Shown here: one piece after another, positions 1 through 64,000 of the stretch | How positions within the stretch are numbered: the stretch's first letter is position 1 | Layout: every line of letters starts with the position of its first letter | Assembly: GCA_015066665.1 (NCBI GenBank) | Contig: SVNX01000011.1 | Span: forward strand, 1 to 64,000 | Reading direction: 5' to 3' | From: Ruminococcus sp. | GTDB lineage: Bacteria; Bacillota; Clostridia; Oscillospirales; Ruminococcaceae | DNA: 64,000 nt | Translations under genes and position numbers: made by a program | Notes under the pieces: model-generated | The model's input: the letters and a program-made list of their open reading frames with translations, nothing else | Told to the model about the DNA's origin: nothing | Databases searched by the model: none

Positions 1-45
1 CATTTCTTTTTCATACTGCTGTATGTGTCTGTAACTCCTTGCCAT
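1..45 (-). CDS. IS3-family transposase OrfA, N-terminal 15 codons (partial)
   Basis: Read on the minus strand, an ATG at 45-43 opens a frame that runs off the window edge and encodes MARSYRHIQQYEKEM. This matches the start of the small helix-turn-helix OrfA proteins of IS3-type elements, which often begin with a SYRHI..YE motif. A GGAGG ribosome-binding site lies 10 bases upstream at 60-56, inside a hairpin arm. Only the element's end is present, so integrity of the transposase cannot be judged. Family assignment rests on recognition of a short peptide plus the IS-like hairpin and promoter beside it. Confidence 0.6.
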   Translation of the reverse strand, partial: MARSYRHIQQYEKEM

Positions 46-55
46 AATAACTAAA

Positions 56-93
56 CCTCCTATGGTTCTATTATACCATAGGAGGTCTTTTTT
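56..93 (+). terminator. Hairpin plus T-run reading out of the IS end
   Basis: On the plus strand the same 10-bp inverted repeat (CCTCCTATGG with CCATAGGAGG) is followed at 86-93 by TCTTTTTT, the form of an intrinsic terminator. The IS terminus is probably near 99-104 but no boundary repeat can be verified within the window. Confidence 0.5.
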
Positions 94-98
94 GTCAC
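56..98 (-). promoter_or_regulatory. IS promoter embedded in an RBS-sequestering hairpin
   Basis: On the minus strand GTGACA (98-93) is followed after 17 bases by TATAAT (75-70). The TATAAT sits in the loop of a perfect 10-bp inverted repeat (85-76 with 65-56), and the downstream arm carries the GGAGG site of the transposase. A transcript started here would begin inside the downstream arm and cannot form the hairpin, whereas read-through transcripts would sequester the ribosome-binding site. This arrangement is known from several insertion sequences as protection against read-through expression. Confidence 0.65.
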
Positions 99-143
99 TG
101 TACGTTTTTACTGGTTCGGTTCATTCCCAAAGGGGGCGTTTTT

Positions 144-1754
144 TTATCCATTCAGATTCTCCATCAGCTGTTCGAGCGTAATGCCGTACTGGCGTGCGAT
201 CTCGTGGGCACTGCTCTTGCCGTCGGGCTTTTCAAAGCGTATGCGGTAGGCGTCCTTGGTGCCCCGCTTGCCCATTACTACGCTTGCGGCACCGCATACG
301 GCTCTCTCGCAGGTCAGGCTGTCCGCATGTTCGGCCAGCTCATGCATGTGCGTGTTGAAGATCGTCCTGGCACCCAGACAGCAGAGATAACGCACCACAT
401 CCTCGGCAATGTACAGCGATTCGCTGTGACTCGTGGTGGCAAAGGATTCGTTGAATAAAAGCAGGCTTGCGTCCGTCGCCGTCTCGCAGATCCGGCTGAA
501 TCTTGCGGATTCTTCGCCGAGTCTGCCGAGCGTCACCGTCTCATTTTCATCCGCAGGAAAATGCGTGTAGATTCCGTCGCACGGCCGGATGGCGGCCTGA
601 CGGCAGGGAACGCACACACCATGCTGGAACAGCAGCAGTGCAAGTCCCACACCCTGCGTGAGAATGGTCTTGCCGCCGCGGTTGGGGCCGGTCAGAATCA
701 GAATGTTCCGCTCCTTGGTGAAGCAGAGATCATTCGTGACGATCCCATCCTCCACCGTGCCCGCCAGATGGCAGAGTGCAAGCTTGACATTGTAGAAATC
801 CGTGAGGTTTGTGCCGGATCCGGACAGATCGGGCATGCAGCAGGAGAAGCCGCCCGCAGTCAGACGCTGTTCCAGCTCAAGAAAACGCAGATAGAACATC
901 AGCTCGTCACCACGCTTTGCGAGAGCGGTGCCGCTGATGTCGGTGTATTTTTTCAGCATCCGCTGAAGTTTTTTCGTAACAGAGGGCAGCATCTGCTCGA
1001 CGATGCGGGTGAGATTGTTCATGAGCGGATGTTCGTTGGCAGAGGGATTCTTCGGATGCACGACCATGGTGAAGGGCGTGAGATCCCGCTCGTCCGGATT
1101 CTGTTTTTTGTGGAAACGGAAGAAATGCTCAAGCATGCCGCGTTCCCCGAAGCGGAAATTGTTCAGAGAGAGGATGCCCACCTCATCCGGATAGAATTCG
1201 CTGCCGAGGTTCACACCCAGCGTCATGCTGCGGATGCCGTCCACATCGTCACCAAGCACCTCCATATCCTTGGCGAGTGCTTCAAATCCGCTCTGGGCGT
1301 GGATGCTTTCGATGTATTCACGCAGTGTCCGCATGCCTGCTGAGGAAAAGGACACATCCTTGAGCAGTGTGCGCAGTGCCGTGACGGCGCTGACATAGTT
1401 CTGAAGCGAGCGCATGCGTGTGACAAGCTCCCAGATGCTGGATTTTTCGTAGACACGGCTGGCCTCGTCCATGGTACAGAACTGCATGGCGTCAAAGATT
1501 TCCTGCAGTCCGGCACAGACATCGGGGCACTGCCGGAGATCCTGATAGATCTCCTGTCTGTAGGTGATGACCGAGGCATCGGCGGGCATTTCCATGAGCA
1601 TGCGCCGGAGCTTGTTCTGTTCCTCACGGCTGCGGCTGAGCTGTTCAGCCAGAAAGTCAAGGGAAAGATCGTTCGCAGTGCTATCACTGAGTGTGAAGCA
1701 GCGGCTGTCCGCATCGGGTGTGAGCAGGCTGAAGAGTCGGATGTCACTGTTCAT
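144..1754 (-). CDS. MutS-family ATPase lacking the mismatch-recognition domain
   Basis: This 536-residue protein has an N-terminal helical core and a C-terminal MutS domain V ATPase. The Walker A loop GPNRGGKT is at about residues 358-365 and the NTHMHELA histidine switch at about 470. The Walker B region reads LLLFNES, with Asn where classical MutS has Asp, as in some small MutS-like subfamilies. MutS domains I and II are absent, so a role in classical mismatch recognition is unlikely; a role in DNA structure or recombination is possible but not shown. It starts 15 bases after the PstS-like gene, so it is the last gene of a three-gene operon. An IS end lies about 40 bases past its stop and no own terminator is visible. 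Confidence 0.8.
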   Translation of the reverse strand: MNSDIRLFSLLTPDADSRCFTLSDSTANDLSLDFLAEQLSRSREEQNKLRRMLMEMPADASVITYRQEIYQDLRQCPDVCAGLQEIFDAMQFCTMDEASRVYEKSSIWELVTRMRSLQNYVSAVTALRTLLKDVSFSSAGMRTLREYIESIHAQSGFEALAKDMEVLGDDVDGIRSMTLGVNLGSEFYPDEVGILSLNNFRFGERGMLEHFFRFHKKQNPDERDLTPFTMVVHPKNPSANEHPLMNNLTRIVEQMLPSVTKKLQRMLKKYTDISGTALAKRGDELMFYLRFLELEQRLTAGGFSCCMPDLSGSGTNLTDFYNVKLALCHLAGTVEDGIVTNDLCFTKERNILILTGPNRGGKTILTQGVGLALLLFQHGVCVPCRQAAIRPCDGIYTHFPADENETVTLGRLGEESARFSRICETATDASLLLFNESFATTSHSESLYIAEDVVRYLCCLGARTIFNTHMHELAEHADSLTCERAVCGAASVVMGKRGTKDAYRIRFEKPDGKSSAHEIARQYGITLEQLMENLNG

Positions 1755-1769
1755 AGAAGGCTCCTTTTG

Positions 1770-3341
1770 TCAGTGGGATGAAATTCCGATATACCCCGTC
1801 TTTTCAACGATTTCCTGCCCCTGTGCCCCCGTCATCCATTCCACAAAGGGCGTGACGGTTTCCTTGGGGTTGCCCTTGATGGTGATGGCATAGAGGGAAG
1901 TGGTCATGGGGTAGCGGTCATTCCGGATGGTTTCGGCGTCGGGATAGACGCCGTCGAGGGAGAGAAATTTGATGCCGCTTTGCGTCTCCGCTGTCATGAG
2001 GGAGGCGTAGTAACGGAAGGAATAGCCGATGGACGAAGCCTTGTTCTGATACTCCGCAACGCTGTGGATGACACCCACCATGGACATCTCGAACTCGACT
2101 TCGACGGGCTTTTTCAGCGGTACATCGCCCATGAAATGCTGCATCATGGTCTGCGAGCCGGAATTCTCCGGACGCTGGAATGCAAGGATCGGAACGAATT
2201 TGCCGCCCACAGCGATCCAGTTTTTCACCTTGCCGGAATAAATATCACGGAGCTGTTCGGAAGTAAGTCCGTCCACGGGATTCTCCTGACTCACAAAGAA
2301 GACAAAGGCCTCCTTGCCGATGGGCGTCAGCTCCAGTTCGACACCGGCTTCTTCTGCGAGTGCCAGCTGTGCAGCAGAGGGCTTTGCCCCGAAGAAAATG
2401 TCCACATCCCCCGCAATCAGGCTCTTGTAGGCTTCGACCGTGTTTGTAAAGCGGATGGGAGAATCGGACGGCTCTGCGGCATTTTCATGGATGGCCGCAA
2501 TGTCCTCGTAGCAGGCATTCGCAAAGGCCGCATATACGGGATATGCCGCCTCGGCACCGTCCAGCACGGGCATGGCTGTCTTGTCATCGATCGTGAATGC
2601 GGCAGGGCCTGTGGGCTTGGCCAGAATATTGTCCGGATTGTGCACATAATAGGGGGACAGATTGATGCTCGACCAGCCGTTTTCATAGGGGAAGCCATAG
2701 CCTTGCTGGCTTTCGGCGGCGATGTACTGATCGACATAGATCCACTCGTCCGCATCGTCAACATCCACCGTGGTCAGACTGCGATGCTGCCGGAAGCCGC
2801 AGCCCGCAAGGCAGAATACAACCGCAAAGCCGCAGAGCACGGCACACTGCCGGAGTGTGGGTCTGGTGCGCTTGTAGCCCTCATATCGGGCACGGATATG
2901 TGCCCCGAGACCAAAGCAGAGAAAGCCCATGAGATGGACAAGCAGCGCCGGCATCAGGCCGTCGGACAGAAGCAGGATGTGCCAGAGCTGCAGAAAGCCC
3001 AGTACTTCCTCCAGTCCGCCGGAACGCACAAGTTCTTCCGTGTCGGAAGTGAGAAAGTACAGCAGCAGTGTCCAGAACAGCATGAAGAGATGGGGTGCAA
3101 AAAGACCAAGCTGGCTTTGAGGCTTGGGCACACCCTTGTATTCGCAGGTGAAGCAGTGTCCGAGCCAGAGGGAGATCGGCAGATAGGCGATGGCCGTCAT
3201 GACGGCGGGCTGTTCGATCAGGAAGGGCGTCATGTATATTTCAATGCCCAGAAGCATGGAGGTGAAGCCGTACAGCATCAGCACGGACAGAATGAAATAC
3301 CATTTTGGGAGTTCCTTCCAGAATGTTTTGATTCGTTCCAT
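1770..3341 (-). CDS. Membrane protein fused to a PstS-like phosphate-binding domain
   Basis: In this 523-residue protein residues 1-190 are hydrophobic, with about five to six predicted membrane segments ending near LRQCAVLCGFAVVFCLAGC. The remainder resembles a PstS-type periplasmic binding protein: it has the SGKVKNWIAVGG segment, typical of phosphate-binding proteins, and RPENSGSQTMMQHFM, which corresponds to the ligand-binding loop. PstS is normally a free lipoprotein, so attachment to a multi-span domain is unusual. No PstABC transporter genes are nearby, which suggests phosphate sensing or scavenging rather than ABC transport; this is inference. It sits between the HD-domain gene (51 bases upstream) and the mutS-like gene. 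Confidence 0.75.
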   Translation of the reverse strand: MERIKTFWKELPKWYFILSVLMLYGFTSMLLGIEIYMTPFLIEQPAVMTAIAYLPISLWLGHCFTCEYKGVPKPQSQLGLFAPHLFMLFWTLLLYFLTSDTEELVRSGGLEEVLGFLQLWHILLLSDGLMPALLVHLMGFLCFGLGAHIRARYEGYKRTRPTLRQCAVLCGFAVVFCLAGCGFRQHRSLTTVDVDDADEWIYVDQYIAAESQQGYGFPYENGWSSINLSPYYVHNPDNILAKPTGPAAFTIDDKTAMPVLDGAEAAYPVYAAFANACYEDIAAIHENAAEPSDSPIRFTNTVEAYKSLIAGDVDIFFGAKPSAAQLALAEEAGVELELTPIGKEAFVFFVSQENPVDGLTSEQLRDIYSGKVKNWIAVGGKFVPILAFQRPENSGSQTMMQHFMGDVPLKKPVEVEFEMSMVGVIHSVAEYQNKASSIGYSFRYYASLMTAETQSGIKFLSLDGVYPDAETIRNDRYPMTTSLYAITIKGNPKETVTPFVEWMTGAQGQEIVEKTGYIGISSH

Positions 3342-3392
3342 AGAAGCTCCTTTGGATACACAAACAGCCCCGCATCAGCAGGGCTATGATCA

Positions 3393-3947
3393 TCAGAATG
3401 AAGGGGATTCGGCCAGTGCACCGGCGGTCTCCGGATAGGAGGTCTCCCGACGGCCGTCAATGGCAGCGATGATTTTCTCAAGCGAGTAGAAATGCCAGAT
3501 TTCGCTCGCAGCACAGCACTTGTCCGCAAAGGTGATGATGAAGCTCTCACGGTACTTCGGGAGCTTGTTGCAGAGGGGGAACATGTGCTTGATGATGATG
3601 TCACGCTCGATGGCATTCAGCTCGAATTCTTCCAGCGCATTTTTCAGCGAAACCTTCGGGTGGCAGAAGGTGTGGAAGCGGCAGGCGTCCTCCTTCTTGT
3701 GCCAGTCATAGAGGAAGTAGTCGTGGAGCAGACAGCCGCGTACAAGGCTGCGGACATCCACTCTGATGTGGAATTTCTGGGCAATGCGCAGAGCAATATA
3801 AGCCACGCAGATCGAGTGCTCATAGCAATTGGTGATGCCATGCTGCATGAAATGACGCTCCTTCTGCATTCTGGGAGAAGCCAGGATCTCCTTGCCGTGA
3901 TGCAGGACAAGTCCGACCAGTTTTTCCTTTGCGGGGATATACCACAT
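3393..3947 (-). CDS. HD-domain phosphohydrolase-like protein
   Basis: The 184-residue protein carries an HD-type metal-binding pattern: H in NCYEHSICVA, the HD pair in GCLLHDYFLYDW, an H in HMFPL and a D in ITFADKCCA. HD proteins hydrolyse phosphate esters or nucleotides; the substrate here is unknown. The start at 3947 is chosen because GGAGG lies 8 bases upstream; a longer frame exists but has no such site. It is the first gene of a three-gene operon driven by the consensus promoter at 4013-4041. The C-terminus is Pro/Glu/Ser-rich and probably disordered. Confidence 0.75.
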   Translation of the reverse strand: MWYIPAKEKLVGLVLHHGKEILASPRMQKERHFMQHGITNCYEHSICVAYIALRIAQKFHIRVDVRSLVRGCLLHDYFLYDWHKKEDACRFHTFCHPKVSLKNALEEFELNAIERDIIIKHMFPLCNKLPKYRESFIITFADKCCAASEIWHFYSLEKIIAAIDGRRETSYPETAGALAESPSF

Positions 3948-4012
3948 ACCAACGACCTCCGTTTTGCTGCATGCACCCTGCATGCACTCTTGCGCATAAT
4001 CTTCTATTATAC

Positions 4013-4041
4013 ATTATATACCTTTCTGACGGGCTTGTCAA
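4013..4041 (-). promoter_or_regulatory. Consensus promoter for the HD-PstS-MutS operon
   Basis: Minus-strand TTGACA (4041-4036), 17-base spacer, TATAAT (4018-4013), about 65 bases before the HD gene start. Confidence 0.8.
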
Positions 4042-4309
4042 GCGTCTCATTCACTTTTCTTGTCCATGCCGAAAAGCTGTTTTAGAGTTGTGATATACTA
4101 TTTGTATTTTAATATCCGGAATGTACATGAGCCTTTTGCACATGCGAAAAATGGCTTACCTGAAAGAAAATTAAGGATTCGTGAACGATTCTGAACACGA
4201 AAATGAAGATTTTTTAAGACTTCTTTCAGGTTGTTTGTGCTAAGTTCACAGGAAATCAGCCTGTTTTCTGTACATCTGGTAGAATTTACGATTTTGCGTG
4301 GTTTTCTCG

Positions 4310-4338
4310 TTGACATTCTGCACATAAGATGATATAAT
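4310..4338 (+). promoter_or_regulatory. Consensus promoter for the transglutaminase-dockerin gene
   Basis: TTGACA at 4310-4315, 17-base spacer, TATAAT at 4333-4338, followed by an AAAGGAGAGG ribosome-binding site just before the ATG at 4405. Confidence 0.85.
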
Positions 4339-4404
4339 TGTATTGAAATCCATCGTTAAAATGTATAAAAATGCGGAGGGAATGCGGCGAAAGGAGAGGA
4401 TCGT

Positions 4405-6474
4405 ATGTTCAACAAAATCAGAAAGGGCACAGCAGTGCTGGCAGCATGCTGCATGGCCGTGTCACAGATGCTGGTATTCCCGGGGCACGCAGCGGATGAG
4501 GATCTCCCCGATTTTTCAGTGATCGGCACAGTGGGCGATCTGACAGCGGCACAGACACAGGCCGTGGCTGAGGTGATCTACCGCGGACTCGAGAATCATG
4601 ACGAATACATCATGCTTCAGGAGGACGATCTGCCGGCATTTGCCTATGAGAGTGCAGATGTTGAGGCACTTGGCTGCCTGTACCGTACCGTGATTGCCAA
4701 TTATGATGTCGGTGTGCTCACCGTCAAGAATACCATGACCTACACCATCAACCAGAACGGCATCAAGGCTATCGTGCCGGCCTATATGGTCGAGGATGAT
4801 GTATATGAGGAAGAGTACGACCGTGTGACGGGCATGATGGACGAGATTGTGTCCGGTGTTGACGCTTCCTGGACGGCCTCCGAAAAAGCACTTTACCTGC
4901 ATGAGTGGATGGCTGTGCACTACAATTACGACAACGTGATCTATGATACCAAGGAAGAGCAGGATCTCTGTCATACCGCATACGGCATGCTGCTCCGTGA
5001 TCAGGCTGTATGTGAGGGCTATGCATGGCTCTACGGCCTGCTGCTGCGTCGGGTCGGCGTGGAATCCATGATGGTAACGAGCCTTGAGCTGAACCATGCA
5101 TGGAATCTCCTGCTGATCGGCGGAAGCTGGTACCATGTTGATGTGACATGGGACGATTTCTATGCCGGTCACCCCGGTCTTGTATCCCATGAGAGCTTCC
5201 TGAAGGGCGATGACGGCATCCGTGCATCCGACCATGATGCTTCGGATATGCTGCTCACCACCGGCAAGCCAGTTGCGGAAATGGCAGTTTCCGATAAGTT
5301 CGACAAGGGCTTCTGGAGTGATGCGCAGTCCGTGATTACACCCTATATCAACGGCCGCTGGATGACGATCCGTCCTGACGAGGAAAACCCGACCACAGGC
5401 TGGTTCTCCAGCTGTGGATTTGATGAATCCCTCGGCATCAGTGTGATTTATGATGTGATGTCGCTGGATCAGAAGTGGCTCGTCTACAACAATCCGGGTC
5501 TGTACTACAACAATTGCTATATCACTGCATACTACTATGACGGTTTTGTATTCTACACCACACCCAGTTCGATGTTTGCGATGCCCGGTATGGATTACAA
5601 AAACATTCACTGGCTGTTTGATCTGACCGAAGAGCAGACCGCTCTGGGCAGCATCTACGGTATGCACATTGAGGATGACACGCTGTATTACTATGTGTCC
5701 AAGAATCCCAATGCGGCGGCAAAAGAATACGCCGTGCCGCTGTCCGACCTGACTGCACAGCTGTATCCGGACAGCACAACCACGGAAGAAACAACAACTA
5801 CAACCGAAGAAACCACTACAACTGAAGAAACCACCACAACGGAAGATACAACGACCACCGAAGACACCACCACAACGGAAGATACAACCACCACTGAAGA
5901 CACCACCACAACGGAAGATACAACGACCACTGAAGACACCACCACAACGGAAGATACAACGACCACTGAAGACACCACCACAACGGAAGATACAACCACC
6001 ACCGAAGAAACCACCACAACGGAAGATACAACCACCACCGAAGACACCACGACGACTGAAGATACAACCACCACCGAAGACACCACCACAACGGAAGATA
6101 CAACGACCACCGAAGACACCACCACAACGGAAGATACAACCACCACGGAAGATACAACAACCACCGAAGACACCACCACAACGGAAGATACAACCACCAC
6201 CGAAGAAACCACGACGACTGAAGACACAACGACCACCGAAGAAACCACAACGACCGAAACCACCGAACCTGAGGATCCGGTGAAGTACGGCGACGTAAAC
6301 GGCGATGACCGCATTTCTGTAGTGGATATTGTAGCACTGCAGAGATATCTGCTTGGTGAGATTGCACTGAGCGAGGAAGGTTATGAATGCGCAGACATGA
6401 CCCGTGACAGCAAAGTGAACGGCTTTGATCTTGCATGGATGAAGCGTACACTGATGCAGTGGTATCTGGTATAA
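4405..6474 (+). CDS. Secreted transglutaminase-like protein with Thr-rich linker and C-terminal dockerin
   Basis: This 689-residue protein has a signal peptide (about residues 1-30, ending near GHAAD) and a transglutaminase/protease-like core. The probable catalytic triad is Cys203 (DQAVCEGYA), His231 (NHAWN) and Asp246 (HVDVTWDD). A linker of about 160 residues consists almost wholly of TTTTED/TTTTEE units, and a dockerin follows at about 629-686 with two DxNxD-type calcium loops (GDVNGDDRIS and ADMTRDSKVNGFD). Dockerins bind cohesins, so the enzyme is probably docked on a cell-surface or extracellular scaffold; no cohesin gene is in the window. A transcription terminator follows directly. 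Whether it cross-links or cleaves proteins cannot be told from sequence. Confidence 0.88.
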   Translation: MFNKIRKGTAVLAACCMAVSQMLVFPGHAADEDLPDFSVIGTVGDLTAAQTQAVAEVIYRGLENHDEYIMLQEDDLPAFAYESADVEALGCLYRTVIANYDVGVLTVKNTMTYTINQNGIKAIVPAYMVEDDVYEEEYDRVTGMMDEIVSGVDASWTASEKALYLHEWMAVHYNYDNVIYDTKEEQDLCHTAYGMLLRDQAVCEGYAWLYGLLLRRVGVESMMVTSLELNHAWNLLLIGGSWYHVDVTWDDFYAGHPGLVSHESFLKGDDGIRASDHDASDMLLTTGKPVAEMAVSDKFDKGFWSDAQSVITPYINGRWMTIRPDEENPTTGWFSSCGFDESLGISVIYDVMSLDQKWLVYNNPGLYYNNCYITAYYYDGFVFYTTPSSMFAMPGMDYKNIHWLFDLTEEQTALGSIYGMHIEDDTLYYYVSKNPNAAAKEYAVPLSDLTAQLYPDSTTTEETTTTTEETTTTEETTTTEDTTTTEDTTTTEDTTTTEDTTTTEDTTTTEDTTTTEDTTTTEDTTTTEDTTTTEETTTTEDTTTTEDTTTTEDTTTTEDTTTTEDTTTTEDTTTTEDTTTTEDTTTTEDTTTTEDTTTTEETTTTEDTTTTEETTTTETTEPEDPVKYGDVNGDDRISVVDIVALQRYLLGEIALSEEGYECADMTRDSKVNGFDLAWMKRTLMQWYLV
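5776..6263 (+). repeat. 18-bp tandem repeat encoding TTTTED/TTTTEE linker
   Basis: About 26 in-frame copies of an 18-base unit alternate between Asp and Glu endings, with synonymous variation among ACA, ACC and ACG threonine codons. The opposite strand is open throughout because of the repeat and encodes only Val/Ser runs; it is not a gene. Confidence 0.9.
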
Positions 6475-6480
6475 CAAAAG

Positions 6481-6508
6481 AAATCCCCTCCATCCGGAGG
6501 GGATTTTT
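6481..6508 (+). terminator. Terminator between dockerin gene and rnfB (bidirectional)
   Basis: AAATCCCCTCC pairs with GGAGGGGATTT around a 4-base loop and ends in a T-run. A-rich sequence on the left side lets it serve rnfB on the minus strand as well. Confidence 0.85.
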
Positions 6509-6528
6509 ATTTGTGGTATAAGTGCCGT

Positions 6529-7317
6529 TTACGCTGTATGAATCGCCTTCACAGGACAGGCCGCTGCACAGGCACCGCAGCCGGTGCACTTGCTGTAATC
6601 GATCACAGCGTGGAAATCCTGCACGCTGATTGCCCCGTGGGGGCATTTCTTTTCACAGAGCTTGCAGCCGATGCAGCCGTTGCTGCAGGCAAGCTTGGTG
6701 TTCTTGCCGCTGTCCTTGGACGAGCAGGCAACATGTACGGGATTTGCCTTCGGTCTGAGCGAAAGCAGATGGTTCGGGCAGACCTTCGCACATTTTCCGC
6801 AGGCAAGACAGCGATCGGACAGGACATGGGCAATGCCGTCACGGATGCAGATGGCATCCTCCTCGCATACGGCTGCACAGTCACCAAAGCCCAGACAGCC
6901 GTGGCTGCAGATGCCGCTGCCGCCATAATAGAGCTTGGCAGCCTCGCAGGTGGGGGTGCCTTCATAGGTGAAGAGGGGCTTGGCTGCACCGCAGTGGCCG
7001 TTGCAGTGCACGACCATGACCTCGGGTTCGGCCGCTTCAACAGCCGTGCCGAGCACTTTGCCGATGGCCGCAGCCGTATCGGGGCCGCCTGGCTTGCAGA
7101 GATTGGGTGCAGCCTTGCCCTGCACGATGGCATCGGCATAATCCGCACAGCCTGCATAGCCGCAGCCGCCGCAGTTGGCACCGGGCAGAGCCTCGGTAAT
7201 GGCTTCCTTGCGGGGATCCGTCTTGACCGCAAAAAAGATGGAAGCCGCCGTCAGCAGAATGCCGGCCAGCAGACCCATGGCGGCAAAAATCAGAATCGGA
7301 ATCAGAATCTCACTCAT
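6529..7317 (-). CDS. rnfB: Rnf complex subunit B, polyferredoxin
   Basis: RnfB (262 residues) takes electrons from reduced ferredoxin and passes them into the membrane Rnf complex, which reduces NAD+ while pumping Na+ or H+. It starts with a membrane anchor (residues 5-30), followed by the four-Cys domain NCGGCGYAGC. Further cysteine clusters include GICSHGCLGFGDCAAVC, CLACGKCAKVCP, CIGCKLCEKKCP and CTGCGACAAACP, compatible with several [4Fe-4S] centres as in clostridial RnfB. It is the last gene of the operon, 10 bases after rnfA, and is followed by a terminator. Confidence 0.95.
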   Translation of the reverse strand: MSEILIPILIFAAMGLLAGILLTAASIFFAVKTDPRKEAITEALPGANCGGCGYAGCADYADAIVQGKAAPNLCKPGGPDTAAAIGKVLGTAVEAAEPEVMVVHCNGHCGAAKPLFTYEGTPTCEAAKLYYGGSGICSHGCLGFGDCAAVCEEDAICIRDGIAHVLSDRCLACGKCAKVCPNHLLSLRPKANPVHVACSSKDSGKNTKLACSNGCIGCKLCEKKCPHGAISVQDFHAVIDYSKCTGCGACAAACPVKAIHTA

Positions 7318-7327
7318 AGCAGCCTCC

Positions 7328-7912
7328 TTACATCATGCCGGAAAAAGCGGAAAAGCTCAGCGATACGATGGATGCGGCCACCAGAGTGGCGGGAATGCCC
7401 TTGAAGGTCTCCGGAATGTCCGCCTGATCGAGCTTTCTGCGGACACCTGCGAAGATGATCAGGGAGAGTGTGAAGCCCATGCCCACGCAGATGGCATTCC
7501 AGATGGACATGCCGTAGGTATAGCCGTCGTCAATGTTGTTGAGCGTCACGCCCAGCACCGCACAGTTGGTGGTGATCAGGGGCAGATATACGCCCAGTGC
7601 ATTGTAGAGGGGCGGCAGGAGCTTGCGCAGGATAATTTCCACGAGCTGCACAAACAGTGCAATGATCAGGATGAACGCTACTGTGCGCAGATAGGTCAGC
7701 GCAAAGGGAACCAGCAGATAGGTGTAGATCGGATAGGTCACGGCTGCCGCACAGCCCATGACGAAAATGACCGCTGCGCCCATGCCAAGGCTCGAGGAGA
7801 GCTTCTTGGAGACGCCAAGGAACGGGCAGATGCCCATGAATTTGGACAGAACATAGTTATCCGTCAGAACGGCGGCGAGCATGACGGTGACCAGAGTTTG
7901 CAGAAGTGTCAT
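7328..7912 (-). CDS. rnfA: Rnf complex subunit A, membrane protein
   Basis: A 194-residue integral membrane protein with about six hydrophobic segments. It contains the conserved TDNYVLSKFMGICPFLGVSKK segment near the N-terminus and TTNCAVLGV, whose cysteine is one of the pair that holds an intramembrane iron-sulfur centre with RnfE. Homologous to the Na+-NQR subunit NqrE. It lies in the usual order between rnfE (3 bases upstream) and rnfB. Confidence 0.95.
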   Translation of the reverse strand: MTLLQTLVTVMLAAVLTDNYVLSKFMGICPFLGVSKKLSSSLGMGAAVIFVMGCAAAVTYPIYTYLLVPFALTYLRTVAFILIIALFVQLVEIILRKLLPPLYNALGVYLPLITTNCAVLGVTLNNIDDGYTYGMSIWNAICVGMGFTLSLIIFAGVRRKLDQADIPETFKGIPATLVAASIVSLSFSAFSGMM

Positions 7913-7915
7913 GGA

Positions 7916-8596
7916 TTACGCCTCCTTTTCTTCAGGCTTGCCACAGGCACCGCTGCAGGCAGAGGCATTCGGGCAGCCCGCACAGCCAACGGCAGCGGGG
8001 GCTTTTTTCTTTGTGAGGATGCTCACCACGGCAATGACAATGCCCAGCACGAAGAAACCGCCGGCGGGCATGGTGAAGATGCTCATGGTCGGGAAGGCGT
8101 CGGGCAGGGACAAGCCCATCCAGGCACCCGCACCGAAGATCTCACGGATGGAGCCCATGGTGAACAGGGCGAGCGTGAAGCCCAGACCCATGCCAAGGCC
8201 ATCGAGTACGGAGGGGAGCACCTTGTTCTTGCAGGCGAACATCTCCGCACGACCCAGAATGATGCAGTTAACGGTGATCAGTGAGAGAAATGTGCCGAGG
8301 GCATCGTACAGCGACGGCACAAAGCCGTGCATGAGAAACTCGATGATCGTCACAAAGCCCGCAATGATGACGATGTAGCAGGGAAGCTTGACGGTGGGGG
8401 GGATGACCTTCCGCAGGAGGGAGATCACCAGATTCGAGCCGACCAGTACAAATGTAGTGGCCAGACCCATACCGAGTCCGTTGGCGGCCTGTGTGGTGAC
8501 CGCAAGGGTCGGGCACATGCCGAGCAGTCCGACCAGTGTGGGATTTTCCTTGAGAATACCCTTGGTGAATTCCTTGAGATAGCTCTGGGAAGCCAT
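7916..8596 (-). CDS. rnfE: Rnf complex subunit E, membrane protein
   Basis: RnfE (226 residues) is homologous to RnfA and NqrD. It has the N-terminal LKEFTKGILKENPTLVGLLG signature, six membrane segments and ITVNCIILGRAE, which carries the conserved membrane cysteine. The C-terminal tail is Cys-rich (CAGCPNASACSGACG), a common clostridial extension of unknown role. It begins 1 base after the rnfG stop, which points to translational coupling. Confidence 0.95.
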   Translation of the reverse strand: MASQSYLKEFTKGILKENPTLVGLLGMCPTLAVTTQAANGLGMGLATTFVLVGSNLVISLLRKVIPPTVKLPCYIVIIAGFVTIIEFLMHGFVPSLYDALGTFLSLITVNCIILGRAEMFACKNKVLPSVLDGLGMGLGFTLALFTMGSIREIFGAGAWMGLSLPDAFPTMSIFTMPAGGFFVLGIVIAVVSILTKKKAPAAVGCAGCPNASACSGACGKPEEKEA

Positions 8597-8597
8597 A

Positions 8598-9107
8598 TTA
8601 TGCCGCCTCCTTCATTGTTTGATAGGCATCAAGTGCCAGTTCGACTGCATGCCGCAGACCGTTTGAGGAATAGGTGGCACCGGTGATGGCGTCGGGGCCT
8701 TCGGCTGCATCGGCAGCACCGATATAACCGGAGAGGAACGCCTTGTCATTGATCTTGGTGCCCAGACCCGCTGTTTCGGAAATGGACACAATGCCGAGAT
8801 TTTCCACGGTGCCATCCTGCGCAATGCCGATGAGTGCACGGATGCCGTCCTTATTGTAGCCGCTGACGGTGATGTCGAAGATCAGCACGCCGTCATTGCT
8901 TTCATAGACCGCAGTGATGTCCTCGTTGGGTGAGGACGTTTCGGTATAGGTGCGCCCGTCGCCGAATACCGCTGTCAGGCTGTCCTGTACCTTCTGCGCC
9001 TCAGCCTGTGCGATCTTATCCTTTGTTACGGCGTTGGCCGCTGCAAGCAGGCCGCAGACCACAGCACACACGAGCGTCAGCACCAGGGAGGGAAGAATTT
9101 TCTGCAT
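8598..9107 (-). CDS. rnfG: Rnf complex subunit G, FMN-binding
   Basis: RnfG (169 residues) has one N-terminal membrane anchor and an extracytoplasmic FMN-binding domain. FMN is attached covalently to the Thr of the motif ITGATYSS (about residues 141-148). The start at 9107 is set by AGGAGG upstream and a TGATG overlap with the rnfD stop; a longer frame continues upstream but only shadows rnfD. Confidence 0.95.
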   Translation of the reverse strand: MQKILPSLVLTLVCAVVCGLLAAANAVTKDKIAQAEAQKVQDSLTAVFGDGRTYTETSSPNEDITAVYESNDGVLIFDITVSGYNKDGIRALIGIAQDGTVENLGIVSISETAGLGTKINDKAFLSGYIGAADAAEGPDAITGATYSSNGLRHAVELALDAYQTMKEAA

Positions 9108-10060
9108 CACTTTGCCTCCTTCTTCTGACGGACAGCACCAAAGGGCTTTGTCATGGTGAGCTGGTCGATGTAGGGGGTGAGAATGTTCATCAGCAGGATC
9201 GCAAGGGAAACGCCCTCGGGGAAGCTGCCGAATGTACGGATCAGGAAGGTCAGCAGACCGCAGCCAATGCCGAAGATCAGCTTGCCGCGGCTTGTCATGG
9301 GCGAGGTCACATAGTCCGTAGCCATGAAGAAGGCGCCGAGCAGCAGACCGCCGGAGAGGAGTTGGTAGGTCATTTCGTAGGTATCGCCGCCGCTGGCAAT
9401 CAGGCTGCATACCGCAACCGTACCAAGGTACGAGAGCGGTGTGACGGGGGAGATGAGACCCATAAAGATCAGGAAAATGCCGCCGAAGAAGAGTGCTGCC
9501 GCACAGGTCTCACCCAGACAGCCGCCGGTGCTGCCCCAGAAAAGATCCTGCATGCTGGCTGTACCGGAGACGAGGGGTGTGGCCGTTGTGACGGCGTCAT
9601 AGGCAAAGGCCTCGCCCGCCGCTGTTCTCGGGGCAATCCAGTGGGTCATATCCGAGGAGACGGAAACCATCAGCACAACGCGTGCGGTGATGGCGGGATT
9701 GGCAAAATTCTGACCAAGTCCGCCGAAGAGCTGCTTGACGATCACGATCGCCACAAAGCAGCCGACCGCTGCCTGCCACAGAGGCAGTGTTACGGGGAGA
9801 TTCATCGCAAGGAGAAGGCCGGTCAGGGCGGCACTACCGTCGGAGACAGTCTGTTCACGCTTCATGAGAATACGGCAGATGGCTTCGCACGCCATACTGA
9901 ACAGCACACAGAATACCATCAGCAGCAGGGCACGCCATCCGAAGTGGATGACACCGGCAATGGCCGCCGGCATGAGAGCTGCGATGACCAGCAGCATGAT
10001 CTTCTGCGTGGACATATCATCCCGGATATGGGGGGAGGTGGTAATTTTCAGTCGTTTCAC
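9107..10060 (-). CDS. rnfD: Rnf complex subunit D, FMN-carrying membrane protein
   Basis: RnfD (317 residues) is homologous to NqrB, with about nine to ten membrane segments. The sequence DAVTTATPL contains the threonine expected to carry covalent FMN. The conserved N-terminal MKRLKITTSPHIRDDMSTQKIM is typical. The stop overlaps the rnfG start by one base. Confidence 0.95.
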   Translation of the reverse strand: MKRLKITTSPHIRDDMSTQKIMLLVIAALMPAAIAGVIHFGWRALLLMVFCVLFSMACEAICRILMKREQTVSDGSAALTGLLLAMNLPVTLPLWQAAVGCFVAIVIVKQLFGGLGQNFANPAITARVVLMVSVSSDMTHWIAPRTAAGEAFAYDAVTTATPLVSGTASMQDLFWGSTGGCLGETCAAALFFGGIFLIFMGLISPVTPLSYLGTVAVCSLIASGGDTYEMTYQLLSGGLLLGAFFMATDYVTSPMTSRGKLIFGIGCGLLTFLIRTFGSFPEGVSLAILLMNILTPYIDQLTMTKPFGAVRQKKEAK

Positions 10061-10072
10061 GGGGCGTCCTCC

Positions 10073-11350
10073 TTACTTTTTGCGCATGAATTCCTTCGCC
10101 AGGCGGTTGGTTTCCACCAAGGGACGGTTGGCAGGGCAGACATAGCTGCAGCAGCCGCAAAGCATGCACAGGGACAGATGAAGATTTCTGAGTTCGTCCT
10201 GATCACCGCGGCGATAGGCATGCTCAAGCGCCGTGGGCATCAGATTCATGGGACAGGCCTGCATGCAGCGGCCGCAGCGGATGCAGGCGGTCTGCACGGC
10301 TCTGCGGTCTTCGGTGAAGGCCAGCAGGGCATTGGTGGGCTTTGTCACAGACAGATCGAACGAGGGCAGACAGCCGCCCATCATGGGGCCGCCGCCGATG
10401 AGACGGACGGTCTTTTCAAAATCGCATCCGGCATGGGTCAGGACTTCCCGCAGGGAAATGCCGATGGGCACATTCACATTGCAGGGGTTCTTGACCGCAT
10501 CGCCGTCGATGGTCAGATTGCGTCTGACAAGGGGCATGCCGGTGCGGAAATATTCCTCGAGGAAAGCCACCGTGGAGACATTCAGGACAATGACGCCCTG
10601 CTGGGAGGGCAGCTCGTCTTCCTTCACAATGCGGCCGGTGGTATGATAGATCAGCACCTTCTCTGCACCCTGGGGATAGACAGGCGGCAGAGGAATGATG
10701 GTGATGGCGTCATCCTGTGCAGCGCATTCGCTCAGCAGACGGATGGCATCGGGCTTGTTTTCCTCAACGCCGATGACGCATTCGGGAATGTCCAGAACCT
10801 TCATGATGCGGCGGATGCCGTCGATGATCTCGGGCTGATGCTCCTGCATGGTGCGGTCATCGGAGGTGATGTACGGCTCGCACTCGGCGGCATTGATGAT
10901 GAGGAAATCGATCTTGTCAGAGGTGTTCAGCTTGAAGTGGGTGGGGAAGCCCGCACCGCCCAGACCCACAGCACCGCTGCTACGGACGGCGTGGATGAAT
11001 TCCTCTTTATTCGTGTAAACGGGTGCCTTGAGTCCCGCAAAGGGTGTCTGCAGTCCGTCCGCTGTGATCTCCACTGCCTTGCAGGTGCTGCCGTCTGCCA
11101 TACGATAATCGGTGATGGCTGTGACGGTGCCCGAGACGGAAGCGTGGATATCAGCGGAGAAAAAGGCGTCGGATGTGCCGATGCGTTCGCCCACTGCCAC
11201 CTGCTGCCGGAGCTTGACGATGGGGGTGCAGGGCGTGCCCATGTGCATGGACATGGGGATCAGCACCTTCTGGGGCAGGGGCAGCGTCTGAATGGCACTG
11301 CCGGATGTCTGCTTGGCGTGGGGCAGGCGCAGACCACTGAGTTTTCGCAT
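10073..11350 (-). CDS. rnfC: Rnf complex subunit C, NADH-binding
   Basis: RnfC (425 residues) is the NAD(H)/FMN-binding soluble subunit. It has an N-terminal barrel-sandwich-like segment, a Rossmann-type nucleotide-binding core (GLGGAGFPTHFKL; INAAECEPYITSDDRTM) and two C-terminal ferredoxin motifs, CIRCGRCMQACP and CMLCGCCSYVCP. The start at 11350 is preceded by AGGAGG at 8 bases. It is the first gene of rnfCDGEAB, with a stem-loop in its leader. Confidence 0.95.
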   Translation of the reverse strand: MRKLSGLRLPHAKQTSGSAIQTLPLPQKVLIPMSMHMGTPCTPIVKLRQQVAVGERIGTSDAFFSADIHASVSGTVTAITDYRMADGSTCKAVEITADGLQTPFAGLKAPVYTNKEEFIHAVRSSGAVGLGGAGFPTHFKLNTSDKIDFLIINAAECEPYITSDDRTMQEHQPEIIDGIRRIMKVLDIPECVIGVEENKPDAIRLLSECAAQDDAITIIPLPPVYPQGAEKVLIYHTTGRIVKEDELPSQQGVIVLNVSTVAFLEEYFRTGMPLVRRNLTIDGDAVKNPCNVNVPIGISLREVLTHAGCDFEKTVRLIGGGPMMGGCLPSFDLSVTKPTNALLAFTEDRRAVQTACIRCGRCMQACPMNLMPTALEHAYRRGDQDELRNLHLSLCMLCGCCSYVCPANRPLVETNRLAKEFMRKK

Positions 11351-11371
11351 AAAATGCCTCCTTAACACAAT

Positions 11372-11404
11372 AAAAGGCTCTTCTGCCGCTGTGACAGAAG
11401 AGCC
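11372..11404 (-). promoter_or_regulatory. Terminator-like stem-loop in the rnf leader
   Basis: On the minus strand a 10-bp perfect stem (11404-11395 with 11385-11376) is followed by TTTTATT, ending about 22 bases before the rnfC start. It could be an attenuator of the rnf operon or the terminator of an upstream transcript. No aptamer was recognised upstream. Confidence 0.5.
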
Positions 11405-11574
11405 TCATGGAATGCAATCCTATCAATCATTCATATGGCGCAGACCGGTGAAACAGACATCATTCAGGGACGTTTTGCAGGCCGGTCAGGCCGGGTCATA
11501 TGATAAAATACACGAGTGAACAAAAAAACTCTTTTATTTTACAGAAAAATGTGGTATAATATAAGGGATGCCCG

Positions 11575-12267
11575 TCAGGCGTTTCTCTTCTTGTGGATGC
11601 TGTCTTCGCTGATTTTGATCAGGGTCAGCAGGGAGGAGGAATATTCCGGATAGGTCTGGGACAGGATGGCGGTGGTGAGGTAGAGTACCTCGGAGTCCGT
11701 TACGCAGTCATTTTCACCGATCGGAATACCGCTGGATGCGGCCTTGATATTGGCCTCGTTCATGCTGACAATGGCGCTGGCATCATCGTTGGCCACCACC
11801 TTCGGCACAGAGAAAAGCTTCTGGTCGTTGCGGGGGTTGGCGTTATAGACAATGCGGAAGAGCTTGTAGACATTGAGCATCAGATAGGAGGAAATCTCCT
11901 TGATGAGTGTGATGCTGTTGGCCTTCTGCGCCAGCGAGAAGAGCAGGCTGATGGAGTTGTTGATGACACGGCGGTTGAAAGCCACAACCTCGGGACTGGG
12001 CATGCTGTTGTTGCCGTCGTCATCGGGGATGTCTTCGAGAGAAATGATCTTGCCCTCGGGTTCGGGGGTTCTGCCGAGCAGATAGTCACAGGAGACTCCA
12101 TAATAATCGGCGATTTTTACAAGGAAATCCAGACCACATTCACGGATTCCCTTCTCATAATGGGAAAGCAGTGCCTGAGAAATGCCAAGGTCGGCAGCGG
12201 CCTGTTTCTGGCTGATTTGACGTTCTTTTCTTTGCAGTGCAATGATTCTGGGGAAATCCGAATTCAT
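11575..12267 (-). CDS. XRE-family transcriptional regulator
   Basis: The 230-residue protein has an N-terminal XRE helix-turn-helix (about residues 8-63: QISQKQAAADLGISQALLSHYEKG...YYGVSCDYLLGR). The C-terminal half, about 150 mostly helical residues, has no recognised fold and may sense a ligand or mediate dimerisation. It has its own consensus-like promoter and lies upstream of rnf on the same strand, separated by about 220 bases. Whether it controls rnf is unknown. Confidence 0.85.
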   Translation of the reverse strand: MNSDFPRIIALQRKERQISQKQAAADLGISQALLSHYEKGIRECGLDFLVKIADYYGVSCDYLLGRTPEPEGKIISLEDIPDDDGNNSMPSPEVVAFNRRVINNSISLLFSLAQKANSITLIKEISSYLMLNVYKLFRIVYNANPRNDQKLFSVPKVVANDDASAIVSMNEANIKAASSGIPIGENDCVTDSEVLYLTTAILSQTYPEYSSSLLTLIKISEDSIHKKRNA

Positions 12268-12325
12268 AGCGGCTGGCTCCTTTCCTGGAATGTTTTTATT
12301 CTCGTCATATATAGTCCACTTTATT

Positions 12326-12354
12326 ATTATAATACAGATTATACCATTTGTAAA
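12326..12354 (-). promoter_or_regulatory. Promoter of the XRE regulator
   Basis: Minus strand TTTACA (12354-12349), 17 bases, TATAAT (12331-12326). Confidence 0.7.
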
Positions 12355-12456
12355 GTAGGCGTTTCGTGGAAAAAATCGGCGGATGAGGCCGCTTTCTTGT
12401 ACAAAAAAACGAGAGCTTCAAAAAAACAATCCATGATTTGTGCACATTAGATACCA

Positions 12457-12482
12457 AGATCCGCAGACAAGCTGCGGGATCT
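12457..12482. other. Near-perfect inverted repeat upstream of the histidine phosphatase gene
   Basis: AGATCCGCAG pairs with CTGCGGGATCT (one bulged G). There is no T-run, so it is not an intrinsic terminator on either strand. Function unknown. Confidence 0.4.
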
Positions 12483-12535
12483 GAGATATGGCAGGCATAC
12501 TGCCGAGATATGAGACCGGACAGGAGGAAATGACG

Positions 12536-13156
12536 ATGCATGGCTATCGTATGAGTGTGTTCCGTCACGGACGGACAGCAGCAAATGAACAGGGCATTTA
12601 CATCGGCAGCACCGATTATGCCCTCACCGACAAGGGCAGAGCGGAGCTTTGCGGCAAGCGGGATCTGTATGAATATCCAAGAGTACAGAGAGTATACAGC
12701 AGCCCGCTGTGCCGGTGTACGGAGACAGCGGAGATTCTGTTTCCGGAGACGCCCATGCACATTGAGGAGAATCTGCGGGAACTGAATTTCGGCGAGTTTG
12801 ACGGCAAATCCGTGGACGAGCTGATTCACCGCGAGGATTATAAGACCTGGCTGCGCGGCGGCAGTCCGGATGTGCGCCCGCCCGGCGGCGAGAGCACTGA
12901 GGAGCTGATCATCCGCAGCTATCGTGCACTGCATAAGATTCTGCTGGAGATGATGGTGGAGGATCTGGATCATGTGGCACTCATCACCCATGGCGGCGTG
13001 ATCAGCAACATGCTTGCATGCTTTGGTCTGCCGAAGATTTCGGCAAAGGAACTGAACTGCGAGCCGGGTGAGGGCTATGAGCTGCTGTTCACCGCACAGA
13101 TGTGGCAGCAGGCGCAGGCCTTTGAGATCCGTGGAATGACGCCGTACAACCGCTAA
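12536..13156 (+). CDS. Histidine phosphatase superfamily (phosphoglycerate mutase-like)
   Basis: The 206-residue protein has the catalytic phosphohistidine motif FRHGRTAAN near the N-terminus, the partner Arg in SSPLCRCTETAE, Glu in NFGEFDG and His in ALITHGGVI. Members dephosphorylate small metabolites such as alpha-ribazole phosphate or act as mutases; no cobalamin gene is nearby to narrow this. The start at 12536 is favoured over 12530 and 12488 because AGGAGG (12522-12527) is 8 bases away. Confidence 0.85.
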   Translation: MHGYRMSVFRHGRTAANEQGIYIGSTDYALTDKGRAELCGKRDLYEYPRVQRVYSSPLCRCTETAEILFPETPMHIEENLRELNFGEFDGKSVDELIHREDYKTWLRGGSPDVRPPGGESTEELIIRSYRALHKILLEMMVEDLDHVALITHGGVISNMLACFGLPKISAKELNCEPGEGYELLFTAQMWQQAQAFEIRGMTPYNR

Positions 13157-13251
13157 GCATTTCATCCTGTGCAATGCACAGGAATTCCCGCTTTTCCCTT
13201 TGCGCTTCTACATAGCACGTCACAGCGTGCATACAGAAAGGAGCGGATGCC

Positions 13252-14073
13252 ATGCTGCATCGTGAAGCGAGACGCTATACGCGGATCTGTCTGCGTGGGA
13301 AATATGGACGTGCACTGGGGGGAGTGCTGCTGCTGGGCGGCGGCATGCTCCTTTTCCGGTTTGTACCGGGGTTGATCGGGACGTGGATTGTCCGGCAAGG
13401 GGCAATGACATGGCAGACGCTGCTTGCCTCGGGGACGGGGCTGTGGCTGTGCTTCTGGCTGCTCTGGCAATGTCTGCGCTTTGGCGTGATGATGCCGGTA
13501 CAGTGTGCGGTGCTCAGCTGGTACACGGACATGCTGCATCTGGGCATGCCGGACGGCAGACGCATCTTTTTTGCGGGACTGCGTGACTGGATGCGTGGGA
13601 TGGGCTTTTTCTTATGCACGGAGCTGTGCCGATTCGCCGTATGGCTGCCGTTTGTACTCGGACTGCGGGGAGCAGGCTTCTGCCTGACAGAGAGCTTTGC
13701 CCATGAAGAGGACAGCATCTGGCTCTTTGCGGCGGTGCAGTGTCTGTGTCTGGCGTTCTGGGGTGCGGTGCTTGCTGTACGCTATGGACTTGGCGCAGCC
13801 GCAGTGCCCGTGCTGTTTCTGTCAGATCGCAGCATCACACCATGGCGTGCGATGCGCCGTTCCCAGCAGATGATGCAGGGGAGACGGCTTTCGGCGGCAG
13901 GGCTGCAGCTGCTTTTATGTGCAGCGGCTTTTGTGCCGTTCTGGCTGCCGCATGCACTGATTCAATATGTGCTGTTCCTGCAGATTCGTCTGCGGGAATG
14001 GCAGCAGTCGGAGGAGAGAGAACATGCCAAGGCTCGAATTCATCATGAAGCGGGAACAGCCCTGCACGCTTGA
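13252..14073 (+). CDS. Integral membrane protein of unknown function
   Basis: A 273-residue, Arg-rich, strongly hydrophobic protein with about six membrane segments and the pattern SITPWRAMRRSQQMMQGR before the last pair of helices. That layout resembles DUF975-type or related membrane proteins in Firmicutes, but the family is not firmly recognised. AAGGAGCGG precedes the start. Its last 50 bases overlap the pseudouridine synthase gene in another frame. Confidence 0.65.
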   Translation: MLHREARRYTRICLRGKYGRALGGVLLLGGGMLLFRFVPGLIGTWIVRQGAMTWQTLLASGTGLWLCFWLLWQCLRFGVMMPVQCAVLSWYTDMLHLGMPDGRRIFFAGLRDWMRGMGFFLCTELCRFAVWLPFVLGLRGAGFCLTESFAHEEDSIWLFAAVQCLCLAFWGAVLAVRYGLGAAAVPVLFLSDRSITPWRAMRRSQQMMQGRRLSAAGLQLLLCAAAFVPFWLPHALIQYVLFLQIRLREWQQSEEREHAKARIHHEAGTALHA

Positions 14074-14860
14074 GAGCTTTCTGCGGCAGGACTGCGGTGT
14101 ATCCCGCAGACAGCTGGCCAGGCTCAAGCATGTGGAGGGCGGACTGCTGCGGGAGGGCATGCCCATCCGGAGCATTGATCCGGTGTATCCGGGCGAATGC
14201 ATTGTGCTTCAGATTCCGGATGTACCGCATCTGCAGCCGAATCCTGCGCTGCATGTGCCGCTTGTGTTTGAGGATGAGGATCTGCTTGTGTTCGACAAGC
14301 CTGCCGGCATGCCGGTGCATCCGAGTCTGCATCATGCGGATGACACGCTCGGCAACGCCTTTGCAGCACGCTTTCCTTCCATGACATTCCGGCCGGTGCA
14401 TCGGCTGGACTGCAATACCTCGGGGCTGTGTGCGGTGGCAAAGCACCCGATTGCGGCGGCATCGCTGCACGGGCAGCTTGAGAAGACCTATTATGCGGTT
14501 GCCGAGGGCATGCCGCCGGACAGCGGGACGATCACTGCGCCAATCGGACGGGTGGAGGGTTCGCTCATTCTCCGGCAGGTTTCGCCGGACGGCAAGCCTG
14601 CTGTGACACATTATCGTATTGTGCAGCGGGGCCGCTACAATCTGGCGGAGGTACGGCTTGAAACGGGCCGGACGCATCAGATCCGGGTGCATTTTGCGCA
14701 CATCGGCTGTCCGCTGGCGGGGGATGACCTCTACGGCGGCGGCACGGATGCGATCGGACGGCATGCACTGCACTGCGGGGCACTGCGTTACACGGCACGG
14801 GATGGACAGGTGCATGAGATTACGTCCGGCCTGCCGGAGGACATGTCTGCACTTTTGTGA
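14024..14860 (+). CDS. RluA-family pseudouridine synthase
   Basis: In this 278-residue protein the catalytic motif HRLDCNTSGL supplies the active-site Asp, and the signatures LVFDKPAGMPVHPS and ETGRTHQIRVHFAHIGCPLAGD are typical of RluA/RluD-type enzymes that isomerise uridine in 23S rRNA or tRNA. An S4-like N-terminal segment is weak. The start at 14024 follows GGAGGAGAG; a longer reading would extend into the membrane protein gene. Exact RNA target unknown. Confidence 0.9.
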   Translation: MPRLEFIMKREQPCTLESFLRQDCGVSRRQLARLKHVEGGLLREGMPIRSIDPVYPGECIVLQIPDVPHLQPNPALHVPLVFEDEDLLVFDKPAGMPVHPSLHHADDTLGNAFAARFPSMTFRPVHRLDCNTSGLCAVAKHPIAAASLHGQLEKTYYAVAEGMPPDSGTITAPIGRVEGSLILRQVSPDGKPAVTHYRIVQRGRYNLAEVRLETGRTHQIRVHFAHIGCPLAGDDLYGGGTDAIGRHALHCGALRYTARDGQVHEITSGLPEDMSALL

Positions 14861-14982
14861 GAAAACCGGAGAAATCTGGGATTTTGCCGTACCGGTCGGA
14901 AAAAATCATGCAGAATTCGGAGGCAGATTTTGTGCAAGGCAACAGAATTTGTCCATCGGCTGGAAGAAACGCCCTCTCAGAG

Positions 14983-15010
14983 TTGATTTTTTCGGGGAGC
15001 ATGCTATAAT
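14983..15010 (+). promoter_or_regulatory. Promoter of the M23 endopeptidase gene
   Basis: TTGATT at 14983-14988, 16-base spacer, TATAAT at 15005-15010; the gene starts at 15076 behind AAAGGAGG. Confidence 0.6.
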
Positions 15011-15075
15011 ATGTTACAGTAACGCTGTACTGCGGGCAGGGTGCCATGCGGCAGCGTCAGAAAGGAGGACGGACA

Positions 15076-16764
15076 ATGCGAAGCAAAAAGAATCATCGCC
15101 GACGCGGTTTTTCGTGGCTGATGGTGCACATCGGCATGAGCGTGGTGCATAGTCTGTCACTGATTCTGGGACTGCTCTGGCTGTTTGTCGGCGGAGGCAT
15201 CCGGATGATCTGGTACATATTACAGCAGATCTGGCATTTCTTTGTCTTTCTCTGGCAGAGTGCGGCGGGCGCATTCCGCACGCACAATGAATCGTTCCAT
15301 GAGATGATGAAGGAAGTCCGCCTTGCCCGCAAGGAGGGCGGCGGTGCTTTCGGCAGGGCTCTTGTGCGGCTGATCGGTATGTATATTTTCGGTGAGCATG
15401 GGCTTCTGCGGACGGGCTTCAACTATGTGATGCCGGTGCTGTCGGTACTGTTTCTTGCGGCAATTGTGCGATATGGCACGGGTCTGGATTATGGCATCAG
15501 TGTGGTCTGCAACGGTGAGGAGCTGGGGATTATCGCATCGGAAAGCGAATTTACCGCAGCTGAGGCAGAGGTACGGCAGCGTCTTGCCGATACGGAGGAA
15601 CAGATGGATGTATCATTCCATCCGACCTATACGCTCAAGATCATCTCCGAGGAAGATCAGTATGTGGATTTCCGGACGCTGGCGGATAAGCTGCTGGCGG
15701 GGTCATCCGCCTCGCTGACTGAGGCATACGGAGTTTATGTGGATGGGGAATTCATCGGTGCGGTTGCGGATAAGGAAGCGGTTTCATCCACGATGGACAG
15801 AAATCTTGCAGCCTATGCGGGGACGCTTGACGATATGGTTGCGGAAGTCTATTACACAAAGAACATTGCCTATGAGGCCGGCATATATCTGACTGCCAGT
15901 CTGCGGCAGCCGGGACAGATCCTCTCTGTTCTGACGTCGGAGACGCAGACGGAACGACGCTATGTGGCACAGAAGGGCGATTCTCCCGAGCTGATTGCGC
16001 TGAAATTTGAAATGGATCCGGAGGAGCTGCATGAACGCAACCCGCATCTTGTGCATGGTGTGCATGAAGGGATGCTGGTGAAGGTGCTGACGCCGGAACG
16101 CTATATTCCGATTGCCTACACAAAGAACATGACAGTGACGAGCTACATTGATTATGAGACGGTGGATGTGGAGACATCGGCACTGAATCTGGGTGTGACA
16201 AAAGTGATCGCCAAGGGTGTGCTGGGTGAGAAGCGCAGTGAGGTGCTGGTGACCTATGTGGACGGCATGGAGACGGGACGTGAGGTGCTCAGTTCTGCTG
16301 TCACGAAGGAACCGGTACCCGAGCAGATCGGCATCGGTACATACAGTCCGGAGCCGGCAAGCAGCAAGACGAAATTCTATGGCAACGGGATGTTCGGCTG
16401 GCCGGTGAACGGCGGCTACATCAGCGATCCGTACATCAGCGACCGCAATCACAAGGGCATCGACATTGCGGCTCCCTACGGCACGGAGATCTATGCATCC
16501 GGCGGCGGTACGGTGGTGATTTCAGGCTGGAATGCAGGCGGCTACGGCAATTATGTCATCATCGATCATGGCAATGGCTATCGGACGCTCTATGGTCACT
16601 GCAGTGCGCTGGTGGCAGTGACGGGACAGACCGTGGAGAAGGGGCAGCTGATTGCCTATGTAGGCTCGACGGGACGTTCGACGGGAAATCATCTGCATTA
16701 TGAGGTGCGGATCAACAATGTCTGCACGAATCCGGGTGATTATCTGCGGGTGAATGTGGATTAG
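15076..16764 (+). CDS. Membrane-anchored M23 endopeptidase with LysM-like and G5-like domains
   Basis: In this 562-residue protein two hydrophobic segments (about residues 14-60 and 110-130) precede a long extracytoplasmic region. It contains a LysM-like segment (YVAQKGDSPELIALKF...ERNP), a G5-like stretch ending AVTKEPVPEQIGIGTY and a C-terminal M23 peptidase. Zinc ligands are seen in HKGIDIAAP (His459, Asp463) and HLHYEV. M23 enzymes cut peptidoglycan cross-bridges; this one likely acts in growth or sporulation-type wall remodelling. The start follows AAAGGAGG. The first membrane segments are unusually long for this family, suggesting at least two passes. Confidence 0.88.
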   Translation: MRSKKNHRRRGFSWLMVHIGMSVVHSLSLILGLLWLFVGGGIRMIWYILQQIWHFFVFLWQSAAGAFRTHNESFHEMMKEVRLARKEGGGAFGRALVRLIGMYIFGEHGLLRTGFNYVMPVLSVLFLAAIVRYGTGLDYGISVVCNGEELGIIASESEFTAAEAEVRQRLADTEEQMDVSFHPTYTLKIISEEDQYVDFRTLADKLLAGSSASLTEAYGVYVDGEFIGAVADKEAVSSTMDRNLAAYAGTLDDMVAEVYYTKNIAYEAGIYLTASLRQPGQILSVLTSETQTERRYVAQKGDSPELIALKFEMDPEELHERNPHLVHGVHEGMLVKVLTPERYIPIAYTKNMTVTSYIDYETVDVETSALNLGVTKVIAKGVLGEKRSEVLVTYVDGMETGREVLSSAVTKEPVPEQIGIGTYSPEPASSKTKFYGNGMFGWPVNGGYISDPYISDRNHKGIDIAAPYGTEIYASGGGTVVISGWNAGGYGNYVIIDHGNGYRTLYGHCSALVAVTGQTVEKGQLIAYVGSTGRSTGNHLHYEVRINNVCTNPGDYLRVNVD

Positions 16765-17259
16765 GGGGAGGCGGCCTTCCCCATCAACCGATGCGCTGCA
16801 TCGGCATCGGGGAAGGCTTGCCCCCACACCCCCAACCCCCTCTCCCCCACGGGGGAGAGGGGGCTTTTTAGCGGGGTGCTGCGCCGAACGGCCCGTCCCC
16901 TCTGTCTCGCTTTGCTCGACATCTCCCCACCCCGTGGGGAGTCACCCCGCCAAGGGGGCAACGCTGCGCTCGCCCCCTTGTACCCCCGAGAGGCAAGCTG
17001 CCGCCACATGTACCCGAGGGATGAGCTGACGCCGCCCCCTTGCACCGACAAAGTGCGGGCTACTGCCCCCTTGCACCGACAAAGTGCGGGCTACTGCCCC
17101 CTTGCACCGACAAAGTGCGGGCTACTGCCCCCTTGCACCGACAAAGTGCGGGCTGACGCCGCCCCCCTATGCCCCATCTATGGGGGATTTTTCTGTTTCC
17201 CTCTGAAATCTGTCTAAAATTTTCCGCTCTTCACCCTCGATGTTGTGTGCTTTTGTCAA
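16765..17259. repeat. GC-rich repeat locus A: terminator-like core plus 31-bp array
   Basis: No gene. Bases 16820-16875 hold a C-rich run and hairpin (CCCTCTCCCCC with GGGGGAGAGGG) followed by CTTTTT, able to terminate the M23 transcript. The following 160 bases are G/C-rich with a segment CAAGGGGGCAACGCTGCGCTCGCC that recurs nearly unchanged at 22.47 kb. Then comes a 31-bp tandem array (17035-17158). Related cores occur at 20.34 and 22.39 kb. Confidence 0.75.
17035..17158. repeat. 31-bp tandem repeat, 4 copies
   Basis: Units begin at 17035, 17066, 17097 and 17128 and are nearly identical; the last differs at its end. Each contains GCACCGACAAAGTGC, a short stem with a 7-base loop. The 31-base period is not a multiple of three, so the array is not coding. 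Confidence 0.9.
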
Positions 17260-17288
17260 TTGACGGAAAGTGCTGTGTGGAGTATAAT
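17260..17288 (+). promoter_or_regulatory. Promoter of the SulP transporter gene
   Basis: TTGACG at 17260-17265, 17-base spacer, TATAAT at 17283-17288. Confidence 0.8.
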
Positions 17289-17327
17289 TAAAAAGCACGG
17301 TGTTTCGACAAGAACACAGCATTCTGC

Positions 17328-17349
17328 CCCGCTTCCCGGCGGGGCAGTT
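17328..17349 (+). promoter_or_regulatory. GC-rich leader hairpin before the SulP start codon
   Basis: CTGCCCCGC pairs with GCGGGGCAG across a short loop, ending 15 bases before the ATG at 17365. No normal ribosome-binding site lies between it and the start; the nearest G-rich run is the right arm itself. The hairpin may therefore affect translation. Confidence 0.45.
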
Positions 17350-17364
17350 TATGCGCACAATAAA

Positions 17365-19017
17365 ATGAAAAAGAAGGCGAAGTATTTGATCATCAAGGAT
17401 TATTGCAAATCCCTCGGAAAAGAATTCAAAGGCTACACCGCCGGTAAATTTGCTAAGGATCTCCTCGCAGGTATTACCGTTGCAGCCGTTGCACTCCCCC
17501 TTGCACTCGCATTCGGCGTCAGCTCCGGTGCGACTGCTTCTGCCGGTCTCGTGACCGCCATCCTCGCAGGTCTCCTCATCGGTGGCCTCTCCGGTGCGTC
17601 CTATCAGATCAGCGGCCCCACCGGTGCCATGACAGCCATCCTCGTCTCCCTCGTTGCGCAGTATGGTATGCAGGGTATGCTCATGGCCAGCTTCCTTGCC
17701 GGTGTACTCCTTCTCATCTGCGGTATCTTTAAGCTCGGCGGGCTCGTGTCCTATCTCCCCATGCCCGTTATTACCGGATTTACAAGCGGTATCGCCATCA
17801 TCATTGCCTTCGGACAGATCGGCAACCTCACAGGCCTGACCTGCGAGGGCCTCACTACCATCGAAAAGGTGAAGAGCTATTTTGTCCTCGAACAGCATTT
17901 TGATCTGACGGCATTCCTGATTGGTGCTGCGGTTATTGTCTTCATGGCAATCTATCCCAAGAAGCTCAACCAGTATTGCCCCGGTTCCCTCATCGCCATC
18001 ATTCTGGCAACCGCTGCCACTGCCATCTTCAAGTTCGATGTACCGCAGGTCGGTGCCATCCCGAAGAGCCTCTTCCTTGAGGACAGACTGACCTTCTCCG
18101 GCATCTCTATGAACCAGATGACAGGACTCATCACCCCCGCTATTTCGATCGCAGCACTCGGCCTCATCGAATCCCTCCTCTGCGGTGCTTCCGCAGGACG
18201 CATGAAGAATGAAAAGCTCAATGCCGATGTGGAGCTGGTCGCACAGGGTATCGGTAATATGATCATCCCGCTGTTCGGTGGCGTACCGGCTACCGCAGCC
18301 ATTGCAAGAACCAGCGTGGCCATCAAATCCGGCGGCCAGACCCGTCTTGTTTCCGTCATTCATGCAGTCGTGCTGCTGCTCTCCATGTTCGTGCTGGGCG
18401 GCGTGATGTCCATGATTCCGCTGTCTGCACTGGCAGGCGTGCTGATTGTTACGGCATGGCGTATGAACGAATGGCATGCCATCAAGAATATTTTCCATAT
18501 GAAGATTAAAACTGCCATTCTGCAGTTCCTGATCACAATGGCAGCGACTGTTATTTTTGATCTGACGATTGCCATTCTGATCGGCGTCATCTTCTCAATC
18601 CTGATGTTTGTCATTAAGGTGTCCGATATGCAGGTGACAGTTGCACCGGTGGATCCCGAGAAGCTCGATGAGAACCATGCGGATCCCAAGAAGCTCGACC
18701 ATACCTGTGTTGTGTATATTTCCGGCCCGCTGTATTTCGGTACATGCTCAAAGCTTGAGGAAAAAATCACGGCACTGGGTGAGAACTACAACATCATCTT
18801 CTCCATGCGCGGCGTGACGATTGCCGATATTTCGGGCATTGAGGCTCTGCGTGATTACTGCGAGGGCATTGTGAAGGAAGGCAGAATGGTGTACTTCTCC
18901 TGCGTGCAGGATCCGGTTATGCAGATGATGGAACGCTGCGGCTTCAAGGAGCGTTTCAAGTATGATATGTACTTCTGGAGCACGGATAAGGTGTTCGAGC
19001 ATATTACCAGCTTGTAA
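17365..19017 (+). CDS. SulP-family anion transporter with STAS domain
   Basis: A 550-residue protein with 10-12 membrane segments, the SulP signatures AAVALPLALAFGVSSG and ISGPTGAMTAILVSLV, and a cytoplasmic C-terminal STAS domain (about residues 440-540) containing RGVTIADISGIEAL. SulP proteins carry sulfate, bicarbonate or other anions; the substrate is not predictable here. The start at 17365 (MKKKAKYL) is chosen from homologous N-termini. A GTG at 17245 is in frame but lies upstream of the promoter. Confidence 0.92.
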   Translation: MKKKAKYLIIKDYCKSLGKEFKGYTAGKFAKDLLAGITVAAVALPLALAFGVSSGATASAGLVTAILAGLLIGGLSGASYQISGPTGAMTAILVSLVAQYGMQGMLMASFLAGVLLLICGIFKLGGLVSYLPMPVITGFTSGIAIIIAFGQIGNLTGLTCEGLTTIEKVKSYFVLEQHFDLTAFLIGAAVIVFMAIYPKKLNQYCPGSLIAIILATAATAIFKFDVPQVGAIPKSLFLEDRLTFSGISMNQMTGLITPAISIAALGLIESLLCGASAGRMKNEKLNADVELVAQGIGNMIIPLFGGVPATAAIARTSVAIKSGGQTRLVSVIHAVVLLLSMFVLGGVMSMIPLSALAGVLIVTAWRMNEWHAIKNIFHMKIKTAILQFLITMAATVIFDLTIAILIGVIFSILMFVIKVSDMQVTVAPVDPEKLDENHADPKKLDHTCVVYISGPLYFGTCSKLEEKITALGENYNIIFSMRGVTIADISGIEALRDYCEGIVKEGRMVYFSCVQDPVMQMMERCGFKERFKYDMYFWSTDKVFEHITSL

Positions 19018-19018
19018 T

Positions 19019-19049
19019 AAAAAGGACGGCGTTATGCCGTCCTTTTTTT
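19019..19049 (+). terminator. Terminator after SulP (bidirectional)
   Basis: AAAGGACGGC-GTTAT-GCCGTCCTTT with a T-run on the plus strand and an A-run on the other side, also serving the lipoprotein gene on the minus strand. The same hairpin recurs at 20249-20279. Confidence 0.9.
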
Positions 19050-19050
19050 G

Positions 19051-19617
19051 CTACTGCACCGCAACATCGAGTAATTTTGCGTTGATTCTCGCCATTACTT
19101 CAGTATAATGGGCAGTTTCTGCTTCATTCATTTCCTGATTTTTAAGGTCTTCAAGCTCTTCCATTGCTTTGGCATATTCGGCCATAAATGCAGTGTAATC
19201 AGCAAGCATGCCAAAAACATTGTCTGATTCAGAATATTTCTTCATGAATTCACAGTATTCATCAAAGAATTCTTCATAGCTGTCCATCGCTTCCTTGAAT
19301 TCAGGGCGCATGCCATCAATCAGATTATTTTCTGTTGTCGGAGCATCCGCTTCAGGGATATCAGTGGTTGGTGCTTCTGTAGCGGGCGCTTCTGTTTCAG
19401 GTGTTTCAGGAATTGTTGTAGTCACCGCCTCGGTAGCAGGTGCCTCAGTTACAGCTTTCTCTGTGGTTGGCACATCTGTAGCAGGTACTTCAATGATAAT
19501 CGGCTTTGTCTCCACTTCTCCCGTCTCCGAATCATTTCCACATCCATACATAGACAGAGTATATGAAGCAATCAGAATACAGGATACAACAATGCGCAGT
19601 TTTTTATTCATTTTCAT
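19051..19617 (-). CDS. Putative lipoprotein with Thr/Glu/Pro-rich linker
   Basis: The 188-residue protein has a lipoprotein signal (about residues 1-27) ending in SMYGCGND, where the Cys would be lipidated. A low-complexity segment of PATEAPTTE-type repeats (about 40-100) acts as a stalk. The acidic, helical C-terminal domain (about 100-188) has no recognised family. GAGGTGAT precedes the start at 19617. It is transcribed from a perfect consensus promoter bracketed by repeated palindromes and diverges from an XRE regulator gene, so it is probably repressed by that regulator (inference). Confidence 0.75.
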   Translation of the reverse strand: MKMNKKLRIVVSCILIASYTLSMYGCGNDSETGEVETKPIIIEVPATDVPTTEKAVTEAPATEAVTTTIPETPETEAPATEAPTTDIPEADAPTTENNLIDGMRPEFKEAMDSYEEFFDEYCEFMKKYSESDNVFGMLADYTAFMAEYAKAMEELEDLKNQEMNEAETAHYTEVMARINAKLLDVAVQ

Positions 19618-19633
19618 TACAATCACCTCTAAG

Positions 19634-19732
19634 ACACAAAACTGTGTTATTTTACAGTTATTATAACACATAATATCGAATTTGTCAACACAGAATTGTG
19701 TTATATGATAGAATAAAAATAACACAATTCTG
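19634..19732. promoter_or_regulatory. Divergent promoter region with repeated ACACA-N4-TGTGT operators
   Basis: Minus-strand promoter: TTGACA (19688-19683), 17 bases, TATAAT (19665-19660). Plus-strand promoter: TTGTCA (19682-19687), 16 bases, TATGAT (19704-19709). Operator-like sites are ACACAAAACTGTGT (19634-19647, just past the minus -10), AACACAGAATTGTGTT (19687-19702, over the -35 of one promoter and the spacer of the other) and a half-conserved AACACAATTCTG (19721-19732, before the regulator's start). A single half-site AACACA lies at 19665-19670. Confidence 0.75.
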
Positions 19733-19744
19733 GGAGATGATTAT

Positions 19745-20086
19745 TTGCACAATTATCAGCGCATTCGTGATCTGCGGGAAGATGCCGATCTGACGCAGAA
19801 ACAGGTAGCGGATCAATTGTATCTGCATCTGACCCAATACAGGCGTTATGAATGCGGAGAAAGCGAAATTCCGCTGAATATTGCGATTAACATTGCCAAA
19901 TTATACCGCGTTTCTTTGGATTATATTGCGGGGCTCTCTGATGAGAAAAGCGGACTGACGAAATCTTCGTTGAATGAGTATGAAACAATATTGATTCATA
20001 ACTTCCGCAAACTGGATCCGTCTGGAAAGGGTCGTATTTTAGAACGGACCGAAATTCTGCTTCAGACACAAAAGAAGAGCGATTAG
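19745..20086 (+). CDS. XRE-family regulator, small
   Basis: The 113-residue protein has an N-terminal helix-turn-helix (LTQKQVADQLYLHLTQYRRYECGES, about residues 16-40) and a YRVSLDYIAGLSD segment typical of XRE repressors. The start is TTG at 19745, supported by GGGAG 8 bases upstream; no ATG fits. It diverges from the lipoprotein gene and shares its operator region, so it probably represses both itself and the lipoprotein. Confidence 0.85.
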   Translation: MHNYQRIRDLREDADLTQKQVADQLYLHLTQYRRYECGESEIPLNIAINIAKLYRVSLDYIAGLSDEKSGLTKSSLNEYETILIHNFRKLDPSGKGRILERTEILLQTQKKSD

Positions 20087-20089
20087 GGA

Positions 20090-20243
20090 GTGTTGACACT
20101 AAAATAATACGCAGATTTTCTAGTAGAAATTTCATGCAGACAAGGCGAAAAGGTGCAGGCAGGCTGTCGCCTGTCAAACCTTTTCAACGCAGGATGCGTG
20201 AAATTTTGCCGAAAAGATGCGTTGTTAGGCTTAGTGTCAACAC
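20090..20243. mobile_element. 154-bp palindromic MITE-like element
   Basis: The ends are perfect 13-base inverted repeats, GTGTTGACACTAA and TTAGTGTCAACAC. The interior halves are also largely complementary (ACGCA..ATTTTC, AAATTTCA, GAAAAGGT, GCAGGC with their complements), so the whole element can fold into one long imperfect hairpin. It encodes nothing. It begins 4 bases after the XRE stop codon. A non-autonomous transposable element is the best guess; a structured RNA is the alternative. Confidence 0.6.
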
Positions 20244-20248
20244 GACCT

Positions 20249-20279
20249 AAAAAAGGACGGCGTTATGCCGTCCTTTTTG
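20249..20279 (+). terminator. Terminator identical to that at 19021
   Basis: AAGGACGGC-GTTAT-GCCGTCCTT followed by TTT; stem and loop are identical to the terminator after SulP. Confidence 0.85.
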
Positions 20280-20830
20280 GCTTCCCTGCGGCACGATGCA
20301 CTCACCCAGGGCGATGCCCTGGGATCCCGCATCGTGTTGACCCCCACCCCACCCCCTCCCCCAAAGGGGGAGGGGCTTTTTGTGCCGGGGCATTGCCCCG
20401 GCACCCCATCGGGGGGCGAGCTGCCGCCGCCCCCCGAACCCCTTGGGGATGCGGGAATGCATGGTTTCCGGCGAGCTGATGCCCCCCGAACCCCTTGTGG
20501 ATGCGGGAATGCATAGTTTCCGGCGAGCTGCCGCCTCCCGCCCGAACCCCTTGTGGATGCGGGAATGCATGGTTTCCGACGAGCCGCCGCCCCCCGAACC
20601 CCTTGTGGATGCGGGAATGCATGGTTTCCGGCGAGCTGCCGCTCCCCGAACCCCTTGTGGATGCGGGAATGCATAGTTTCCGGCAAGCTGCCGCCCCCCG
20701 AACCCCTTGTGGATGCGGGAATGCATGGTTTCCGGCGAGCTGCCGCCGCTGTTTGTGGTCATACACCGGACAGAAACGATCGTCAGTCCCACAGCGGTCA
20801 GGGATCTGGGTATGGGGTTACCTCCCTTTC
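20280..20830. repeat. GC-rich repeat locus B: core plus 52-bp array
   Basis: No gene. A C-rich run and hairpin (CCCCTCCCCC with GGGGGAGGGG) followed by CTTTTT lies at 20340-20381, then GCCGGGGCATTGCCCCGGC, then a 52-bp array. Bases 20756-20830 show no motif. The core resembles loci A and C. Confidence 0.75.
20405..20755. repeat. 52-bp tandem repeat, 6 copies
   Basis: The marker GATGCGGGAATGCAT starts at 20448, 20500, 20556, 20608, 20660 and 20712, giving periods of 52, 56, 52, 52 and 52. Each unit also has TTTCCGGCGAGCTG and CCGAACCCCTTG. The period is not a multiple of three, so frames rotate and the array is non-coding. Confidence 0.9.
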
Positions 20831-21145
20831 TCAATCATCGGGACACATCCGAAAACAGAGAAAACGTTCCAGTTCTTTCAGAAGTCCCCATACCACGGGA
20901 TCCTGTTCGCCGTCAAAGCTTGTCACGATGGAAACATAGTTGGTTTCCTGCGGGTCATAGTCCCTGCTGCTCCAGCTGTTCAGGTTTTTCACTTTCATCA
21001 GGGAAATATCCAGATAGGGATTCTGCCGCACAAAGATGCCGCTCCCTCGATCCTCCATTCCGTGGGAAAGCAGAAATTCCCGAATCTCCGGCGTATCCCA
21101 GCAATTGGAACGGCAGTCGGTTTTGATGTAGTAGTAGTTGTACAT
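20831..21145 (-). CDS. Hypothetical protein, 104 residues
   Basis: Not recognised. The protein is Tyr-rich at its start (MYNYYYIKTD) with no signal peptide or membrane segment and a Cys/Asp-rich end. The start at 21145 is supported by GGAGG 9 bases upstream. It lies just past the upp terminator and has no obvious partner. Confidence 0.55.
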   Translation of the reverse strand: MYNYYYIKTDCRSNCWDTPEIREFLLSHGMEDRGSGIFVRQNPYLDISLMKVKNLNSWSSRDYDPQETNYVSIVTSFDGEQDPVVWGLLKELERFLCFRMCPDD

Positions 21146-21172
21146 ATCGATTACCTCCGATATTGTCATCTG

Positions 21173-21196
21173 AAAAGCCTCCCCATCCGGGGAGGC
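21173..21196 (-). terminator. Terminator after upp
   Basis: On the minus strand GCCTCCCC pairs with GGGGAGGC around a 3-base loop, followed by TTTT. Confidence 0.8.
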
Positions 21197-21201
21197 CTTT
21201 C

Positions 21202-21828
21202 TTATTTCGTACCAAAGATTCTGTCGCCGGCATCGCCGAGGCCGGGTACGATGTATTTGTCATCGTTCAGGCCTTCGTCCATAACGCCGCAGTAGATCTC
21301 CACATCCGGATGGGCATTCAGCACAGCATCCACACCCTGCGGAGAGCTGATGATGCACATGAACTTCACGTTCTTTACGCCCAGCTTCTTCACTTCGGTG
21401 ATGGCTGCGACAGCACTGTTGCCGGTGGCGAGCATGGGATCCACGATGATGACATCACGCTCGGAAATATCCTCGGGCATCTTGGCATAGTACTTCACAG
21501 GCTGGTGGCTGTCCGGATCACGGAACAGGCCGATGTGTCCGATCTTTGCAGCCGGCACCAGTGTGGTCACACCGTCGATCATGCCGAGGCCTGCACGGAG
21601 AATCGGCACAAATGCGAGCTTTCTGCCGGATACGATCTTTGTTCTTGCCATGCCAAGAGGTGTGGCAAGCTCGATTTCCTTCAGCGGCAGATCGCGTGTG
21701 GCTTCATAACAAATGAGAGTTGCGGTCTCGGAAACCAGCTCACGGAATTCCTTTGTGCCCGTATTCTTATCGCGCATCAGAGAAATTTTATGCTGGATCA
21801 GCGGATGGTCAATGATGTGTAATGCCAT
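21202..21828 (-). CDS. upp: Uracil phosphoribosyltransferase
   Basis: Upp (208 residues, the usual family length) makes UMP from uracil and PRPP. The PRPP-binding loop [15 protein letters not shown] (about residues 129-143) and the uracil-binding end [17 protein letters not shown] are intact. It follows rpiB by 27 bases and is likely co-transcribed with it. Confidence 0.97.
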
Positions 21829-21855
21829 GGTGATACCTCCATTTCGTGTGTATAC

Positions 21856-22293
21856 TTATTTCGATTCGAGTGCGGTGATCAGATCGACTCTGCGCTGATG
21901 ACGGCCGCCCTCAAATTCTGTATTGAGGAACAGTTCAACAAGCTCAAGTGCGAGACCGTGACCGACCACACGCTCGCCCATGCACAGGACATTGGCATCA
22001 TTGTGCAGGCGGGTGTACTTCACGGAGAAGCAGTCGCTGGCGCAGGCTGCACGGATGCCTTTGATTTTATTGGCAGCCATGCTCATACCAATGCCCGTGC
22101 CGCAGAGCAGAATGCCCTTTTCGGCTTCACCGTTTGTGATTTTGCCGCAGACCGTTTCGGCCATATTCGGGTAGTCGCAGGGGACACCCTCGTCTGTTCC
22201 GCAGTCGATGAACGGGATTTCTTTTTCTTCCAGATAGGATTTAATGGTTTCCTTCAGCTTGCATGCTGCGTGGTCACATCCGATTACGATCAT
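21856..22293 (-). CDS. rpiB: Ribose-5-phosphate isomerase B
   Basis: RpiB (145 residues) interconverts ribose-5-phosphate and ribulose-5-phosphate. The motifs GCDHAACKLK (phosphate/ring opening), the active-site Cys in ILLCGTGIGMSMAANK and RLHNDANVLCMGERVVG are all present. It pairs with upp in a likely nucleotide-salvage operon supplying PRPP precursors. Confidence 0.95.
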   Translation of the reverse strand: MIVIGCDHAACKLKETIKSYLEEKEIPFIDCGTDEGVPCDYPNMAETVCGKITNGEAEKGILLCGTGIGMSMAANKIKGIRAACASDCFSVKYTRLHNDANVLCMGERVVGHGLALELVELFLNTEFEGGRHQRRVDLITALESK

Positions 22294-22978
22294 AGTGTTT
22301 CACCTTTCTTATGGGCTGAGAGCCCGTTTCATTTTGTGGGTTCTGCGTGGTGCTCTGCTTTCAACCGGGGCTCTGCCCCGGCATCAAGCAGAGCCTGGCC
22401 CCACCCCCAACCCCCTCCCCACAGGGGAGGGGGCTTCAGGGCGGGTGCTGCGCACCCGCCGCCCGCGCAGGGGGCAACGCTTCGCTCGCCCCCTGTACCC
22501 AAGGAATGCGCAACACCGTATGCGGCTCAGGGCAAAGCTTCGCAAGGGGATGAGCAATACCGCATACGGCTCAGGGCAACGCTTCGCTCGCCCCCTGTAC
22601 CCAAGGGATGAGCAACACTGTATACGGTTCAGGGCAAAGCTTCGCAAGGGATGCGCAACCACAGTATGCGGCTCAGGGCAACGCTTCGCAAGGGATGCGC
22701 AACACCGTATGCGGCTCAGGGCAAAGCTTCACAAGGGATGAGCAACACCGTATGCGGCTCAGGGCAAAGCTTCGCAAGGGGATGAGCAACACCGTATACG
22801 GCTCAGGGCAAAGCTTCGCAAGGGATGCGCAACACCGTATGCGGCTCAGGGCAAAGCTTCGCAAGGGATGAGCAACACCGTATGCGGCCCCCATAGGGTA
22901 TATTCCTTTCAGCAGCTATGCTTCCGTTTGCGAAGCATACGGAGCCTTCATCATCAGCAGTCTGCCATAACGCATCTG
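22294..22978. repeat. GC-rich repeat locus C: core plus ~43-bp array
   Basis: No gene. A core similar to loci A and B occupies about 22370-22500 (CCCCACCCCCAACCCCC hairpin and GGGGGCAACGCTTCGCTCGCCCCC), then a 43-bp array to about 22890. A further inverted repeat TATGCTTC/GAAGCATA lies at 22917-22939 without a T-run. Here no gene reads into the core on the plus strand, so it cannot be only a terminator. Confidence 0.75.
22505..22890. repeat. 43-44-bp tandem repeat, about 9 copies
   Basis: The consensus contains GATGAGCAACACCGTATGCGG and CTCAGGGCAAAGCTTCGCAAG; copies start near 22505, 22549, 22607, 22649, 22693, 22737, 22782, 22823 and 22866. An extra 14-base insertion (CTCGCCCCCTGTACC) breaks the period in one early copy. 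Copies alternate GATGAG/GATGCG and TATGCGG/TATACGG. Non-coding: the period is not a multiple of three. Confidence 0.88.
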
Positions 22979-23701
22979 TCAGTGAGCCTGCTTTGCTTTC
23001 TGCACCTGCACCGCCTGTAAATACGATGCCGTCAGATCCTGTGCTGTGCCCGGCGTTTTCCATGCAGCAGCCGTGCAGACCCCCGCTGCCGACTGCAAAC
23101 GCAGCATCGCAGGGGCAATGTGCAGTTTGTCCGTCGGATGATTCGTGATGTCCGTGTACTGCTTCATGAATTCTTCCGCACCGTCACCGACCAGAATGAC
23201 CGGCTCCTCCATGCGGTTGATGACTTCCATGATTTCCGGAACTGTCTGCAATTCGTCCGGTATCATACGTTCCACACCATGCGGTGCATCGCTCATCGAA
23301 TAGCGGTAGGAGAACCATCCGCAATAGAACAGATCCGCCCTTGCGTGCATCAGTGCCAGAATCTGCGGCGCACCGTAGATCCGGCTTGCCATCGCTTCCA
23401 GCGTCGAAACGCCGATGCACGGCGTGTTTTTTACCATCGCCATCCCCTGTACCGCCGCAATGCCAATGCGCAGTCCCGTGTAGGAACCCGGCCCCACGGC
23501 TACAGCATAGCAGTCTATGTCGTTGGTTGTCATGCCGCATTCTGTCAGCAGCTGCTTGCACAGCGGCAGAATCACCTGCGAATGCGTGCGGCTTGTGTAG
23601 ATCGTGTGCTCGCCGAGCAGAATCCCCGCTTCTGTGTCCAGAATGGCAGCCGATGCCGTTTTTCCGGATGTGTCAAGTCCTAAGATCCGCAAAGCGTTCA
23701 T
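22979..23701 (-). CDS. tsaB: tRNA threonylcarbamoyladenosine biosynthesis protein TsaB
   Basis: TsaB (240 residues) is an ASKHA-fold partner of TsaD in making the t6A modification of tRNA. The typical N-terminus (ILGLDTSGKTASAAIL) and the AVAVGPGSYTGLRIGIA signature are present. It overlaps tsaE by 29 bases, indicating translational coupling in the fhs-tsaE-tsaB operon. Confidence 0.93.
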   Translation of the reverse strand: MNALRILGLDTSGKTASAAILDTEAGILLGEHTIYTSRTHSQVILPLCKQLLTECGMTTNDIDCYAVAVGPGSYTGLRIGIAAVQGMAMVKNTPCIGVSTLEAMASRIYGAPQILALMHARADLFYCGWFSYRYSMSDAPHGVERMIPDELQTVPEIMEVINRMEEPVILVGDGAEEFMKQYTDITNHPTDKLHIAPAMLRLQSAAGVCTAAAWKTPGTAQDLTASYLQAVQVQKAKQAH

Positions 23702-24125
23702 CTCCCTCTATGGTAATTCTTCGTTCCGCATCGCCCAGTCTTTCCAGTGTGATGCGGATGGTGTTCCGGGGCAGTGCACCCGCAATGTTCTCCGACCATT
23801 CAATGGCAAAGACGCATTCCTCAGGCGGATAATCGTAAAAGCCCGTGGTCTCCAGCTCGTCTTCACTCTCAATCCGGTACATGTCAAAATGACAGAGCAT
23901 CAGCGGCGGCTCGCCATAGGCATGCACCAGCGCAAAGGTCGGGGAGGTGACAAGATCATCCAGCCCCATGCCGGCCGCAAGACCCCGTGTGAACGTGGTC
24001 TTGCCCGCACCCAGATCACCAAGATAGGCGATCACATCGCCGGCTCTGAGCTTTGCACCGATCTTCTCGCCGAGGGCAATGCTCTCCTCGGGAGAACGGG
24101 TGATGAATTCGTACTGCATCGCCAT
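23673..24125 (-). CDS. tsaE: tRNA threonylcarbamoyladenosine biosynthesis ATPase TsaE
   Basis: TsaE (150 residues) is a P-loop ATPase with Walker A GDLGAGKTTFTRGLA (about residues 41-55), LGLDDLVTSPTFALVHAY and the FDMYRI/EWSENI motifs. It forms a complex with TsaB and TsaD. Its start overlaps the fhs stop (TGATG); a second in-frame ATG two codons later is possible. Confidence 0.93.
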   Translation of the reverse strand: MAMQYEFITRSPEESIALGEKIGAKLRAGDVIAYLGDLGAGKTTFTRGLAAGMGLDDLVTSPTFALVHAYGEPPLMLCHFDMYRIESEDELETTGFYDYPPEECVFAIEWSENIAGALPRNTIRITLERLGDAERRITIEGDERFADLRT

Positions 24126-25804
24126 CAGAACAGACCGCTGATGTTGCCGTCGTTGTCGCAGTCGATCTTGAAGGCAGCAGGTGCCTTCGGCAGGCCCGGC
24201 ATGGTCATGATGTCACCGGTCAGCACAACGACAAAGCCTGCACCGGCGGACAGACGCACGTCGCGAACGGTGATGACAAAGTCCTCGGGACGCCCCAGAC
24301 GCTTCGGATCATCGGAGAGGGAATACTGGGTCTTGGCAATGCATACGGGCAGATGGCTGTAGCCCATGTCCTCGATTTCCTGCAGTGCCTTGGCTGCAGC
24401 AGGCAGGAACTTCACGCCGTCAGCACGATAGATTTCCTTGGCGATGGTCTCGACCTTTCTGGAGAGGGACAGCTCATTCTTGTAGAGCACACGGAAGCCG
24501 TCCTCATTGTCCTCGGTCATGGCAATGGTCTCGCAGACCTTGGTTGCCAGATCGGTGCCGCCCTCGCCGCCCTTGGCGAAGATCTCACACATGGATGTCT
24601 CCACACCCAGCTTCTTGCAGTAATCGGCGACGAATGCCAGCTCCTCATCGCTGTCGGTATGGAAGCGGTTGATGGCAACCACAACCGGTACATGGTACTT
24701 GAACATGTTCTCAATGTGTGTGCGCAGGTTGATGATGCCGCGCTTGAGGGCATCCACATCGGGTGTGGTGAGGTCAGCTCTGTCCACGCCGCCGTTGTAC
24801 TTGAGGGCGCGGATGGTGGCTACCATAACTACGCAGGAAGGCTTCAGACCGCCGTAGCGGCACTTAATGTCAAAGAATTTCTCTGCACCGAGGTCGGAGC
24901 CGAAGCCGGCTTCGGTAATGCAGTAGTCGCCGAGCTTGAGGGCGAGCTTTGTGGCACGGATGGAGTTGCAGCCATGTGCGATATTGGCGAAGGGGCCGCC
25001 GTGAATGAGCACGGGTGTGTGCTCGAGAGTCTGTACGAGATTGGGCTTGAGCGCATCCTTGAGCAGTGCTGTCATGGCACCGTGTGCCTGGAGGTCTCTT
25101 GCATAGACGGGTTCGCCGTCGACATTGTAAGCAACGAGGATGCGGCCGAGACGCTCCTTGAGATCGGCAAGATCGGTTGCGAGGCAGAGGATCGCCATAA
25201 CTTCGGAAGCTACAGTGATCTGGAAGCCGTCCTCACGGGGTACGCCGTTCATCTTGCCGCCCATGCCGACAACGACATTGCGCAGGGCACGGTCATTCAT
25301 ATCCATGCAGCGCTTGAAGAGGATGCGGCGGGTATCGATGCGCAGGGTATTGCCCTGCTGGAGATGGTTGTCGAGGATGGCGCAGAGCAGATTGTTGGCA
25401 GCCGTCATGGCGTGGATGTCACCGGTGAAGTGAAGGTTGATGTCCTCCATGGGGACAACCTGAGAATAGCCGCCGCCGGCTGCACCGCCCTTGATGCCGA
25501 AAACAGGGCCGAGGGAGGGTTCACGCAGGGCAAGCATTGCCTTCTTGCCGATCTTGGCCATGGCCTGTGCAAGGCCGACGCTGACAGTGGTTTTGCCCTC
25601 GCCTGCGGGGGTGGGATTGATGGCTGTCACAAGGATGAGCTTGCCGTCGGGACGGCATGCGGTTTTGGCATAGAGCTTTTCTGTGACCTTGGCTTTATAG
25701 TGACCATAGGGTTCCAGATCCTCGGCATCGATGCCGAGTGTTGCAGCGATTTCTGTGATAGGCTTCATCTGCGCAGCCTGAGCGATTTCGATATCGGATA
25801 ACAT
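24125..25804 (-). CDS. fhs: Formate-tetrahydrofolate ligase
   Basis: Fhs (559 residues, full family length) makes 10-formyl-THF from formate, THF and ATP. It contains the nucleotide loop [41 protein letters not shown] and [19 protein letters not shown]. The start at 25804 follows AGGAGG. It is expressed from a promoter at 25867-25895, immediately beside the inserted IS1595-type element. Confidence 0.97.
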
Positions 25805-25866
25805 GTTGTATTCCTCCTGAAAAACAATTTGCTGCATTCCTGCAGCAGCCGATGATTGCTATTTTT

Positions 25867-25895
25867 AGTATAGCATATTTCCACACGGAATGCAA
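25867..25895 (-). promoter_or_regulatory. Promoter of fhs-tsaE-tsaB
   Basis: Minus strand TTGCAT (25895-25890), 17 bases, TATACT (25872-25867). The mobile element begins 16 bases upstream, so the promoter is intact but its upstream region has been replaced. Confidence 0.6.
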
Positions 25896-25910
25896 GGGGT
25901 ATCTTATTTT

Positions 25911-25938
25911 TACTCTCTGTCCGAGATAAGTATTGGTG
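25911..25938 (+). repeat. Left terminal inverted repeat of the transposon
   Basis: Begins TACTCTCTGTCCGAGATAAG; the whole 28 bases are matched by the reverse complement at 28258-28285. Confidence 0.9.
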
Positions 25939-25966
25939 AGCAGAAAATATACATTTCGACTGATGA

Positions 25967-26662
25967 TTATGCATAAATGAGTTTTTTGCTGACAGAAATA
26001 ATTATGTTCCCTTCATTAAAAAAGAAGAACAGAACAAGGCTGAACTGTTGGACTATGTTGAACTCGGTGATTTGAAATCACAAGAGAGATTTTCCAATGC
26101 AATCAATAGTATGGAGACAGGGAAAATCATTCAAGTCTTGAAGACCATACACGAGCAACAGAAGAAAAAGAGAGGTATCAGCAATCAGCAAGTATGCTGT
26201 TTGTCTTGTGTGGATACGAACAACAACCACTTCTTGCAGAGTGTTTGTGTCGGCAGAATACAGCCTATTCATATTGAGCAGAGCCTTGTTCCCCATTTCA
26301 CCGAAGATACTGTTTTGGTTACAGACAGCCATAGAGCATATAGAACCGTAGCCAACAAATACAAGATACCCTTAAATCAAATCCCAAGCGGAAAACATAC
26401 AAGCGGAGGATTTCATTTGGGGCATATCAACGGCTACCACCACAACATCAGTGATTTTATGTATCTGTATCACGGTGTAAGTTCAAAGTTCCTTGATTAC
26501 TATTTGGCTCTGTTCTATTGGGTTGAAAAGAACAAGCACAAGACCTATCTTGAACAAGCCTATGACATTATCACTCTGTTAGCAAATCAGACGAAGAAGA
26601 TACCGCTTGATAAGTTCAAGTACAAGCCTATTTCCTTTGATATGAAGAGGTTAGCAATCTGA
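25967..26662 (+). pseudogene. IS1595/ISXO2-type transposase, N-terminal and internal loss
   Basis: The open frame from 25967 encodes about 230 residues. The C-terminal part matches ISXO2-like DDE transposases: KKRGISNQQVCCLSCVD, VTDSHRAYRTVANKY (second catalytic Asp), IPSGKHTSGGFHLGHINGYHHN and HGVSSKFLDYYLALFYW. The N-terminal zinc ribbon and the first catalytic Asp motif (normally DETYF-like) are missing; residues before KKKRGIS look like a deletion junction. There is no ATG or convincing ribosome-binding site at the front. The element probably cannot move by itself. Confidence 0.75.
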
Positions 26663-26741
26663 AAATGTTGTGAAATTGTAAATTCTCGTCTCTGGAATGA
26701 GACAAAAGGGGAAATATGCGCTAAAATATTTTTAGAAATTA

Positions 26742-26770
26742 TGTAAGATTTCCCGTTTTCGATAGTCTTA
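26742..26770 (+). promoter_or_regulatory. Possible ECF-type promoter of the sigma factor gene
   Basis: TGTAAGATTT (26742-26751) followed by CGATAGTCTTA resembles ECF promoters (TGTAAC-like -35 and CGTC-like -10) and lies about 25 bases before the sigma factor. Such factors usually activate themselves. Tentative. Confidence 0.35.
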
Positions 26771-26793
26771 TAGATGAAAGGAGGTGATAGGGA

Positions 26794-27285
26794 ATGGAGT
26801 TTGAGAAGATTTATACTACATACTTTCGTGACGTGTTTCTGTATATCCGTAGACTTTCTAATGACGAACACATAGCAGAAGAAATCACAAGTGAAACTTT
26901 CTTTAAGGCTATGAACTCTATTGATAGTTTCCGTGGAGACTGTGATATTCGAGTTTGGCTGTGTCAGATTGCAAAGAACTGCTACTATTCTTATCTGAAA
27001 AAAGCAGGACGAACAGACAGTATTGAAGATATAGAGATAGCAGAACAAGGGGTATCTCTTGAAGAACGATTATCCCAACAAGACCAAGCGGCACAGATAC
27101 AGAAGATACTTCACGACATTCCTGACCCATACAAAGAAGTCTTTATGTGGAGAGTATTTGCAGAGTTGAGTTTTAAGCAGATAGGGCAGATATTCGGTAA
27201 ATCTGAAAATTGGGCTTGTGTTACCTATCACCGAGCAAGAAATAAGATTAAAGAAAGATTGGAGGTCGATTACCATGAAGAATGA
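26794..27285 (+). CDS. ECF-type RNA polymerase sigma factor
   Basis: In this 163-residue protein region 2 (YFRDVFLYIRRLSNDEHIAEEITSETF...FRGDCDIRVWLCQIAKN) and region 4 (DIPDPYKEVFMWRVFAELSFKQIGQIFGKSENWACVTYHRARNKIKE) are both complete. AAAGGAGGTGAT precedes the start. The gene overlaps the anti-sigma gene by 11 bases. It is cargo of the IS1595-type element; its regulon is unknown but likely includes its own operon and perhaps envelope stress genes. Confidence 0.92.
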   Translation: MEFEKIYTTYFRDVFLYIRRLSNDEHIAEEITSETFFKAMNSIDSFRGDCDIRVWLCQIAKNCYYSYLKKAGRTDSIEDIEIAEQGVSLEERLSQQDQAAQIQKILHDIPDPYKEVFMWRVFAELSFKQIGQIFGKSENWACVTYHRARNKIKERLEVDYHEE

Positions 27286-27937
27286 GTGTAATATTATCAA
27301 AGATATTCTCCCTCTGTATGTTGAGGATATGGTAAGTGCTGACACCTCTGCTTTTGTAGAAGAACATTTGGAGAAGTGTGCAGAGTGCCGTGCTGAGTTA
27401 GAGGATATGAAAAAGTCCAATGGACTTGAAAAGAATAATGTTTCGGTAGCAGATGAGGTCATGCCCTTAAAGGCATTCAAGAAGAAGTGGTACAGACAAC
27501 TTAATTTGATTATGACTGTCTGTGTTTTGGCAACAGCCTTTATTACAGGGATTGGAGCCTACCTTTCGTTGCGTATCACCGCTGCACAGGAAACATGGGT
27601 AGGCAATGCAACCTTTGAATTTGACGGAGGTAGTTTCATGAATGCGATTTTGATTTTCCTTGGATTTGCAATCGTTTTTGGAGCAGTTCAAATGCTGTTA
27701 TCCAGCAAGGTCAGAAATGCTCTGATTAGGTATTTGCCGATTGTCGTGACCGTAGCTGGTCTGCTGTTTTGTCTGGTAACATACATGGGTATCTTTGGTA
27801 CGAGTTCCCCAAGTGTAGTAGCGGAAAATCAGTATTTTGCTATGTTCCTTTGCATTCCTATTGGCGGTGCTTTTGTTGGTAGTCTGTTGGGTTTGCTGTT
27901 ATCTAAGATTACGGGTAGAAGTATCAGCCAAACTTGA
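27275..27937 (+). CDS. Membrane anti-sigma factor with zinc-finger motif
   Basis: The 220-residue protein starts with a cytoplasmic anti-sigma domain containing the zinc motif HLEKCAECR (about residues 28-36), then about four to five membrane segments. The start at 27275 is chosen because GGAGG lies 9 bases upstream and the domain begins there; a longer frame lacks support. It should hold the adjacent sigma factor at the membrane until a signal releases it. No extracytoplasmic sensor domain of size is seen. Confidence 0.85.
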   Translation: MKNECNIIKDILPLYVEDMVSADTSAFVEEHLEKCAECRAELEDMKKSNGLEKNNVSVADEVMPLKAFKKKWYRQLNLIMTVCVLATAFITGIGAYLSLRITAAQETWVGNATFEFDGGSFMNAILIFLGFAIVFGAVQMLLSSKVRNALIRYLPIVVTVAGLLFCLVTYMGIFGTSSPSVVAENQYFAMFLCIPIGGAFVGSLLGLLLSKITGRSISQT

Positions 27938-27959
27938 ATTTGACAAAGGCGGTAATTGT

Positions 27960-28136
27960 ATGAAATTGAAACATAAAATTGTTGTTGAAATCTTGCTTGT
28001 GATAACGGCAATCGCCGTATTCATTTACAATTTTTCAATGCAAAGAGAGATTGCATACATAGCCTCTATTGTGGCAGTATGTGGCACAATCGCTTTGTTG
28101 ATTAAGGACATTGTGAAATGGAAAAAGAACAAGTAA
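27960..28136 (+). CDS. Small membrane protein, 58 residues
   Basis: Starts MKLKHKIVVEILLVITAI and has two hydrophobic segments separated by FSMQREIAY, ending in a Lys-rich tail. AAAGGCGG lies about 8 bases before the ATG. It is the third gene of the sigma/anti-sigma operon and may modulate it. Family not recognised. Confidence 0.6.
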   Translation: MKLKHKIVVEILLVITAIAVFIYNFSMQREIAYIASIVAVCGTIALLIKDIVKWKKNK

Positions 28137-28174
28137 GCCAATTCCAATTTGTTGAACTAAATACTGACCCCCAT

Positions 28175-28206
28175 AGGGGCAAGGTTGAAATACACCTTGC
28201 CCCTTT
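28175..28206 (+). terminator. Terminator of the ECF passenger operon
   Basis: AGGGGCAAGGT pairs with ACCTTGCCCCT around an 8-base loop, followed by TTTT. Confidence 0.85.
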
Positions 28207-28257
28207 TCATTTTCCATTGGGCATTCATAGAAAATGAATAAAAAGGTCAGTTATACA

Positions 28258-28285
28258 CACCAATACTTATCTCGGACAGAGAGTA
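28258..28285 (-). repeat. Right terminal inverted repeat of the transposon
   Basis: Perfect reverse complement of 25911-25938. Confidence 0.9.
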
Positions 28286-28506
28286 TTTTTATAAAGGCGG
28301 CACTGCTTGCTTAATTAAATTTTAAATCCTTCTCTCCTTGTTTCTTAATCGGAATATCTGCTATAATGAATATTGCTCCGGGTCATCCGGGATGGCCAAG
28401 CAGCGGAGATCCATCGCCGGCAGATCACGCTGGAGGAATATCTTGGGTCTTCCTGAAGCGGCGACGCTGTAAGTGCGGGATACGCACGGAACGATCTGCG
28501 GAGAAC

Positions 28507-28536
28507 AAAAAACCGGCCTGCCGTAAAGCAGACCGG
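28507..28536 (-). terminator. Terminator of the YbjN-like gene
   Basis: Minus strand CCGGTCTGC-TTTACG-GCAGGCCGG followed by TTTTTT. The 220 bases between this and the transposon end hold no recognised gene. Confidence 0.8.
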
Positions 28537-28544
28537 AGACTGTA

Positions 28545-29021
28545 TTATTCTTCTTCGTCGTCGGAGAAAACCTGTGCCAGTGCATCCTCGGGGGAGATGG
28601 TGCCTGCGAGCAGCTCAAGCAGGACGGGGCAGAGCTCATCGATGAAGGTGATGGGGAACATGAAGGCGTCCTCAACGATGGTATCATTCGGCAGCAGGCC
28701 GGCGCAGTTCTGACCCACACGGAAGTAGAGCACATGCTCCTCACAGTCGAGCACGAGACAGCCGATCATGAGACGGGCATTGGCAGCGGTGATGAAGTCC
28801 TTGACATCATCGAAGGCATCCTCTTCAATGGCAATTTCGGGTGCGACCATAACGGTGAAGGCACCGCCGCCGACGATGCAGTGAATCATGGCACCGCCCG
28901 GTTCGTTGTCGAGCTGCACACCGCTTTCGAAGAGACCGTTCTCCTCACTGTAATTGTACTGCCATTCCTGATTGTCGAAGAAGCGGACGATGATATCCGC
29001 AATCTGGTTCTGCATGTTCAT
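28545..29021 (-). CDS. YbjN-like protein
   Basis: A 158-residue acidic protein. The pattern of a short N-terminal helix, EWQYNYSEENGLFESG and later PNDTIVEDAFMFPITFIDELCPVLLELLAGTISPEDALA resembles YbjN/type III chaperone-like folds. No catalytic motif is seen and the function is unknown. GGAGG lies 7 bases upstream of the start. It has its own consensus promoter and terminator, so it is a single-gene unit. Confidence 0.65.
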   Translation of the reverse strand: MNMQNQIADIIVRFFDNQEWQYNYSEENGLFESGVQLDNEPGGAMIHCIVGGGAFTVMVAPEIAIEEDAFDDVKDFITAANARLMIGCLVLDCEEHVLYFRVGQNCAGLLPNDTIVEDAFMFPITFIDELCPVLLELLAGTISPEDALAQVFSDDEEE

Positions 29022-29065
29022 ATCTGTACCTCCTGTGGCTTCTGTCGGAATTGGGGATTTGTTAT

Positions 29066-29094
29066 ATTATAGCATATTGTGCGGGGGATGTCAA
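29066..29094 (-). promoter_or_regulatory. Consensus promoter of the YbjN-like gene
   Basis: Minus strand TTGACA (29094-29089), 17 bases, TATAAT (29071-29066). Confidence 0.85.
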
Positions 29095-29180
29095 ATGGGC
29101 GGGGCAGTTTGCAGGCGGCATTCCAAGAAAAGCATGTATGATAAGCATTGCATTTGTTTGTTTCATCCATGCAAAAAGAC

Positions 29181-29209
29181 TTGACAAACCCCTTGCGATG
29201 TAGTATAAT
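29181..29209 (+). promoter_or_regulatory. Consensus promoter of the SAM riboswitch-metK unit
   Basis: TTGACA (29181-29186), 17 bases, TATAAT (29204-29209). Confidence 0.9.
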
Positions 29210-29241
29210 ACTATCAGCGACATTCACTCAAAGATACACAA

Positions 29242-29339
29242 CCTTATCAAGAGCGGCTGAGGAACAGGTCCTGTGAAGCCCGGCAACCTGGTTGATAAAC
29301 TGATGGTGCTAAATCCTGCGGTATTACCGAGAGATGAGG
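29242..29339 (+). ncRNA. SAM-I (S-box) riboswitch
   Basis: The conserved S-box core is visible: CTTATCAAGAGCGGCTGAGG, AGCCCGGCAACCTG, GATGGTGCTAAATCCTGCGG and the closing GAGATGAGG. P1 is formed by 29242-29248 with 29333-29339. High S-adenosylmethionine should favour the terminator that follows at 29354-29383 and reduce metK expression. Confidence 0.95.
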
Positions 29340-29353
29340 AATTTTGATCAATT

Positions 29354-29383
29354 CACGGCACTTGGTAGACGAGTGCCGTTTTT
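29354..29383 (+). terminator. Riboswitch-controlled terminator before metK
   Basis: ACGGCACT pairs with AGTGCCGT, followed by TTTTT, 70 bases ahead of metK. Confidence 0.9.
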
Positions 29384-29454
29384 GTTTGCCTCTTCATGTG
29401 TCGCATTTTGTAGGAAATCCGTAAAAATCTGAACATCTGAACAGGAGGCTCATT

Positions 29455-30630
29455 ATGCAGAAAAGATTGTTTACGTCCGAGTCCGTGACGGAAGGACATC
29501 CCGACAAAATCTGCGATCAGATTTCTGACGCAGTCCTTGACGCCATTCTCGCACAGGATCCCATGGCAAGAGTGGCATGTGAAACCGCCTGCACAACCGG
29601 TATGGTGATGTGCATGGGCGAGATCACCACTTCCGCAAGAATCGATATCCCCAAGATCGCAAGACAGGTTGTCATTGAAATTGGCTATGACCGTGCAAAG
29701 TTCGGCTTTGACGGCCACACCTGCAATGTCCTGACTGCCATCGATGAGCAGTCCCCCGACATCGCCATGGGCGTCAACAGCTCCTATGACAGCGCCGAGG
29801 ATGCCCGCGAGACCGGTGCAGGCGACCAGGGTTTGATGTTTGGCTATGCATGCAACGAGACCCCCGAGCTCATGCCCCTGCCGATTTCTCTGGCACATAA
29901 GCTTGCCATTCGTCTCACACAGGTGCGCAAGGATGGTACCCTGCGTTATCTCCGTCCCGACGGCAAGTCCCAGGTAACGGTTGAATATGATGAAAACGGC
30001 AAGCCCGTTCGTGTGGATGCAGTTGTCATCTCCAGCCAGCATGCCGGCGACATCAGCATTCAGCAGATCCGTGAGGACATCAAGGAGCTTGTCATCGATC
30101 CCGTCATTCCGGACGAGCTGATGGATGCCGAGACCAAGATCTACATCAACCCCACCGGCCGTTTTGTTGTTGGCGGCCCGCAGGGTGACAGCGGTCTGAC
30201 CGGCCGAAAGATCATCGTTGACACATACGGCGGTTATGCAAGACACGGCGGCGGTGCATTCAGCGGCAAGGATCCGACGAAGGTGGACAGAAGTGCTGCT
30301 TATGCGGCAAGATACATCGCCAAGAACATTGTGGCTGCGGGCCTTGCTGAGAAGTGCGAGATTCAGCTGGCATATGCTATTGGTGTGGCACGTCCTGTAT
30401 CCGTACTGGTCGATACCTTCGGCACCGGCAAGGTGGATGATATGAAGCTGGCAGAAGCAGTGACCAAGGTGTTTGACCTGCGTCCGCAGGGCATCATTGA
30501 CATGCTGGATCTGCGTCGTCCGCAGTACAGAAAGCTGGCTGCCTATGGACATTTCGGCCGTGAGAACATCGGTGTTGTCTGGGAAAAGACCGACAAGACC
30601 GAAGCCATCAAGGCTGCCCTTGCAGAATAA
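29455..30630 (+). CDS. metK: S-adenosylmethionine synthetase
   Basis: MetK (391 residues) joins methionine and ATP to give S-adenosylmethionine. It has [20 protein letters not shown] (ATP site), [12 protein letters not shown], the [15 protein letters not shown] loop and the C-terminal FGR. AGGAGG precedes the ATG. It is feedback-controlled through the SAM-I riboswitch in its leader. Confidence 0.98.
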
Positions 30631-30642
30631 ACGAAAGCCAAA

Positions 30643-30670
30643 GCGGGAACTCATTGGTTCCCGCTTTTTT
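30643..30670 (+). terminator. Terminator after metK
   Basis: GCGGGAAC-TCATTG-GTTCCCGC followed by TTTTTT. Confidence 0.9.
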
Positions 30671-30747
30671 GTGCCTTGCCCGTGACGCATATTCAAAGAA
30701 TAACCGCACATACTACAACCAGAATCCATAGAAAGGACGATGCAGCA

Positions 30748-31440
30748 ATGCTCATCATTCTCATCCGTTCACTCATTGTTTATGCGCTTGTGATCTGTGC
30801 GGTCAGACTCATGGGCAAACGTCAGCTCGGGGAGCTTCAGCCCGCTGAGCTTGTTGTGACCATTCTCATTTCCAATATCGCAACGCTTTCCCTTGAGGAT
30901 ACCGATACGCCGCTCCTCCGCGGCATCCTTCCCATTCTTGCTATGGTCTGCTTTGAGGTGATCGTCTCGTGGGGCTCGCTCCATTCCGTACGCCTGCGCC
31001 GACTCATCTCCGGCAGTCCCAAAATTATCATCCGTAATGGAGAAATCGATCAGGAAATGCTCCATGCCCTGCGCTTTTCTGTCGATGATCTTATGACCGC
31101 CCTGCGCGGCAACAATGTCTTCAGCGTCGAGGAAGTGCAGTTCGCCATCGTCGAAACCAACGGCAATGTTTCCGTCTGCCAGAAATCCGATGTTCAGCCC
31201 GCCTCCAAAAAAGATGTCCATGTCTCTGCCCCTGCCCTCGATCCGCCCCAGGTCATCATCGCCGACGGCAAGCTTCGTGAGAAGGCGCTTTCTGCCGTCG
31301 GTCAGGATGAAAAATGGGTGAATGCCATTCTCCGTGCCAGAGGCATCACCCTCGATGAGGTCTTTCTGTTCACAGCCGATACGGCCTGTGACTATTATCT
31401 CGTACCGAAACAGAACACAGAAAGGGGACATGCCGCATGA
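30748..31440 (+). CDS. DUF421 (YetF-like) membrane protein
   Basis: This 230-residue protein has three N-terminal membrane segments followed by a soluble DUF421 domain. Typical motifs are VRLMGKRQLGELQPAELVVTILISNIATL and GSPKIIIRNGEIDQEMLHALRFSVDDLMTALR. Related B. subtilis proteins (YetF, YrbG) are linked to sporulation or membrane homeostasis but have no firm biochemical role. The start at 30748 is chosen from family alignment memory and AAAGGA upstream. It overlaps the DUF4363 gene by 4 bases, a pairing common in Clostridia. Confidence 0.85.
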   Translation: MLIILIRSLIVYALVICAVRLMGKRQLGELQPAELVVTILISNIATLSLEDTDTPLLRGILPILAMVCFEVIVSWGSLHSVRLRRLISGSPKIIIRNGEIDQEMLHALRFSVDDLMTALRGNNVFSVEEVQFAIVETNGNVSVCQKSDVQPASKKDVHVSAPALDPPQVIIADGKLREKALSAVGQDEKWVNAILRARGITLDEVFLFTADTACDYYLVPKQNTERGHAA

Positions 31441-31814
31441 ACCGCTGCACCATCAGTCTTATCATTCTCGCAGCTTTGATTCTGCTTTGCATCATCTCGC
31501 TGCCGGTGATCCATGGCCAGTGTGACCGTCTTGTCCGGCAGACCGACCGTGTGGCGGAAGCAGCCGCACAGGGCGATGCGGAACGGGCACTTGCAGAATA
31601 TGAGAAGCTCGAGCAGAGATGGGAGAGCTTCCACGATATTACAGGACTCTTTGTTGATGGTGAAAAGCTCGATGTGCCCCGTGAGGTGATCTGCGCACTG
31701 CGGCCGCTGCTTGCGGCGGCACATCCCGAAGCCGCATCGGAGCTTGCACGTCTGCGGGGGATGATCGAGGGCTTGTACGAAGAGGAGGTGCCCGGCTGGG
31801 CGCATATTCTGTAG
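31437..31814 (+). CDS. DUF4363-type membrane-anchored protein
   Basis: The 125-residue protein has one N-terminal membrane segment (about residues 6-26) followed by an amphipathic helical domain (QTDRVAEAAAQGDAERALAEYEKLEQRWESFHD). DUF4363 genes are regularly found behind DUF421 genes, and the ATGA overlap here indicates coupled translation. Function unknown. Confidence 0.75.
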   Translation: MNRCTISLIILAALILLCIISLPVIHGQCDRLVRQTDRVAEAAAQGDAERALAEYEKLEQRWESFHDITGLFVDGEKLDVPREVICALRPLLAAAHPEAASELARLRGMIEGLYEEEVPGWAHIL

Positions 31815-31827
31815 GCATCCGCCCAAA

Positions 31828-31857
31828 CAAAAAAGCGTCCCTCAGGACGCTTTTTTT
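31828..31857 (+). terminator. Bidirectional terminator between DUF4363 and CPBP genes
   Basis: AAAAAAGCGTCC with GGACGCTTTTTTT around a short loop; T-runs on both strands serve the two convergent genes. Confidence 0.9.
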
Positions 31858-31876
31858 ATATGTGATGCAGCAGATT

Positions 31877-33073
31877 CTACACAATTCCGCTTTCCTGCAG
31901 GATAAGTACGATGGTCATCACCACATGGATGATGATGCTGACCACCAGCGGAATTGAAGTCAGCGCAAGCCGTGTGCCTCGTTCTGCCTGATGCGGGGTT
32001 GTGTAAGGGAGACGCTCACGCAGCAGCATCACAATCAGCAGCAGCGTACCGAACAGCGCAAATCCCATGTAGATCCAGTTCATTACATTGTACAGCATAT
32101 CCAGTCCATAGGTCTCTGCCAGACTGAACAGCTCGGATGCAGTATTGACTGTCATGTGACAGATGATGCCGGGGACAATCGAATTATGCTTGACTGTGAT
32201 GTAGCCCATGAAAATGCCCACAAAGAACGCCAGCACAAACTGCGCAATGTTCTCATGCCAGAGGCCGAACAGCACAGCGCTCATCACAATGCCGAACCGC
32301 TGACTGACACGGGACAGGTTTTTCAGGAAGAAGCCGCGGAAGAGAAGCTCTTCTGTTACGGGTGCTACAATGCAGGTGTAAATTGCCATGAGCACCACGC
32401 TCTTGATGTCGGTGGTCGTGCTGAAATCTGCTTCAAAGGCCGTGATGCCTATACCCTCCATCAGAACGGTGATAAAGTAAGCGAGATAGCCGCAGATCTG
32501 CTGCAGGCCAATGGCAATGAACATGTAGCCGATCATGGTGGAAGCATGCAGGTCACGGGTCTGGAAAAGGCTTGAAACAGGCGTTTTGGAGATCTTAAGC
32601 CCGATCATTGTGACGATCACATTACACAGCATATAGACCGTCAGATTCATCGCAATGGCCGAGGAGGAGTTGAGAAAATAGTCCTCAAGCAGCGTGTCGT
32701 AATTTTCAGGCATCTCACCGGCCAGGCGTGCGGCATCCACGACGGAAGCGATCATGAAAAACACGAGCATGAATCCAAGCGAAAGCATATTTGACAGGAC
32801 GATATGCCCGAGTGCGCCGAAGCCGGCGATGTTGTAATACTTACGGATCTTGGATTTTTCCTGACGATTGGGCTTGACGGGGATTTTGCAGCCGGGGATG
32901 CGGATCTGCGGGACAATATAGCCATAATCGGCATTATAGTGCCGGAATTCCGTGCCGTTGTCAAAGGGATTATGCGGATCAATGCCGGATTCCTCCGCAG
33001 CATGCGGGGAGACCGGCGGCGCAGCAGACTTTCCGAAAAGCTGTGCCTCCGTAAACACAGGGGCTTGGTTCAT
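31877..33073 (-). CDS. CPBP-family intramembrane metalloprotease
   Basis: A 398-residue protein with a soluble N-terminal segment of about 85 residues, then eight or so membrane helices. CPBP/Rce1 motifs are present: EELLFRGFFLKNL (catalytic Glu pair and Arg), FGLWHENIAQ (His) and IVPGIICHMTVNT (His). Members cleave membrane-embedded peptides or process prenylated proteins and peptide pheromones. The substrate is unknown here. GGAGGTCATCC precedes the start. Confidence 0.9.
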   Translation of the reverse strand: MNQAPVFTEAQLFGKSAAPPVSPHAAEESGIDPHNPFDNGTEFRHYNADYGYIVPQIRIPGCKIPVKPNRQEKSKIRKYYNIAGFGALGHIVLSNMLSLGFMLVFFMIASVVDAARLAGEMPENYDTLLEDYFLNSSSAIAMNLTVYMLCNVIVTMIGLKISKTPVSSLFQTRDLHASTMIGYMFIAIGLQQICGYLAYFITVLMEGIGITAFEADFSTTTDIKSVVLMAIYTCIVAPVTEELLFRGFFLKNLSRVSQRFGIVMSAVLFGLWHENIAQFVLAFFVGIFMGYITVKHNSIVPGIICHMTVNTASELFSLAETYGLDMLYNVMNWIYMGFALFGTLLLIVMLLRERLPYTTPHQAERGTRLALTSIPLVVSIIIHVVMTIVLILQESGIV

Positions 33074-33152
33074 GGATGACCTCCTTTATGTGAAAAAGAA
33101 AAATAAATCGGTTCGGGGCGGATTGTTCCAGTGAAACAGCCCGCATAGTTCC

Positions 33153-33181
33153 ATTTTATCATAAAAAAGTGATTTCGTAAA
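33153..33181 (-). promoter_or_regulatory. Promoter of the CPBP protease gene
   Basis: Minus strand TTTACG (33181-33176), 17 bases, TAAAAT (33158-33153). Moderate match. Confidence 0.45.
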
Positions 33182-33241
33182 CAGGATTTTAAAAAAAATC
33201 CGGATTTTCCAAAAAAATTTTCTGATCTGACAAAAAAGATA

Positions 33242-33270
33242 TGGACAAATTAGATAAAATATGATATAAT
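33242..33270 (+). promoter_or_regulatory. Promoter of the NUDIX gene
   Basis: TGGACA (33242-33247), 17 bases, TATAAT (33265-33270). Confidence 0.75.
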
Positions 33271-33324
33271 AAATACAACAAAAGATTACAGGCTGTATAG
33301 CAGCAAAGAAAGGATGAAGTTTGT

Positions 33325-33741
33325 ATGCGGCATGAGAAGTCGTGCGGGGCAATTGTATATCGCAAATTTCATGGGAATATTGAGATTTTGCTGATCCGTC
33401 ATATCAACAGCGGACACTGGTCATTCCCCAAGGGGCATGTAGAACCGGGTGAAACTGAAGTTGAGACGGCAGCACGGGAAATCAAAGAGGAGACATCCAT
33501 CGATGTGATTGTGGATCCCACATTCCGTGAGACGGTTTCTTACTCTCCCAAGCGGGACACGCAGAAGGTTGTAGTGTATTTCATTGCCAAGGCACGGAAT
33601 TATGATTATGTGCCGCAGGAGGAGGAGATCTCCGAGGTGCGCTGGGTGGACATCGGCCACGCTGCCAATCTTCTGACATATGAGAATGACAAGAACATTG
33701 TCATCAAGGCGAAGAATGTAATTAAGAACGCCGCATCCTGA
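33325..33741 (+). CDS. NUDIX hydrolase, Ap4A-hydrolase-like
   Basis: The 138-residue protein has an intact NUDIX box: GHVEPGETEVETAAREIKEE with the GxxxxxExxxxxxxREUxEE pattern (about residues 37-56). The overall form, with GAIVYRK near the N-terminus and SFPKGH before the box, resembles bacterial diadenosine tetraphosphate hydrolases. The substrate remains a prediction. It is a single-gene unit with promoter and terminator. Confidence 0.9.
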   Translation: MRHEKSCGAIVYRKFHGNIEILLIRHINSGHWSFPKGHVEPGETEVETAAREIKEETSIDVIVDPTFRETVSYSPKRDTQKVVVYFIAKARNYDYVPQEEEISEVRWVDIGHAANLLTYENDKNIVIKAKNVIKNAAS

Positions 33742-33751
33742 TGATGAAAAA

Positions 33752-33781
33752 ACGCATATCCTGCGGGGTATGCGTTTTTTT
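33752..33781 (+). terminator. Terminator after the NUDIX gene
   Basis: ACGCATA with TATGCGT followed by TTTTTT. Confidence 0.85.
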
Positions 33782-33862
33782 GGTGCGGCGTCCGCACTGC
33801 TGCCCGTATCGAAAGCATAATCGCCAACAACGTATTTGTTCACGCACAAATCCCCCTACCCC

Positions 33863-33891
33863 TTGACATTTATCTGTATTTATGCTATGAT
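33863..33891 (+). promoter_or_regulatory. Promoter of the PspA gene
   Basis: TTGACA (33863-33868), 17 bases, TATGAT (33886-33891). Confidence 0.8.
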
Positions 33892-33954
33892 ACATATATA
33901 AGAAACCGAAACGGAGTCTGAGAGACAGACATCCTGTTGACTGGAGGAATTACA

Positions 33955-34710
33955 ATGGGCATTTTTGAAAGAATCGGCGATATTTTTAAGGCAAACGTCA
34001 ATGATCTGATCGACCGTGCGGAAGATCCGGAGAAGATGGTCAAGCAGATCATCATCGATATGCAGAAGGAACTCAATAAGTCCACACAGGCACTCGGCCG
34101 TGCTGTTGCCAGCGAGCGTATGGCTGAAAAGCAGTACAACGACGCTGTGAAGCGTTCTGCTGACTGGGAAGCAAAGGCAAAGGCTGCACTCGCTTCCGGT
34201 AATGTGGATCTGGCCAAGCGTGCACTCGCACAGAAGGTCAAGGCCGATGAGGAAGTGACCACATATAAGGGCATGTATGACAATATTTCTGCACAGACAG
34301 AGACCATCCGCGGTCAGGTAGAGACCCTCAAGGCAAAGCTGCAGGAAGCAAAGAGCCGTCAGGCTATGCTGATTGCCCGTTCCCAGATGGCAGATACCCA
34401 GAAGGCTCTGGCACAGTCCATCGGCGGCGTAGGCACCACAAGCTCCTTCGACAAGTTCAGCCGTATGGAAGAGAAGGTTATGCGCAAGGAAGCCGAGGCA
34501 GAGGCATTTACAGAGATTGCAGGTGCGCAGGATTCGGACGATCTCGAGGCATTTGCACAGCTCGAAAAGGATACCAAGGTGGATTCCGAGCTGCAGCGTC
34601 TGATGGCTGAAATGGGTCAGACAGCACCCGCTGAGGGTGAGCTTTCCCTTGAAGAGCAGATTGCTGCTGCAGAAGCTGCTGCGGCGGCTGCTGTTGCTGA
34701 GGGCGTGTAA
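33955..34710 (+). CDS. pspA: PspA/IM30-family membrane-stress protein
   Basis: This 251-residue protein is almost wholly coiled-coil. The N-terminus GIFERIGDIFKANVNDLIDRAEDPEKMVKQIIIDMQ matches PspA/IM30/LiaH, which bind damaged membranes and form ESCRT-III-like polymers. The C-terminal tail is Ala/Glu-rich. The start at 33955 follows GGAGG at 8 bases. No PspBC or LiaFSR genes lie nearby. Confidence 0.92.
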   Translation: MGIFERIGDIFKANVNDLIDRAEDPEKMVKQIIIDMQKELNKSTQALGRAVASERMAEKQYNDAVKRSADWEAKAKAALASGNVDLAKRALAQKVKADEEVTTYKGMYDNISAQTETIRGQVETLKAKLQEAKSRQAMLIARSQMADTQKALAQSIGGVGTTSSFDKFSRMEEKVMRKEAEAEAFTEIAGAQDSDDLEAFAQLEKDTKVDSELQRLMAEMGQTAPAEGELSLEEQIAAAEAAAAAAVAEGV

Positions 34711-34740
34711 GAAGCATTTGATTATTATGTGAAATACCCA

Positions 34741-34773
34741 AAGGGGTTTCTTCGGATGTCCGGAGAAACCCCT
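34741..34773 (+). other. Strong hairpin without T-run between pspA and azlC
   Basis: GGGGTTTC and GAGAAACCCC pair with an internal TCGGATGTCCGG loop. The following GTGTTTC is a poor terminator tail. It may be a weak terminator or a leader structure of azlC. Confidence 0.5.
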
Positions 34774-34810
34774 GTGTTTCGCTATAGAAAAGAGAAAGGT
34801 TGTAGCGATT

Positions 34811-35512
34811 ATGCAGGCATTCATCCGGGGCATGCGGCATGGCATCCCCATTGCACTTGGCTATCTCTCCGTATCGTTCGGCTTCGGCATTCTGGCCGTA
34901 CGGCTTGGCTTCGATGTATGGACGGCAACAGCCATTTCCATGACGAATCTCACTTCCGCCGGACAGGCTGCCGGTCTGACCATCATGTCCGAGGGCGGCT
35001 CTTATCTTGAGATGGCACTCACCCAGCTGCTCATTAACCTCCGTTATGCCCTCATGGGCATCTCTCTGTCCCAGAAGCTCGATAACAGCTTCACCACGCC
35101 CCGCCGCTGTATTGCGGCGTTCGGCATTACGGACGAAATCTTTGCGGTTTCCTCCGCACAGGTCGGCCGCATCTCAGCAAAATACATGTACGGCATGATC
35201 CTCATAGCCTTCCTCGGCTGGAGCCTGGGCACATTTCTGGGCGGATTTGCCGGTGAGCTGCTGCCGGAGCCGGTGACCAGTGCCATGGGTCTGGCACTCT
35301 ATGGCATGTTCCTTGCCATCATCGTACCGCCCGCCCGTAAGAGCCGCGGCGTGCTGCTCGTTGTCATCACAGCGGCCGTCTGCAGTGTGATCTGCCGGTA
35401 TCTGCTGCCGTTCATCAGCAGCGGCTTTGCTGTGATTCTCTGTGCCGTGGCAGCTGCTGCCGTGGGTGCGGTGTGCTTTCCGGTCAAGGAAGAAACGGAG
35501 GCGGAAGCATGA
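34811..35512 (+). CDS. azlC: Branched-chain amino acid exporter, large subunit AzlC
   Basis: A 233-residue integral membrane protein with the AzlC signature FIRGMRHGIPIALGYLSVSFGFGI, TSAGQAAGL and LRYALMGISLSQKL. With AzlD it forms a two-part exporter of branched-chain amino acids or analogues. Its stop overlaps the azlD start. Confidence 0.93.
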   Translation: MQAFIRGMRHGIPIALGYLSVSFGFGILAVRLGFDVWTATAISMTNLTSAGQAAGLTIMSEGGSYLEMALTQLLINLRYALMGISLSQKLDNSFTTPRRCIAAFGITDEIFAVSSAQVGRISAKYMYGMILIAFLGWSLGTFLGGFAGELLPEPVTSAMGLALYGMFLAIIVPPARKSRGVLLVVITAAVCSVICRYLLPFISSGFAVILCAVAAAAVGAVCFPVKEETEAEA

Positions 35513-35820
35513 GTATTGTGATTTATATTGCCGTGATGGCAGGCGTGACCTATCTGATCCGGATGATCCCGTTTGTAGCGTTCCGCAAGGAGATCACCTC
35601 GCCCTTTTTCAAGAGCTTTCTGTATTATGTCCCCTATGCTGTGCTCAGCGCCATGACGATTCCCGCTATCTTCTATGCGACGGGTGATTATGTGACGGCC
35701 GCAGTCGGAACGGCCGTGGCATTGGTGCTGGCGTATTTCCGTGTGCCGCTGATCGGTGTGGCACTGGCCGCAGCGGGTGCAGCGCTGGTGACGGATCTGC
35801 TAATGGGGTATCTGGGGTAA
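35509..35820 (+). CDS. azlD: Branched-chain amino acid transport protein AzlD
   Basis: A 103-residue membrane protein with about four hydrophobic helices and the segment TYLIRMIPFVAFRKEITSPFFKSFLYYVPYAVLSAMTIPAI, typical of AzlD. The ATG overlaps the azlC stop (ATGA) and GGAGG lies 7 bases upstream. Confidence 0.92.
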   Translation: MSIVIYIAVMAGVTYLIRMIPFVAFRKEITSPFFKSFLYYVPYAVLSAMTIPAIFYATGDYVTAAVGTAVALVLAYFRVPLIGVALAAAGAALVTDLLMGYLG

Positions 35821-35900
35821 AAACGGACTGAAACCAATGCGTTTTATCTGCGCTATCCGGTTTCGGTGCTTGTGTGAGAGCACAGGAACAGAGAAACGCC

Positions 35901-35929
35901 TTGACACCCGTCCCATCTTCTATTATAAT
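35901..35929 (+). promoter_or_regulatory. Consensus promoter of the acyltransferase-like gene
   Basis: TTGACA (35901-35906), 17 bases, TATAAT (35924-35929). Confidence 0.85.
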
Positions 35930-35960
35930 AAGTATAACACACAGGAAAGGAGCCATGCAT

Positions 35961-36713
35961 ATGGATCTCGTCAAAAAGCCCCGCACCCGCTGTGCGCTGC
36001 TCGATACCCTCCGCGGACTGACTGTCCTGAGCATGGTGCTCTACCATGCGGCATGGGATCTGGTCTACATGTTCGGTGTGGATTGGGACTGGTATTATGG
36101 AAAGGGCGCCTATTTCTGGCAGCAGAGCATTTGCTGTACATTCATCCTGCTGTCGGGCTTCTGTGCGGGCATGAGCAAAAAGCCTCTCAAGCGGGGTCTG
36201 ATGGTCTCGGGACTGGGGCTGATTGTGACGCTTGTGACGGTGCTGTTCATGCCGGAAAACCGTGTGGTCTTCGGCGTGCTGACGCTCATTGGTGCATGCA
36301 TGCTGCTGATGATTCCTCTGAAGCCTTTGCTCAAACGAGTGAATGTCTGGGCGGGACTTGCGGGAAGTCTGGGCCTGTTTTTGTTCACCCGCCACATCAA
36401 TCAGGGGTATCTTGGCCTTGGCGAATGGGAGTTGATTCAGCTGCCGGACTTTCTCTACCAAAACTATGTCACCACGTTCTTCGGCTTCATGCATAAGGGC
36501 TTCTACTCCACGGATTATTTTTCGCTGTTCCCCTGGGTGTTCCTGTTTCTGGCAGGCTTCTTCCTGCATAAGGCACTCGGGAAATTTCTTCCCAAGGCGA
36601 CCTGGAAGGGCATCCGCCTGTTCAATTTCATCGGCAGACATGCGCTGGAGATCTATGCAGTACACCAGCCGCTGATTTATGCGGGATGTCTGGTGTGGGA
36701 TATGTTACGATAA
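35961..36713 (+). CDS. DUF1624/heparan-alpha-glucosaminide N-acetyltransferase-like membrane protein
   Basis: The 250-residue protein has about seven membrane segments. The N-terminal RCALLDTLRGLTVLSMVLYHAAWDLVY carries the conserved DxxRG and YH..WD residues of the DUF1624 acetyltransferase-like family, and HALEIYAVHQPLIYA lies near the C-terminus. It probably acetylates a surface glycan or lipid. The start at 35961 is preferred over 35955 because AAGGAG is then 8 bases away. Confidence 0.85.
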   Translation: MDLVKKPRTRCALLDTLRGLTVLSMVLYHAAWDLVYMFGVDWDWYYGKGAYFWQQSICCTFILLSGFCAGMSKKPLKRGLMVSGLGLIVTLVTVLFMPENRVVFGVLTLIGACMLLMIPLKPLLKRVNVWAGLAGSLGLFLFTRHINQGYLGLGEWELIQLPDFLYQNYVTTFFGFMHKGFYSTDYFSLFPWVFLFLAGFFLHKALGKFLPKATWKGIRLFNFIGRHALEIYAVHQPLIYAGCLVWDMLR

Positions 36714-36717
36714 TTAT

Positions 36718-36748
36718 AAAGGCACACGCTTTGCAGCGTGTGCCTTTT
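36718..36748 (+). terminator. Bidirectional terminator
   Basis: GGCACACGC-TTTGCA-GCGTGTGCC with TTTT on the plus strand and A-rich sequence on the other side; shared by convergent genes. Confidence 0.88.
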
Positions 36749-36750
36749 GT

Positions 36751-37239
36751 TTATACCATCGTTTCTGCCTTTTGAATCAGCTTCTGTATGATACTCCCCT
36801 CCCGGACCGTCCGCACAGCTTCGTCAAGGGGAAACCATTTCGCCTCGGCAACCTCATCGGACAGACAGAAATCCGTCTTTTTGACCCGTGCCAGAAAGCC
36901 CAGCATGAGCATATCTTTGCCATCGTACCAGTGGCTTTCCAGAAATGTGACCGATTCCGGTACAAGCCCGATCTCTTCGATGACTTCACGTTTTGCCGCT
37001 TCTTCGGCAGTTTCACCGCATTTCATATAGCCCGCCACACCCACAAATCTTGGTGTGCCGTAGCTTTGCCGGATGAGTGCTATTTCGTGCAGTTCATTCA
37101 TCACAACGCTCAGTACACAGGTCGAAAACATCGGAAATAAAGGGATATTGCAGGTTTCGCAGTAGGGGATCATCCCCTCGTCCCCGATTTCTTTCAGGAT
37201 TGTTTTTGTGCCGCAATGCGGGCAGTAGGTGAATTTCAT
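36751..37239 (-). CDS. NUDIX hydrolase with zinc ribbon (NADH pyrophosphatase-like)
   Basis: The 162-residue protein has an N-terminal zinc ribbon (CPHCG...CETC) followed by a NUDIX domain with GYMKCGETAEEAAKREVIEEIG matching the NUDIX box. This arrangement resembles NudC-type NADH/NAD-cap hydrolases but is shorter and lacks the full NudC C-terminal motif, so the substrate is open. It is convergent with the acyltransferase-like gene. Confidence 0.85.
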   Translation of the reverse strand: MKFTYCPHCGTKTILKEIGDEGMIPYCETCNIPLFPMFSTCVLSVVMNELHEIALIRQSYGTPRFVGVAGYMKCGETAEEAAKREVIEEIGLVPESVTFLESHWYDGKDMLMLGFLARVKKTDFCLSDEVAEAKWFPLDEAVRTVREGSIIQKLIQKAETMV

Positions 37240-37289
37240 GTGAACCTCCTGTTGATGCCAAATTCTAATAAAAACAGCATGACCAGATG

Positions 37290-38120
37290 CTATTGTTCGA
37301 TACCATTCACAAACGCAAGGATTTCCCTGCTCATTTCCTCACTTTTGAAATGATGAAGATAATGCCCGCAGTCATAGCGAATGAGCTTTGCATTCATGTC
37401 GGACGCAAAATTCTGCTGATGCTCCAGCCAGCCCGCTGAAGTCTGCTTGCCATTTGAGGAAAACAACAAGGTCGGACATTGGATTTTTCCATCCCTGCAG
37501 ATGGTTTCCACGTTGCTGAAAATGGCATAGCCCTCGTTGAGGATGCAGCGGTTAAACGCATTTCGATTTCGTAAAAGCTTGTGCTGCGCAATTTCTTCTT
37601 TCGTCAGGGAACGGTGGTTCAATTGAGAAAGGATGCTTGCAAACTTGAATTTCCCTGCCCGTTTTATGATCCGCATTCTCCTTTCCAGCTCTTGTTCCGT
37701 CCAGCTCTGGTAGATGCTGGGCATTGCCATATCCAGCCCGATGATGGCAGCGACCTCCTCCGGATAGGTTTGCTTCCAGCGAATTGCTTCTAATCCTGAC
37801 ATGGAATGCGGTGCTAAAAGATACGGTCCGGTTTCGCCGACGGTCGTCAACGCCTGCCTTTGCATACCAACAAGGGAATCAATATCACAGGGGGATTCAT
37901 AAATATCCGAATACCCATAGCCGAATTTCTCAATGACGATGATTCTGAAATATGCCGCCAGTTTCTCATAGAGCACTTTAAAATCATAGACGGGTGCGAT
38001 CGTACCTGAACCGGACATCAGAACGAGTTTGGGGTGTTCCTTGTTTCCCTGTGTGTAGACATGCATGTGATGTCCGCTGATTGTTACCAGTTTTCCGTTG
38101 CATTGCAGCGTTGATTTCAT
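37290..38120 (-). CDS. Alpha/beta hydrolase
   Basis: A 276-residue protein with an alpha/beta hydrolase fold: LVLMSGSGTIAP oxyanion region, IVIEKFGYGYSD, the nucleophile elbow APHSMSGLEAIRW (Ser at the HSMSG turn) and YDCGHYLHHFK (His). The strand-nucleophile motif is HSxSG instead of GxSxG. No signal peptide. AGGAGG precedes the ATG. The substrate is unknown. Confidence 0.87.
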   Translation of the reverse strand: MKSTLQCNGKLVTISGHHMHVYTQGNKEHPKLVLMSGSGTIAPVYDFKVLYEKLAAYFRIIVIEKFGYGYSDIYESPCDIDSLVGMQRQALTTVGETGPYLLAPHSMSGLEAIRWKQTYPEEVAAIIGLDMAMPSIYQSWTEQELERRMRIIKRAGKFKFASILSQLNHRSLTKEEIAQHKLLRNRNAFNRCILNEGYAIFSNVETICRDGKIQCPTLLFSSNGKQTSAGWLEHQQNFASDMNAKLIRYDCGHYLHHFKSEEMSREILAFVNGIEQ

Positions 38121-38129
38121 GGCGCCCTC

Positions 38130-38399
38130 CTAAAAATCAAATAAATCCTCATCCTCTGTCAGATGCAGCATTTCTTTCAGATCAGCAAAACACTTGTCAC
38201 AGACGCAGGTTTCCCCATCCGCTGTCACAAGCCAGATCGGATGATAATGCAGCTTCTGCTTCGGCAGGGACTCCCAGCAGAAATGGCAGTGCTTCAGATG
38301 GGAGAAATGTTCCAGCATTTCATTGGCTGTCATTGCGGCAAGGGGCTGATTCCGCAGAAATTCTGTGTCATTCAGTAAACGCCAGTCATCCGGTTTCAT
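38130..38399 (-). CDS. Small protein with Cys-pair zinc motif
   Basis: The 89-residue protein has HCHFCW and CVCDKCF pairs, consistent with one zinc site. AGGAGG is placed 7 bases before the ATG at 38399. Family not recognised. It lies between the deaminase-like and hydrolase genes on the same strand and is probably co-transcribed with them. Confidence 0.65.
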   Translation of the reverse strand: MKPDDWRLLNDTEFLRNQPLAAMTANEMLEHFSHLKHCHFCWESLPKQKLHYHPIWLVTADGETCVCDKCFADLKEMLHLTEDEDLFDF

Positions 38400-38452
38400 G
38401 GATTTTCCTCCTGTAATTTGTGCATCATCCGCTTTGTGATGGAAAAACGGGT

Positions 38453-38848
38453 TTACGGAATCCACCATTCCGGTGTGATCTCACCGAGTCTGATGGTGCG
38501 GCCTGCGGCATAATCAAGCATAATTTCGATATCGTAATAATTCCCTGCCATAATCTGCACCATCAGTTCACGGCAGGCACCGCAAGGTGCTCCGTTTGAA
38601 CCGTCCGGCAGAATGCAAAGAACTTTGTCAATCTCATATTCACCGTTTGTAATCATATTAAAAATGGCATTTCTCTCTGCACAAATACCCAGCGTTGAGC
38701 AGGTGTCAATGCATATGCCTGTGTATATTTTCCCAGATTTTGACAGAACAGCGGCGGCCACTTCTCCGCAAGTCACATATTCGGAGATTCTGCGCTCGTG
38801 CAGAACAGCCCTTGCTGCCTCATACATTTCAGTCCAGATCTTTTCCAT
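38453..38848 (-). CDS. Cytidine deaminase-like protein
   Basis: This 131-residue protein has the zinc-dependent deaminase motifs CAERNAIF (Cys, catalytic Glu) and PCGACRELM (second and third zinc ligands). Length and motifs fit cytidine deaminase; the shorter blasticidin-S deaminase-like group is an alternative. GAGGTGAT precedes the start. It begins 26 bases after the radA stop. Confidence 0.85.
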   Translation of the reverse strand: MEKIWTEMYEAARAVLHERRISEYVTCGEVAAAVLSKSGKIYTGICIDTCSTLGICAERNAIFNMITNGEYEIDKVLCILPDGSNGAPCGACRELMVQIMAGNYYDIEIMLDYAAGRTIRLGEITPEWWIP

Positions 38849-38873
38849 ATAGAATCACCTCAACAATTCTGAT

Positions 38874-40265
38874 TTATGCGCCAGCCGCCTCTTCCTCCTG
38901 CAATTTTCCAAGTGCAGAAAACGCCTGCCGCAGATTGCTCACGCCGAAGATCCGCAGCGTCTTGGAACTTTTCGGCAGTGCTGCGAGTGCCTGCTTCGGG
39001 ACGATGCAGTATTCAAAGCCCATCCGCTTTGCCTCCTGCACACGGCGTACAATATGTGACACGTTGCGGATCTCTCCGCCCAGTCCCACTTCACCGATCG
39101 CAATCAGCTTGTCCGGCAGTGCCCTGTCCGTCAGTCCCGAATAGAGTGCCAGTGCCACCGGCAGATCGCCCGCAGGCTCATCCAGTTTGAAGCCGCCGAC
39201 AATGTTCAGATACACGTCCAGCGTGCCGTAAACCAGCCCGAAACGCTTCTCCAGTACCGCCAGCAGAATCGACATGCGGTTGTAGTCAAAGCCCGTCGCT
39301 GTGCGCTTGGGTGCGGCAAAGGCACTTTTCGAAACAAGGGTCTGTACTTCCGCCAGAATCGGGCGGGAGCCCTCCATCACGCATGCAATGCATGTTCCCG
39401 ATACGCCTAGCGGTCTGCCCGCCAGCAGCATCCTGGAGGGGTTCTCGACCTCCTGCAGACCCTTTTCCTGCATGTCAAACACGCCGATCTCATTCGTCGA
39501 GCCGAATCGGTTCTTCACCGCACGCAGAATGCGGTAGCTCATGTGCCGCTCACCCTCGAAGAACAGCACCGTATCCACAATATGTTCCATGACCTTCGGG
39601 CCGGCAATCGCACCGTCCTTGTTGACATGCCCGACGATGAACACCGGAATTTCCAGACGCTTTGCCGTGTGCATGAACAGATTCGTGCATTCACGCACCT
39701 GTGTAAGACTGCCCGGACTGGAGGAAAGCTGCTGGATCTGCATCGTCTGAATCGAGTCAATGATGACGATGTCCGGCTTCGACGAAGCAATGGTATCGCA
39801 GACCGCCTGTGCATCGTTTTCTGTCAGAACAAAGAGTCTGTCCGAATCCACCCCGAGACGTTCGGCACGGAGCTTCAGCTGCCGTGCGGATTCCTCACCG
39901 GAGATGTAGAGTACGCTGTGGCTCTGCCCGAGATACTGGCAGATCTGCAGAAGCAGTGTGCTTTTGCCGATACCCGGCTCACCGCCGAGCAGAACGATCG
40001 AACCCTTCACAAGACCGCCGCCGAGTACTCTGTCAAGCTCCCCGCAGCCGGTGTGGTAGCGCACTTCGTTGTCTGTGTCGATCTCGCCGATTTTCTTCAC
40101 ACGTTCGGACAGATCCGCTGTGCGTCTTGTGCCGCCGCCCGGTACCAGCGGCACGACTTCCTCAAGCGTGTTCCAGGTGCCGCAGCCCTGACAGCGGCCG
40201 TTCCACTTGGGACTCTCGTAGCCGCACTCGCTGCATACATATATAATACGGTCTTTTTTTGCCAT
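38874..40265 (-). CDS. radA: DNA repair protein RadA
   Basis: RadA (463 residues, near usual length) is a RecA-like helicase aiding branch migration in recombination. A zinc finger CSECG...CQGCG is at the N-terminus, followed by Walker A GGEPGIGKSTLLLQ, the RadA-specific KNRFG motif and a C-terminal Lon-like domain. The start at 40265 (MAKKDRIIYVC) fits the family; a longer frame upstream is ignored. Confidence 0.96.
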   Translation of the reverse strand: MAKKDRIIYVCSECGYESPKWNGRCQGCGTWNTLEEVVPLVPGGGTRRTADLSERVKKIGEIDTDNEVRYHTGCGELDRVLGGGLVKGSIVLLGGEPGIGKSTLLLQICQYLGQSHSVLYISGEESARQLKLRAERLGVDSDRLFVLTENDAQAVCDTIASSKPDIVIIDSIQTMQIQQLSSSPGSLTQVRECTNLFMHTAKRLEIPVFIVGHVNKDGAIAGPKVMEHIVDTVLFFEGERHMSYRILRAVKNRFGSTNEIGVFDMQEKGLQEVENPSRMLLAGRPLGVSGTCIACVMEGSRPILAEVQTLVSKSAFAAPKRTATGFDYNRMSILLAVLEKRFGLVYGTLDVYLNIVGGFKLDEPAGDLPVALALYSGLTDRALPDKLIAIGEVGLGGEIRNVSHIVRRVQEAKRMGFEYCIVPKQALAALPKSSKTLRIFGVSNLRQAFSALGKLQEEEAAGA

Positions 40266-40317
40266 ATTGCACCAGCCTTCCCAAAGATCTCCATGCCCTG
40301 CATGGAATGCTGTACCT

Positions 40318-40346
40318 ATTATAGCATAGTCATGGGGGAAATGCAA
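40318..40346 (-). promoter_or_regulatory. Promoter of radA and following genes
   Basis: Minus strand TTGCAT (40346-40341), 17 bases, TATAAT (40323-40318). Confidence 0.7.
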
Positions 40347-40580
40347 GTGCGTGACCGCTTGTGCATCCCGTCCTCCTCAGAGGCAGGATCAATCACCCCA
40401 ATTGCCCTGTTCACACTCTGTTCTTACTCTGAAAAAATATTATTCATTGGTAAAATCAGTCACCTGCTATAGAAATTCCAGATTTTACATAATGTATATA
40501 GGGATTCGGCATAGTGCACAAAATACAGATATTTGTTATGTAAAAATGATAGAATCCGCATAATGGAAGGACTTTCCGAC

Positions 40581-40609
40581 TTGACATGGTGTATAAAATT
40601 GGGTATAAT
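40581..40609 (+). promoter_or_regulatory. Consensus promoter of the pilus operon
   Basis: TTGACA (40581-40586), 17 bases, TATAAT (40604-40609). It precedes the coiled-coil protein and is the only strong promoter seen before the signal peptidase and adhesin genes. Confidence 0.85.
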
Positions 40610-40675
40610 AAATTATATGATAGAGAGGACTGTACGCCCTCGGAAATGAATTTTAGCAAGCAATGGAGAAACGAT

Positions 40676-40903
40676 ATGACCGATAAGGAAGTACGAAAAC
40701 TGAAAAGAGCAGAGCTGCTTGAAATCCTGTTTTATATGCAGAAGGAGATGGAAACACTCCGGACGGATAACGAGAACCTCAGACGGCAGCTGGAAAGCGT
40801 ATCTTCAGCAAAGGGCATGTCGGATGAAGACATTGCACGTCTGGCGCAGGCTCTGAAAACTGCAATGGACGGTACGGCACCGGAAGAAAAGGCGGGCGAG
40901 TGA
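40676..40903 (+). CDS. Small coiled-coil protein at head of pilus operon
   Basis: The 75-residue protein begins MTDKEVRKLKRAELLEILFY, then a heptad-like stretch (MQKEMETLRTDNENLRRQLESV) and a C-terminal helix. The start at 40676 has GGAG upstream. Similar short proteins precede signal peptidase genes in related Clostridia, but the function is unknown. Its stop lies 2 bases before the lepB ATG. Confidence 0.7.
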   Translation: MTDKEVRKLKRAELLEILFYMQKEMETLRTDNENLRRQLESVSSAKGMSDEDIARLAQALKTAMDGTAPEEKAGE

Positions 40904-40905
40904 CC

Positions 40906-41484
40906 ATGGAAGAAATCAAAAGGGATCTTCCCACGGCGCAGCAGCTTGACAATGAAGTCAAGCGCATCCGGTACAGAAAGCGGTTCATCCGCACGATGAT
41001 GGACACAGTCAATTCGCTTCTGGTTGTGGCGGCGATTGCGGTTCTGGTTTCCATGCTGTTTTTGCCGGTGCTCCGAGTCACGGGTACCAGCATGACACCC
41101 ACCATGGAAAACGATGAGCTGGTAATCTGCAACAAGACCGGCAAATTTGAAAGCGGCGACATTGTGGCCTTTCATTTCAACAACAAGATCCTGCTGAAGC
41201 GTGTGATCGGGACATCCGGTGACTGGATCGACATCAAGGAGGATGGCACGGTATATGTCAATGGCGAGGAGCTGTACGAGCCTTACGTGGACGAGAAGGC
41301 CTACGGCGAATGCGACCTTGAATTTCCGTATCAGGTGCCTGATAATCGAATCTTCGTCATGGGTGACCATCGTAGCACATCAGTGGACAGCCGAAGTACC
41401 ACAGTCGGATGCATCGCAGATGAATACGTCATCGGCAAGGTGATGCTGCGGCTCTGGCCTTGGGAGAAGATCGGAACGATTTAA
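40906..41484 (+). CDS. lepB: Type I signal peptidase, pilus-locus associated
   Basis: A 192-residue S26A peptidase: a single membrane segment (about residues 36-56), catalytic Ser in VTGTSMTPTM, catalytic Lys in ILLKRVIG and the family box MGDHRSTSVDSR. It removes signal peptides. Its position directly before the pilins resembles SipA-type peptidases in streptococcal FCT pilus loci that are needed for pilus assembly. A GTG at 40900, overlapping the previous stop, is an alternative start. Confidence 0.92.
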   Translation: MEEIKRDLPTAQQLDNEVKRIRYRKRFIRTMMDTVNSLLVVAAIAVLVSMLFLPVLRVTGTSMTPTMENDELVICNKTGKFESGDIVAFHFNNKILLKRVIGTSGDWIDIKEDGTVYVNGEELYEPYVDEKAYGECDLEFPYQVPDNRIFVMGDHRSTSVDSRSTTVGCIADEYVIGKVMLRLWPWEKIGTI

Positions 41485-41542
41485 GACCTGACAGAACAGA
41501 AATGACCCGGGATTAAATATATCAGAAAAGGAGGGGATATCC

Positions 41543-44500
41543 GTGAAAGATTTTCAGAATGTCATCGGCAAATATTTGTTGAATCGTGAGAAGAATAAAA
41601 AGTACTTAGCACTGCTTCTGGCATTGTGCCTTCTGGTTTCTTTTGCGGTTCCGTATAGTTTGATTCAGCCAGCGGACAGCCTGACCATTGACAGGAGTCA
41701 TCTGGCGACAGGGCTCTCGACGGCGACACCTGGGACACCCAGTTTGCTCGAGGGAACCAACATGCTGGATATCACGAGTGCAAATGAGTGGTATGCAAGT
41801 ATTACTACTGGAAATACATACATCTATGAGGCGAATCAGAGTGGTCGTCTTACTTCAAGTGATATTTATGACAACATTGTTGACCCCTTAAATCTTGAAG
41901 CGTACATCCAGTATGATTTTACGACAAGCGTGAAAGATGTATTAGCTAAACCTGGCACAGCGGGTCCTCATCTTGGCTGGTATATAGGCAATGACGCACT
42001 GAATACCAACGGATTTAAGGGTCTTCTTTATGACGAGGAGTACAGCGAAGATGTGGAAGCGGGTACATACGTCATTGAGAATGGATATGTTAAGATCACC
42101 CTTACAAATGAGTACTTAACATTCATTCATTCGGGTGACGGCTCTTTGAAGGGTTCTCTTGGCTTTGACGGTACACTTGGCCGCAGCAACGATGAAAATG
42201 GTGACCAGAGCTTTACACTGGCAGGCGAGACAATTGTTATCGCCTTCCCCGACAAGAACGCAACAATCGAAAGCAAGAACGCATATGTCAATACCAGTAA
42301 TGGTACCGTCGAGTGGACCGTGACCATTAACAACGCCAACAAGGTCAACATGAAGGATTACGTCCTGACGGATGACATGCTTAAAGACGCAACAAACGTG
42401 ACGTTCAATCCTCCGGGCACAGGTACTCACACACCAGGCGCAGACACCATCAGCTTTACTGAAACGACGAAGGATGCGCAATGGATTACAATCAAGTACA
42501 CGACGGACATTACAAAGGATCAGATGAACAAGGTGGAAGGTTCTGCCACCAATACCGCAAAGCTCACCAAGGGCGATCAGAATTTCGGTGAGAAGTCAGC
42601 AACTGCAGACTTCAACAGAGAACCGATCTTCGTCAGCAAGACCGGTACCCCTGACTATAACAGCGGTACCTACGCCGGCAAGATCAACTGGTCAGTGACA
42701 GTCACCAATAACTATGGTCTGCCGCTGACAGAATACATCATTGAAGATCCCAAGCTTACGGCCAATGCAACAGTATCCGATGGCAGCGAATTAACGCCTT
42801 TGGGTGATAATAAGTGGATGATCAATTCCACCGCTTCCTCTGTAACCATCAACTACACAACGGACGCTGTAGAAGGCACGAACGAGAATACAGCGCAGGC
42901 CTACTATCCCGATGGCACAAAGCCGGAACAGGGCGGTAAGTCTGAACAGAATGTAACCTATAAGACCGAGTCCGAGCTGTTCGGTCTGAATAAGACACAT
43001 ACCACCAATACGGATGGTACCATTACCTGGAATCTCATCGTCAATAATCAGAGTGGTCTGGATATGACAGGCTACACGCTGACGGATAAGATGCTGGCAG
43101 AAGCCATTGAGGGTTCGGTTACAATTCCCCTCGGTGCGTGGGTGAACGGTACACAGACACCGGTTGCAACATTTGCAGACGGTAAGTTGACATTCACCAG
43201 TGCGTCCAAGGGACAGCAGTGGATGACGATCAGCTACAAGACGCCTATTACAGATGAGATGCTGAAGGGTGATGCAGATTCGGCTGAAAGAACAAATGAT
43301 GTTCAGCTGAACAATCCTGACCCATCTGATCCGCCGATTTGGACAGATTCTGATACCGCTAAATTCGAAAAAGGCGACAACTTCACAGTCACCAAAACAG
43401 GTACGCCTGACTATGTAAATGGTACACATGGCAATGTGATTAACTGGACAGTGCGAATCACCAGCACCTATGGCACTTCTCTGGATGGATATCTTCTCGA
43501 AGATGCCAAGATTCCGGACACGGGCTGGACAGTTTCTCCTTCCGGTACGATCACAAAGAACGGCGATAAGTGGGTACTGAGCGGCACCAATGGTGCGAAG
43601 ACAGTGACTCTTACATATCCGGCCGCTGCAACAGAAGGCGGATCGGATAAGAATACCAATACTGCAACACTGTATTATCCGGATAACACCACAACAGGTG
43701 CGACCGATTCCGAGGGTGTGGAGTATAAGGGCTATGATGACCTGATCAGCCTTGGTAAGAGTGGTTGGTATGCACAGGATAATCACGAAATGAACTGGTC
43801 GATTACGATCTCGACACAGGGCGGCGTGAACATTCCGGCAAACTATTATATCACTGATGAAATGCTGAAGCAGGCAATTGATGGCAGCATTTCCTTCAAT
43901 CCCTCCAATGTGGATGTTACCGTATCTCAGACTGATGGAAAGGTGACTTTCAACACAGCCCATCAGGGTAATGTGACAATCACCTATCGCACATTGGTAA
44001 ATATTGCCGACGGCGATACGCAGATCACGCCTTCCAATACCGTTGGAGACGGTATGGGTCATTCGGACACCTGGAACGACCAGACCTATGAAGTACGCAA
44101 TACACTGAGCAAGAATTCTACTCAGGGCTACAGCTATTATGTCATCAATAATGGCCAGGTTGAGAAGATTGTGAACTGGAATGCGAGCATCGTATGGGAC
44201 GGCAGTTTCTCCACAAATGATAAGTTCTATGAGGATATCTTAACCGTAACAAGCGGTGACGGTACCCACACAATTACGGCTGCACAGCTTGCAGCCATCA
44301 CGATTACTGCACGAAAAGATCAGAACGGCGGTTCTACTACACTGGTTGCCGGAACGGACTTTACAGCGGTGCCAACGAGCACTGGCTTCAAGATCACATT
44401 TGCACCGACCGTTGATGAAAAGGGTTATAACTATGTAGACATCAACTACAGCACAACCCTTACCGCAAATGCACCGACAGGTACAGCATATCCTTATACC

Positions 44501-47500
44501 TATACCTTCGGCAATACAGCGAAGTTCAACGGAAAAGAAAGTACGCCCACCGATTATACAATCACCCGTGACAATCCTGTCAAGAATATTGACATGGAAG
44601 TTACAATCCGTAAGGATTGGCAGAATGACACGGATAACGAGAGACCTGCCAATGTTGTCACAAAGGTTCTGTACAAAACCAACGAGGATGGCACATGGCG
44701 GTACCTGAAGACAGCCGATGGCAAGCCGGTATATTATGGTGATGAAGCATATGCTTCGGCATCCGATTATACTGTAACGCTTGACAGTGAGGGTGCTTGG
44801 ACATCCAAGGTTACCGGTCTTCGCAAGGAGACAGCAACAGCGGATGAAAACGGCAATCCCACACCGACAGTCTACTATTATTACATGATCGAGGAGATCA
44901 CTCCCAGTGGCAAAACCATTGTAAACGGTCTGTATGAAATGGACGACGGTTATTATCAGGTAAGCTACACAAACAACCAGGGCATCAATTATAACGGTAC
45001 CATTTCTGTAACAAACAAGTTCTATAGAGATCGGTCCGTGACGCCGAAGAAATACTGGACAGGCAATACAGGCACAGGTACAGGTATTGATTCTGTTACG
45101 GTGCAGTTGGAATATTCCATTGGCGAATATGAAAACAATAAGCTCGTACGCTATCCCGTAAAGCTTCAGAACGGCACATATGTATTTGATGCAAACGGCA
45201 CAACAGCAGGTGCAGAGGTCGCCACACAGGATATCCTGGCTGGTGACGGCAGCTGGACCGGTACTGCATGGACAGGACTTCCTTCTGTAATCGTAGTTGA
45301 CAATCAGGTAAGGGAAGTTACATACCACATCGCTGAGACAGCAGTCACACAGACAGCAGCTGAAGGCGGCACTGCAACCGTGATTCCGGTGCTGAATGGC
45401 TCTACATTCGTCACATCCGACGGATATTACAGAGTTTCCAACAGTGCAGGCGACGGCTATCTGACAGTTACAAATGAGTTTGTGAAGACAGTGACATATT
45501 CTGTCGGCGTGCAGAAGGCATGGGCGGATGACGTGAATCATCCCGACAGCCGACCGGAAGTGATTCTGGTGCAGCTGCAGAGAAGCAAAGACTGGGGCGA
45601 ATGGACATCCATGGGTGATCCTGTGGAGCTTTCCACTGCAAACAACTGGGCGGCATCGTTCAACGACCTTCCGAACCAGCTGGCTGCTACCGATGGTACT
45701 GTAGAGAATTATCGCTACAGAGTCATTGAAGTGGGCTACAAGATGACGGCCGACGGCAGTGCAATCATGTTCCCCGCAGGCACAAACAGCTTTGCAACCG
45801 ACGAAAACGGCGTGTACAATATTTCGTACAGCAACTCGGTTAATCCCTACAGCGGAAACAGTGAGCTGTCACAGGCAGGTACAGTTACAGTCAAGAACAC
45901 ATTCGTTCCTGTTACGACCATCGATCTGACACCGCAGAAGATGTGGAAGGGCGACAAGAATGAGGATGGTCAGATTACTGACAGACCTCAGAGCATCACC
46001 TTTACGCTGCAGCAAAGTGAAGACTATGGTACAACATGGCAAAATGTGATTGAGAATAATCAGCCCAAGACGGTGACTCTCACAAGTGACACGAATAGTG
46101 TTGATGGCACAGTTTATGAGAATAACGCTGAGCTCAACACAACACTATGGAGTGCGGCAACCATTTATGGCCTGCCCTCAGAGAAAATCGAACGGAAAGC
46201 AGACGGAACTTATTCCAAGAAGATTCTGTATTATCGTTTTGTAGAGACATCGTATCAGGTATCTGAGAACAGTGGCTCAACAACGATTGATGCTGCAATC
46301 TATCAAACGAGTGAGACCAAGGATGATTTCTTCAAAACTGAGAATGGTAAGTATGAAATTACGTTTAATAATACTTACCAGACGGGCACACTGACAGTAA
46401 CTAATAAGTATACTGGAGCAGTAGGTATTGAGAAATTTGCCGTGGATAAAGATGGTAATGAACTCGATTCTACTATGGAAGTTGAGGATCTTGAAAATTA
46501 CAAATTCACAATTGATGGCGAAGATTACTATGTCTTCAACTGGATGATTAAATACGATCTGAAGGATTGGGGACAAGGTGACAAGCTGCCCACCATTCGT
46601 GACCAATTACCCGCAGGCTTTGAATTGGTATATGACAACAGTTTTGTGGGTGAGCTAAACGAATGGTCAGATTACTACTCTAATCAGTGGTGGGACACAA
46701 AGGGCGGCAGCTTTGCTAAAGTTATGACGGATATCTATAATAACAGCAAGTATATTCTTCATCCGTTCATTATTTATCCTGATAATGGATGGGGAGCAGG
46801 TGCGCAGCCAGCGAAAACTGCAGATGAGATTTTCGAAAAGTATATGCATGTGGTGAATTTTGATAATCCTAACTTCTGGTATTATTATGATACAAGTACA
46901 AATGAAGTGTATTTCAATAAGTATAAAGCATATGCACCTGCGATGGTTTACTACGCCATCAAGATCAAGTGTTCCGATCTTGAGGCTAAGATGGAAAAGG
47001 GATATCGTGTTATCTCTAATACGGCGTATACGTATGATGATGAAAGCGCAACTAAAGATGGCAGAATACCGCTTCTTGATACCACAGGCAGTATTACTCT
47101 TATCAACCCCATCGACACCAACCTGATCACCAAGTCCTACAACGAGACCAAGATCCCCGGCAATATTCAGTACTCTCTGAATATCAACCCGGAGGGCAAG
47201 AACCTCTCCAGTGGTGATACCATCGACATTCAGGACCTGTTTGAGACGGTAAGTTACTACGACCACGATTATACCGGCGGCGAAAAGCTGACAAACGGCA
47301 AGAAGCTCGTGGATGTTCTGATGAGCAACATCAAGATCTATGAAGTGGATGCCAACGGCAACAAGATCGAACTGAATTCCAGTGACTATACACTGATGTT
47401 CCAGTCCGGCGCTGATGTTTCTAATGGTGCAGCACTCATGAAGCTCACCATTCCGGATGAAACTCATATTGTGGTTGACTACACCTACAAGCTGATCGCA

Positions 47501-50500
47501 AACGAAACCACACCTTCCGTCATCCATGGCTGCAAGAGCTCTACCAGAGTCAACGGCAGATATGCAACTATGGCTCCCGGTATGGTGCCCCCCGCAGGCG
47601 ACAAGATTACATTCTCCAATACGGCAAAACTGAGTTCTGACAGTGCGGAATCCTCCGATTCCAAAACGAACACAGAATACGAAGTTTTCAAGTCCACCGG
47701 TACAATCTCTACCAACGCTCTGCCGAGCATCAAGAAGGTTAACACAGGCGACTATTCTATCGATAATCTGTCTGCTTCCTTCCTCCTGGCACGATATGAA
47801 AATGGTAAGTGGTACTATGTGGATCAGGCCGATGTGATTAACGAAGCCAAGGGCGAATATGACATCACCTGGGGCACAATCGGTGCAGAAGGTACAAGAA
47901 TCGCAGAAGGTGCGGAACGAATTGAAATCGTCGGCGGCTCGAATTTCAAGGTTGCACTCGATGAAAACATGCTTTACAAGCTGGTCGAGATCGAAGTTCC
48001 CGAGGACTATGAAGGTTCTAATCTGGGACTGGATGATACACAGTTTGAAGAGATGATCCGTGCATACCTGAATGACGGCGCAACGATCTATCAGGAGAAG
48101 GATTACACCATCTTCCTGAATCACTACATTTCCACCCATTACTTCACTTACAACAGCACAGTCGGCAGCTATCCTGCTGAAGTGAAGGCAAGTGATGTGG
48201 TACAGGTCAAGTCCGGCAGCAATGTGGAAATTCCCAACAATAAGCTGATCGACATTGGCGTAACCAAGACATGGGTGAACCCCGTTGCAGATGTTACAGA
48301 TTCTGAGATTACTGTGGAACTGTACTGGTCTTTCACCAAGAACACCACCGGTATTCCGGAGGATGCAGAACCGGCAAGAGCAGAAGATCTCGGTATTCTC
48401 GATGAAAACTTCTCTGCAACAAAGACAATCAAGGTTGGCGATGCTGCGAATGATAAGGTTTGGACAAACCTCCCGAACGGCTCAGCCAAGAAACCGATCT
48501 ACTATTACATCAAGGAAACAGCTTACACCATCGGCGGAAAAACTTATTTCTACGATAGTGACAGCAATTCCTTTAAGGCTGAAAGCGGTGAGGGCGGTGC
48601 CTACATGCCGACCTATACCGGTAATGCCGCAAACGATGATACAATCATCGATGTCAGAAACTCTTACCAGCTGATGCTGAAGAAGGAGTGGAAGAACGCT
48701 GCAAATGACCCGATGAAGAATATCCCCGTGGACGGCGTAGTCGTATCCATTTATGGTATTTATGAAGTCGATGGCGTCAACGTGCAGACAGAGAATCCGC
48801 TTTTCGAGGGCGTTGTGCTTTCAAGCGCAAACAACTGGACAGCAGACCTGACTTCCCAGCTTTCAAAGGCCGGCGACCTCAGCCTCTACAAGGCATTCGT
48901 TGCCGTGGAGAATGAGAATCCCGCAATGGAAGGCTATGTAGTCAGCTGCGTATTCAATCTGAATGCTCAGACTGGTGAGATCATTGTAACCAACAAGAAC
49001 ACACTTCCGACAGAAGCGTCTGTCTCTGTAAATAAGCTGTGGAGCGACGGTAATACACTGCACGCAAATGAATCCATTGAAGTCGTGCTGTACCAGAGCC
49101 AGACCCAGCTTTCCGACCTGACCGACCTTGCATCGAAGATCACCCTGATGGGTCTGTCGCCGATGCAGGATGAGGATGGTACGGTGTACAAGGCAACGCT
49201 GAACGCCGAGAACGAGTGGACACACAGCTGGACAGGACTGCCGCTGGAAGATGAGGAACAGAACAAGTACTACTACTACGTTCTGGAAAACATGTCCGGT
49301 GTTGCCAATGCCAGCAAGTACAATGCAACTTATGTTGTAACCGATAAGACCACAACCAAGACAGAGTATACTGTAAAGAACACCCGTGAGGCAATCGTAG
49401 CGGAAAAGCAGTGGCTCGCCGAGGATGGTTCTGCACTCACAGTCGATGAGCTGAAGGCCATGGGCATTGACAGCATTAAGCTGGAGGTAGTGAAGAAGGT
49501 TGCGACAGTTCCGGAGGATGGGCTTGATATTGTAGCTTTAGGTGACTCAATCACAAGAGGCGAATATCAGGGGTATGTTGCAGCAGCAAATACATATCCG
49601 CCACAATTGGAAGCACTTCTGGAAGGTAATACTTATGGTTACAGTAATGTGACAGTTATCAAACAAGGTCAAGATACAACGCAAATTCCTAATTTTGAAT
49701 CCCGTCTTGGAGATATAAATAGTGATACCGAAATTGTATGCATTATCGGAGGAACAAATGATATTCACCAAGATAACAGCACAAGACCCATAACGGAAAT
49801 TAGGGACAGAATGTCGAGCCTGATTGGAAAGATCAAGGATAAGAATTCTGATATTATCATTCTTGTTGGTAGTATTCCGCATTTTGACTTTGTTCATAAC
49901 AATACTAATACGGACGGTGCGCAATGGTGGGGTGGTTATTATAATAACAACTCCTCTATGACAACGCTCCAAGCGTTTGAAGACACTTGTAATGCACGAA
50001 TTGATGCCTATAATGTGCTTCTGGATAGTCTGGCAGCAAGTCTTGACAATGTTTATTATGTGGATATTTGTGCAGCTGTAAATAAGGACACAATGCTCTA
50101 CGTTAAGAGTAATGGACAAGGCGATGGATGTCATCCGAATGAAAAAGGATATAAAGCAATTGCATCCACTTTCGCAACAGCTATTAACTCGCTCTACAGT
50201 CAATCCGAATCTGTCACCGAATTCACCCTGACAGCGGACAACAACTGGATGGCAGCGATCGACATCGAAGATGCAGATCCGAACGCAGAGTACTACATTG
50301 AGGAATCCGACATCCCTGCTGGCTGGACAGTCACCTACAGCGGCGCACCGCAGAAGATTGGCAGCAGCACACCGATCGTTGTAACCAACACAAAGCATAC
50401 CCCCAAGACGGATCTGACCGTCGAAAAGATCTGGCAGAACGATGAGGAGGATATGAGCCTCAGAGGCAACATGACCTTCACATTGCTCAGAAGTATTGAC

Positions 50501-53221
50501 AATGTAAACTGGGAGGAAGTGGATGTCACAACACCGACTCGTGTTGGTGCAGACGACGCTTCTACTTGGACATTCAAATACGAAGATCTCCCCGCCGAAG
50601 ACAGCTTCGGCAACACCTACTACTATATGGTAGAGGAAGACCCGCTGACCGGTTATGTCGTATCCTATGGCGAACAGCCTGTAATGGCAGTACCGGATGG
50701 CAACTCTGACACACTTCAGATGACCAACACCTTCCGACCCATCAGCCTCAATGTTGAAAAGTTCTGGAGCATCCCCGAGGGTCTGACCGGTATTGAAACA
50801 CCGGACAGCATTCAGGTTCAGCTGCAGCAGTCAACGGACGGCGGTAAGAACTGGGAGGATGTGACGGACAGAACACTTGTACTGAGTAAGGCAGAAGGCT
50901 GGACAGGACTGTTTGCTGACATTCCGGGCAGAAGTGGTACGATCTATCGGGTAAGAGAAGTTACTGATCTGAGCAGTTATGGCTGGTTTGAAGACGAAAG
51001 TAAACGAACCACCGCAAGCGAAGACGGTGCCACTCTCACACTCACCAATACCTTGAAGACCGGTTCTCTGGATGTAGAGAAGGATTGGATCGACGGCGAC
51101 GATGATACCGATCTCCCCGAGCAAATCATGGTTGCGGTGTACCGCAAGAAGATCATTCGCTCGAAACAGCAGCCGCTCAACAGCATCTCTTCTGCAAGTG
51201 CACAGCGTGCACAGGCAATCAGAGGCATTGTTCCCGCAGCTGGCAGTGAAGTGAAGTCGAAGGCGGCAGGAACGGGTACAATTCAAATCACACAATATAC
51301 ACAGTATGCTTATGATCTGCCCAGCGAATTTAAACAGTATGCACTTATATCGGTAGTTGTGCGATATGGCGTTGGACCAGCACAAAGTCTTAACTTTGAC
51401 CTGAAGGATTGGAGCTATGGTTCTACCGTTGTGTCACAAGGAACCCCAACTATTAGTGGGAAGACTGCCACATGGACATACAATAATGTTACTGGAGTAG
51501 GAGCAATATACATTCCAGCGACTGGATCCTCAACATTGCAATCAGATATCAAAGAGATTACATTAAATTATTCAGATGGATCAACATATACATTAACAAA
51601 TAGTACTTTTGTAAGTACTGAACCCGAACTTAATGTAACAGTATCTAAGAGTTCTATTGTGATTGGTGAATCTGTTATTATTCAGGTAACTGGACAAGAT
51701 GGAGAGGCAGCACTTTCAGTTCCTTCAGACTCAAATGTAGTTGATATTGATGGAACCAGTGTTATTGGTAAGAATCCTGGTACAGTAACTGTAACTGTAT
51801 CGGATACTGGTAGTAATGCTACTGAAACCTTCGATATCACCGTCCTCCCCATGCAGTTCAAATCCAACATCGCAAAGATTGCTGGTGATAAGTTCACATT
51901 AACCAATGGTGATTTCAACAATCTCCCCGCAACATGTGCGACCATCGAGTACACATGCAGCGAGCCAAATGCCGTGAAGATCAATGGCAGTGAGATCACC
52001 GTCATCACATCTTCCGACACGCCTTACACGCTGACAGCAACCGCAAAGGACGCTGAAGGCAACGTAATCACCACAGCAACAGCACAGCTCACGGTGGGTG
52101 CATTCACCATCAGCCCGACATTGCTTGAACTGACTGAGAACCCCACCGAAACAGCAAAGCTGACAGCCAACAAGCCCGTCAGCGAATGGACCGTACCGGC
52201 AGGCTGTGAAGAGTTTGTGACTCTGAACTACACACCGGGCGAAACCACCTGCGAAGTGATCTACAAGAAGTACACACCGGACACATTCCCCATTACCGCA
52301 ACGGATAATGGCGTGAGTGCAGAGGCAACCATCAAGATGTTGACCGGTGAGCTGACATTCACTTCAACTTACAAAACCGTTCATGTGGGCGGCACAATCA
52401 AGCTGGAAGCAACGGACGGTGCGGAGATTACCGGCTATAATGCCGATCTGGTGACCTTCAATGAGGATACCCTCGAAGTAACCGGTAAGGCAGTCGGCAC
52501 AACGCTCTTCACAGCAACCCGCAACGGCGCTGTAGAAACGCTTGAGATTACCGTTATCGATGAACTGGCAATCACTGGAGACACCCATACAATCAACACA
52601 GGTGATACGCTTGCACTGAGTGCAAACGGCATCGGCATACTGCAGTGGACATCCGATAGAGAGTCCATCGCAAGAGTGAATGGAAACGGTGTCGTGACCG
52701 GTGTACTGAACGGCGATGTTACCATTACCGCAACGGACGTTGACGGTACAACAGCAACCTACACCATCAAGGTGAATCTGACAGCAGCGAACGCCGGTCT
52801 CCCCGAAGACAAGGAGTTCGTGAAGAACCTGACGCTGAATGCAGCAGGCGGCTGGAAGAACGGCTTGGACGATCTGCCTTTGACAGATGGCATGGGCAAT
52901 GTATATGAATACTACATTGTTGAGCTTGATGATCACGGCAACCCGATCGAAGGCGGCAGCATGACAAGCATTACCGGCAGCAACACAAGCGTTGGCTACA
53001 TTCCCGTAAGCTATCTGAACAATGGTACAGAGCTGACGGAGAATGAAAGTGCAGTCATCACCGTATCGAACAAGAAGCTTGAGCATGAGACTCAGGGAAG
53101 TATGCCCTCCGCCGGCGGAAGCGGCACAACTGGATATTATGGAATCGGCGTGATCATGATCCTCGGTTCCGCAGCCGGATACCTATTGCTCCGACGTCGT
53201 CAGAAAGACGAGTCAAAATAA
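41543..53221 (+). CDS. Giant multi-domain pilus-tip adhesin with SGNH hydrolase domain
   Basis: 3892 residues from a GTG start behind AAAAGGAGGGG. Residues 21-36 form the signal hydrophobic core. Residues about 240-1010 are repeated DUF11/isopeptide-like domains. About eleven Cna_B-like domains start near 1015, 1163, 1320, 1460, 2237, 2377, 2492, 2617, 2956, 3067 and 3174. Residues 1629-1852 and 1853-2236 are further adhesin-like blocks. The Cna_B at 2617 is interrupted by an SGNH hydrolase (2660-2888: Ser2669 in GDSIT, Asn2739 in GGTND, Asp2861/His2864 in DGCH). The Cna_B at 3174 is interrupted at about 3204-3750 by a binding-like segment and Ig-like (Big_2) domains. The C-terminus has MPSAGG (3854-3859), a membrane helix and RRRQK, a sortase signal deviating from LPXTG. 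As first and largest pilin-type gene it is probably the tip adhesin. Confidence 0.88.
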   Translation: MKDFQNVIGKYLLNREKNKKYLALLLALCLLVSFAVPYSLIQPADSLTIDRSHLATGLSTATPGTPSLLEGTNMLDITSANEWYASITTGNTYIYEANQSGRLTSSDIYDNIVDPLNLEAYIQYDFTTSVKDVLAKPGTAGPHLGWYIGNDALNTNGFKGLLYDEEYSEDVEAGTYVIENGYVKITLTNEYLTFIHSGDGSLKGSLGFDGTLGRSNDENGDQSFTLAGETIVIAFPDKNATIESKNAYVNTSNGTVEWTVTINNANKVNMKDYVLTDDMLKDATNVTFNPPGTGTHTPGADTISFTETTKDAQWITIKYTTDITKDQMNKVEGSATNTAKLTKGDQNFGEKSATADFNREPIFVSKTGTPDYNSGTYAGKINWSVTVTNNYGLPLTEYIIEDPKLTANATVSDGSELTPLGDNKWMINSTASSVTINYTTDAVEGTNENTAQAYYPDGTKPEQGGKSEQNVTYKTESELFGLNKTHTTNTDGTITWNLIVNNQSGLDMTGYTLTDKMLAEAIEGSVTIPLGAWVNGTQTPVATFADGKLTFTSASKGQQWMTISYKTPITDEMLKGDADSAERTNDVQLNNPDPSDPPIWTDSDTAKFEKGDNFTVTKTGTPDYVNGTHGNVINWTVRITSTYGTSLDGYLLEDAKIPDTGWTVSPSGTITKNGDKWVLSGTNGAKTVTLTYPAAATEGGSDKNTNTATLYYPDNTTTGATDSEGVEYKGYDDLISLGKSGWYAQDNHEMNWSITISTQGGVNIPANYYITDEMLKQAIDGSISFNPSNVDVTVSQTDGKVTFNTAHQGNVTITYRTLVNIADGDTQITPSNTVGDGMGHSDTWNDQTYEVRNTLSKNSTQGYSYYVINNGQVEKIVNWNASIVWDGSFSTNDKFYEDILTVTSGDGTHTITAAQLAAITITARKDQNGGSTTLVAGTDFTAVPTSTGFKITFAPTVDEKGYNYVDINYSTTLTANAPTGTAYPYTYTFGNTAKFNGKESTPTDYTITRDNPVKNIDMEVTIRKDWQNDTDNERPANVVTKVLYKTNEDGTWRYLKTADGKPVYYGDEAYASASDYTVTLDSEGAWTSKVTGLRKETATADENGNPTPTVYYYYMIEEITPSGKTIVNGLYEMDDGYYQVSYTNNQGINYNGTISVTNKFYRDRSVTPKKYWTGNTGTGTGIDSVTVQLEYSIGEYENNKLVRYPVKLQNGTYVFDANGTTAGAEVATQDILAGDGSWTGTAWTGLPSVIVVDNQVREVTYHIAETAVTQTAAEGGTATVIPVLNGSTFVTSDGYYRVSNSAGDGYLTVTNEFVKTVTYSVGVQKAWADDVNHPDSRPEVILVQLQRSKDWGEWTSMGDPVELSTANNWAASFNDLPNQLAATDGTVENYRYRVIEVGYKMTADGSAIMFPAGTNSFATDENGVYNISYSNSVNPYSGNSELSQAGTVTVKNTFVPVTTIDLTPQKMWKGDKNEDGQITDRPQSITFTLQQSEDYGTTWQNVIENNQPKTVTLTSDTNSVDGTVYENNAELNTTLWSAATIYGLPSEKIERKADGTYSKKILYYRFVETSYQVSENSGSTTIDAAIYQTSETKDDFFKTENGKYEITFNNTYQTGTLTVTNKYTGAVGIEKFAVDKDGNELDSTMEVEDLENYKFTIDGEDYYVFNWMIKYDLKDWGQGDKLPTIRDQLPAGFELVYDNSFVGELNEWSDYYSNQWWDTKGGSFAKVMTDIYNNSKYILHPFIIYPDNGWGAGAQPAKTADEIFEKYMHVVNFDNPNFWYYYDTSTNEVYFNKYKAYAPAMVYYAIKIKCSDLEAKMEKGYRVISNTAYTYDDESATKDGRIPLLDTTGSITLINPIDTNLITKSYNETKIPGNIQYSLNINPEGKNLSSGDTIDIQDLFETVSYYDHDYTGGEKLTNGKKLVDVLMSNIKIYEVDANGNKIELNSSDYTLMFQSGADVSNGAALMKLTIPDETHIVVDYTYKLIANETTPSVIHGCKSSTRVNGRYATMAPGMVPPAGDKITFSNTAKLSSDSAESSDSKTNTEYEVFKSTGTISTNALPSIKKVNTGDYSIDNLSASFLLARYENGKWYYVDQADVINEAKGEYDITWGTIGAEGTRIAEGAERIEIVGGSNFKVALDENMLYKLVEIEVPEDYEGSNLGLDDTQFEEMIRAYLNDGATIYQEKDYTIFLNHYISTHYFTYNSTVGSYPAEVKASDVVQVKSGSNVEIPNNKLIDIGVTKTWVNPVADVTDSEITVELYWSFTKNTTGIPEDAEPARAEDLGILDENFSATKTIKVGDAANDKVWTNLPNGSAKKPIYYYIKETAYTIGGKTYFYDSDSNSFKAESGEGGAYMPTYTGNAANDDTIIDVRNSYQLMLKKEWKNAANDPMKNIPVDGVVVSIYGIYEVDGVNVQTENPLFEGVVLSSANNWTADLTSQLSKAGDLSLYKAFVAVENENPAMEGYVVSCVFNLNAQTGEIIVTNKNTLPTEASVSVNKLWSDGNTLHANESIEVVLYQSQTQLSDLTDLASKITLMGLSPMQDEDGTVYKATLNAENEWTHSWTGLPLEDEEQNKYYYYVLENMSGVANASKYNATYVVTDKTTTKTEYTVKNTREAIVAEKQWLAEDGSALTVDELKAMGIDSIKLEVVKKVATVPEDGLDIVALGDSITRGEYQGYVAAANTYPPQLEALLEGNTYGYSNVTVIKQGQDTTQIPNFESRLGDINSDTEIVCIIGGTNDIHQDNSTRPITEIRDRMSSLIGKIKDKNSDIIILVGSIPHFDFVHNNTNTDGAQWWGGYYNNNSSMTTLQAFEDTCNARIDAYNVLLDSLAASLDNVYYVDICAAVNKDTMLYVKSNGQGDGCHPNEKGYKAIASTFATAINSLYSQSESVTEFTLTADNNWMAAIDIEDADPNAEYYIEESDIPAGWTVTYSGAPQKIGSSTPIVVTNTKHTPKTDLTVEKIWQNDEEDMSLRGNMTFTLLRSIDNVNWEEVDVTTPTRVGADDASTWTFKYEDLPAEDSFGNTYYYMVEEDPLTGYVVSYGEQPVMAVPDGNSDTLQMTNTFRPISLNVEKFWSIPEGLTGIETPDSIQVQLQQSTDGGKNWEDVTDRTLVLSKAEGWTGLFADIPGRSGTIYRVREVTDLSSYGWFEDESKRTTASEDGATLTLTNTLKTGSLDVEKDWIDGDDDTDLPEQIMVAVYRKKIIRSKQQPLNSISSASAQRAQAIRGIVPAAGSEVKSKAAGTGTIQITQYTQYAYDLPSEFKQYALISVVVRYGVGPAQSLNFDLKDWSYGSTVVSQGTPTISGKTATWTYNNVTGVGAIYIPATGSSTLQSDIKEITLNYSDGSTYTLTNSTFVSTEPELNVTVSKSSIVIGESVIIQVTGQDGEAALSVPSDSNVVDIDGTSVIGKNPGTVTVTVSDTGSNATETFDITVLPMQFKSNIAKIAGDKFTLTNGDFNNLPATCATIEYTCSEPNAVKINGSEITVITSSDTPYTLTATAKDAEGNVITTATAQLTVGAFTISPTLLELTENPTETAKLTANKPVSEWTVPAGCEEFVTLNYTPGETTCEVIYKKYTPDTFPITATDNGVSAEATIKMLTGELTFTSTYKTVHVGGTIKLEATDGAEITGYNADLVTFNEDTLEVTGKAVGTTLFTATRNGAVETLEITVIDELAITGDTHTINTGDTLALSANGIGILQWTSDRESIARVNGNGVVTGVLNGDVTITATDVDGTTATYTIKVNLTAANAGLPEDKEFVKNLTLNAAGGWKNGLDDLPLTDGMGNVYEYYIVELDDHGNPIEGGSMTSITGSNTSVGYIPVSYLNNGTELTENESAVITVSNKKLEHETQGSMPSAGGSGTTGYYGIGVIMILGSAAGYLLLRRRQKDESK

Positions 53222-53238
53222 AATTACAAAAACAACAG

Positions 53239-53271
53239 GGGAGAAGCGGCACCGACCGCCGCTTCCCCCGC
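53239..53271 (+). other. Intercistronic hairpin between adhesin and backbone pilin
   Basis: GGGGAGAAGCGG can pair with CCGCTTCCCCC (one bulge); no T-run follows. It may stabilise the downstream pilin mRNA or partly terminate transcription. Confidence 0.5.
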
Positions 53272-53300
53272 ACTAAAAAAACATTTTGGAGGAATTTATT

Positions 53301-55031
53301 ATGACAAAAATGAGAAGATTTGCAGCGATCGCAGCAGCAGCAGCTATGACAGCTTGTATGGCAATGCCGATGATGACAGGTTTTGCAGCATCCGTAACAA
53401 CTGGTAATGGAAACACTATCACAGTAACACCTTCTGATGGCGCAACTCACAAATATGAGGCATATCAGATTTTTGCTGGTACGTACAGCGGCGGCGTACT
53501 CACCGACATTACATGGGGTGATGGCGTTGATGGTCCAGCTCTGTTGGCAGCACTGAAGGGTGATACAACTCTCGGTACATATTTCGCAACTTGCGAAGAT
53601 GCAGAGGATGTTGCAAATGCTCTGGCAGCAACTTCCGGAGATCCGGCAACTCCTGTTTTTGAAGATGATAAGGCTAATGCACAGGCCTTTGCAAAACTTG
53701 TTGCGGCAAACCTTACAGCCGTGACTTCTGGTTCTGAAGCAACGAATGGTGTTACAAAGCTGCCTGATGGTTATTACCTGATTCAGGATTCTGAATCACC
53801 TACAAATCCTGATGGTTCCAACCCCAATTCCGGTGCAATGACTCGTTACGTTGTTAGAGTAACAGCCGGTGCGACAGTTGAAGTTAACGCTAAGCATTCT
53901 GCCCCCACAGTTATGAAGAAGGTAGAAGAAGAATCTCTCGTAGGCGGTACAATGGAAACAGCTGATTTTGCTGGTAATTCTGCTTTTGAATTGGGCGATG
54001 GCTATAATGATATTGCTGACTATGATATCGGTGATGCGGTATCCTTCAAGCTGTATGGTACACTGCCGTCTACATTTGATGATTATGCAGCGTACTATTA
54101 CAAGTTTACTGATACACTGGATTCTCAGTTTAATGCCCCCGCTAAAGAGAATGTTAAGGTTTACATTGACGGTAAACCGGCACAGAATGCAACAGTTACA
54201 GTTACGGGACAGAATATCACTGTTGAGTTTGCAAACATCAAGAATGGCAATACTGTGAACGCTAATAGTATTGTAACCGTTGAGTATGATGCAGTTCTCA
54301 ACAATACTGCTGAAATCGGTCTGCCGGGTCAGAAGAATGCTGTTAAGCTTAATTATTCCAACAATCCTAATTGGGATGGTTCTGGCACATCTACTACAGG
54401 CGAGACTCCTGAGGACGGCGTAATCGTATTTACTTATGGTATCGATATCAACAAGGTAGACGAAACTGGTACTACAAAGCTTCCAAATGCAAAGTTTGCT
54501 GTAAAGAATTCTGCTGGCCAGTATGTAACTGCTACTGCCGGAAAGTTTAGCGGTTTTGTTACTGAAGCTCCCGATGTTGCAACCGGTAGCACAACAACTG
54601 GTCTGTTTGTATCTTCTGCTGATAGCGTAATTACAATCGAAGGTCTGGATGCTGGCACTTATACCATCGTTGAGCTTGAAGCTCCTGAGGGATATAACAA
54701 GTTGACAGAAGGCATTAAGGTTGAAGTTGCTCCCACAATGCCAACTGACAGACAGGCTTGGACATACGCTGCCGATGGTTCTACAGCATCTGCTGCACTG
54801 ACTGGTCTTTCTGTGATGTATGATGCCGAGAGTGCACAAACACTGGGCAATGATGGTGGTGCAACTGCTAATTCTGGTAAGGGTACAGTTAAGATTGAGA
54901 ACAAGAGGGGTACATCCCTCCCCGGCACCGGCGGCATCGGTACCACAATCTTCTACGTAGTGGGCGGTACTCTGGTAGCTGGCGCAGGCGTAACCCTGAT
55001 CGCTAAGAAGCGCATGAAGAAGGAAGACTAA
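53301..55031 (+). CDS. Backbone (major) pilin, isopeptide-forming fimbrial protein
   Basis: The 576-residue protein has a signal peptide of about 28 residues (ending MTGFAA) and an N-terminal domain with HKYEAYQIFAGTYSGG, typical of SpaA/FimA-type backbone pilins. A probable pilin-motif lysine lies in HSAPTVMKKVEEE. A central isopeptide domain follows, then a Cna_B-type domain (INKVDETGTTKLPNAKFAV ... YTIVELEAPEGY with its E-box Glu). The sorting signal is LPGTGG plus a membrane helix and KKRMKKED. It should be polymerised by the downstream class C sortase. GGAGG lies 9 bases upstream of the start. Confidence 0.93.
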   Translation: MTKMRRFAAIAAAAAMTACMAMPMMTGFAASVTTGNGNTITVTPSDGATHKYEAYQIFAGTYSGGVLTDITWGDGVDGPALLAALKGDTTLGTYFATCEDAEDVANALAATSGDPATPVFEDDKANAQAFAKLVAANLTAVTSGSEATNGVTKLPDGYYLIQDSESPTNPDGSNPNSGAMTRYVVRVTAGATVEVNAKHSAPTVMKKVEEESLVGGTMETADFAGNSAFELGDGYNDIADYDIGDAVSFKLYGTLPSTFDDYAAYYYKFTDTLDSQFNAPAKENVKVYIDGKPAQNATVTVTGQNITVEFANIKNGNTVNANSIVTVEYDAVLNNTAEIGLPGQKNAVKLNYSNNPNWDGSGTSTTGETPEDGVIVFTYGIDINKVDETGTTKLPNAKFAVKNSAGQYVTATAGKFSGFVTEAPDVATGSTTTGLFVSSADSVITIEGLDAGTYTIVELEAPEGYNKLTEGIKVEVAPTMPTDRQAWTYAADGSTASAALTGLSVMYDAESAQTLGNDGGATANSGKGTVKIENKRGTSLPGTGGIGTTIFYVVGGTLVAGAGVTLIAKKRMKKED

Positions 55032-55100
55032 TTCTTGCCTGAGCTTTATTTCTCAAATCTAATTCGTAAATCAAAATCACTTAACTAATTAGCACCTGAA

Positions 55101-55126
55101 TCCGGCGGCGGGAAACCGCCGCCGGA
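55101..55126 (+). promoter_or_regulatory. GC-rich GAAA-loop hairpin between pilin and sortase
   Basis: TCCGGCGGCGG and CCGCCGCCGGA form a perfect 11-bp stem closed by GAAA. It ends about 8 bases before the sortase ribosome-binding site (AGGGAGGG). Lacking a T-run, it may act as an RNA-stability or processing element setting the pilin:sortase ratio. Confidence 0.6.
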
Positions 55127-55142
55127 CATTAGGGAGGGTTCC

Positions 55143-56015
55143 ATGAGGAAAAAATTAAATCTGCTTTCTACTGTCATACTCGTATTTTTACTCCTGGTGG
55201 GTCTCTCCGTGATGTTGTATCCGACGGTCAGCGACTGGTGGAATTCCAAAACCCAGAGCCGTGCCATCGCAAGCTATAGCGAAGCCATCAACGATATCGA
55301 TGATAATCGCTATGAGGAAATGTTCGAGGCTGCACAGGCCTATAACGAGAAAATCGTCAGGGTGTCAGCGCCTTTTGCCAATTACGCCGAGGTTCCCGGT
55401 TATGCGGACGTACTCGATGTCTCCGGTACCGGTATCATGGGCTACATCTCCATCCCCCAGATCAAGGTGGAGCTACCCATCTACCACGGCACAAGCGAGG
55501 CCGTCCTCAATATCGCTGTCGGCCATCTTGAAGGCTCGACCATCCCCGTTGGCGGCGAGGGCACACATGCCGTTCTCTCCGCACACCGCGGACTTCCTTC
55601 CGCAAGACTCTTCACCGACCTCGACCAGCTCATCGTCGGCGATACCTTTACCATCACCATCCTCGATGAGGTTCTGACCTACGAGATCGAGGAGATCAAC
55701 ATCGTCCTCCCCCATGAGATGGACTATCTGGCCATCACCCCCGGAAAGGACTATGTCACACTGATGACCTGCACCCCCTACGGCGTCAATACTCATCGTC
55801 TGCTGCTTCGTTCGAAGCGCATTGACACTGTCGTGGAACGTACCGTCAGAGTCTCTGCCGATGCCGTTCAGGTCGACCCGCTTCTTGTTGTACCGGTGCT
55901 GTCCGCACCGCTCGTGCTGCTGCTGCTCATCTTCTGGGCGTTCAGCGGCCGGAAAAAGAAGAAGCTCCCTTACCGCAATCCCCTCTATACACTCCACTTA
56001 GGAAAGGATGATTGA
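55143..56015 (+). CDS. srtC: Class C (pilin-polymerising) sortase
   Basis: A 290-residue protein with an N-terminal membrane segment, a sortase core with His148 (LSAHRGLPSAR), Cys210 (TLMTCTPYGVNTHRLLLR) and the following Arg, and a C-terminal membrane helix (VVPVLSAPLVLLLLIFWAF) that is typical of class C enzymes. The lid region does not show a clear DPF/DPW motif. It likely links backbone pilins through LPGTG and the pilin lysine. Confidence 0.92.
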   Translation: MRKKLNLLSTVILVFLLLVGLSVMLYPTVSDWWNSKTQSRAIASYSEAINDIDDNRYEEMFEAAQAYNEKIVRVSAPFANYAEVPGYADVLDVSGTGIMGYISIPQIKVELPIYHGTSEAVLNIAVGHLEGSTIPVGGEGTHAVLSAHRGLPSARLFTDLDQLIVGDTFTITILDEVLTYEIEEINIVLPHEMDYLAITPGKDYVTLMTCTPYGVNTHRLLLRSKRIDTVVERTVRVSADAVQVDPLLVVPVLSAPLVLLLLIFWAFSGRKKKKLPYRNPLYTLHLGKDD

Positions 56016-56016
56016 T

Positions 56017-57138
56017 ATGCGCACAAAACTTGGCAGACATGCCTCCTTGCTGCTCTGCAGCTTTGGACTGCTTCTGTGGATGATTGCCGGCGTGATGCTG
56101 CCCGTCTTTGCGGACACACAGCTTGGCTCGCTGACAATGCACTGTAAGACGCCGGATGATGTGATTCTCGACGGCATGGAATGGAGTATTTACTATGTCG
56201 GCGACCGCAATCAGGATGGCGAACTGGAACTTCAGGGGCAATACGCATCCTTCCCCGTTTCCCTCGAGGATGAATCCGCTTCCGCATTGACGGATGCGGC
56301 CAGAACACTCGAAACTTACGCAATGCAGTTTGGCTTGGATCCGCTGGCCACCGCCGTGTCGGATGCCAATGGCTATCTGAAATTCTCCCAGCTTGAACCC
56401 GGCCTGTATCTCGTCAGCGGTAAGGGCAAGAAGGTGGTGGATCGTTACTATTTCCCCTCTGCTTTCCTTGTAGAAATCTCCGCTTCTGGTGATGCACAGC
56501 TTGATATGTCCGCCAATCCCAAATTCCTGTCCATGAATTCCAATGCGGGCAGCTGGAACTATACCGTCAAGAAGGTATGGGAGAATGATGAGGATTATCT
56601 CGAGAATCGCAGTGCCTATATCACTGTTGAGATCTATCGTGATGATGTTCTGTTTGAGACTGTTCGCCTGGATGAATCCAACGACTGGACTTATGAGTGG
56701 AGTTCCACATCCTTCCACCAGTGGCGTGTGTGGGAGAAGGAGGTCCCCGAGGATTACTATGTTGTTTATCGCTCCAATGAAACACAGTTTGTGATTGTCA
56801 ATGCACTGACCATCTCCAGTGTGTCCACTGAAACCACTCCCTACACGGACGATGTCAGCACGGAGACCCGTCCTACGGATGACACCGCAAACAGCGATTC
56901 ACAGACCACTCCGGATACGGAAGATGTCAATACCGAAACGATTCCTACTACAATTCAGAACGATACAAATTCAATCACGACCGCAGCAACATCCGACACA
57001 ACCACCACCACAAAGACCACCAACTCTGAAACAGAGAAACTGCCTCAGACAGGACAGCTCTGGTGGCCGGTTCCGCTTCTGGGACTTGCCGGACTCATTT
57101 CCATCGCAGTTGGAATGCGGCTGCGTACAAAGGAGTAA
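56017..57138 (+). CDS. Minor (basal) pilin with LPQTG signal
   Basis: The 373-residue protein has a signal peptide (about residues 1-32) and a SpaA-like N-terminal domain with LKFSQLEPGLYLVSG. A Cna_B domain (NYTVKKVWENDEDY ... WEKEVPEDYYVVY) and a Thr/Ser-rich stalk of about 75 residues follow, then LPQTG plus membrane helix and RLRTKE. The Thr-rich stalk and canonical LPXTG suggest the basal anchor subunit attached to peptidoglycan. The start at 56017 is preferred to 56008 because GGAAAGG is then 9 bases away; it follows the sortase stop by one base. Confidence 0.88.
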   Translation: MRTKLGRHASLLLCSFGLLLWMIAGVMLPVFADTQLGSLTMHCKTPDDVILDGMEWSIYYVGDRNQDGELELQGQYASFPVSLEDESASALTDAARTLETYAMQFGLDPLATAVSDANGYLKFSQLEPGLYLVSGKGKKVVDRYYFPSAFLVEISASGDAQLDMSANPKFLSMNSNAGSWNYTVKKVWENDEDYLENRSAYITVEIYRDDVLFETVRLDESNDWTYEWSSTSFHQWRVWEKEVPEDYYVVYRSNETQFVIVNALTISSVSTETTPYTDDVSTETRPTDDTANSDSQTTPDTEDVNTETIPTTIQNDTNSITTAATSDTTTTTKTTNSETEKLPQTGQLWWPVPLLGLAGLISIAVGMRLRTKE

Positions 57139-57140
57139 TT

Positions 57141-57803
57141 ATGGGCAAAAAACATGCCTGGTACTGGATTGGAACAGGAACAATGCTGCTTCTTGCGGCA
57201 TTGTTCCTTGTTGTCTATAATGTGTACAGCGACAGACAAAGCGGAAAAGCCTCCGGAGAGATCCTGACCGCACTGCGACAGGTGATTACGGAGCATACGC
57301 CCGAGACACCGGAGGAAGAGACAATGCCCCTGATTCCGGAACCGTCCGAGGATCTTTATGAGGAATACGAGCAGGAGGAGGAAACGCTTCCGCCCGAGGA
57401 TCCGACTGTGGAGCTTGATGGCCGCTATTATGTCGGCGTGCTGACGATTCCTTCGCTGAATGTTGAACTGCCCGTGCTGCGTGAGTGGAGTTACCCCAAC
57501 CTCCGCATTGCACCGTGTCGGTACATCGGTGCGGCGGCTGCCGGTGATCTTGTCATTGCGGCACATAATTACAGCTCGCATTTCGGCCGGATTCAGTCGC
57601 TGAATACCGGCGATGAAATCCTCTTCACCGATGCGGAGGGCAAGGTGTACCGCTATGCCGTCTCCCACACGGAGATGATCGGCGGATATGATGTGCCGAC
57701 CATGAAGGCGGGCGCTGAAGGCGAATGGGATCTGACCCTCTTTACCTGTACACTCAGCGGCCGGAGCCGTGTCAGTGTCAGAGCAGTCGAGATCAAAGAA
57801 TGA
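57141..57803 (+). CDS. Second sortase
   Basis: The 220-residue protein has one N-terminal membrane segment, an acidic Glu/Pro-rich spacer (about residues 45-85) and a sortase core with His142 (IAAHNYSSH) and Cys203 (TLFTCTLSGRSRVSVRA, with the catalytic Arg). It lacks the C-terminal membrane helix of class C enzymes. It may attach the LPQTG basal pilin to the cell wall. The precise class is not certain. Confidence 0.88.
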   Translation: MGKKHAWYWIGTGTMLLLAALFLVVYNVYSDRQSGKASGEILTALRQVITEHTPETPEEETMPLIPEPSEDLYEEYEQEEETLPPEDPTVELDGRYYVGVLTIPSLNVELPVLREWSYPNLRIAPCRYIGAAAAGDLVIAAHNYSSHFGRIQSLNTGDEILFTDAEGKVYRYAVSHTEMIGGYDVPTMKAGAEGEWDLTLFTCTLSGRSRVSVRAVEIKE

Positions 57804-57825
57804 TCAAACAGTTTTATAATGCAAG

Positions 57826-57849
57826 CCCCTGCCATGCAGGGGCTTTTTC
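57826..57849 (+). terminator. Terminator of the pilus operon
   Basis: GCCCCTGC-CAT-GCAGGGGC followed by TTTTT. Confidence 0.92.
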
Positions 57850-57874
57850 TTGTGCGAGCTGTGGGGAAAAAACT

Positions 57875-57903
57875 TGACAAATGTGGTAAAAGCAGTTATA
57901 ATA
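57875..57903 (+). promoter_or_regulatory. Consensus promoter of the EF-hand lipoprotein gene
   Basis: TTGACA (57875-57880), 17 bases, TATAAT (57898-57903). Confidence 0.85.
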
Positions 57904-57963
57904 AATGCATGTAAATTGTTTCGCCAACCGGAAGGAACATGTTCCTGTTAGAAAGGTGTTTTT

Positions 57964-58749
57964 ATGGTAAAAAAAATCATCGCATCCGCAATTCTGTTTT
58001 CTTGTATGGCCTTTTTGTGCACAGGCTGTGCCGATCACGATCAGTCCGAATCGTCAGGTAACCAAATATCAGATTACAGTATTCTCTCTAATCTTGATCT
58101 CACACAGTCCAATCAGGAGGTTGAAGCATTCTTTGGTGATGGTGCAATGACCGAAACAGAACAAGGTGTGACGTGGCTGAAGTATGTATTCGATTCACCG
58201 GAAAAGGATGCGTTGTTTGTTTCTTTGCCGAAAATGATAACAGATTATGCCGATCAGGCATCGGATTTTGAATCCGGTTTTGAATATATTACCGGTACCG
58301 AGCATTCCCATCAGACCGGCATGGCGATGACTGCCTCTTATAGTGCGATCCTCACATTTCCGGATGAAGACTCATGGAATCAACTTGACTGTAAAACGGT
58401 AATTGATTCCGTGAACAGCTGCTTCGGCGAAAAACACCAGATATCGGGTGTTTCTACTGAATACCTGTCAGCCGATTCTCTTGATTCTGCCGGAACAGTG
58501 ATTCGGAATTTTCCGGCTGAAAACGAAGAAATGACAATCACTTGTGGTAAGAATTTTTATGATGAATACGGCTTTCAATTCGGTTTTCTGATTTTTGTAA
58601 CACAAATGACGGAAGAGAGCAGTCACAGCACGAAACCTGATACTGCTGACGGCGAAATCGGTGACAACAACGGTGACGGCATCATTGATGAAAAAGACTT
58701 TGAGATCGAATGGGAAGATTATGTTGATGAAAAGATGAATGGCAATTAA
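57964..58749 (+). CDS. Lipoprotein with C-terminal EF-hand-like loop
   Basis: The 261-residue protein has a lipoprotein signal ending FLCTGCADH (Cys at about residue 22), then a globular acidic domain without recognised family. A single calcium loop DNNGDGIIDEKD lies near the C-terminus (about residues 238-249), resembling half of a dockerin or an EF-hand. Codon usage is AT-richer than its neighbours. It sits directly behind the pilus operon but with its own promoter; a functional link is not shown. Confidence 0.7.
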   Translation: MVKKIIASAILFSCMAFLCTGCADHDQSESSGNQISDYSILSNLDLTQSNQEVEAFFGDGAMTETEQGVTWLKYVFDSPEKDALFVSLPKMITDYADQASDFESGFEYITGTEHSHQTGMAMTASYSAILTFPDEDSWNQLDCKTVIDSVNSCFGEKHQISGVSTEYLSADSLDSAGTVIRNFPAENEEMTITCGKNFYDEYGFQFGFLIFVTQMTEESSHSTKPDTADGEIGDNNGDGIIDEKDFEIEWEDYVDEKMNGN

Positions 58750-58775
58750 ATGCAGCGGCTGCAATCTGTTCTAAT

Positions 58776-58810
58776 GCAAAGCGACTAAGCGACAAGCTTG
58801 GTCGCTTTGC
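58776..58810 (+). terminator. Hairpin after the lipoprotein gene
   Basis: GCAAAGCGAC pairs with GTCGCTTTGC. Only a poor T-run follows (TGTATT), so it may be a weak terminator. Confidence 0.5.
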
Positions 58811-58880
58811 TGTATTATGCAGCATTGGCGGGACAGCGATCAAGTCCTATTGACAGCTGCTTGGAAATTTCGGAAAACTC

Positions 58881-58935
58881 TTGACAAAATGCAGCTGATA
58901 CGATATAATAACAAGTGTTATATAACATTTGTTAT
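58881..58935 (+). promoter_or_regulatory. TetR-regulated promoter with 28-bp palindromic operator
   Basis: TTGACA (58881-58886), 17 bases, TATAAT (58904-58909). A 28-base near-perfect palindrome (58908-58935, halves ATAACAAGTGTTAT and ATAACATTTGTTAT, one mismatch pair) overlaps the end of the -10 box and the start site, ideal for repression by the TetR protein encoded just downstream. Confidence 0.88.
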
Positions 58936-58950
58936 GCAAGGAGGAAGTCC

Positions 58951-59523
58951 ATGGCACCGAAACCAAAGATCACAAGAGAAGACATTCTGGAAGCAGCGAT
59001 GGAAATTGTCCGTCACGAGGGAATGGAGACACTGAATGTCCGCAGGATTGCAGCAGAACTGCAGTGCTCCACGCAGCCTGTGATGACGCATTTCCCGTCG
59101 ATGGCGTCACTGAAGGACGCGTTGTATGAAGCGGCAGATGCGTACCATACAGAATTTCTCATGCAGCCCGATCCCACGCAGGAGGATCCGATGCTGTCGA
59201 TCGGCTTACAGTATGTTCGTTTCGCCGCACAGGAGCGGGAGCTTTTCCGTTTTCTGATGCAGTCCGAGCATTTCCGCAGCCAGCGGATGCAGGACATGAC
59301 AAATATGCCCGAGCTTGCACCGATTCTGGAAATTCTCCGGACAGAAGCGCAGCTGACAGCAGAGCAAAGCCGGCAGGCATTTTCTGCGCTGTTCTATGCG
59401 GTGCATGGCATGGCAAGTCTGCTTGCCAACAACACAATGACCTTTGACGAAAGCTACTGTGCCGATGTTCTGGTGAATATATTCATGGGCGTGATCGGTA
59501 TGATGAAGGGAGAAGCAGAATGA
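58951..59523 (+). CDS. TetR-family transcriptional regulator
   Basis: The 190-residue protein has an N-terminal TetR helix-turn-helix (ITREDILEAAMEIVRHEGMETLNVRRIAAELQCSTQPVMTHFPSMASLKDAL) and a helical ligand-binding domain. The start at 58951 follows AAGGAGG. It lies directly behind a palindromic operator and overlaps the CPBP gene by 4 bases, so it is probably an autorepressor of a four-gene operon. Confidence 0.93.
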   Translation: MAPKPKITREDILEAAMEIVRHEGMETLNVRRIAAELQCSTQPVMTHFPSMASLKDALYEAADAYHTEFLMQPDPTQEDPMLSIGLQYVRFAAQERELFRFLMQSEHFRSQRMQDMTNMPELAPILEILRTEAQLTAEQSRQAFSALFYAVHGMASLLANNTMTFDESYCADVLVNIFMGVIGMMKGEAE

Positions 59524-60248
59524 GAAAATTATTCGAGAAGAGCGAAATCTGGTTTGCGGTGATGTGGATCATCATCTATGTGGTGGGTTTCAGCGTAGCG
59601 GACAGCATTTCCGAAAGTATCGGCATTCCGAAGCTTGTGACAGCAATCGTTTCGCTGGCGATGTCGGCAGTCCTGTTTTTCTTTGTGAAAAAGAATGATC
59701 TGATGGCGTATTTCGGCCTTTGCAAGGTGCAGGGGCGCAGCAGGAAATATCTGTACTTTCTCCCCATTGTGCTGACCTCCTCCGTGAATTTCTGGAACGG
59801 CGTCACCTGCAAGGCATCCATGCCGGAAGTGCTCTTGTTCATCCTCTCCATGCTCTGCGTGGGCTTTCTGGAGGAACTGATTTTCAGAGGATTCCTGTTC
59901 AAGGCAATGTTGCGGGACAATGTGAAAACGGCAATCGTGGTTTCTTCCCTGACCTTCGGCTTTGGTCATATCGTCAATCTGCTGCGCGGCGAGGCTCTCC
60001 TGGAAACACTCATGCAGCTGATCTATGCCAGTGCCATCGGCTTTTGCTTTACGGTGCTGTTCTATGTCGGCAAGAGCATCATTCCCTGCATCATCGCCCA
60101 TGCCGTTGTCAACAGCACAAGTCTGTTTTGCATGGACAGAAACTGGACAATGTTTCTGATCAGCACAGCGGTCATTACCGTGGTCGGCGTTGGGTATGGT
60201 GTATATCTGCTGAGGAGTGTGAAGAAAGATGAAAGTGATCCTGCATGA
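59520..60248 (+). CDS. CPBP-family intramembrane metalloprotease
   Basis: A 242-residue protein with about seven membrane segments and the CPBP motifs FLEELIFRGFLFKAML, SLTFGFGHIVNLL and IIPCIIAHAVVNS, holding the catalytic Glu pair, Arg and His residues. It is the second gene of the TetR operon. The substrate is unknown. Confidence 0.92.
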   Translation: MRKLFEKSEIWFAVMWIIIYVVGFSVADSISESIGIPKLVTAIVSLAMSAVLFFFVKKNDLMAYFGLCKVQGRSRKYLYFLPIVLTSSVNFWNGVTCKASMPEVLLFILSMLCVGFLEELIFRGFLFKAMLRDNVKTAIVVSSLTFGFGHIVNLLRGEALLETLMQLIYASAIGFCFTVLFYVGKSIIPCIIAHAVVNSTSLFCMDRNWTMFLISTAVITVVGVGYGVYLLRSVKKDESDPA

Positions 60249-60717
60249 TCTTCCGGAGGAATATACGGAATTGCTGCAACAGCACTGCGATACCGTGATC
60301 CGTGCGGACGGGAAATATGCCCCATGTCAGGGCTGTTTTGGCTGCTGGACAAAGCATCCGGCAGAATGCCGTCTGAAAGACAGTCTGCATACCGTCTGCC
60401 GCACTCTCGGCAGGGCGGATGAGCTGCTCATCATCACAAGAAACTGCTACGGCATGTACAGTCCTGCCGTGAAGAATATCCTTGATCGGAGTATCGGACT
60501 TTCCACGCCGTTCAGTACCTATCGTGGAAAGCAGATGCACCACACACTCCGCTATGGGAAGCAGACCCTTCTGAAAGTCCTCGCCTACGGGGAGATCACG
60601 GCACAGGAGAAAAAGACATTTGCTTACATGACAGAGCGCAATGCGATCAATTTCGGATACAAAAAGTGGGAATTGATCCCGCTTCAGTCCCTCGCAGAAT
60701 TGGAGGGTGTATTATGA
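60229..60717 (+). CDS. Flavodoxin-like NAD(P)H-dependent oxidoreductase
   Basis: The 162-residue protein has the pattern CQGCFGCWTKHPAECRLKD followed by ADELLIITRNCYGMYSPAVKNILDRSI, typical of small FMN-dependent reductases with a CxGCxxC segment. The first strand/phosphate loop is short compared with usual members. It overlaps the CPBP gene by 20 bases and the next gene by 4. Confidence 0.8.
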   Translation: MKVILHDLPEEYTELLQQHCDTVIRADGKYAPCQGCFGCWTKHPAECRLKDSLHTVCRTLGRADELLIITRNCYGMYSPAVKNILDRSIGLSTPFSTYRGKQMHHTLRYGKQTLLKVLAYGEITAQEKKTFAYMTERNAINFGYKKWELIPLQSLAELEGVL

Positions 60718-61424
60718 AAACAGTGATGATCAATGCAAGCCCCAAGAAAAAGGGCGATGTTTCCGGACATCTTCTGCAAATGCAAAGAATCATGCTGGGT
60801 GGAAGCATTGTAAAAGAGAAGCTGCGCACGCCGGGCGATCATGACCGGATTCTGGAACAGCTGCGTGATGCGGATACGGTAATATTTTCGATGCCGCTGT
60901 ATGTGGACGGCGTGCCGTCCCATGTATTGGTATTCATGGAGAAAATGGAGGCATTCTGCAGGGAACATAATTTGCAGTTACAGCTCTATGTGATTTCCAA
61001 CGGCGGTTTCATTGAAGGAAATCAGAATCGGGCATTGATGCAGGTATTTGAGAATTTCTGCACTCGCTGCAAAATCGGATGGGGCGGCGGTATCGGCATC
61101 GGCGGCGGCGTGATGGTGAATGTCATGCGGATTCTGCTGGTGGTGTACACTGTTCTGTTCCTGCTGCGGCTTCTGACGGGAAATGTGCAGGGTGGATTAA
61201 TGCAGTACGGTGAACAGCTGCTGGTGCTGTTATTCTTCCATCTGGGCATTTTCTGGTGCATGTTCCGTATGGGGGTTGCGATGCGGAACAGAGAATACGC
61301 CGGTGTACGTTTCACCAGAGTACTGATCCCGTCATTTATTTTCATTCTGATGGCGGATCTATTCTTTGTGCTGATGTCCATTTTTCAAGGCGGAATATTC
61401 CGTGGATGGCTGAAAAAGAAATAA
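60714..61424 (+). CDS. Flavodoxin-like domain fused to membrane helices
   Basis: In this 236-residue protein residues 1-130 form a flavodoxin-like domain (MKTVMINASPKKKGDVSG phosphate loop; DADTVIFSMPLYVDGVPSHVLVFMEKME). Residues 130-230 contain three hydrophobic segments. Fusion of a flavin-reductase-like domain to membrane helices is unusual. The start at 60714 overlaps the previous stop (ATGA) behind GGAGGG. Confidence 0.8.
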   Translation: MKTVMINASPKKKGDVSGHLLQMQRIMLGGSIVKEKLRTPGDHDRILEQLRDADTVIFSMPLYVDGVPSHVLVFMEKMEAFCREHNLQLQLYVISNGGFIEGNQNRALMQVFENFCTRCKIGWGGGIGIGGGVMVNVMRILLVVYTVLFLLRLLTGNVQGGLMQYGEQLLVLLFFHLGIFWCMFRMGVAMRNREYAGVRFTRVLIPSFIFILMADLFFVLMSIFQGGIFRGWLKKK

Positions 61425-61427
61425 TAC

Positions 61428-61468
61428 AAACGGCACTGTACCCATTGCGGATACAGTGCCGTTTGTTA
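61428..61468 (+). terminator. Bidirectional terminator after the TetR operon
   Basis: AAACGGCACTGTA pairs with TACAGTGCCGTTT; it lies between convergent genes. Confidence 0.8.
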
Positions 61469-62047
61469 TGCTTCTGCGGAGAGATATTCCATGAGTCCTG
61501 CATAGATCGTGAAAGCGACCTTTTGCTGGTAGTCCTCGGTTACAAGGAGAGCAGCTTCATCGGGATTGGAGAGAAAGCCGCATTCAACCATGACGGTGGG
61601 ATTCTCGCTGTAATAGCAGAGAAATAATTCCTTGCCGCAGAGCTTGATTTCACGGGTATTGTCGGGCTGGAGGAATGTCACGAACTGATCCTGGATGGTC
61701 TGTGCAAGTGTGCCGCTTTGCGGATGGCTATCCGAATAGAACATCTGCGCACCGCTGTATTTCGGATCGGTGAACTGGTTCTGGTGGATAGAAATGCAGA
61801 TGGCGTTGTCGGCGCTGTTGAAGATCGCAAGGCGATTGTCCATGTCGGAGCTTTTCTGATTGGCAATGCCTTCCACGCCCTTGTCATGGATGGAGATGTC
61901 CGTATCCCGTGTGACGGTCACGCTGTAGCCGGATATCTCCAGCAGTTCCCGCAGATCGAGCAGGATTGCAAGGTTGATGTTCTTCTCCACATCGCCGGCG
62001 GCAGAAGAGCACCCGCCGTCCATGCCGCCATGTGGTGCATCAACCAA
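61466..62047 (-). CDS. N-acetylmuramoyl-L-alanine amidase, N-terminally shortened
   Basis: A 193-residue Amidase_3 domain: zinc ligands His in VDAPHGGMDGG, Glu in DVEKNINL and His in SIHQNQF, and catalytic Glu in VMVECGFLSN. The protein begins at the very first conserved strand from a TTG codon with no signal peptide, and a stop codon lies 10 codons further upstream. The usual GHGG is PHGG. Its beginning touches the end of the AAA-ATPase gene, so the original 5' part may have been lost by insertion of that gene. It could be non-functional or cytoplasmic. Confidence 0.7.
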   Translation of the reverse strand: MVDAPHGGMDGGCSSAAGDVEKNINLAILLDLRELLEISGYSVTVTRDTDISIHDKGVEGIANQKSSDMDNRLAIFNSADNAICISIHQNQFTDPKYSGAQMFYSDSHPQSGTLAQTIQDQFVTFLQPDNTREIKLCGKELFLCYYSENPTVMVECGFLSNPDEAALLVTEDYQQKVAFTIYAGLMEYLSAEA

Positions 62048-62054
62048 AACACAG

Positions 62055-63734
62055 TTATCCCAGCTTGATCAGACACCGCTTTCCCATGAAGGCAATGCCG
62101 TATCTGAGAATCTTCTGATACCCCTCATTGACGGGTTCTTCGGTATAATGTTTTTCTGCAATCTGCTGTATTGCCTTTTCTGCCATTATTTCGAGTGTTT
62201 CGCCCTTTTGGGCATCCACATCCTTGACCTCGATGACAACGGCAATATTTCTCTCGAAACGTTCCATCAGCAGAAGATCGGTTCTGCCATCACCCGTTTC
62301 ACGGTTGGATTTCAGCTTATAGGCATCATAACCGGACAGCAGTCCTGCTAAAAATCCGTGATAATACTGTTCCTTCTCATCAAAGAAGCTGATCGTTTCA
62401 TTCAGCCATGTCCCGATAATGCGGTTGGCTGTGTCAGCATCTCCATGCACAAGGGCATCGATCAGATTTTCTCTCGAAACCGCACGGGTTCTGTCCTGGA
62501 ACCACTGACGGATGCTCCGCCTGTAGATGGAACGGATCTCCTTATTCGGAATGACCAATTCCAGCCAGATCTCATCATCTTCGATTCTGGAATCAATCTG
62601 CTTGAGATAACCTGTGAACAGCAGGAAACTCCAGATGCTTTCTTCGTTCACATCAATATCCGCATAAACAATATCCTCATGGATCGGCGCTTTCACGCTC
62701 TGTCCGTTGATGAGGCTTTCAATTTTGTCACGGGTATCCGCAGACGCTTCGCTGATGAGCTGCCGGATGATTTCATTGGAGCTTGTATTGCTCCAATACG
62801 GCACGGGCAGAGCCTTTGCCGATGAACAGAGTGCCTGCAGGAAATTCAGTACACTCCACGGATTGTAGATCTCCGTTTCACCAAAGCGGTAGCCATCATA
62901 CCACGCCCTGATGGTCGGAAAATGTGCTGAAAGTCCATAGTATTCCATCATTTCCCGTACTTCTGTTTCCGTGAAGCCGAAGTATTCGCTGTAGCTTTCT
63001 GTCTGGATGCTGTGAATTTGCAAATTATTCAGACCTGTAAACAGGCTTTCTTTGGAAATGCGCAGACATCCCGTGAGCACTGCCATTTCGAGCGAGCTGT
63101 TGGTTTTCAGGACATTGTTGAACAGACTGCGGATAAAACCGACCATCTCTTCATAGAAGCCGCAGAAATGTGCATTTTCAAGGGGAACGTCATATTCATC
63201 AATCAGTACGATGGTTCTTCTGCCATGGATTTTTGTGAGGTTTTGGGTGAGAAACTGCACGGATGCACAATAATCCTCCATGCCTGCGTTCCAGCCGGCG
63301 ATTCTCTGATAGAGTGATTTTTCCTCAGGGCTCACCAGATCCGATTGCAAAATTTCAGGATGACGCTGAAACTCCAGTGACAGCATCCACCCGAATTGTT
63401 TGATCGCCGCCTCAAAGGTATCCATTTTCATGCCTTTGAGCGAGAGTGTCACAACAGGATATTTCCCCTGATGGGCAAGATAATTTTCACCTGCTTTTGC
63501 AATGTTCAGCCCCTCGAATAAGCAGGCATAATCTTCATCCGTCTTTTCAAAAAAATGCTGGATCATGCTCATGTTCAGCGTTTTGCCGAATCTGCGGGGG
63601 CGTGTGAAAAGATTCACTTTGCTGCCGCTGTCCAGCAGATCACGGATGAGCAGCGACTTATCCACGAAATAGCAATTTCTGTCAATGATGTCCTTGAAAT
63701 CCTCAATGCCGATCGGGATGCTCTTTTGTTTCAT
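62055..63734 (-). CDS. AAA-ATPase-like protein with PD-(D/E)XK nuclease-like domain
   Basis: A 559-residue protein of the AAA-ATPase_like/DUF1703 type. The N-terminus IPIGIEDFKDIIDRNCYFVDKSLLIRDLL is followed by the P-loop TRPRRFGKTLNMSM (about residues 44-57) and Walker B TIVLIDEYDVPL. The C-terminal nuclease-like motif is GDGRTDLLLME...IAVVIEVK with Asp and ExK. These proteins are numerous in Bacteroidetes and Clostridia, often in variable regions, and may be mobile or defence-related; the function is unproven. GAGGTGA precedes the ATG at 63734. Confidence 0.88.
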   Translation of the reverse strand: MKQKSIPIGIEDFKDIIDRNCYFVDKSLLIRDLLDSGSKVNLFTRPRRFGKTLNMSMIQHFFEKTDEDYACLFEGLNIAKAGENYLAHQGKYPVVTLSLKGMKMDTFEAAIKQFGWMLSLEFQRHPEILQSDLVSPEEKSLYQRIAGWNAGMEDYCASVQFLTQNLTKIHGRRTIVLIDEYDVPLENAHFCGFYEEMVGFIRSLFNNVLKTNSSLEMAVLTGCLRISKESLFTGLNNLQIHSIQTESYSEYFGFTETEVREMMEYYGLSAHFPTIRAWYDGYRFGETEIYNPWSVLNFLQALCSSAKALPVPYWSNTSSNEIIRQLISEASADTRDKIESLINGQSVKAPIHEDIVYADIDVNEESIWSFLLFTGYLKQIDSRIEDDEIWLELVIPNKEIRSIYRRSIRQWFQDRTRAVSRENLIDALVHGDADTANRIIGTWLNETISFFDEKEQYYHGFLAGLLSGYDAYKLKSNRETGDGRTDLLLMERFERNIAVVIEVKDVDAQKGETLEIMAEKAIQQIAEKHYTEEPVNEGYQKILRYGIAFMGKRCLIKLG

Positions 63735-63778
63735 GCGTTTCACCTCACAATACAATTTCGATAGTGTATCTTGCTAAT

Positions 63779-63807
63779 AGTATAGCATACTTCGTGCAAA
63801 AAATCAA
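63779..63807 (-). promoter_or_regulatory. Promoter of the AAA-ATPase gene
   Basis: Minus strand TTGATT (63807-63802), 17 bases, TATACT (63784-63779). Its -35 overlaps the terminator of the preceding gene. Confidence 0.5.
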
Positions 63808-63827
63808 GGGGCGCAGTGCCCCCTGAT
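63798..63827 (-). terminator. Terminator of the partial gene at the window end
   Basis: Minus strand ATCAGGGGGC pairs with GCCCCTTGAT, followed by TTTTTT-type sequence. Confidence 0.8.
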
Positions 63828-63834
63828 CCTGCAT

Positions 63835-64000
63835 TCATGCCATCTCCAGCTCCCCCTCCACCCCCTCCGGCTCCCACAGCATCATCTCAATCTCATCATA
63901 CGAAAACCCAAGATCAATCAGCCGCTGCACCTCTTCCGGCGTGACTCCGAAGTACCCGCACATCTCCAGCAGAATCGCATAATCATCCGTGCTTTCAGGG
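63835..64000 (-). CDS. C-terminal end of an unknown gene (partial)
   Basis: The frame open from the window edge ends at TGA (63837-63835) and encodes 54 residues including YAILLEMCGYFGVTPEEVQR, IDLGFSYDEIEMMLWEPEG and the end ELEMA. The acidic helical end includes a helix that could be a short DNA- or protein-binding module. Not enough is present to name it. Confidence 0.55.
   Translation of the reverse strand, partial: PESTDDYAILLEMCGYFGVTPEEVQRLIDLGFSYDEIEMMLWEPEGVEGELEMA

Follow-up and report, generated by a model that had tools for sequence, protein, structure and literature searches.

The question raised by this locus is whether a complete enzyme has been built into a single structural domain of a pilus adhesin and, if so, what it does there. 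In the window, by which we mean the whole stretch of 64,000 nucleotides that was analysed, positions 41543-53221 of the plus strand form a single open reading frame of 3892 amino acids in which Pfam recognizes Cna_B in five stretches, along with Big_2 and a single full-length Lipase_GDSL_2 domain. An earlier reading of the DNA letters without database searches (the sequence-only reading) had claimed that an SGNH hydrolase with all its catalytic blocks splits one CnaB domain of this protein, and that the A/T-richness of the inserted segment suggests separate acquisition. It had also placed the adhesin at a pilus tip and suggested that an esterase or deacetylase there could act on glycans of the host or of plant fibre. 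The features of the locus are as follows.

41543..53221, plus strand: giant sortase-anchored adhesin with CnaB repeats (open frame; Cna_B E 6.5e-28 over 5 stretches, Pfam; TIGR01167)
49379..49522, plus strand: N-terminal half of the split CnaB, strands A and B, with the putative isopeptide Lys2622 (alignment, AlphaFold2, profile comparison)
49523..50209, plus strand: nested SGNH/GDSL hydrolase, residues ~2661-2889, with Ser2669, Asn2739, Asp2861, His2864 and the Block II Thr2712 (Pfam, AlphaFold2, alignment)
50210..50401, plus strand: C-terminal half of the split CnaB, strand C onward, with Glu2921 and Asn2949 (alignment, AlphaFold2, profile comparison)
51047..53083, plus strand: last CnaB, residues 3169-3847, its B-C hairpin split by a second cargo of ~550 residues (Cna_B and Big_2 matches; invariant Lys12, Trp14 and Asn675)
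51158..52807, plus strand: second cargo, approximate bounds (~residues 3206-3755) set by eye from the sequence, a beta-rich segment followed by an Ig-like (Big_2) repeat
53286..55031, plus strand: backbone pilin (GramPos_pilinBB, SpaA, LPXTG anchor)
55143..56015, plus strand: sortase
56008..57138, plus strand: minor pilin with one CnaB and LPQTG
57063..57803, plus strand: second sortase

The C-terminus of the adhesin scored 16.6 bits against TIGR01167, for which the cut-off is 15.9, and its sorting signal is MPSAGG. Downstream of the adhesin come, in order, the backbone pilin, a sortase, the CnaB minor pilin and the second sortase. The sorting signal together with the adjoining backbone pilin and sortase identifies the adhesin, as judged from sequence, as a subunit of a sortase-assembled pilus, and a place for it at the pilus tip is plausible. 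Among 22 related loci, several of which are cut at contig ends, 15 had a homologue of the pilin and 14 had the first sortase. No pilin follows the adhesin in two genomes, G032 and G036, where unrelated genes come next, and none was found downstream in the locus L049. Because of these three cases the nested enzyme is not strictly tied to the pilus operon. In the relatives compared, the sorting signal takes forms other than that of the adhesin in the window, LPSTGG and MPSTGG being examples.

To describe the nesting we used an alignment of 12 composites, the window and 11 from genome contigs, which was also the input for AlphaFold2. In all 12 rows Lys2622, which lies before the hydrolase, and Glu2921 and Asn2949, which lie after it, are invariant; they fit the Lys of the first strand, the catalytic Glu and the Asn of the last strand of a CnaB. 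The AlphaFold2 model (pLDDT 87.4, pTM 0.72) has CnaB strands on both sides of the hydrolase, at 5-13 and 32-42 ahead of it and at 274-285, 291-295, 305-309, 316-321 and 333-339 behind it in model numbering. Six residues lie between strand B and the first hydrolase strand, and the last hydrolase helix (255-273) runs straight into strand C (274-285). When the two halves were joined, their profile aligned with the ordinary CnaB repeats of these proteins in register across the cut (98.9% probability, E 1.9e-17), and this alignment locates the insertion site in the hairpin between CnaB strands B and C. The C-terminal half also matches the C-terminal ends of 7vcr, 7vcn and 7w6b (E 3e-4 to 1e-3), chains that carry the name 'von Willebrand factor type A domain protein'. 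Since Pfam Cna_B did not match either half, the composite or the uninterrupted domain of the G032 orthologue, the assignment to CnaB relies on the isopeptide residues, on the model, on the comparison of profiles and on the orthologue that has no interruption. It is hardly credible that the flanking segments are a linker or two unconnected pieces, with the hydrolase an ordinary domain in a row and not nested. The missing Pfam matches would agree with this; against it stand the invariant Lys before and Glu and Asn after the hydrolase, the single profile alignment that spans the cut, the model, and the short turn found at the insertion point in G032. Thus, the nesting proposed in the sequence-only reading is upheld, and a complete SGNH/GDSL domain sits between the two halves of one CnaB.

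These results suggest how the composite could be built. The chain would exit the CnaB at the tip of the B-C hairpin, fold as an SGNH esterase and re-enter at strand C. Lys2622 would form an isopeptide bond with Asn2949, assisted by Glu2921, and the enzyme would then be held at two points in a covalently closed stalk domain. In the canonical order of blocks both ends of the hydrolase would lie at the pole opposite the active site, and the pocket is predicted to face away from the stalk because in the SGNH topology the Ser ends the first strand and the loop with Asp and His is on the same side (PMC9487903). In the pilus subunits RrgA (CnaA-like) and Spy0125 (CnaB-like), likewise, a whole domain lies in a loop of an isopeptide domain and the halves still fold together; inserts in CnaA and CnaB folds are described as being usually isopeptide or adhesion domains (PMC12617251). 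The insert in the adhesin differs from the RrgA and Spy0125 type in being an SGNH hydrolase with an intact triad. Among the literature matches listed there was no description of an enzyme nested in a CnaB.

Homologous adhesins exist both with and without the insertion. In the orthologue from G032 (L033) a turn of ~15 residues takes the place of the insert in the same CnaB, and a more distant orthologue from the genome G012 (L103) has a linker of ~40 residues there; in both the CnaB is uninterrupted. In G036 the B-C hairpin of the orthologous CnaB holds an SGNH domain that is circularly permuted (L027, 9214-10230, minus strand). The G036 adhesin is encoded by a frame at 7243-11097 on the minus strand of L027 (1285 aa), the N-terminal side of which is cut at the contig end. 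In its insert a piece with Block V (345-369) comes first and Blocks I to III (376-555) come next, which gives the order H-S-G-N; each block occurs once, the catalytic residues are all kept, and the CnaB halves flank the insert on both sides. When its pieces were put back in the usual order, the insert fell in a group of five (100/98). Since the other four members, L035, L036, L037 and L049, are canonical, the permutation is most simply taken as derived. The observed order would result if the domain was duplicated in tandem within the hairpin and the two outer parts were then lost; no useful direct repeats marking such an origin were found in L027.

Circularly permuted SGNH proteins are known, namely, AlgX, AlgJ and PatB1 (PMC9487903), and they share the block order H-S-G-N with the G036 insert. 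Their altered motifs (GTSYS or KDS, and Tyr for Asn in AlgX and AlgJ; PMC9487903) are absent from the G036 insert, which keeps the canonical GDSIT, GGTNDI and DGCHPN. Because of these canonical motifs and its place inside a canonical nested group, the G036 permutation looks recent and separate from that of AlgX, AlgJ and PatB1. An esterase with canonical motifs that is permuted within a CnaB socket was not described among the literature matches listed. It is somewhat unlikely that the permutation is an assembly artefact or a decaying remnant and not a working natural permutant. This explanation would fit the fact that the permuted form comes from a single MAG of 57% completeness and is one case among 19 class I inserts, the lineage defined below, but then the frame of 1285 aa would not be expected to run uninterrupted with both joins in frame, with every block present once and with the catalytic residues kept. 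Moreover, the L027 contig is without any N, and its gene order and neighbouring genes agree with those of G032, the two being sisters at one locus that share three neighbour genes at 88-99% identity, for one of which the figure covers 270 of 466 aa.

We turn next to the catalytic blocks of the nested domain. Profile search confirmed the SGNH assignment: Lipase_GDSL_2 covers residues 2665-2872, positions 1-178 of the 178 of the model (E 7.5e-17), and Lipase_GDSL also matches (E 2.5e-12). In the AlphaFold2 model strands and helices alternate over residues 49-273, which, as far as secondary structure goes, fits an alpha/beta/alpha fold. Block I is GDSIT with the nucleophile Ser2669, Block III is GGTNDI with Asn2739, and Block V, DxxH, supplies Asp2861 and His2864. 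The numbering of these four residues in the sequence-only reading was correct in the alignment. Its statement that all expected blocks are present held for Blocks I, III and V but is not quite right, since Block II is GQDT and not GxSG, with Thr2712 at the position of the usual Gly. This column was compared in 22 inserted domains (19 of class I and three of class II, a different SGNH lineage) and in 34 domains picked by frame length from shorter frames of 180-1099 aa. Gly is present in 13 of the 22 inserts and in 29 of the 34 shorter-frame domains. All 22 inserts retain Ser, Asn and His, 21 of them retain Asp, and 18 of the 19 class I inserts retain all four. In L102 (genome G013), Ala falls in the column of the Block V Asp of the nested SGNH at aa 2169-2388, where a short insertion may have displaced the Asp.

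It could be argued that the nested SGNH is now a binding module that recognizes acetylated glycans with little or no turnover. The replacement of the Block II Gly in the window and in nine of the 22 inserts against five of the 34 shorter-frame domains, the Ala at the Asp column of L102, and the usual isopeptide or adhesion role of CnaA and CnaB inserts (PMC12617251) would agree with this. We consider it quite unlikely because binding alone needs none of the retention of Ser, Asn, His and Asp seen in the inserts. In addition, Block II acts through its backbone amide and has Ala in one CE3 protein, and known proteins with Ala or Ser at the position of the Block II Gly have been reported (PMC9487903).

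Since the catalytic residues favor an esterase over a binding module, the next question is its substrate. The best solved match to the profile of the composite alignment was 2vpt (E 1.5e-16), which is CtCes3, a xylan esterase of family CE3, to which CesA and XynB of R. flavefaciens also belong (PMC9487903). The nested domain shares with these enzymes the SGNH fold and the Block I motif, GDSIT fitting the CE3 consensus GXSXT (PMC9487903), and 2vpt is its nearest solved relative by profile. Unlike the CE3 enzymes it lies inside a domain of a pilus adhesin, has Thr at the Block II Gly, and as a single sequence misses 2vpt: the best match to the window domain alone was 9kr0, an 'SGNH/GDSL hydrolase family protein' (E 2e-5), and 2vpt was absent. 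Against the NCBIfam model for acetylxylan esterase the window domain scored 30.3 bits, the cut-off being 700. The genome to which the window belongs has 89 dockerin matches, and nine of its GDSL_2 domains, counting the nested one, exceed the cut-off. The most likely explanation is that the host is a cellulosomal gut bacterium whose sortase pilus carries, in this adhesin, an esterase of acetyl-xylan type, and acetyl-xylan would then be the substrate. On the pilin and sortase operon, the 2vpt profile match and the 89 dockerins we infer a fibre-directed acetyl esterase, and taken as a whole, a pilus adhesin with a locked CnaB socket and such an esterase nested in it is, in our judgement, probably the right account. 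The adhesin would be the large, first-encoded subunit of the pilus of a cellulosome-making, Ruminococcus-like host; the pilus would hold the cell to the fibre while the esterase removes acetyl groups from plant-cell-wall polysaccharide.

It is decidedly unlikely that the substrate is host mucin, or the acetyl groups of the cell wall of the bacterium itself or of a neighbour, and not plant fibre. The SGNH superfamily does include sialic-acid esterases and acetyltransferases of peptidoglycan and O-antigen (PMC9487903), related records come from gut samples, for example from roe deer caecum, and the window domain alone misses the CE3 structure. Nevertheless, the closest solved relative of the profile is a CE3 xylan esterase, Block I fits CE3 (PMC9487903), and the genome is rich in dockerins. 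If the esterase reading is true, a gut fibre degrader bears a deacetylase on the very structure with which it grips its food, and a single domain, probably with a covalent bond to close it, joins catalysis to adhesion.

The hydrolase is not the only cargo of this adhesin. All nine adhesins that were compared at this point, among them that of the window, have the B-C hairpin of their final CnaB, ahead of the sorting signal, split as well, and Lys12, Trp14 and Asn675 of this domain are invariant in all nine rows. Of five second cargoes scanned, those of the window, L040 and L044 have Big_2 over the cut-off. The second cargo of L036 has a Cbm74 match in Pfam (E 4.2e-14); no CBM match was found by Pfam in the second cargo of the window. 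The Ig-like second cargo could be part of the fibre-holding pilus. In L031 (aa 880-1131) and L034 (aa 691-914) an SGNH domain of class II lies between CnaB strands A and B, and in L031 the Pfam Cna_B match resumes at model position 19 after the hydrolase.

We tentatively propose, on what is a little short of an even footing, that the CnaB hairpins of these Ruminococcus-type adhesins act as sockets in which binding modules and whole enzymes can be exchanged, the socket being empty in G032 and the esterase being permuted in place in G036 with its pocket turned toward the stalk. The pocket should turn to the stalk in G036 because the graft points shift from the opposite pole to the loop before the Asp and His. 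If this is true, nature has re-oriented an enzyme while its scaffold stayed fixed. It also suggests that the CnaB hairpin takes whole enzymes in nature, which is the principle behind loop-grafting in isopeptide tools. The G032 and G036 pair makes two questions testable, namely, how circular permutants originate and whether permutation becomes easy when the two ends are kept together by a host domain. Domains inserted in CnaA and CnaB folds and circularly permuted SGNH proteins were already known; what is new here is the permutation of G036 in the same hairpin, the second cargo in the last CnaB, and the second SGNH lineage in another loop.

The inserted segment is indeed richer in A/T than its flanks, with a GC of 0.39 against 0.50 and 0.52 and a GC3 of 0.30 against 0.62 and 0.59. 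Separate acquisition, which the sequence-only reading had drawn from this, does not follow in the sense of a recent event. The nested insert also occurs in relatives, at 28-44% identity, the class I inserts form one group, and in 18 of 20 loci the insert has a lower GC3 than either flank (L028 and L043 are the exceptions when the values are taken to two decimals). Over the 66 pairs formed by 12 sequences the divergence of the flanks is correlated with that of the inserts (Mantel r 0.42, p 0.006), and the adhesin has further dips in GC at 46250-47000 and 51500-51950. The general GC3 dip, the correlated divergence and these other dips led us to reject recent horizontal acquisition as an explanation of the A/T content. 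In favor of separate acquisition is the depth of the dip in the window, where the insert, set against all stretches of its length in the gene, ranks in the lowest 2% for both GC and GC3; the place of the insert within its gene by GC3 ranges from 0.02 to 0.82 in the other 19 loci, few of which are as deep. Because of the single class I group and the correlated divergence of flank and insert, the insert reads as old and retained, with occasional loss or exchange, rather than as a recent arrival. The A/T-rich stretch of the adhesin at 46250-47000 has a GC of 0.37-0.43.

How widely the composite occurs was examined in several samples. A contig scan with the single adhesin protein found no relative, and the scan with the first alignment found 27 loci, 11 of which are giant frames of 2687-3593 aa (two of them run off contigs) with Block I before Block V in all 11. 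In the genus sample (38 genomes, many incomplete) the full composite was present in five (G000, G008, G011, G013 and G014). G036 has the permuted form, G020 and G022 have class II inserts, and G025 has a frame that stops within the insert. In the family sample a locus was counted when 354 or more of the 356 positions matched within a frame longer than 2600 aa, and at most five candidates were scored per genome; of 396 genomes, 8 had the composite, at 10 loci and under five genus codes. With at most five candidates scored per genome, no full composite was found outside the family in 394 genomes of the order and 398 of the phylum, both of which samples include some family members.

In an unrooted tree a branch (99/97) sets the 19 class I inserts apart from all other rows, the three class II inserts group with the 34 shorter-frame domains (99/97), and all 22 inserts are likewise one side of a branch (89/90). 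The tree excludes seven rows that are pieces of giant proteins in short loci and four distant rows, L050, L051, L053 and L061. The nested SGNH domains may have a single origin, but class II in L031 and L034 occupies another CnaB loop, which speaks for separate insertions.

A few observations on individual loci may be added. In other families of the order there are SGNH matches in long frames, at G486:C30:9294-9938 (1906 aa) and G534:C55:1563-2042 (1436 aa). The frame of the G025 orthologue (L104, 3030-5681) stops shortly after Block I of the nested SGNH and is either a broken gene or an assembly error. Between G036 and G032 the adhesin (L027 and L033) is far more divergent than its neighbours except at the anchor, with 20% to 100% identity per 25-residue stretch aligned, and this comparison points to a fast-changing surface protein. 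Finally, the record of L043 (JAMPEF010000001.1), which has an adhesin of Gram-positive type with a pilin and a sortase, is titled Alistipes senegalensis (Bacteroidota), and this title may be wrong.
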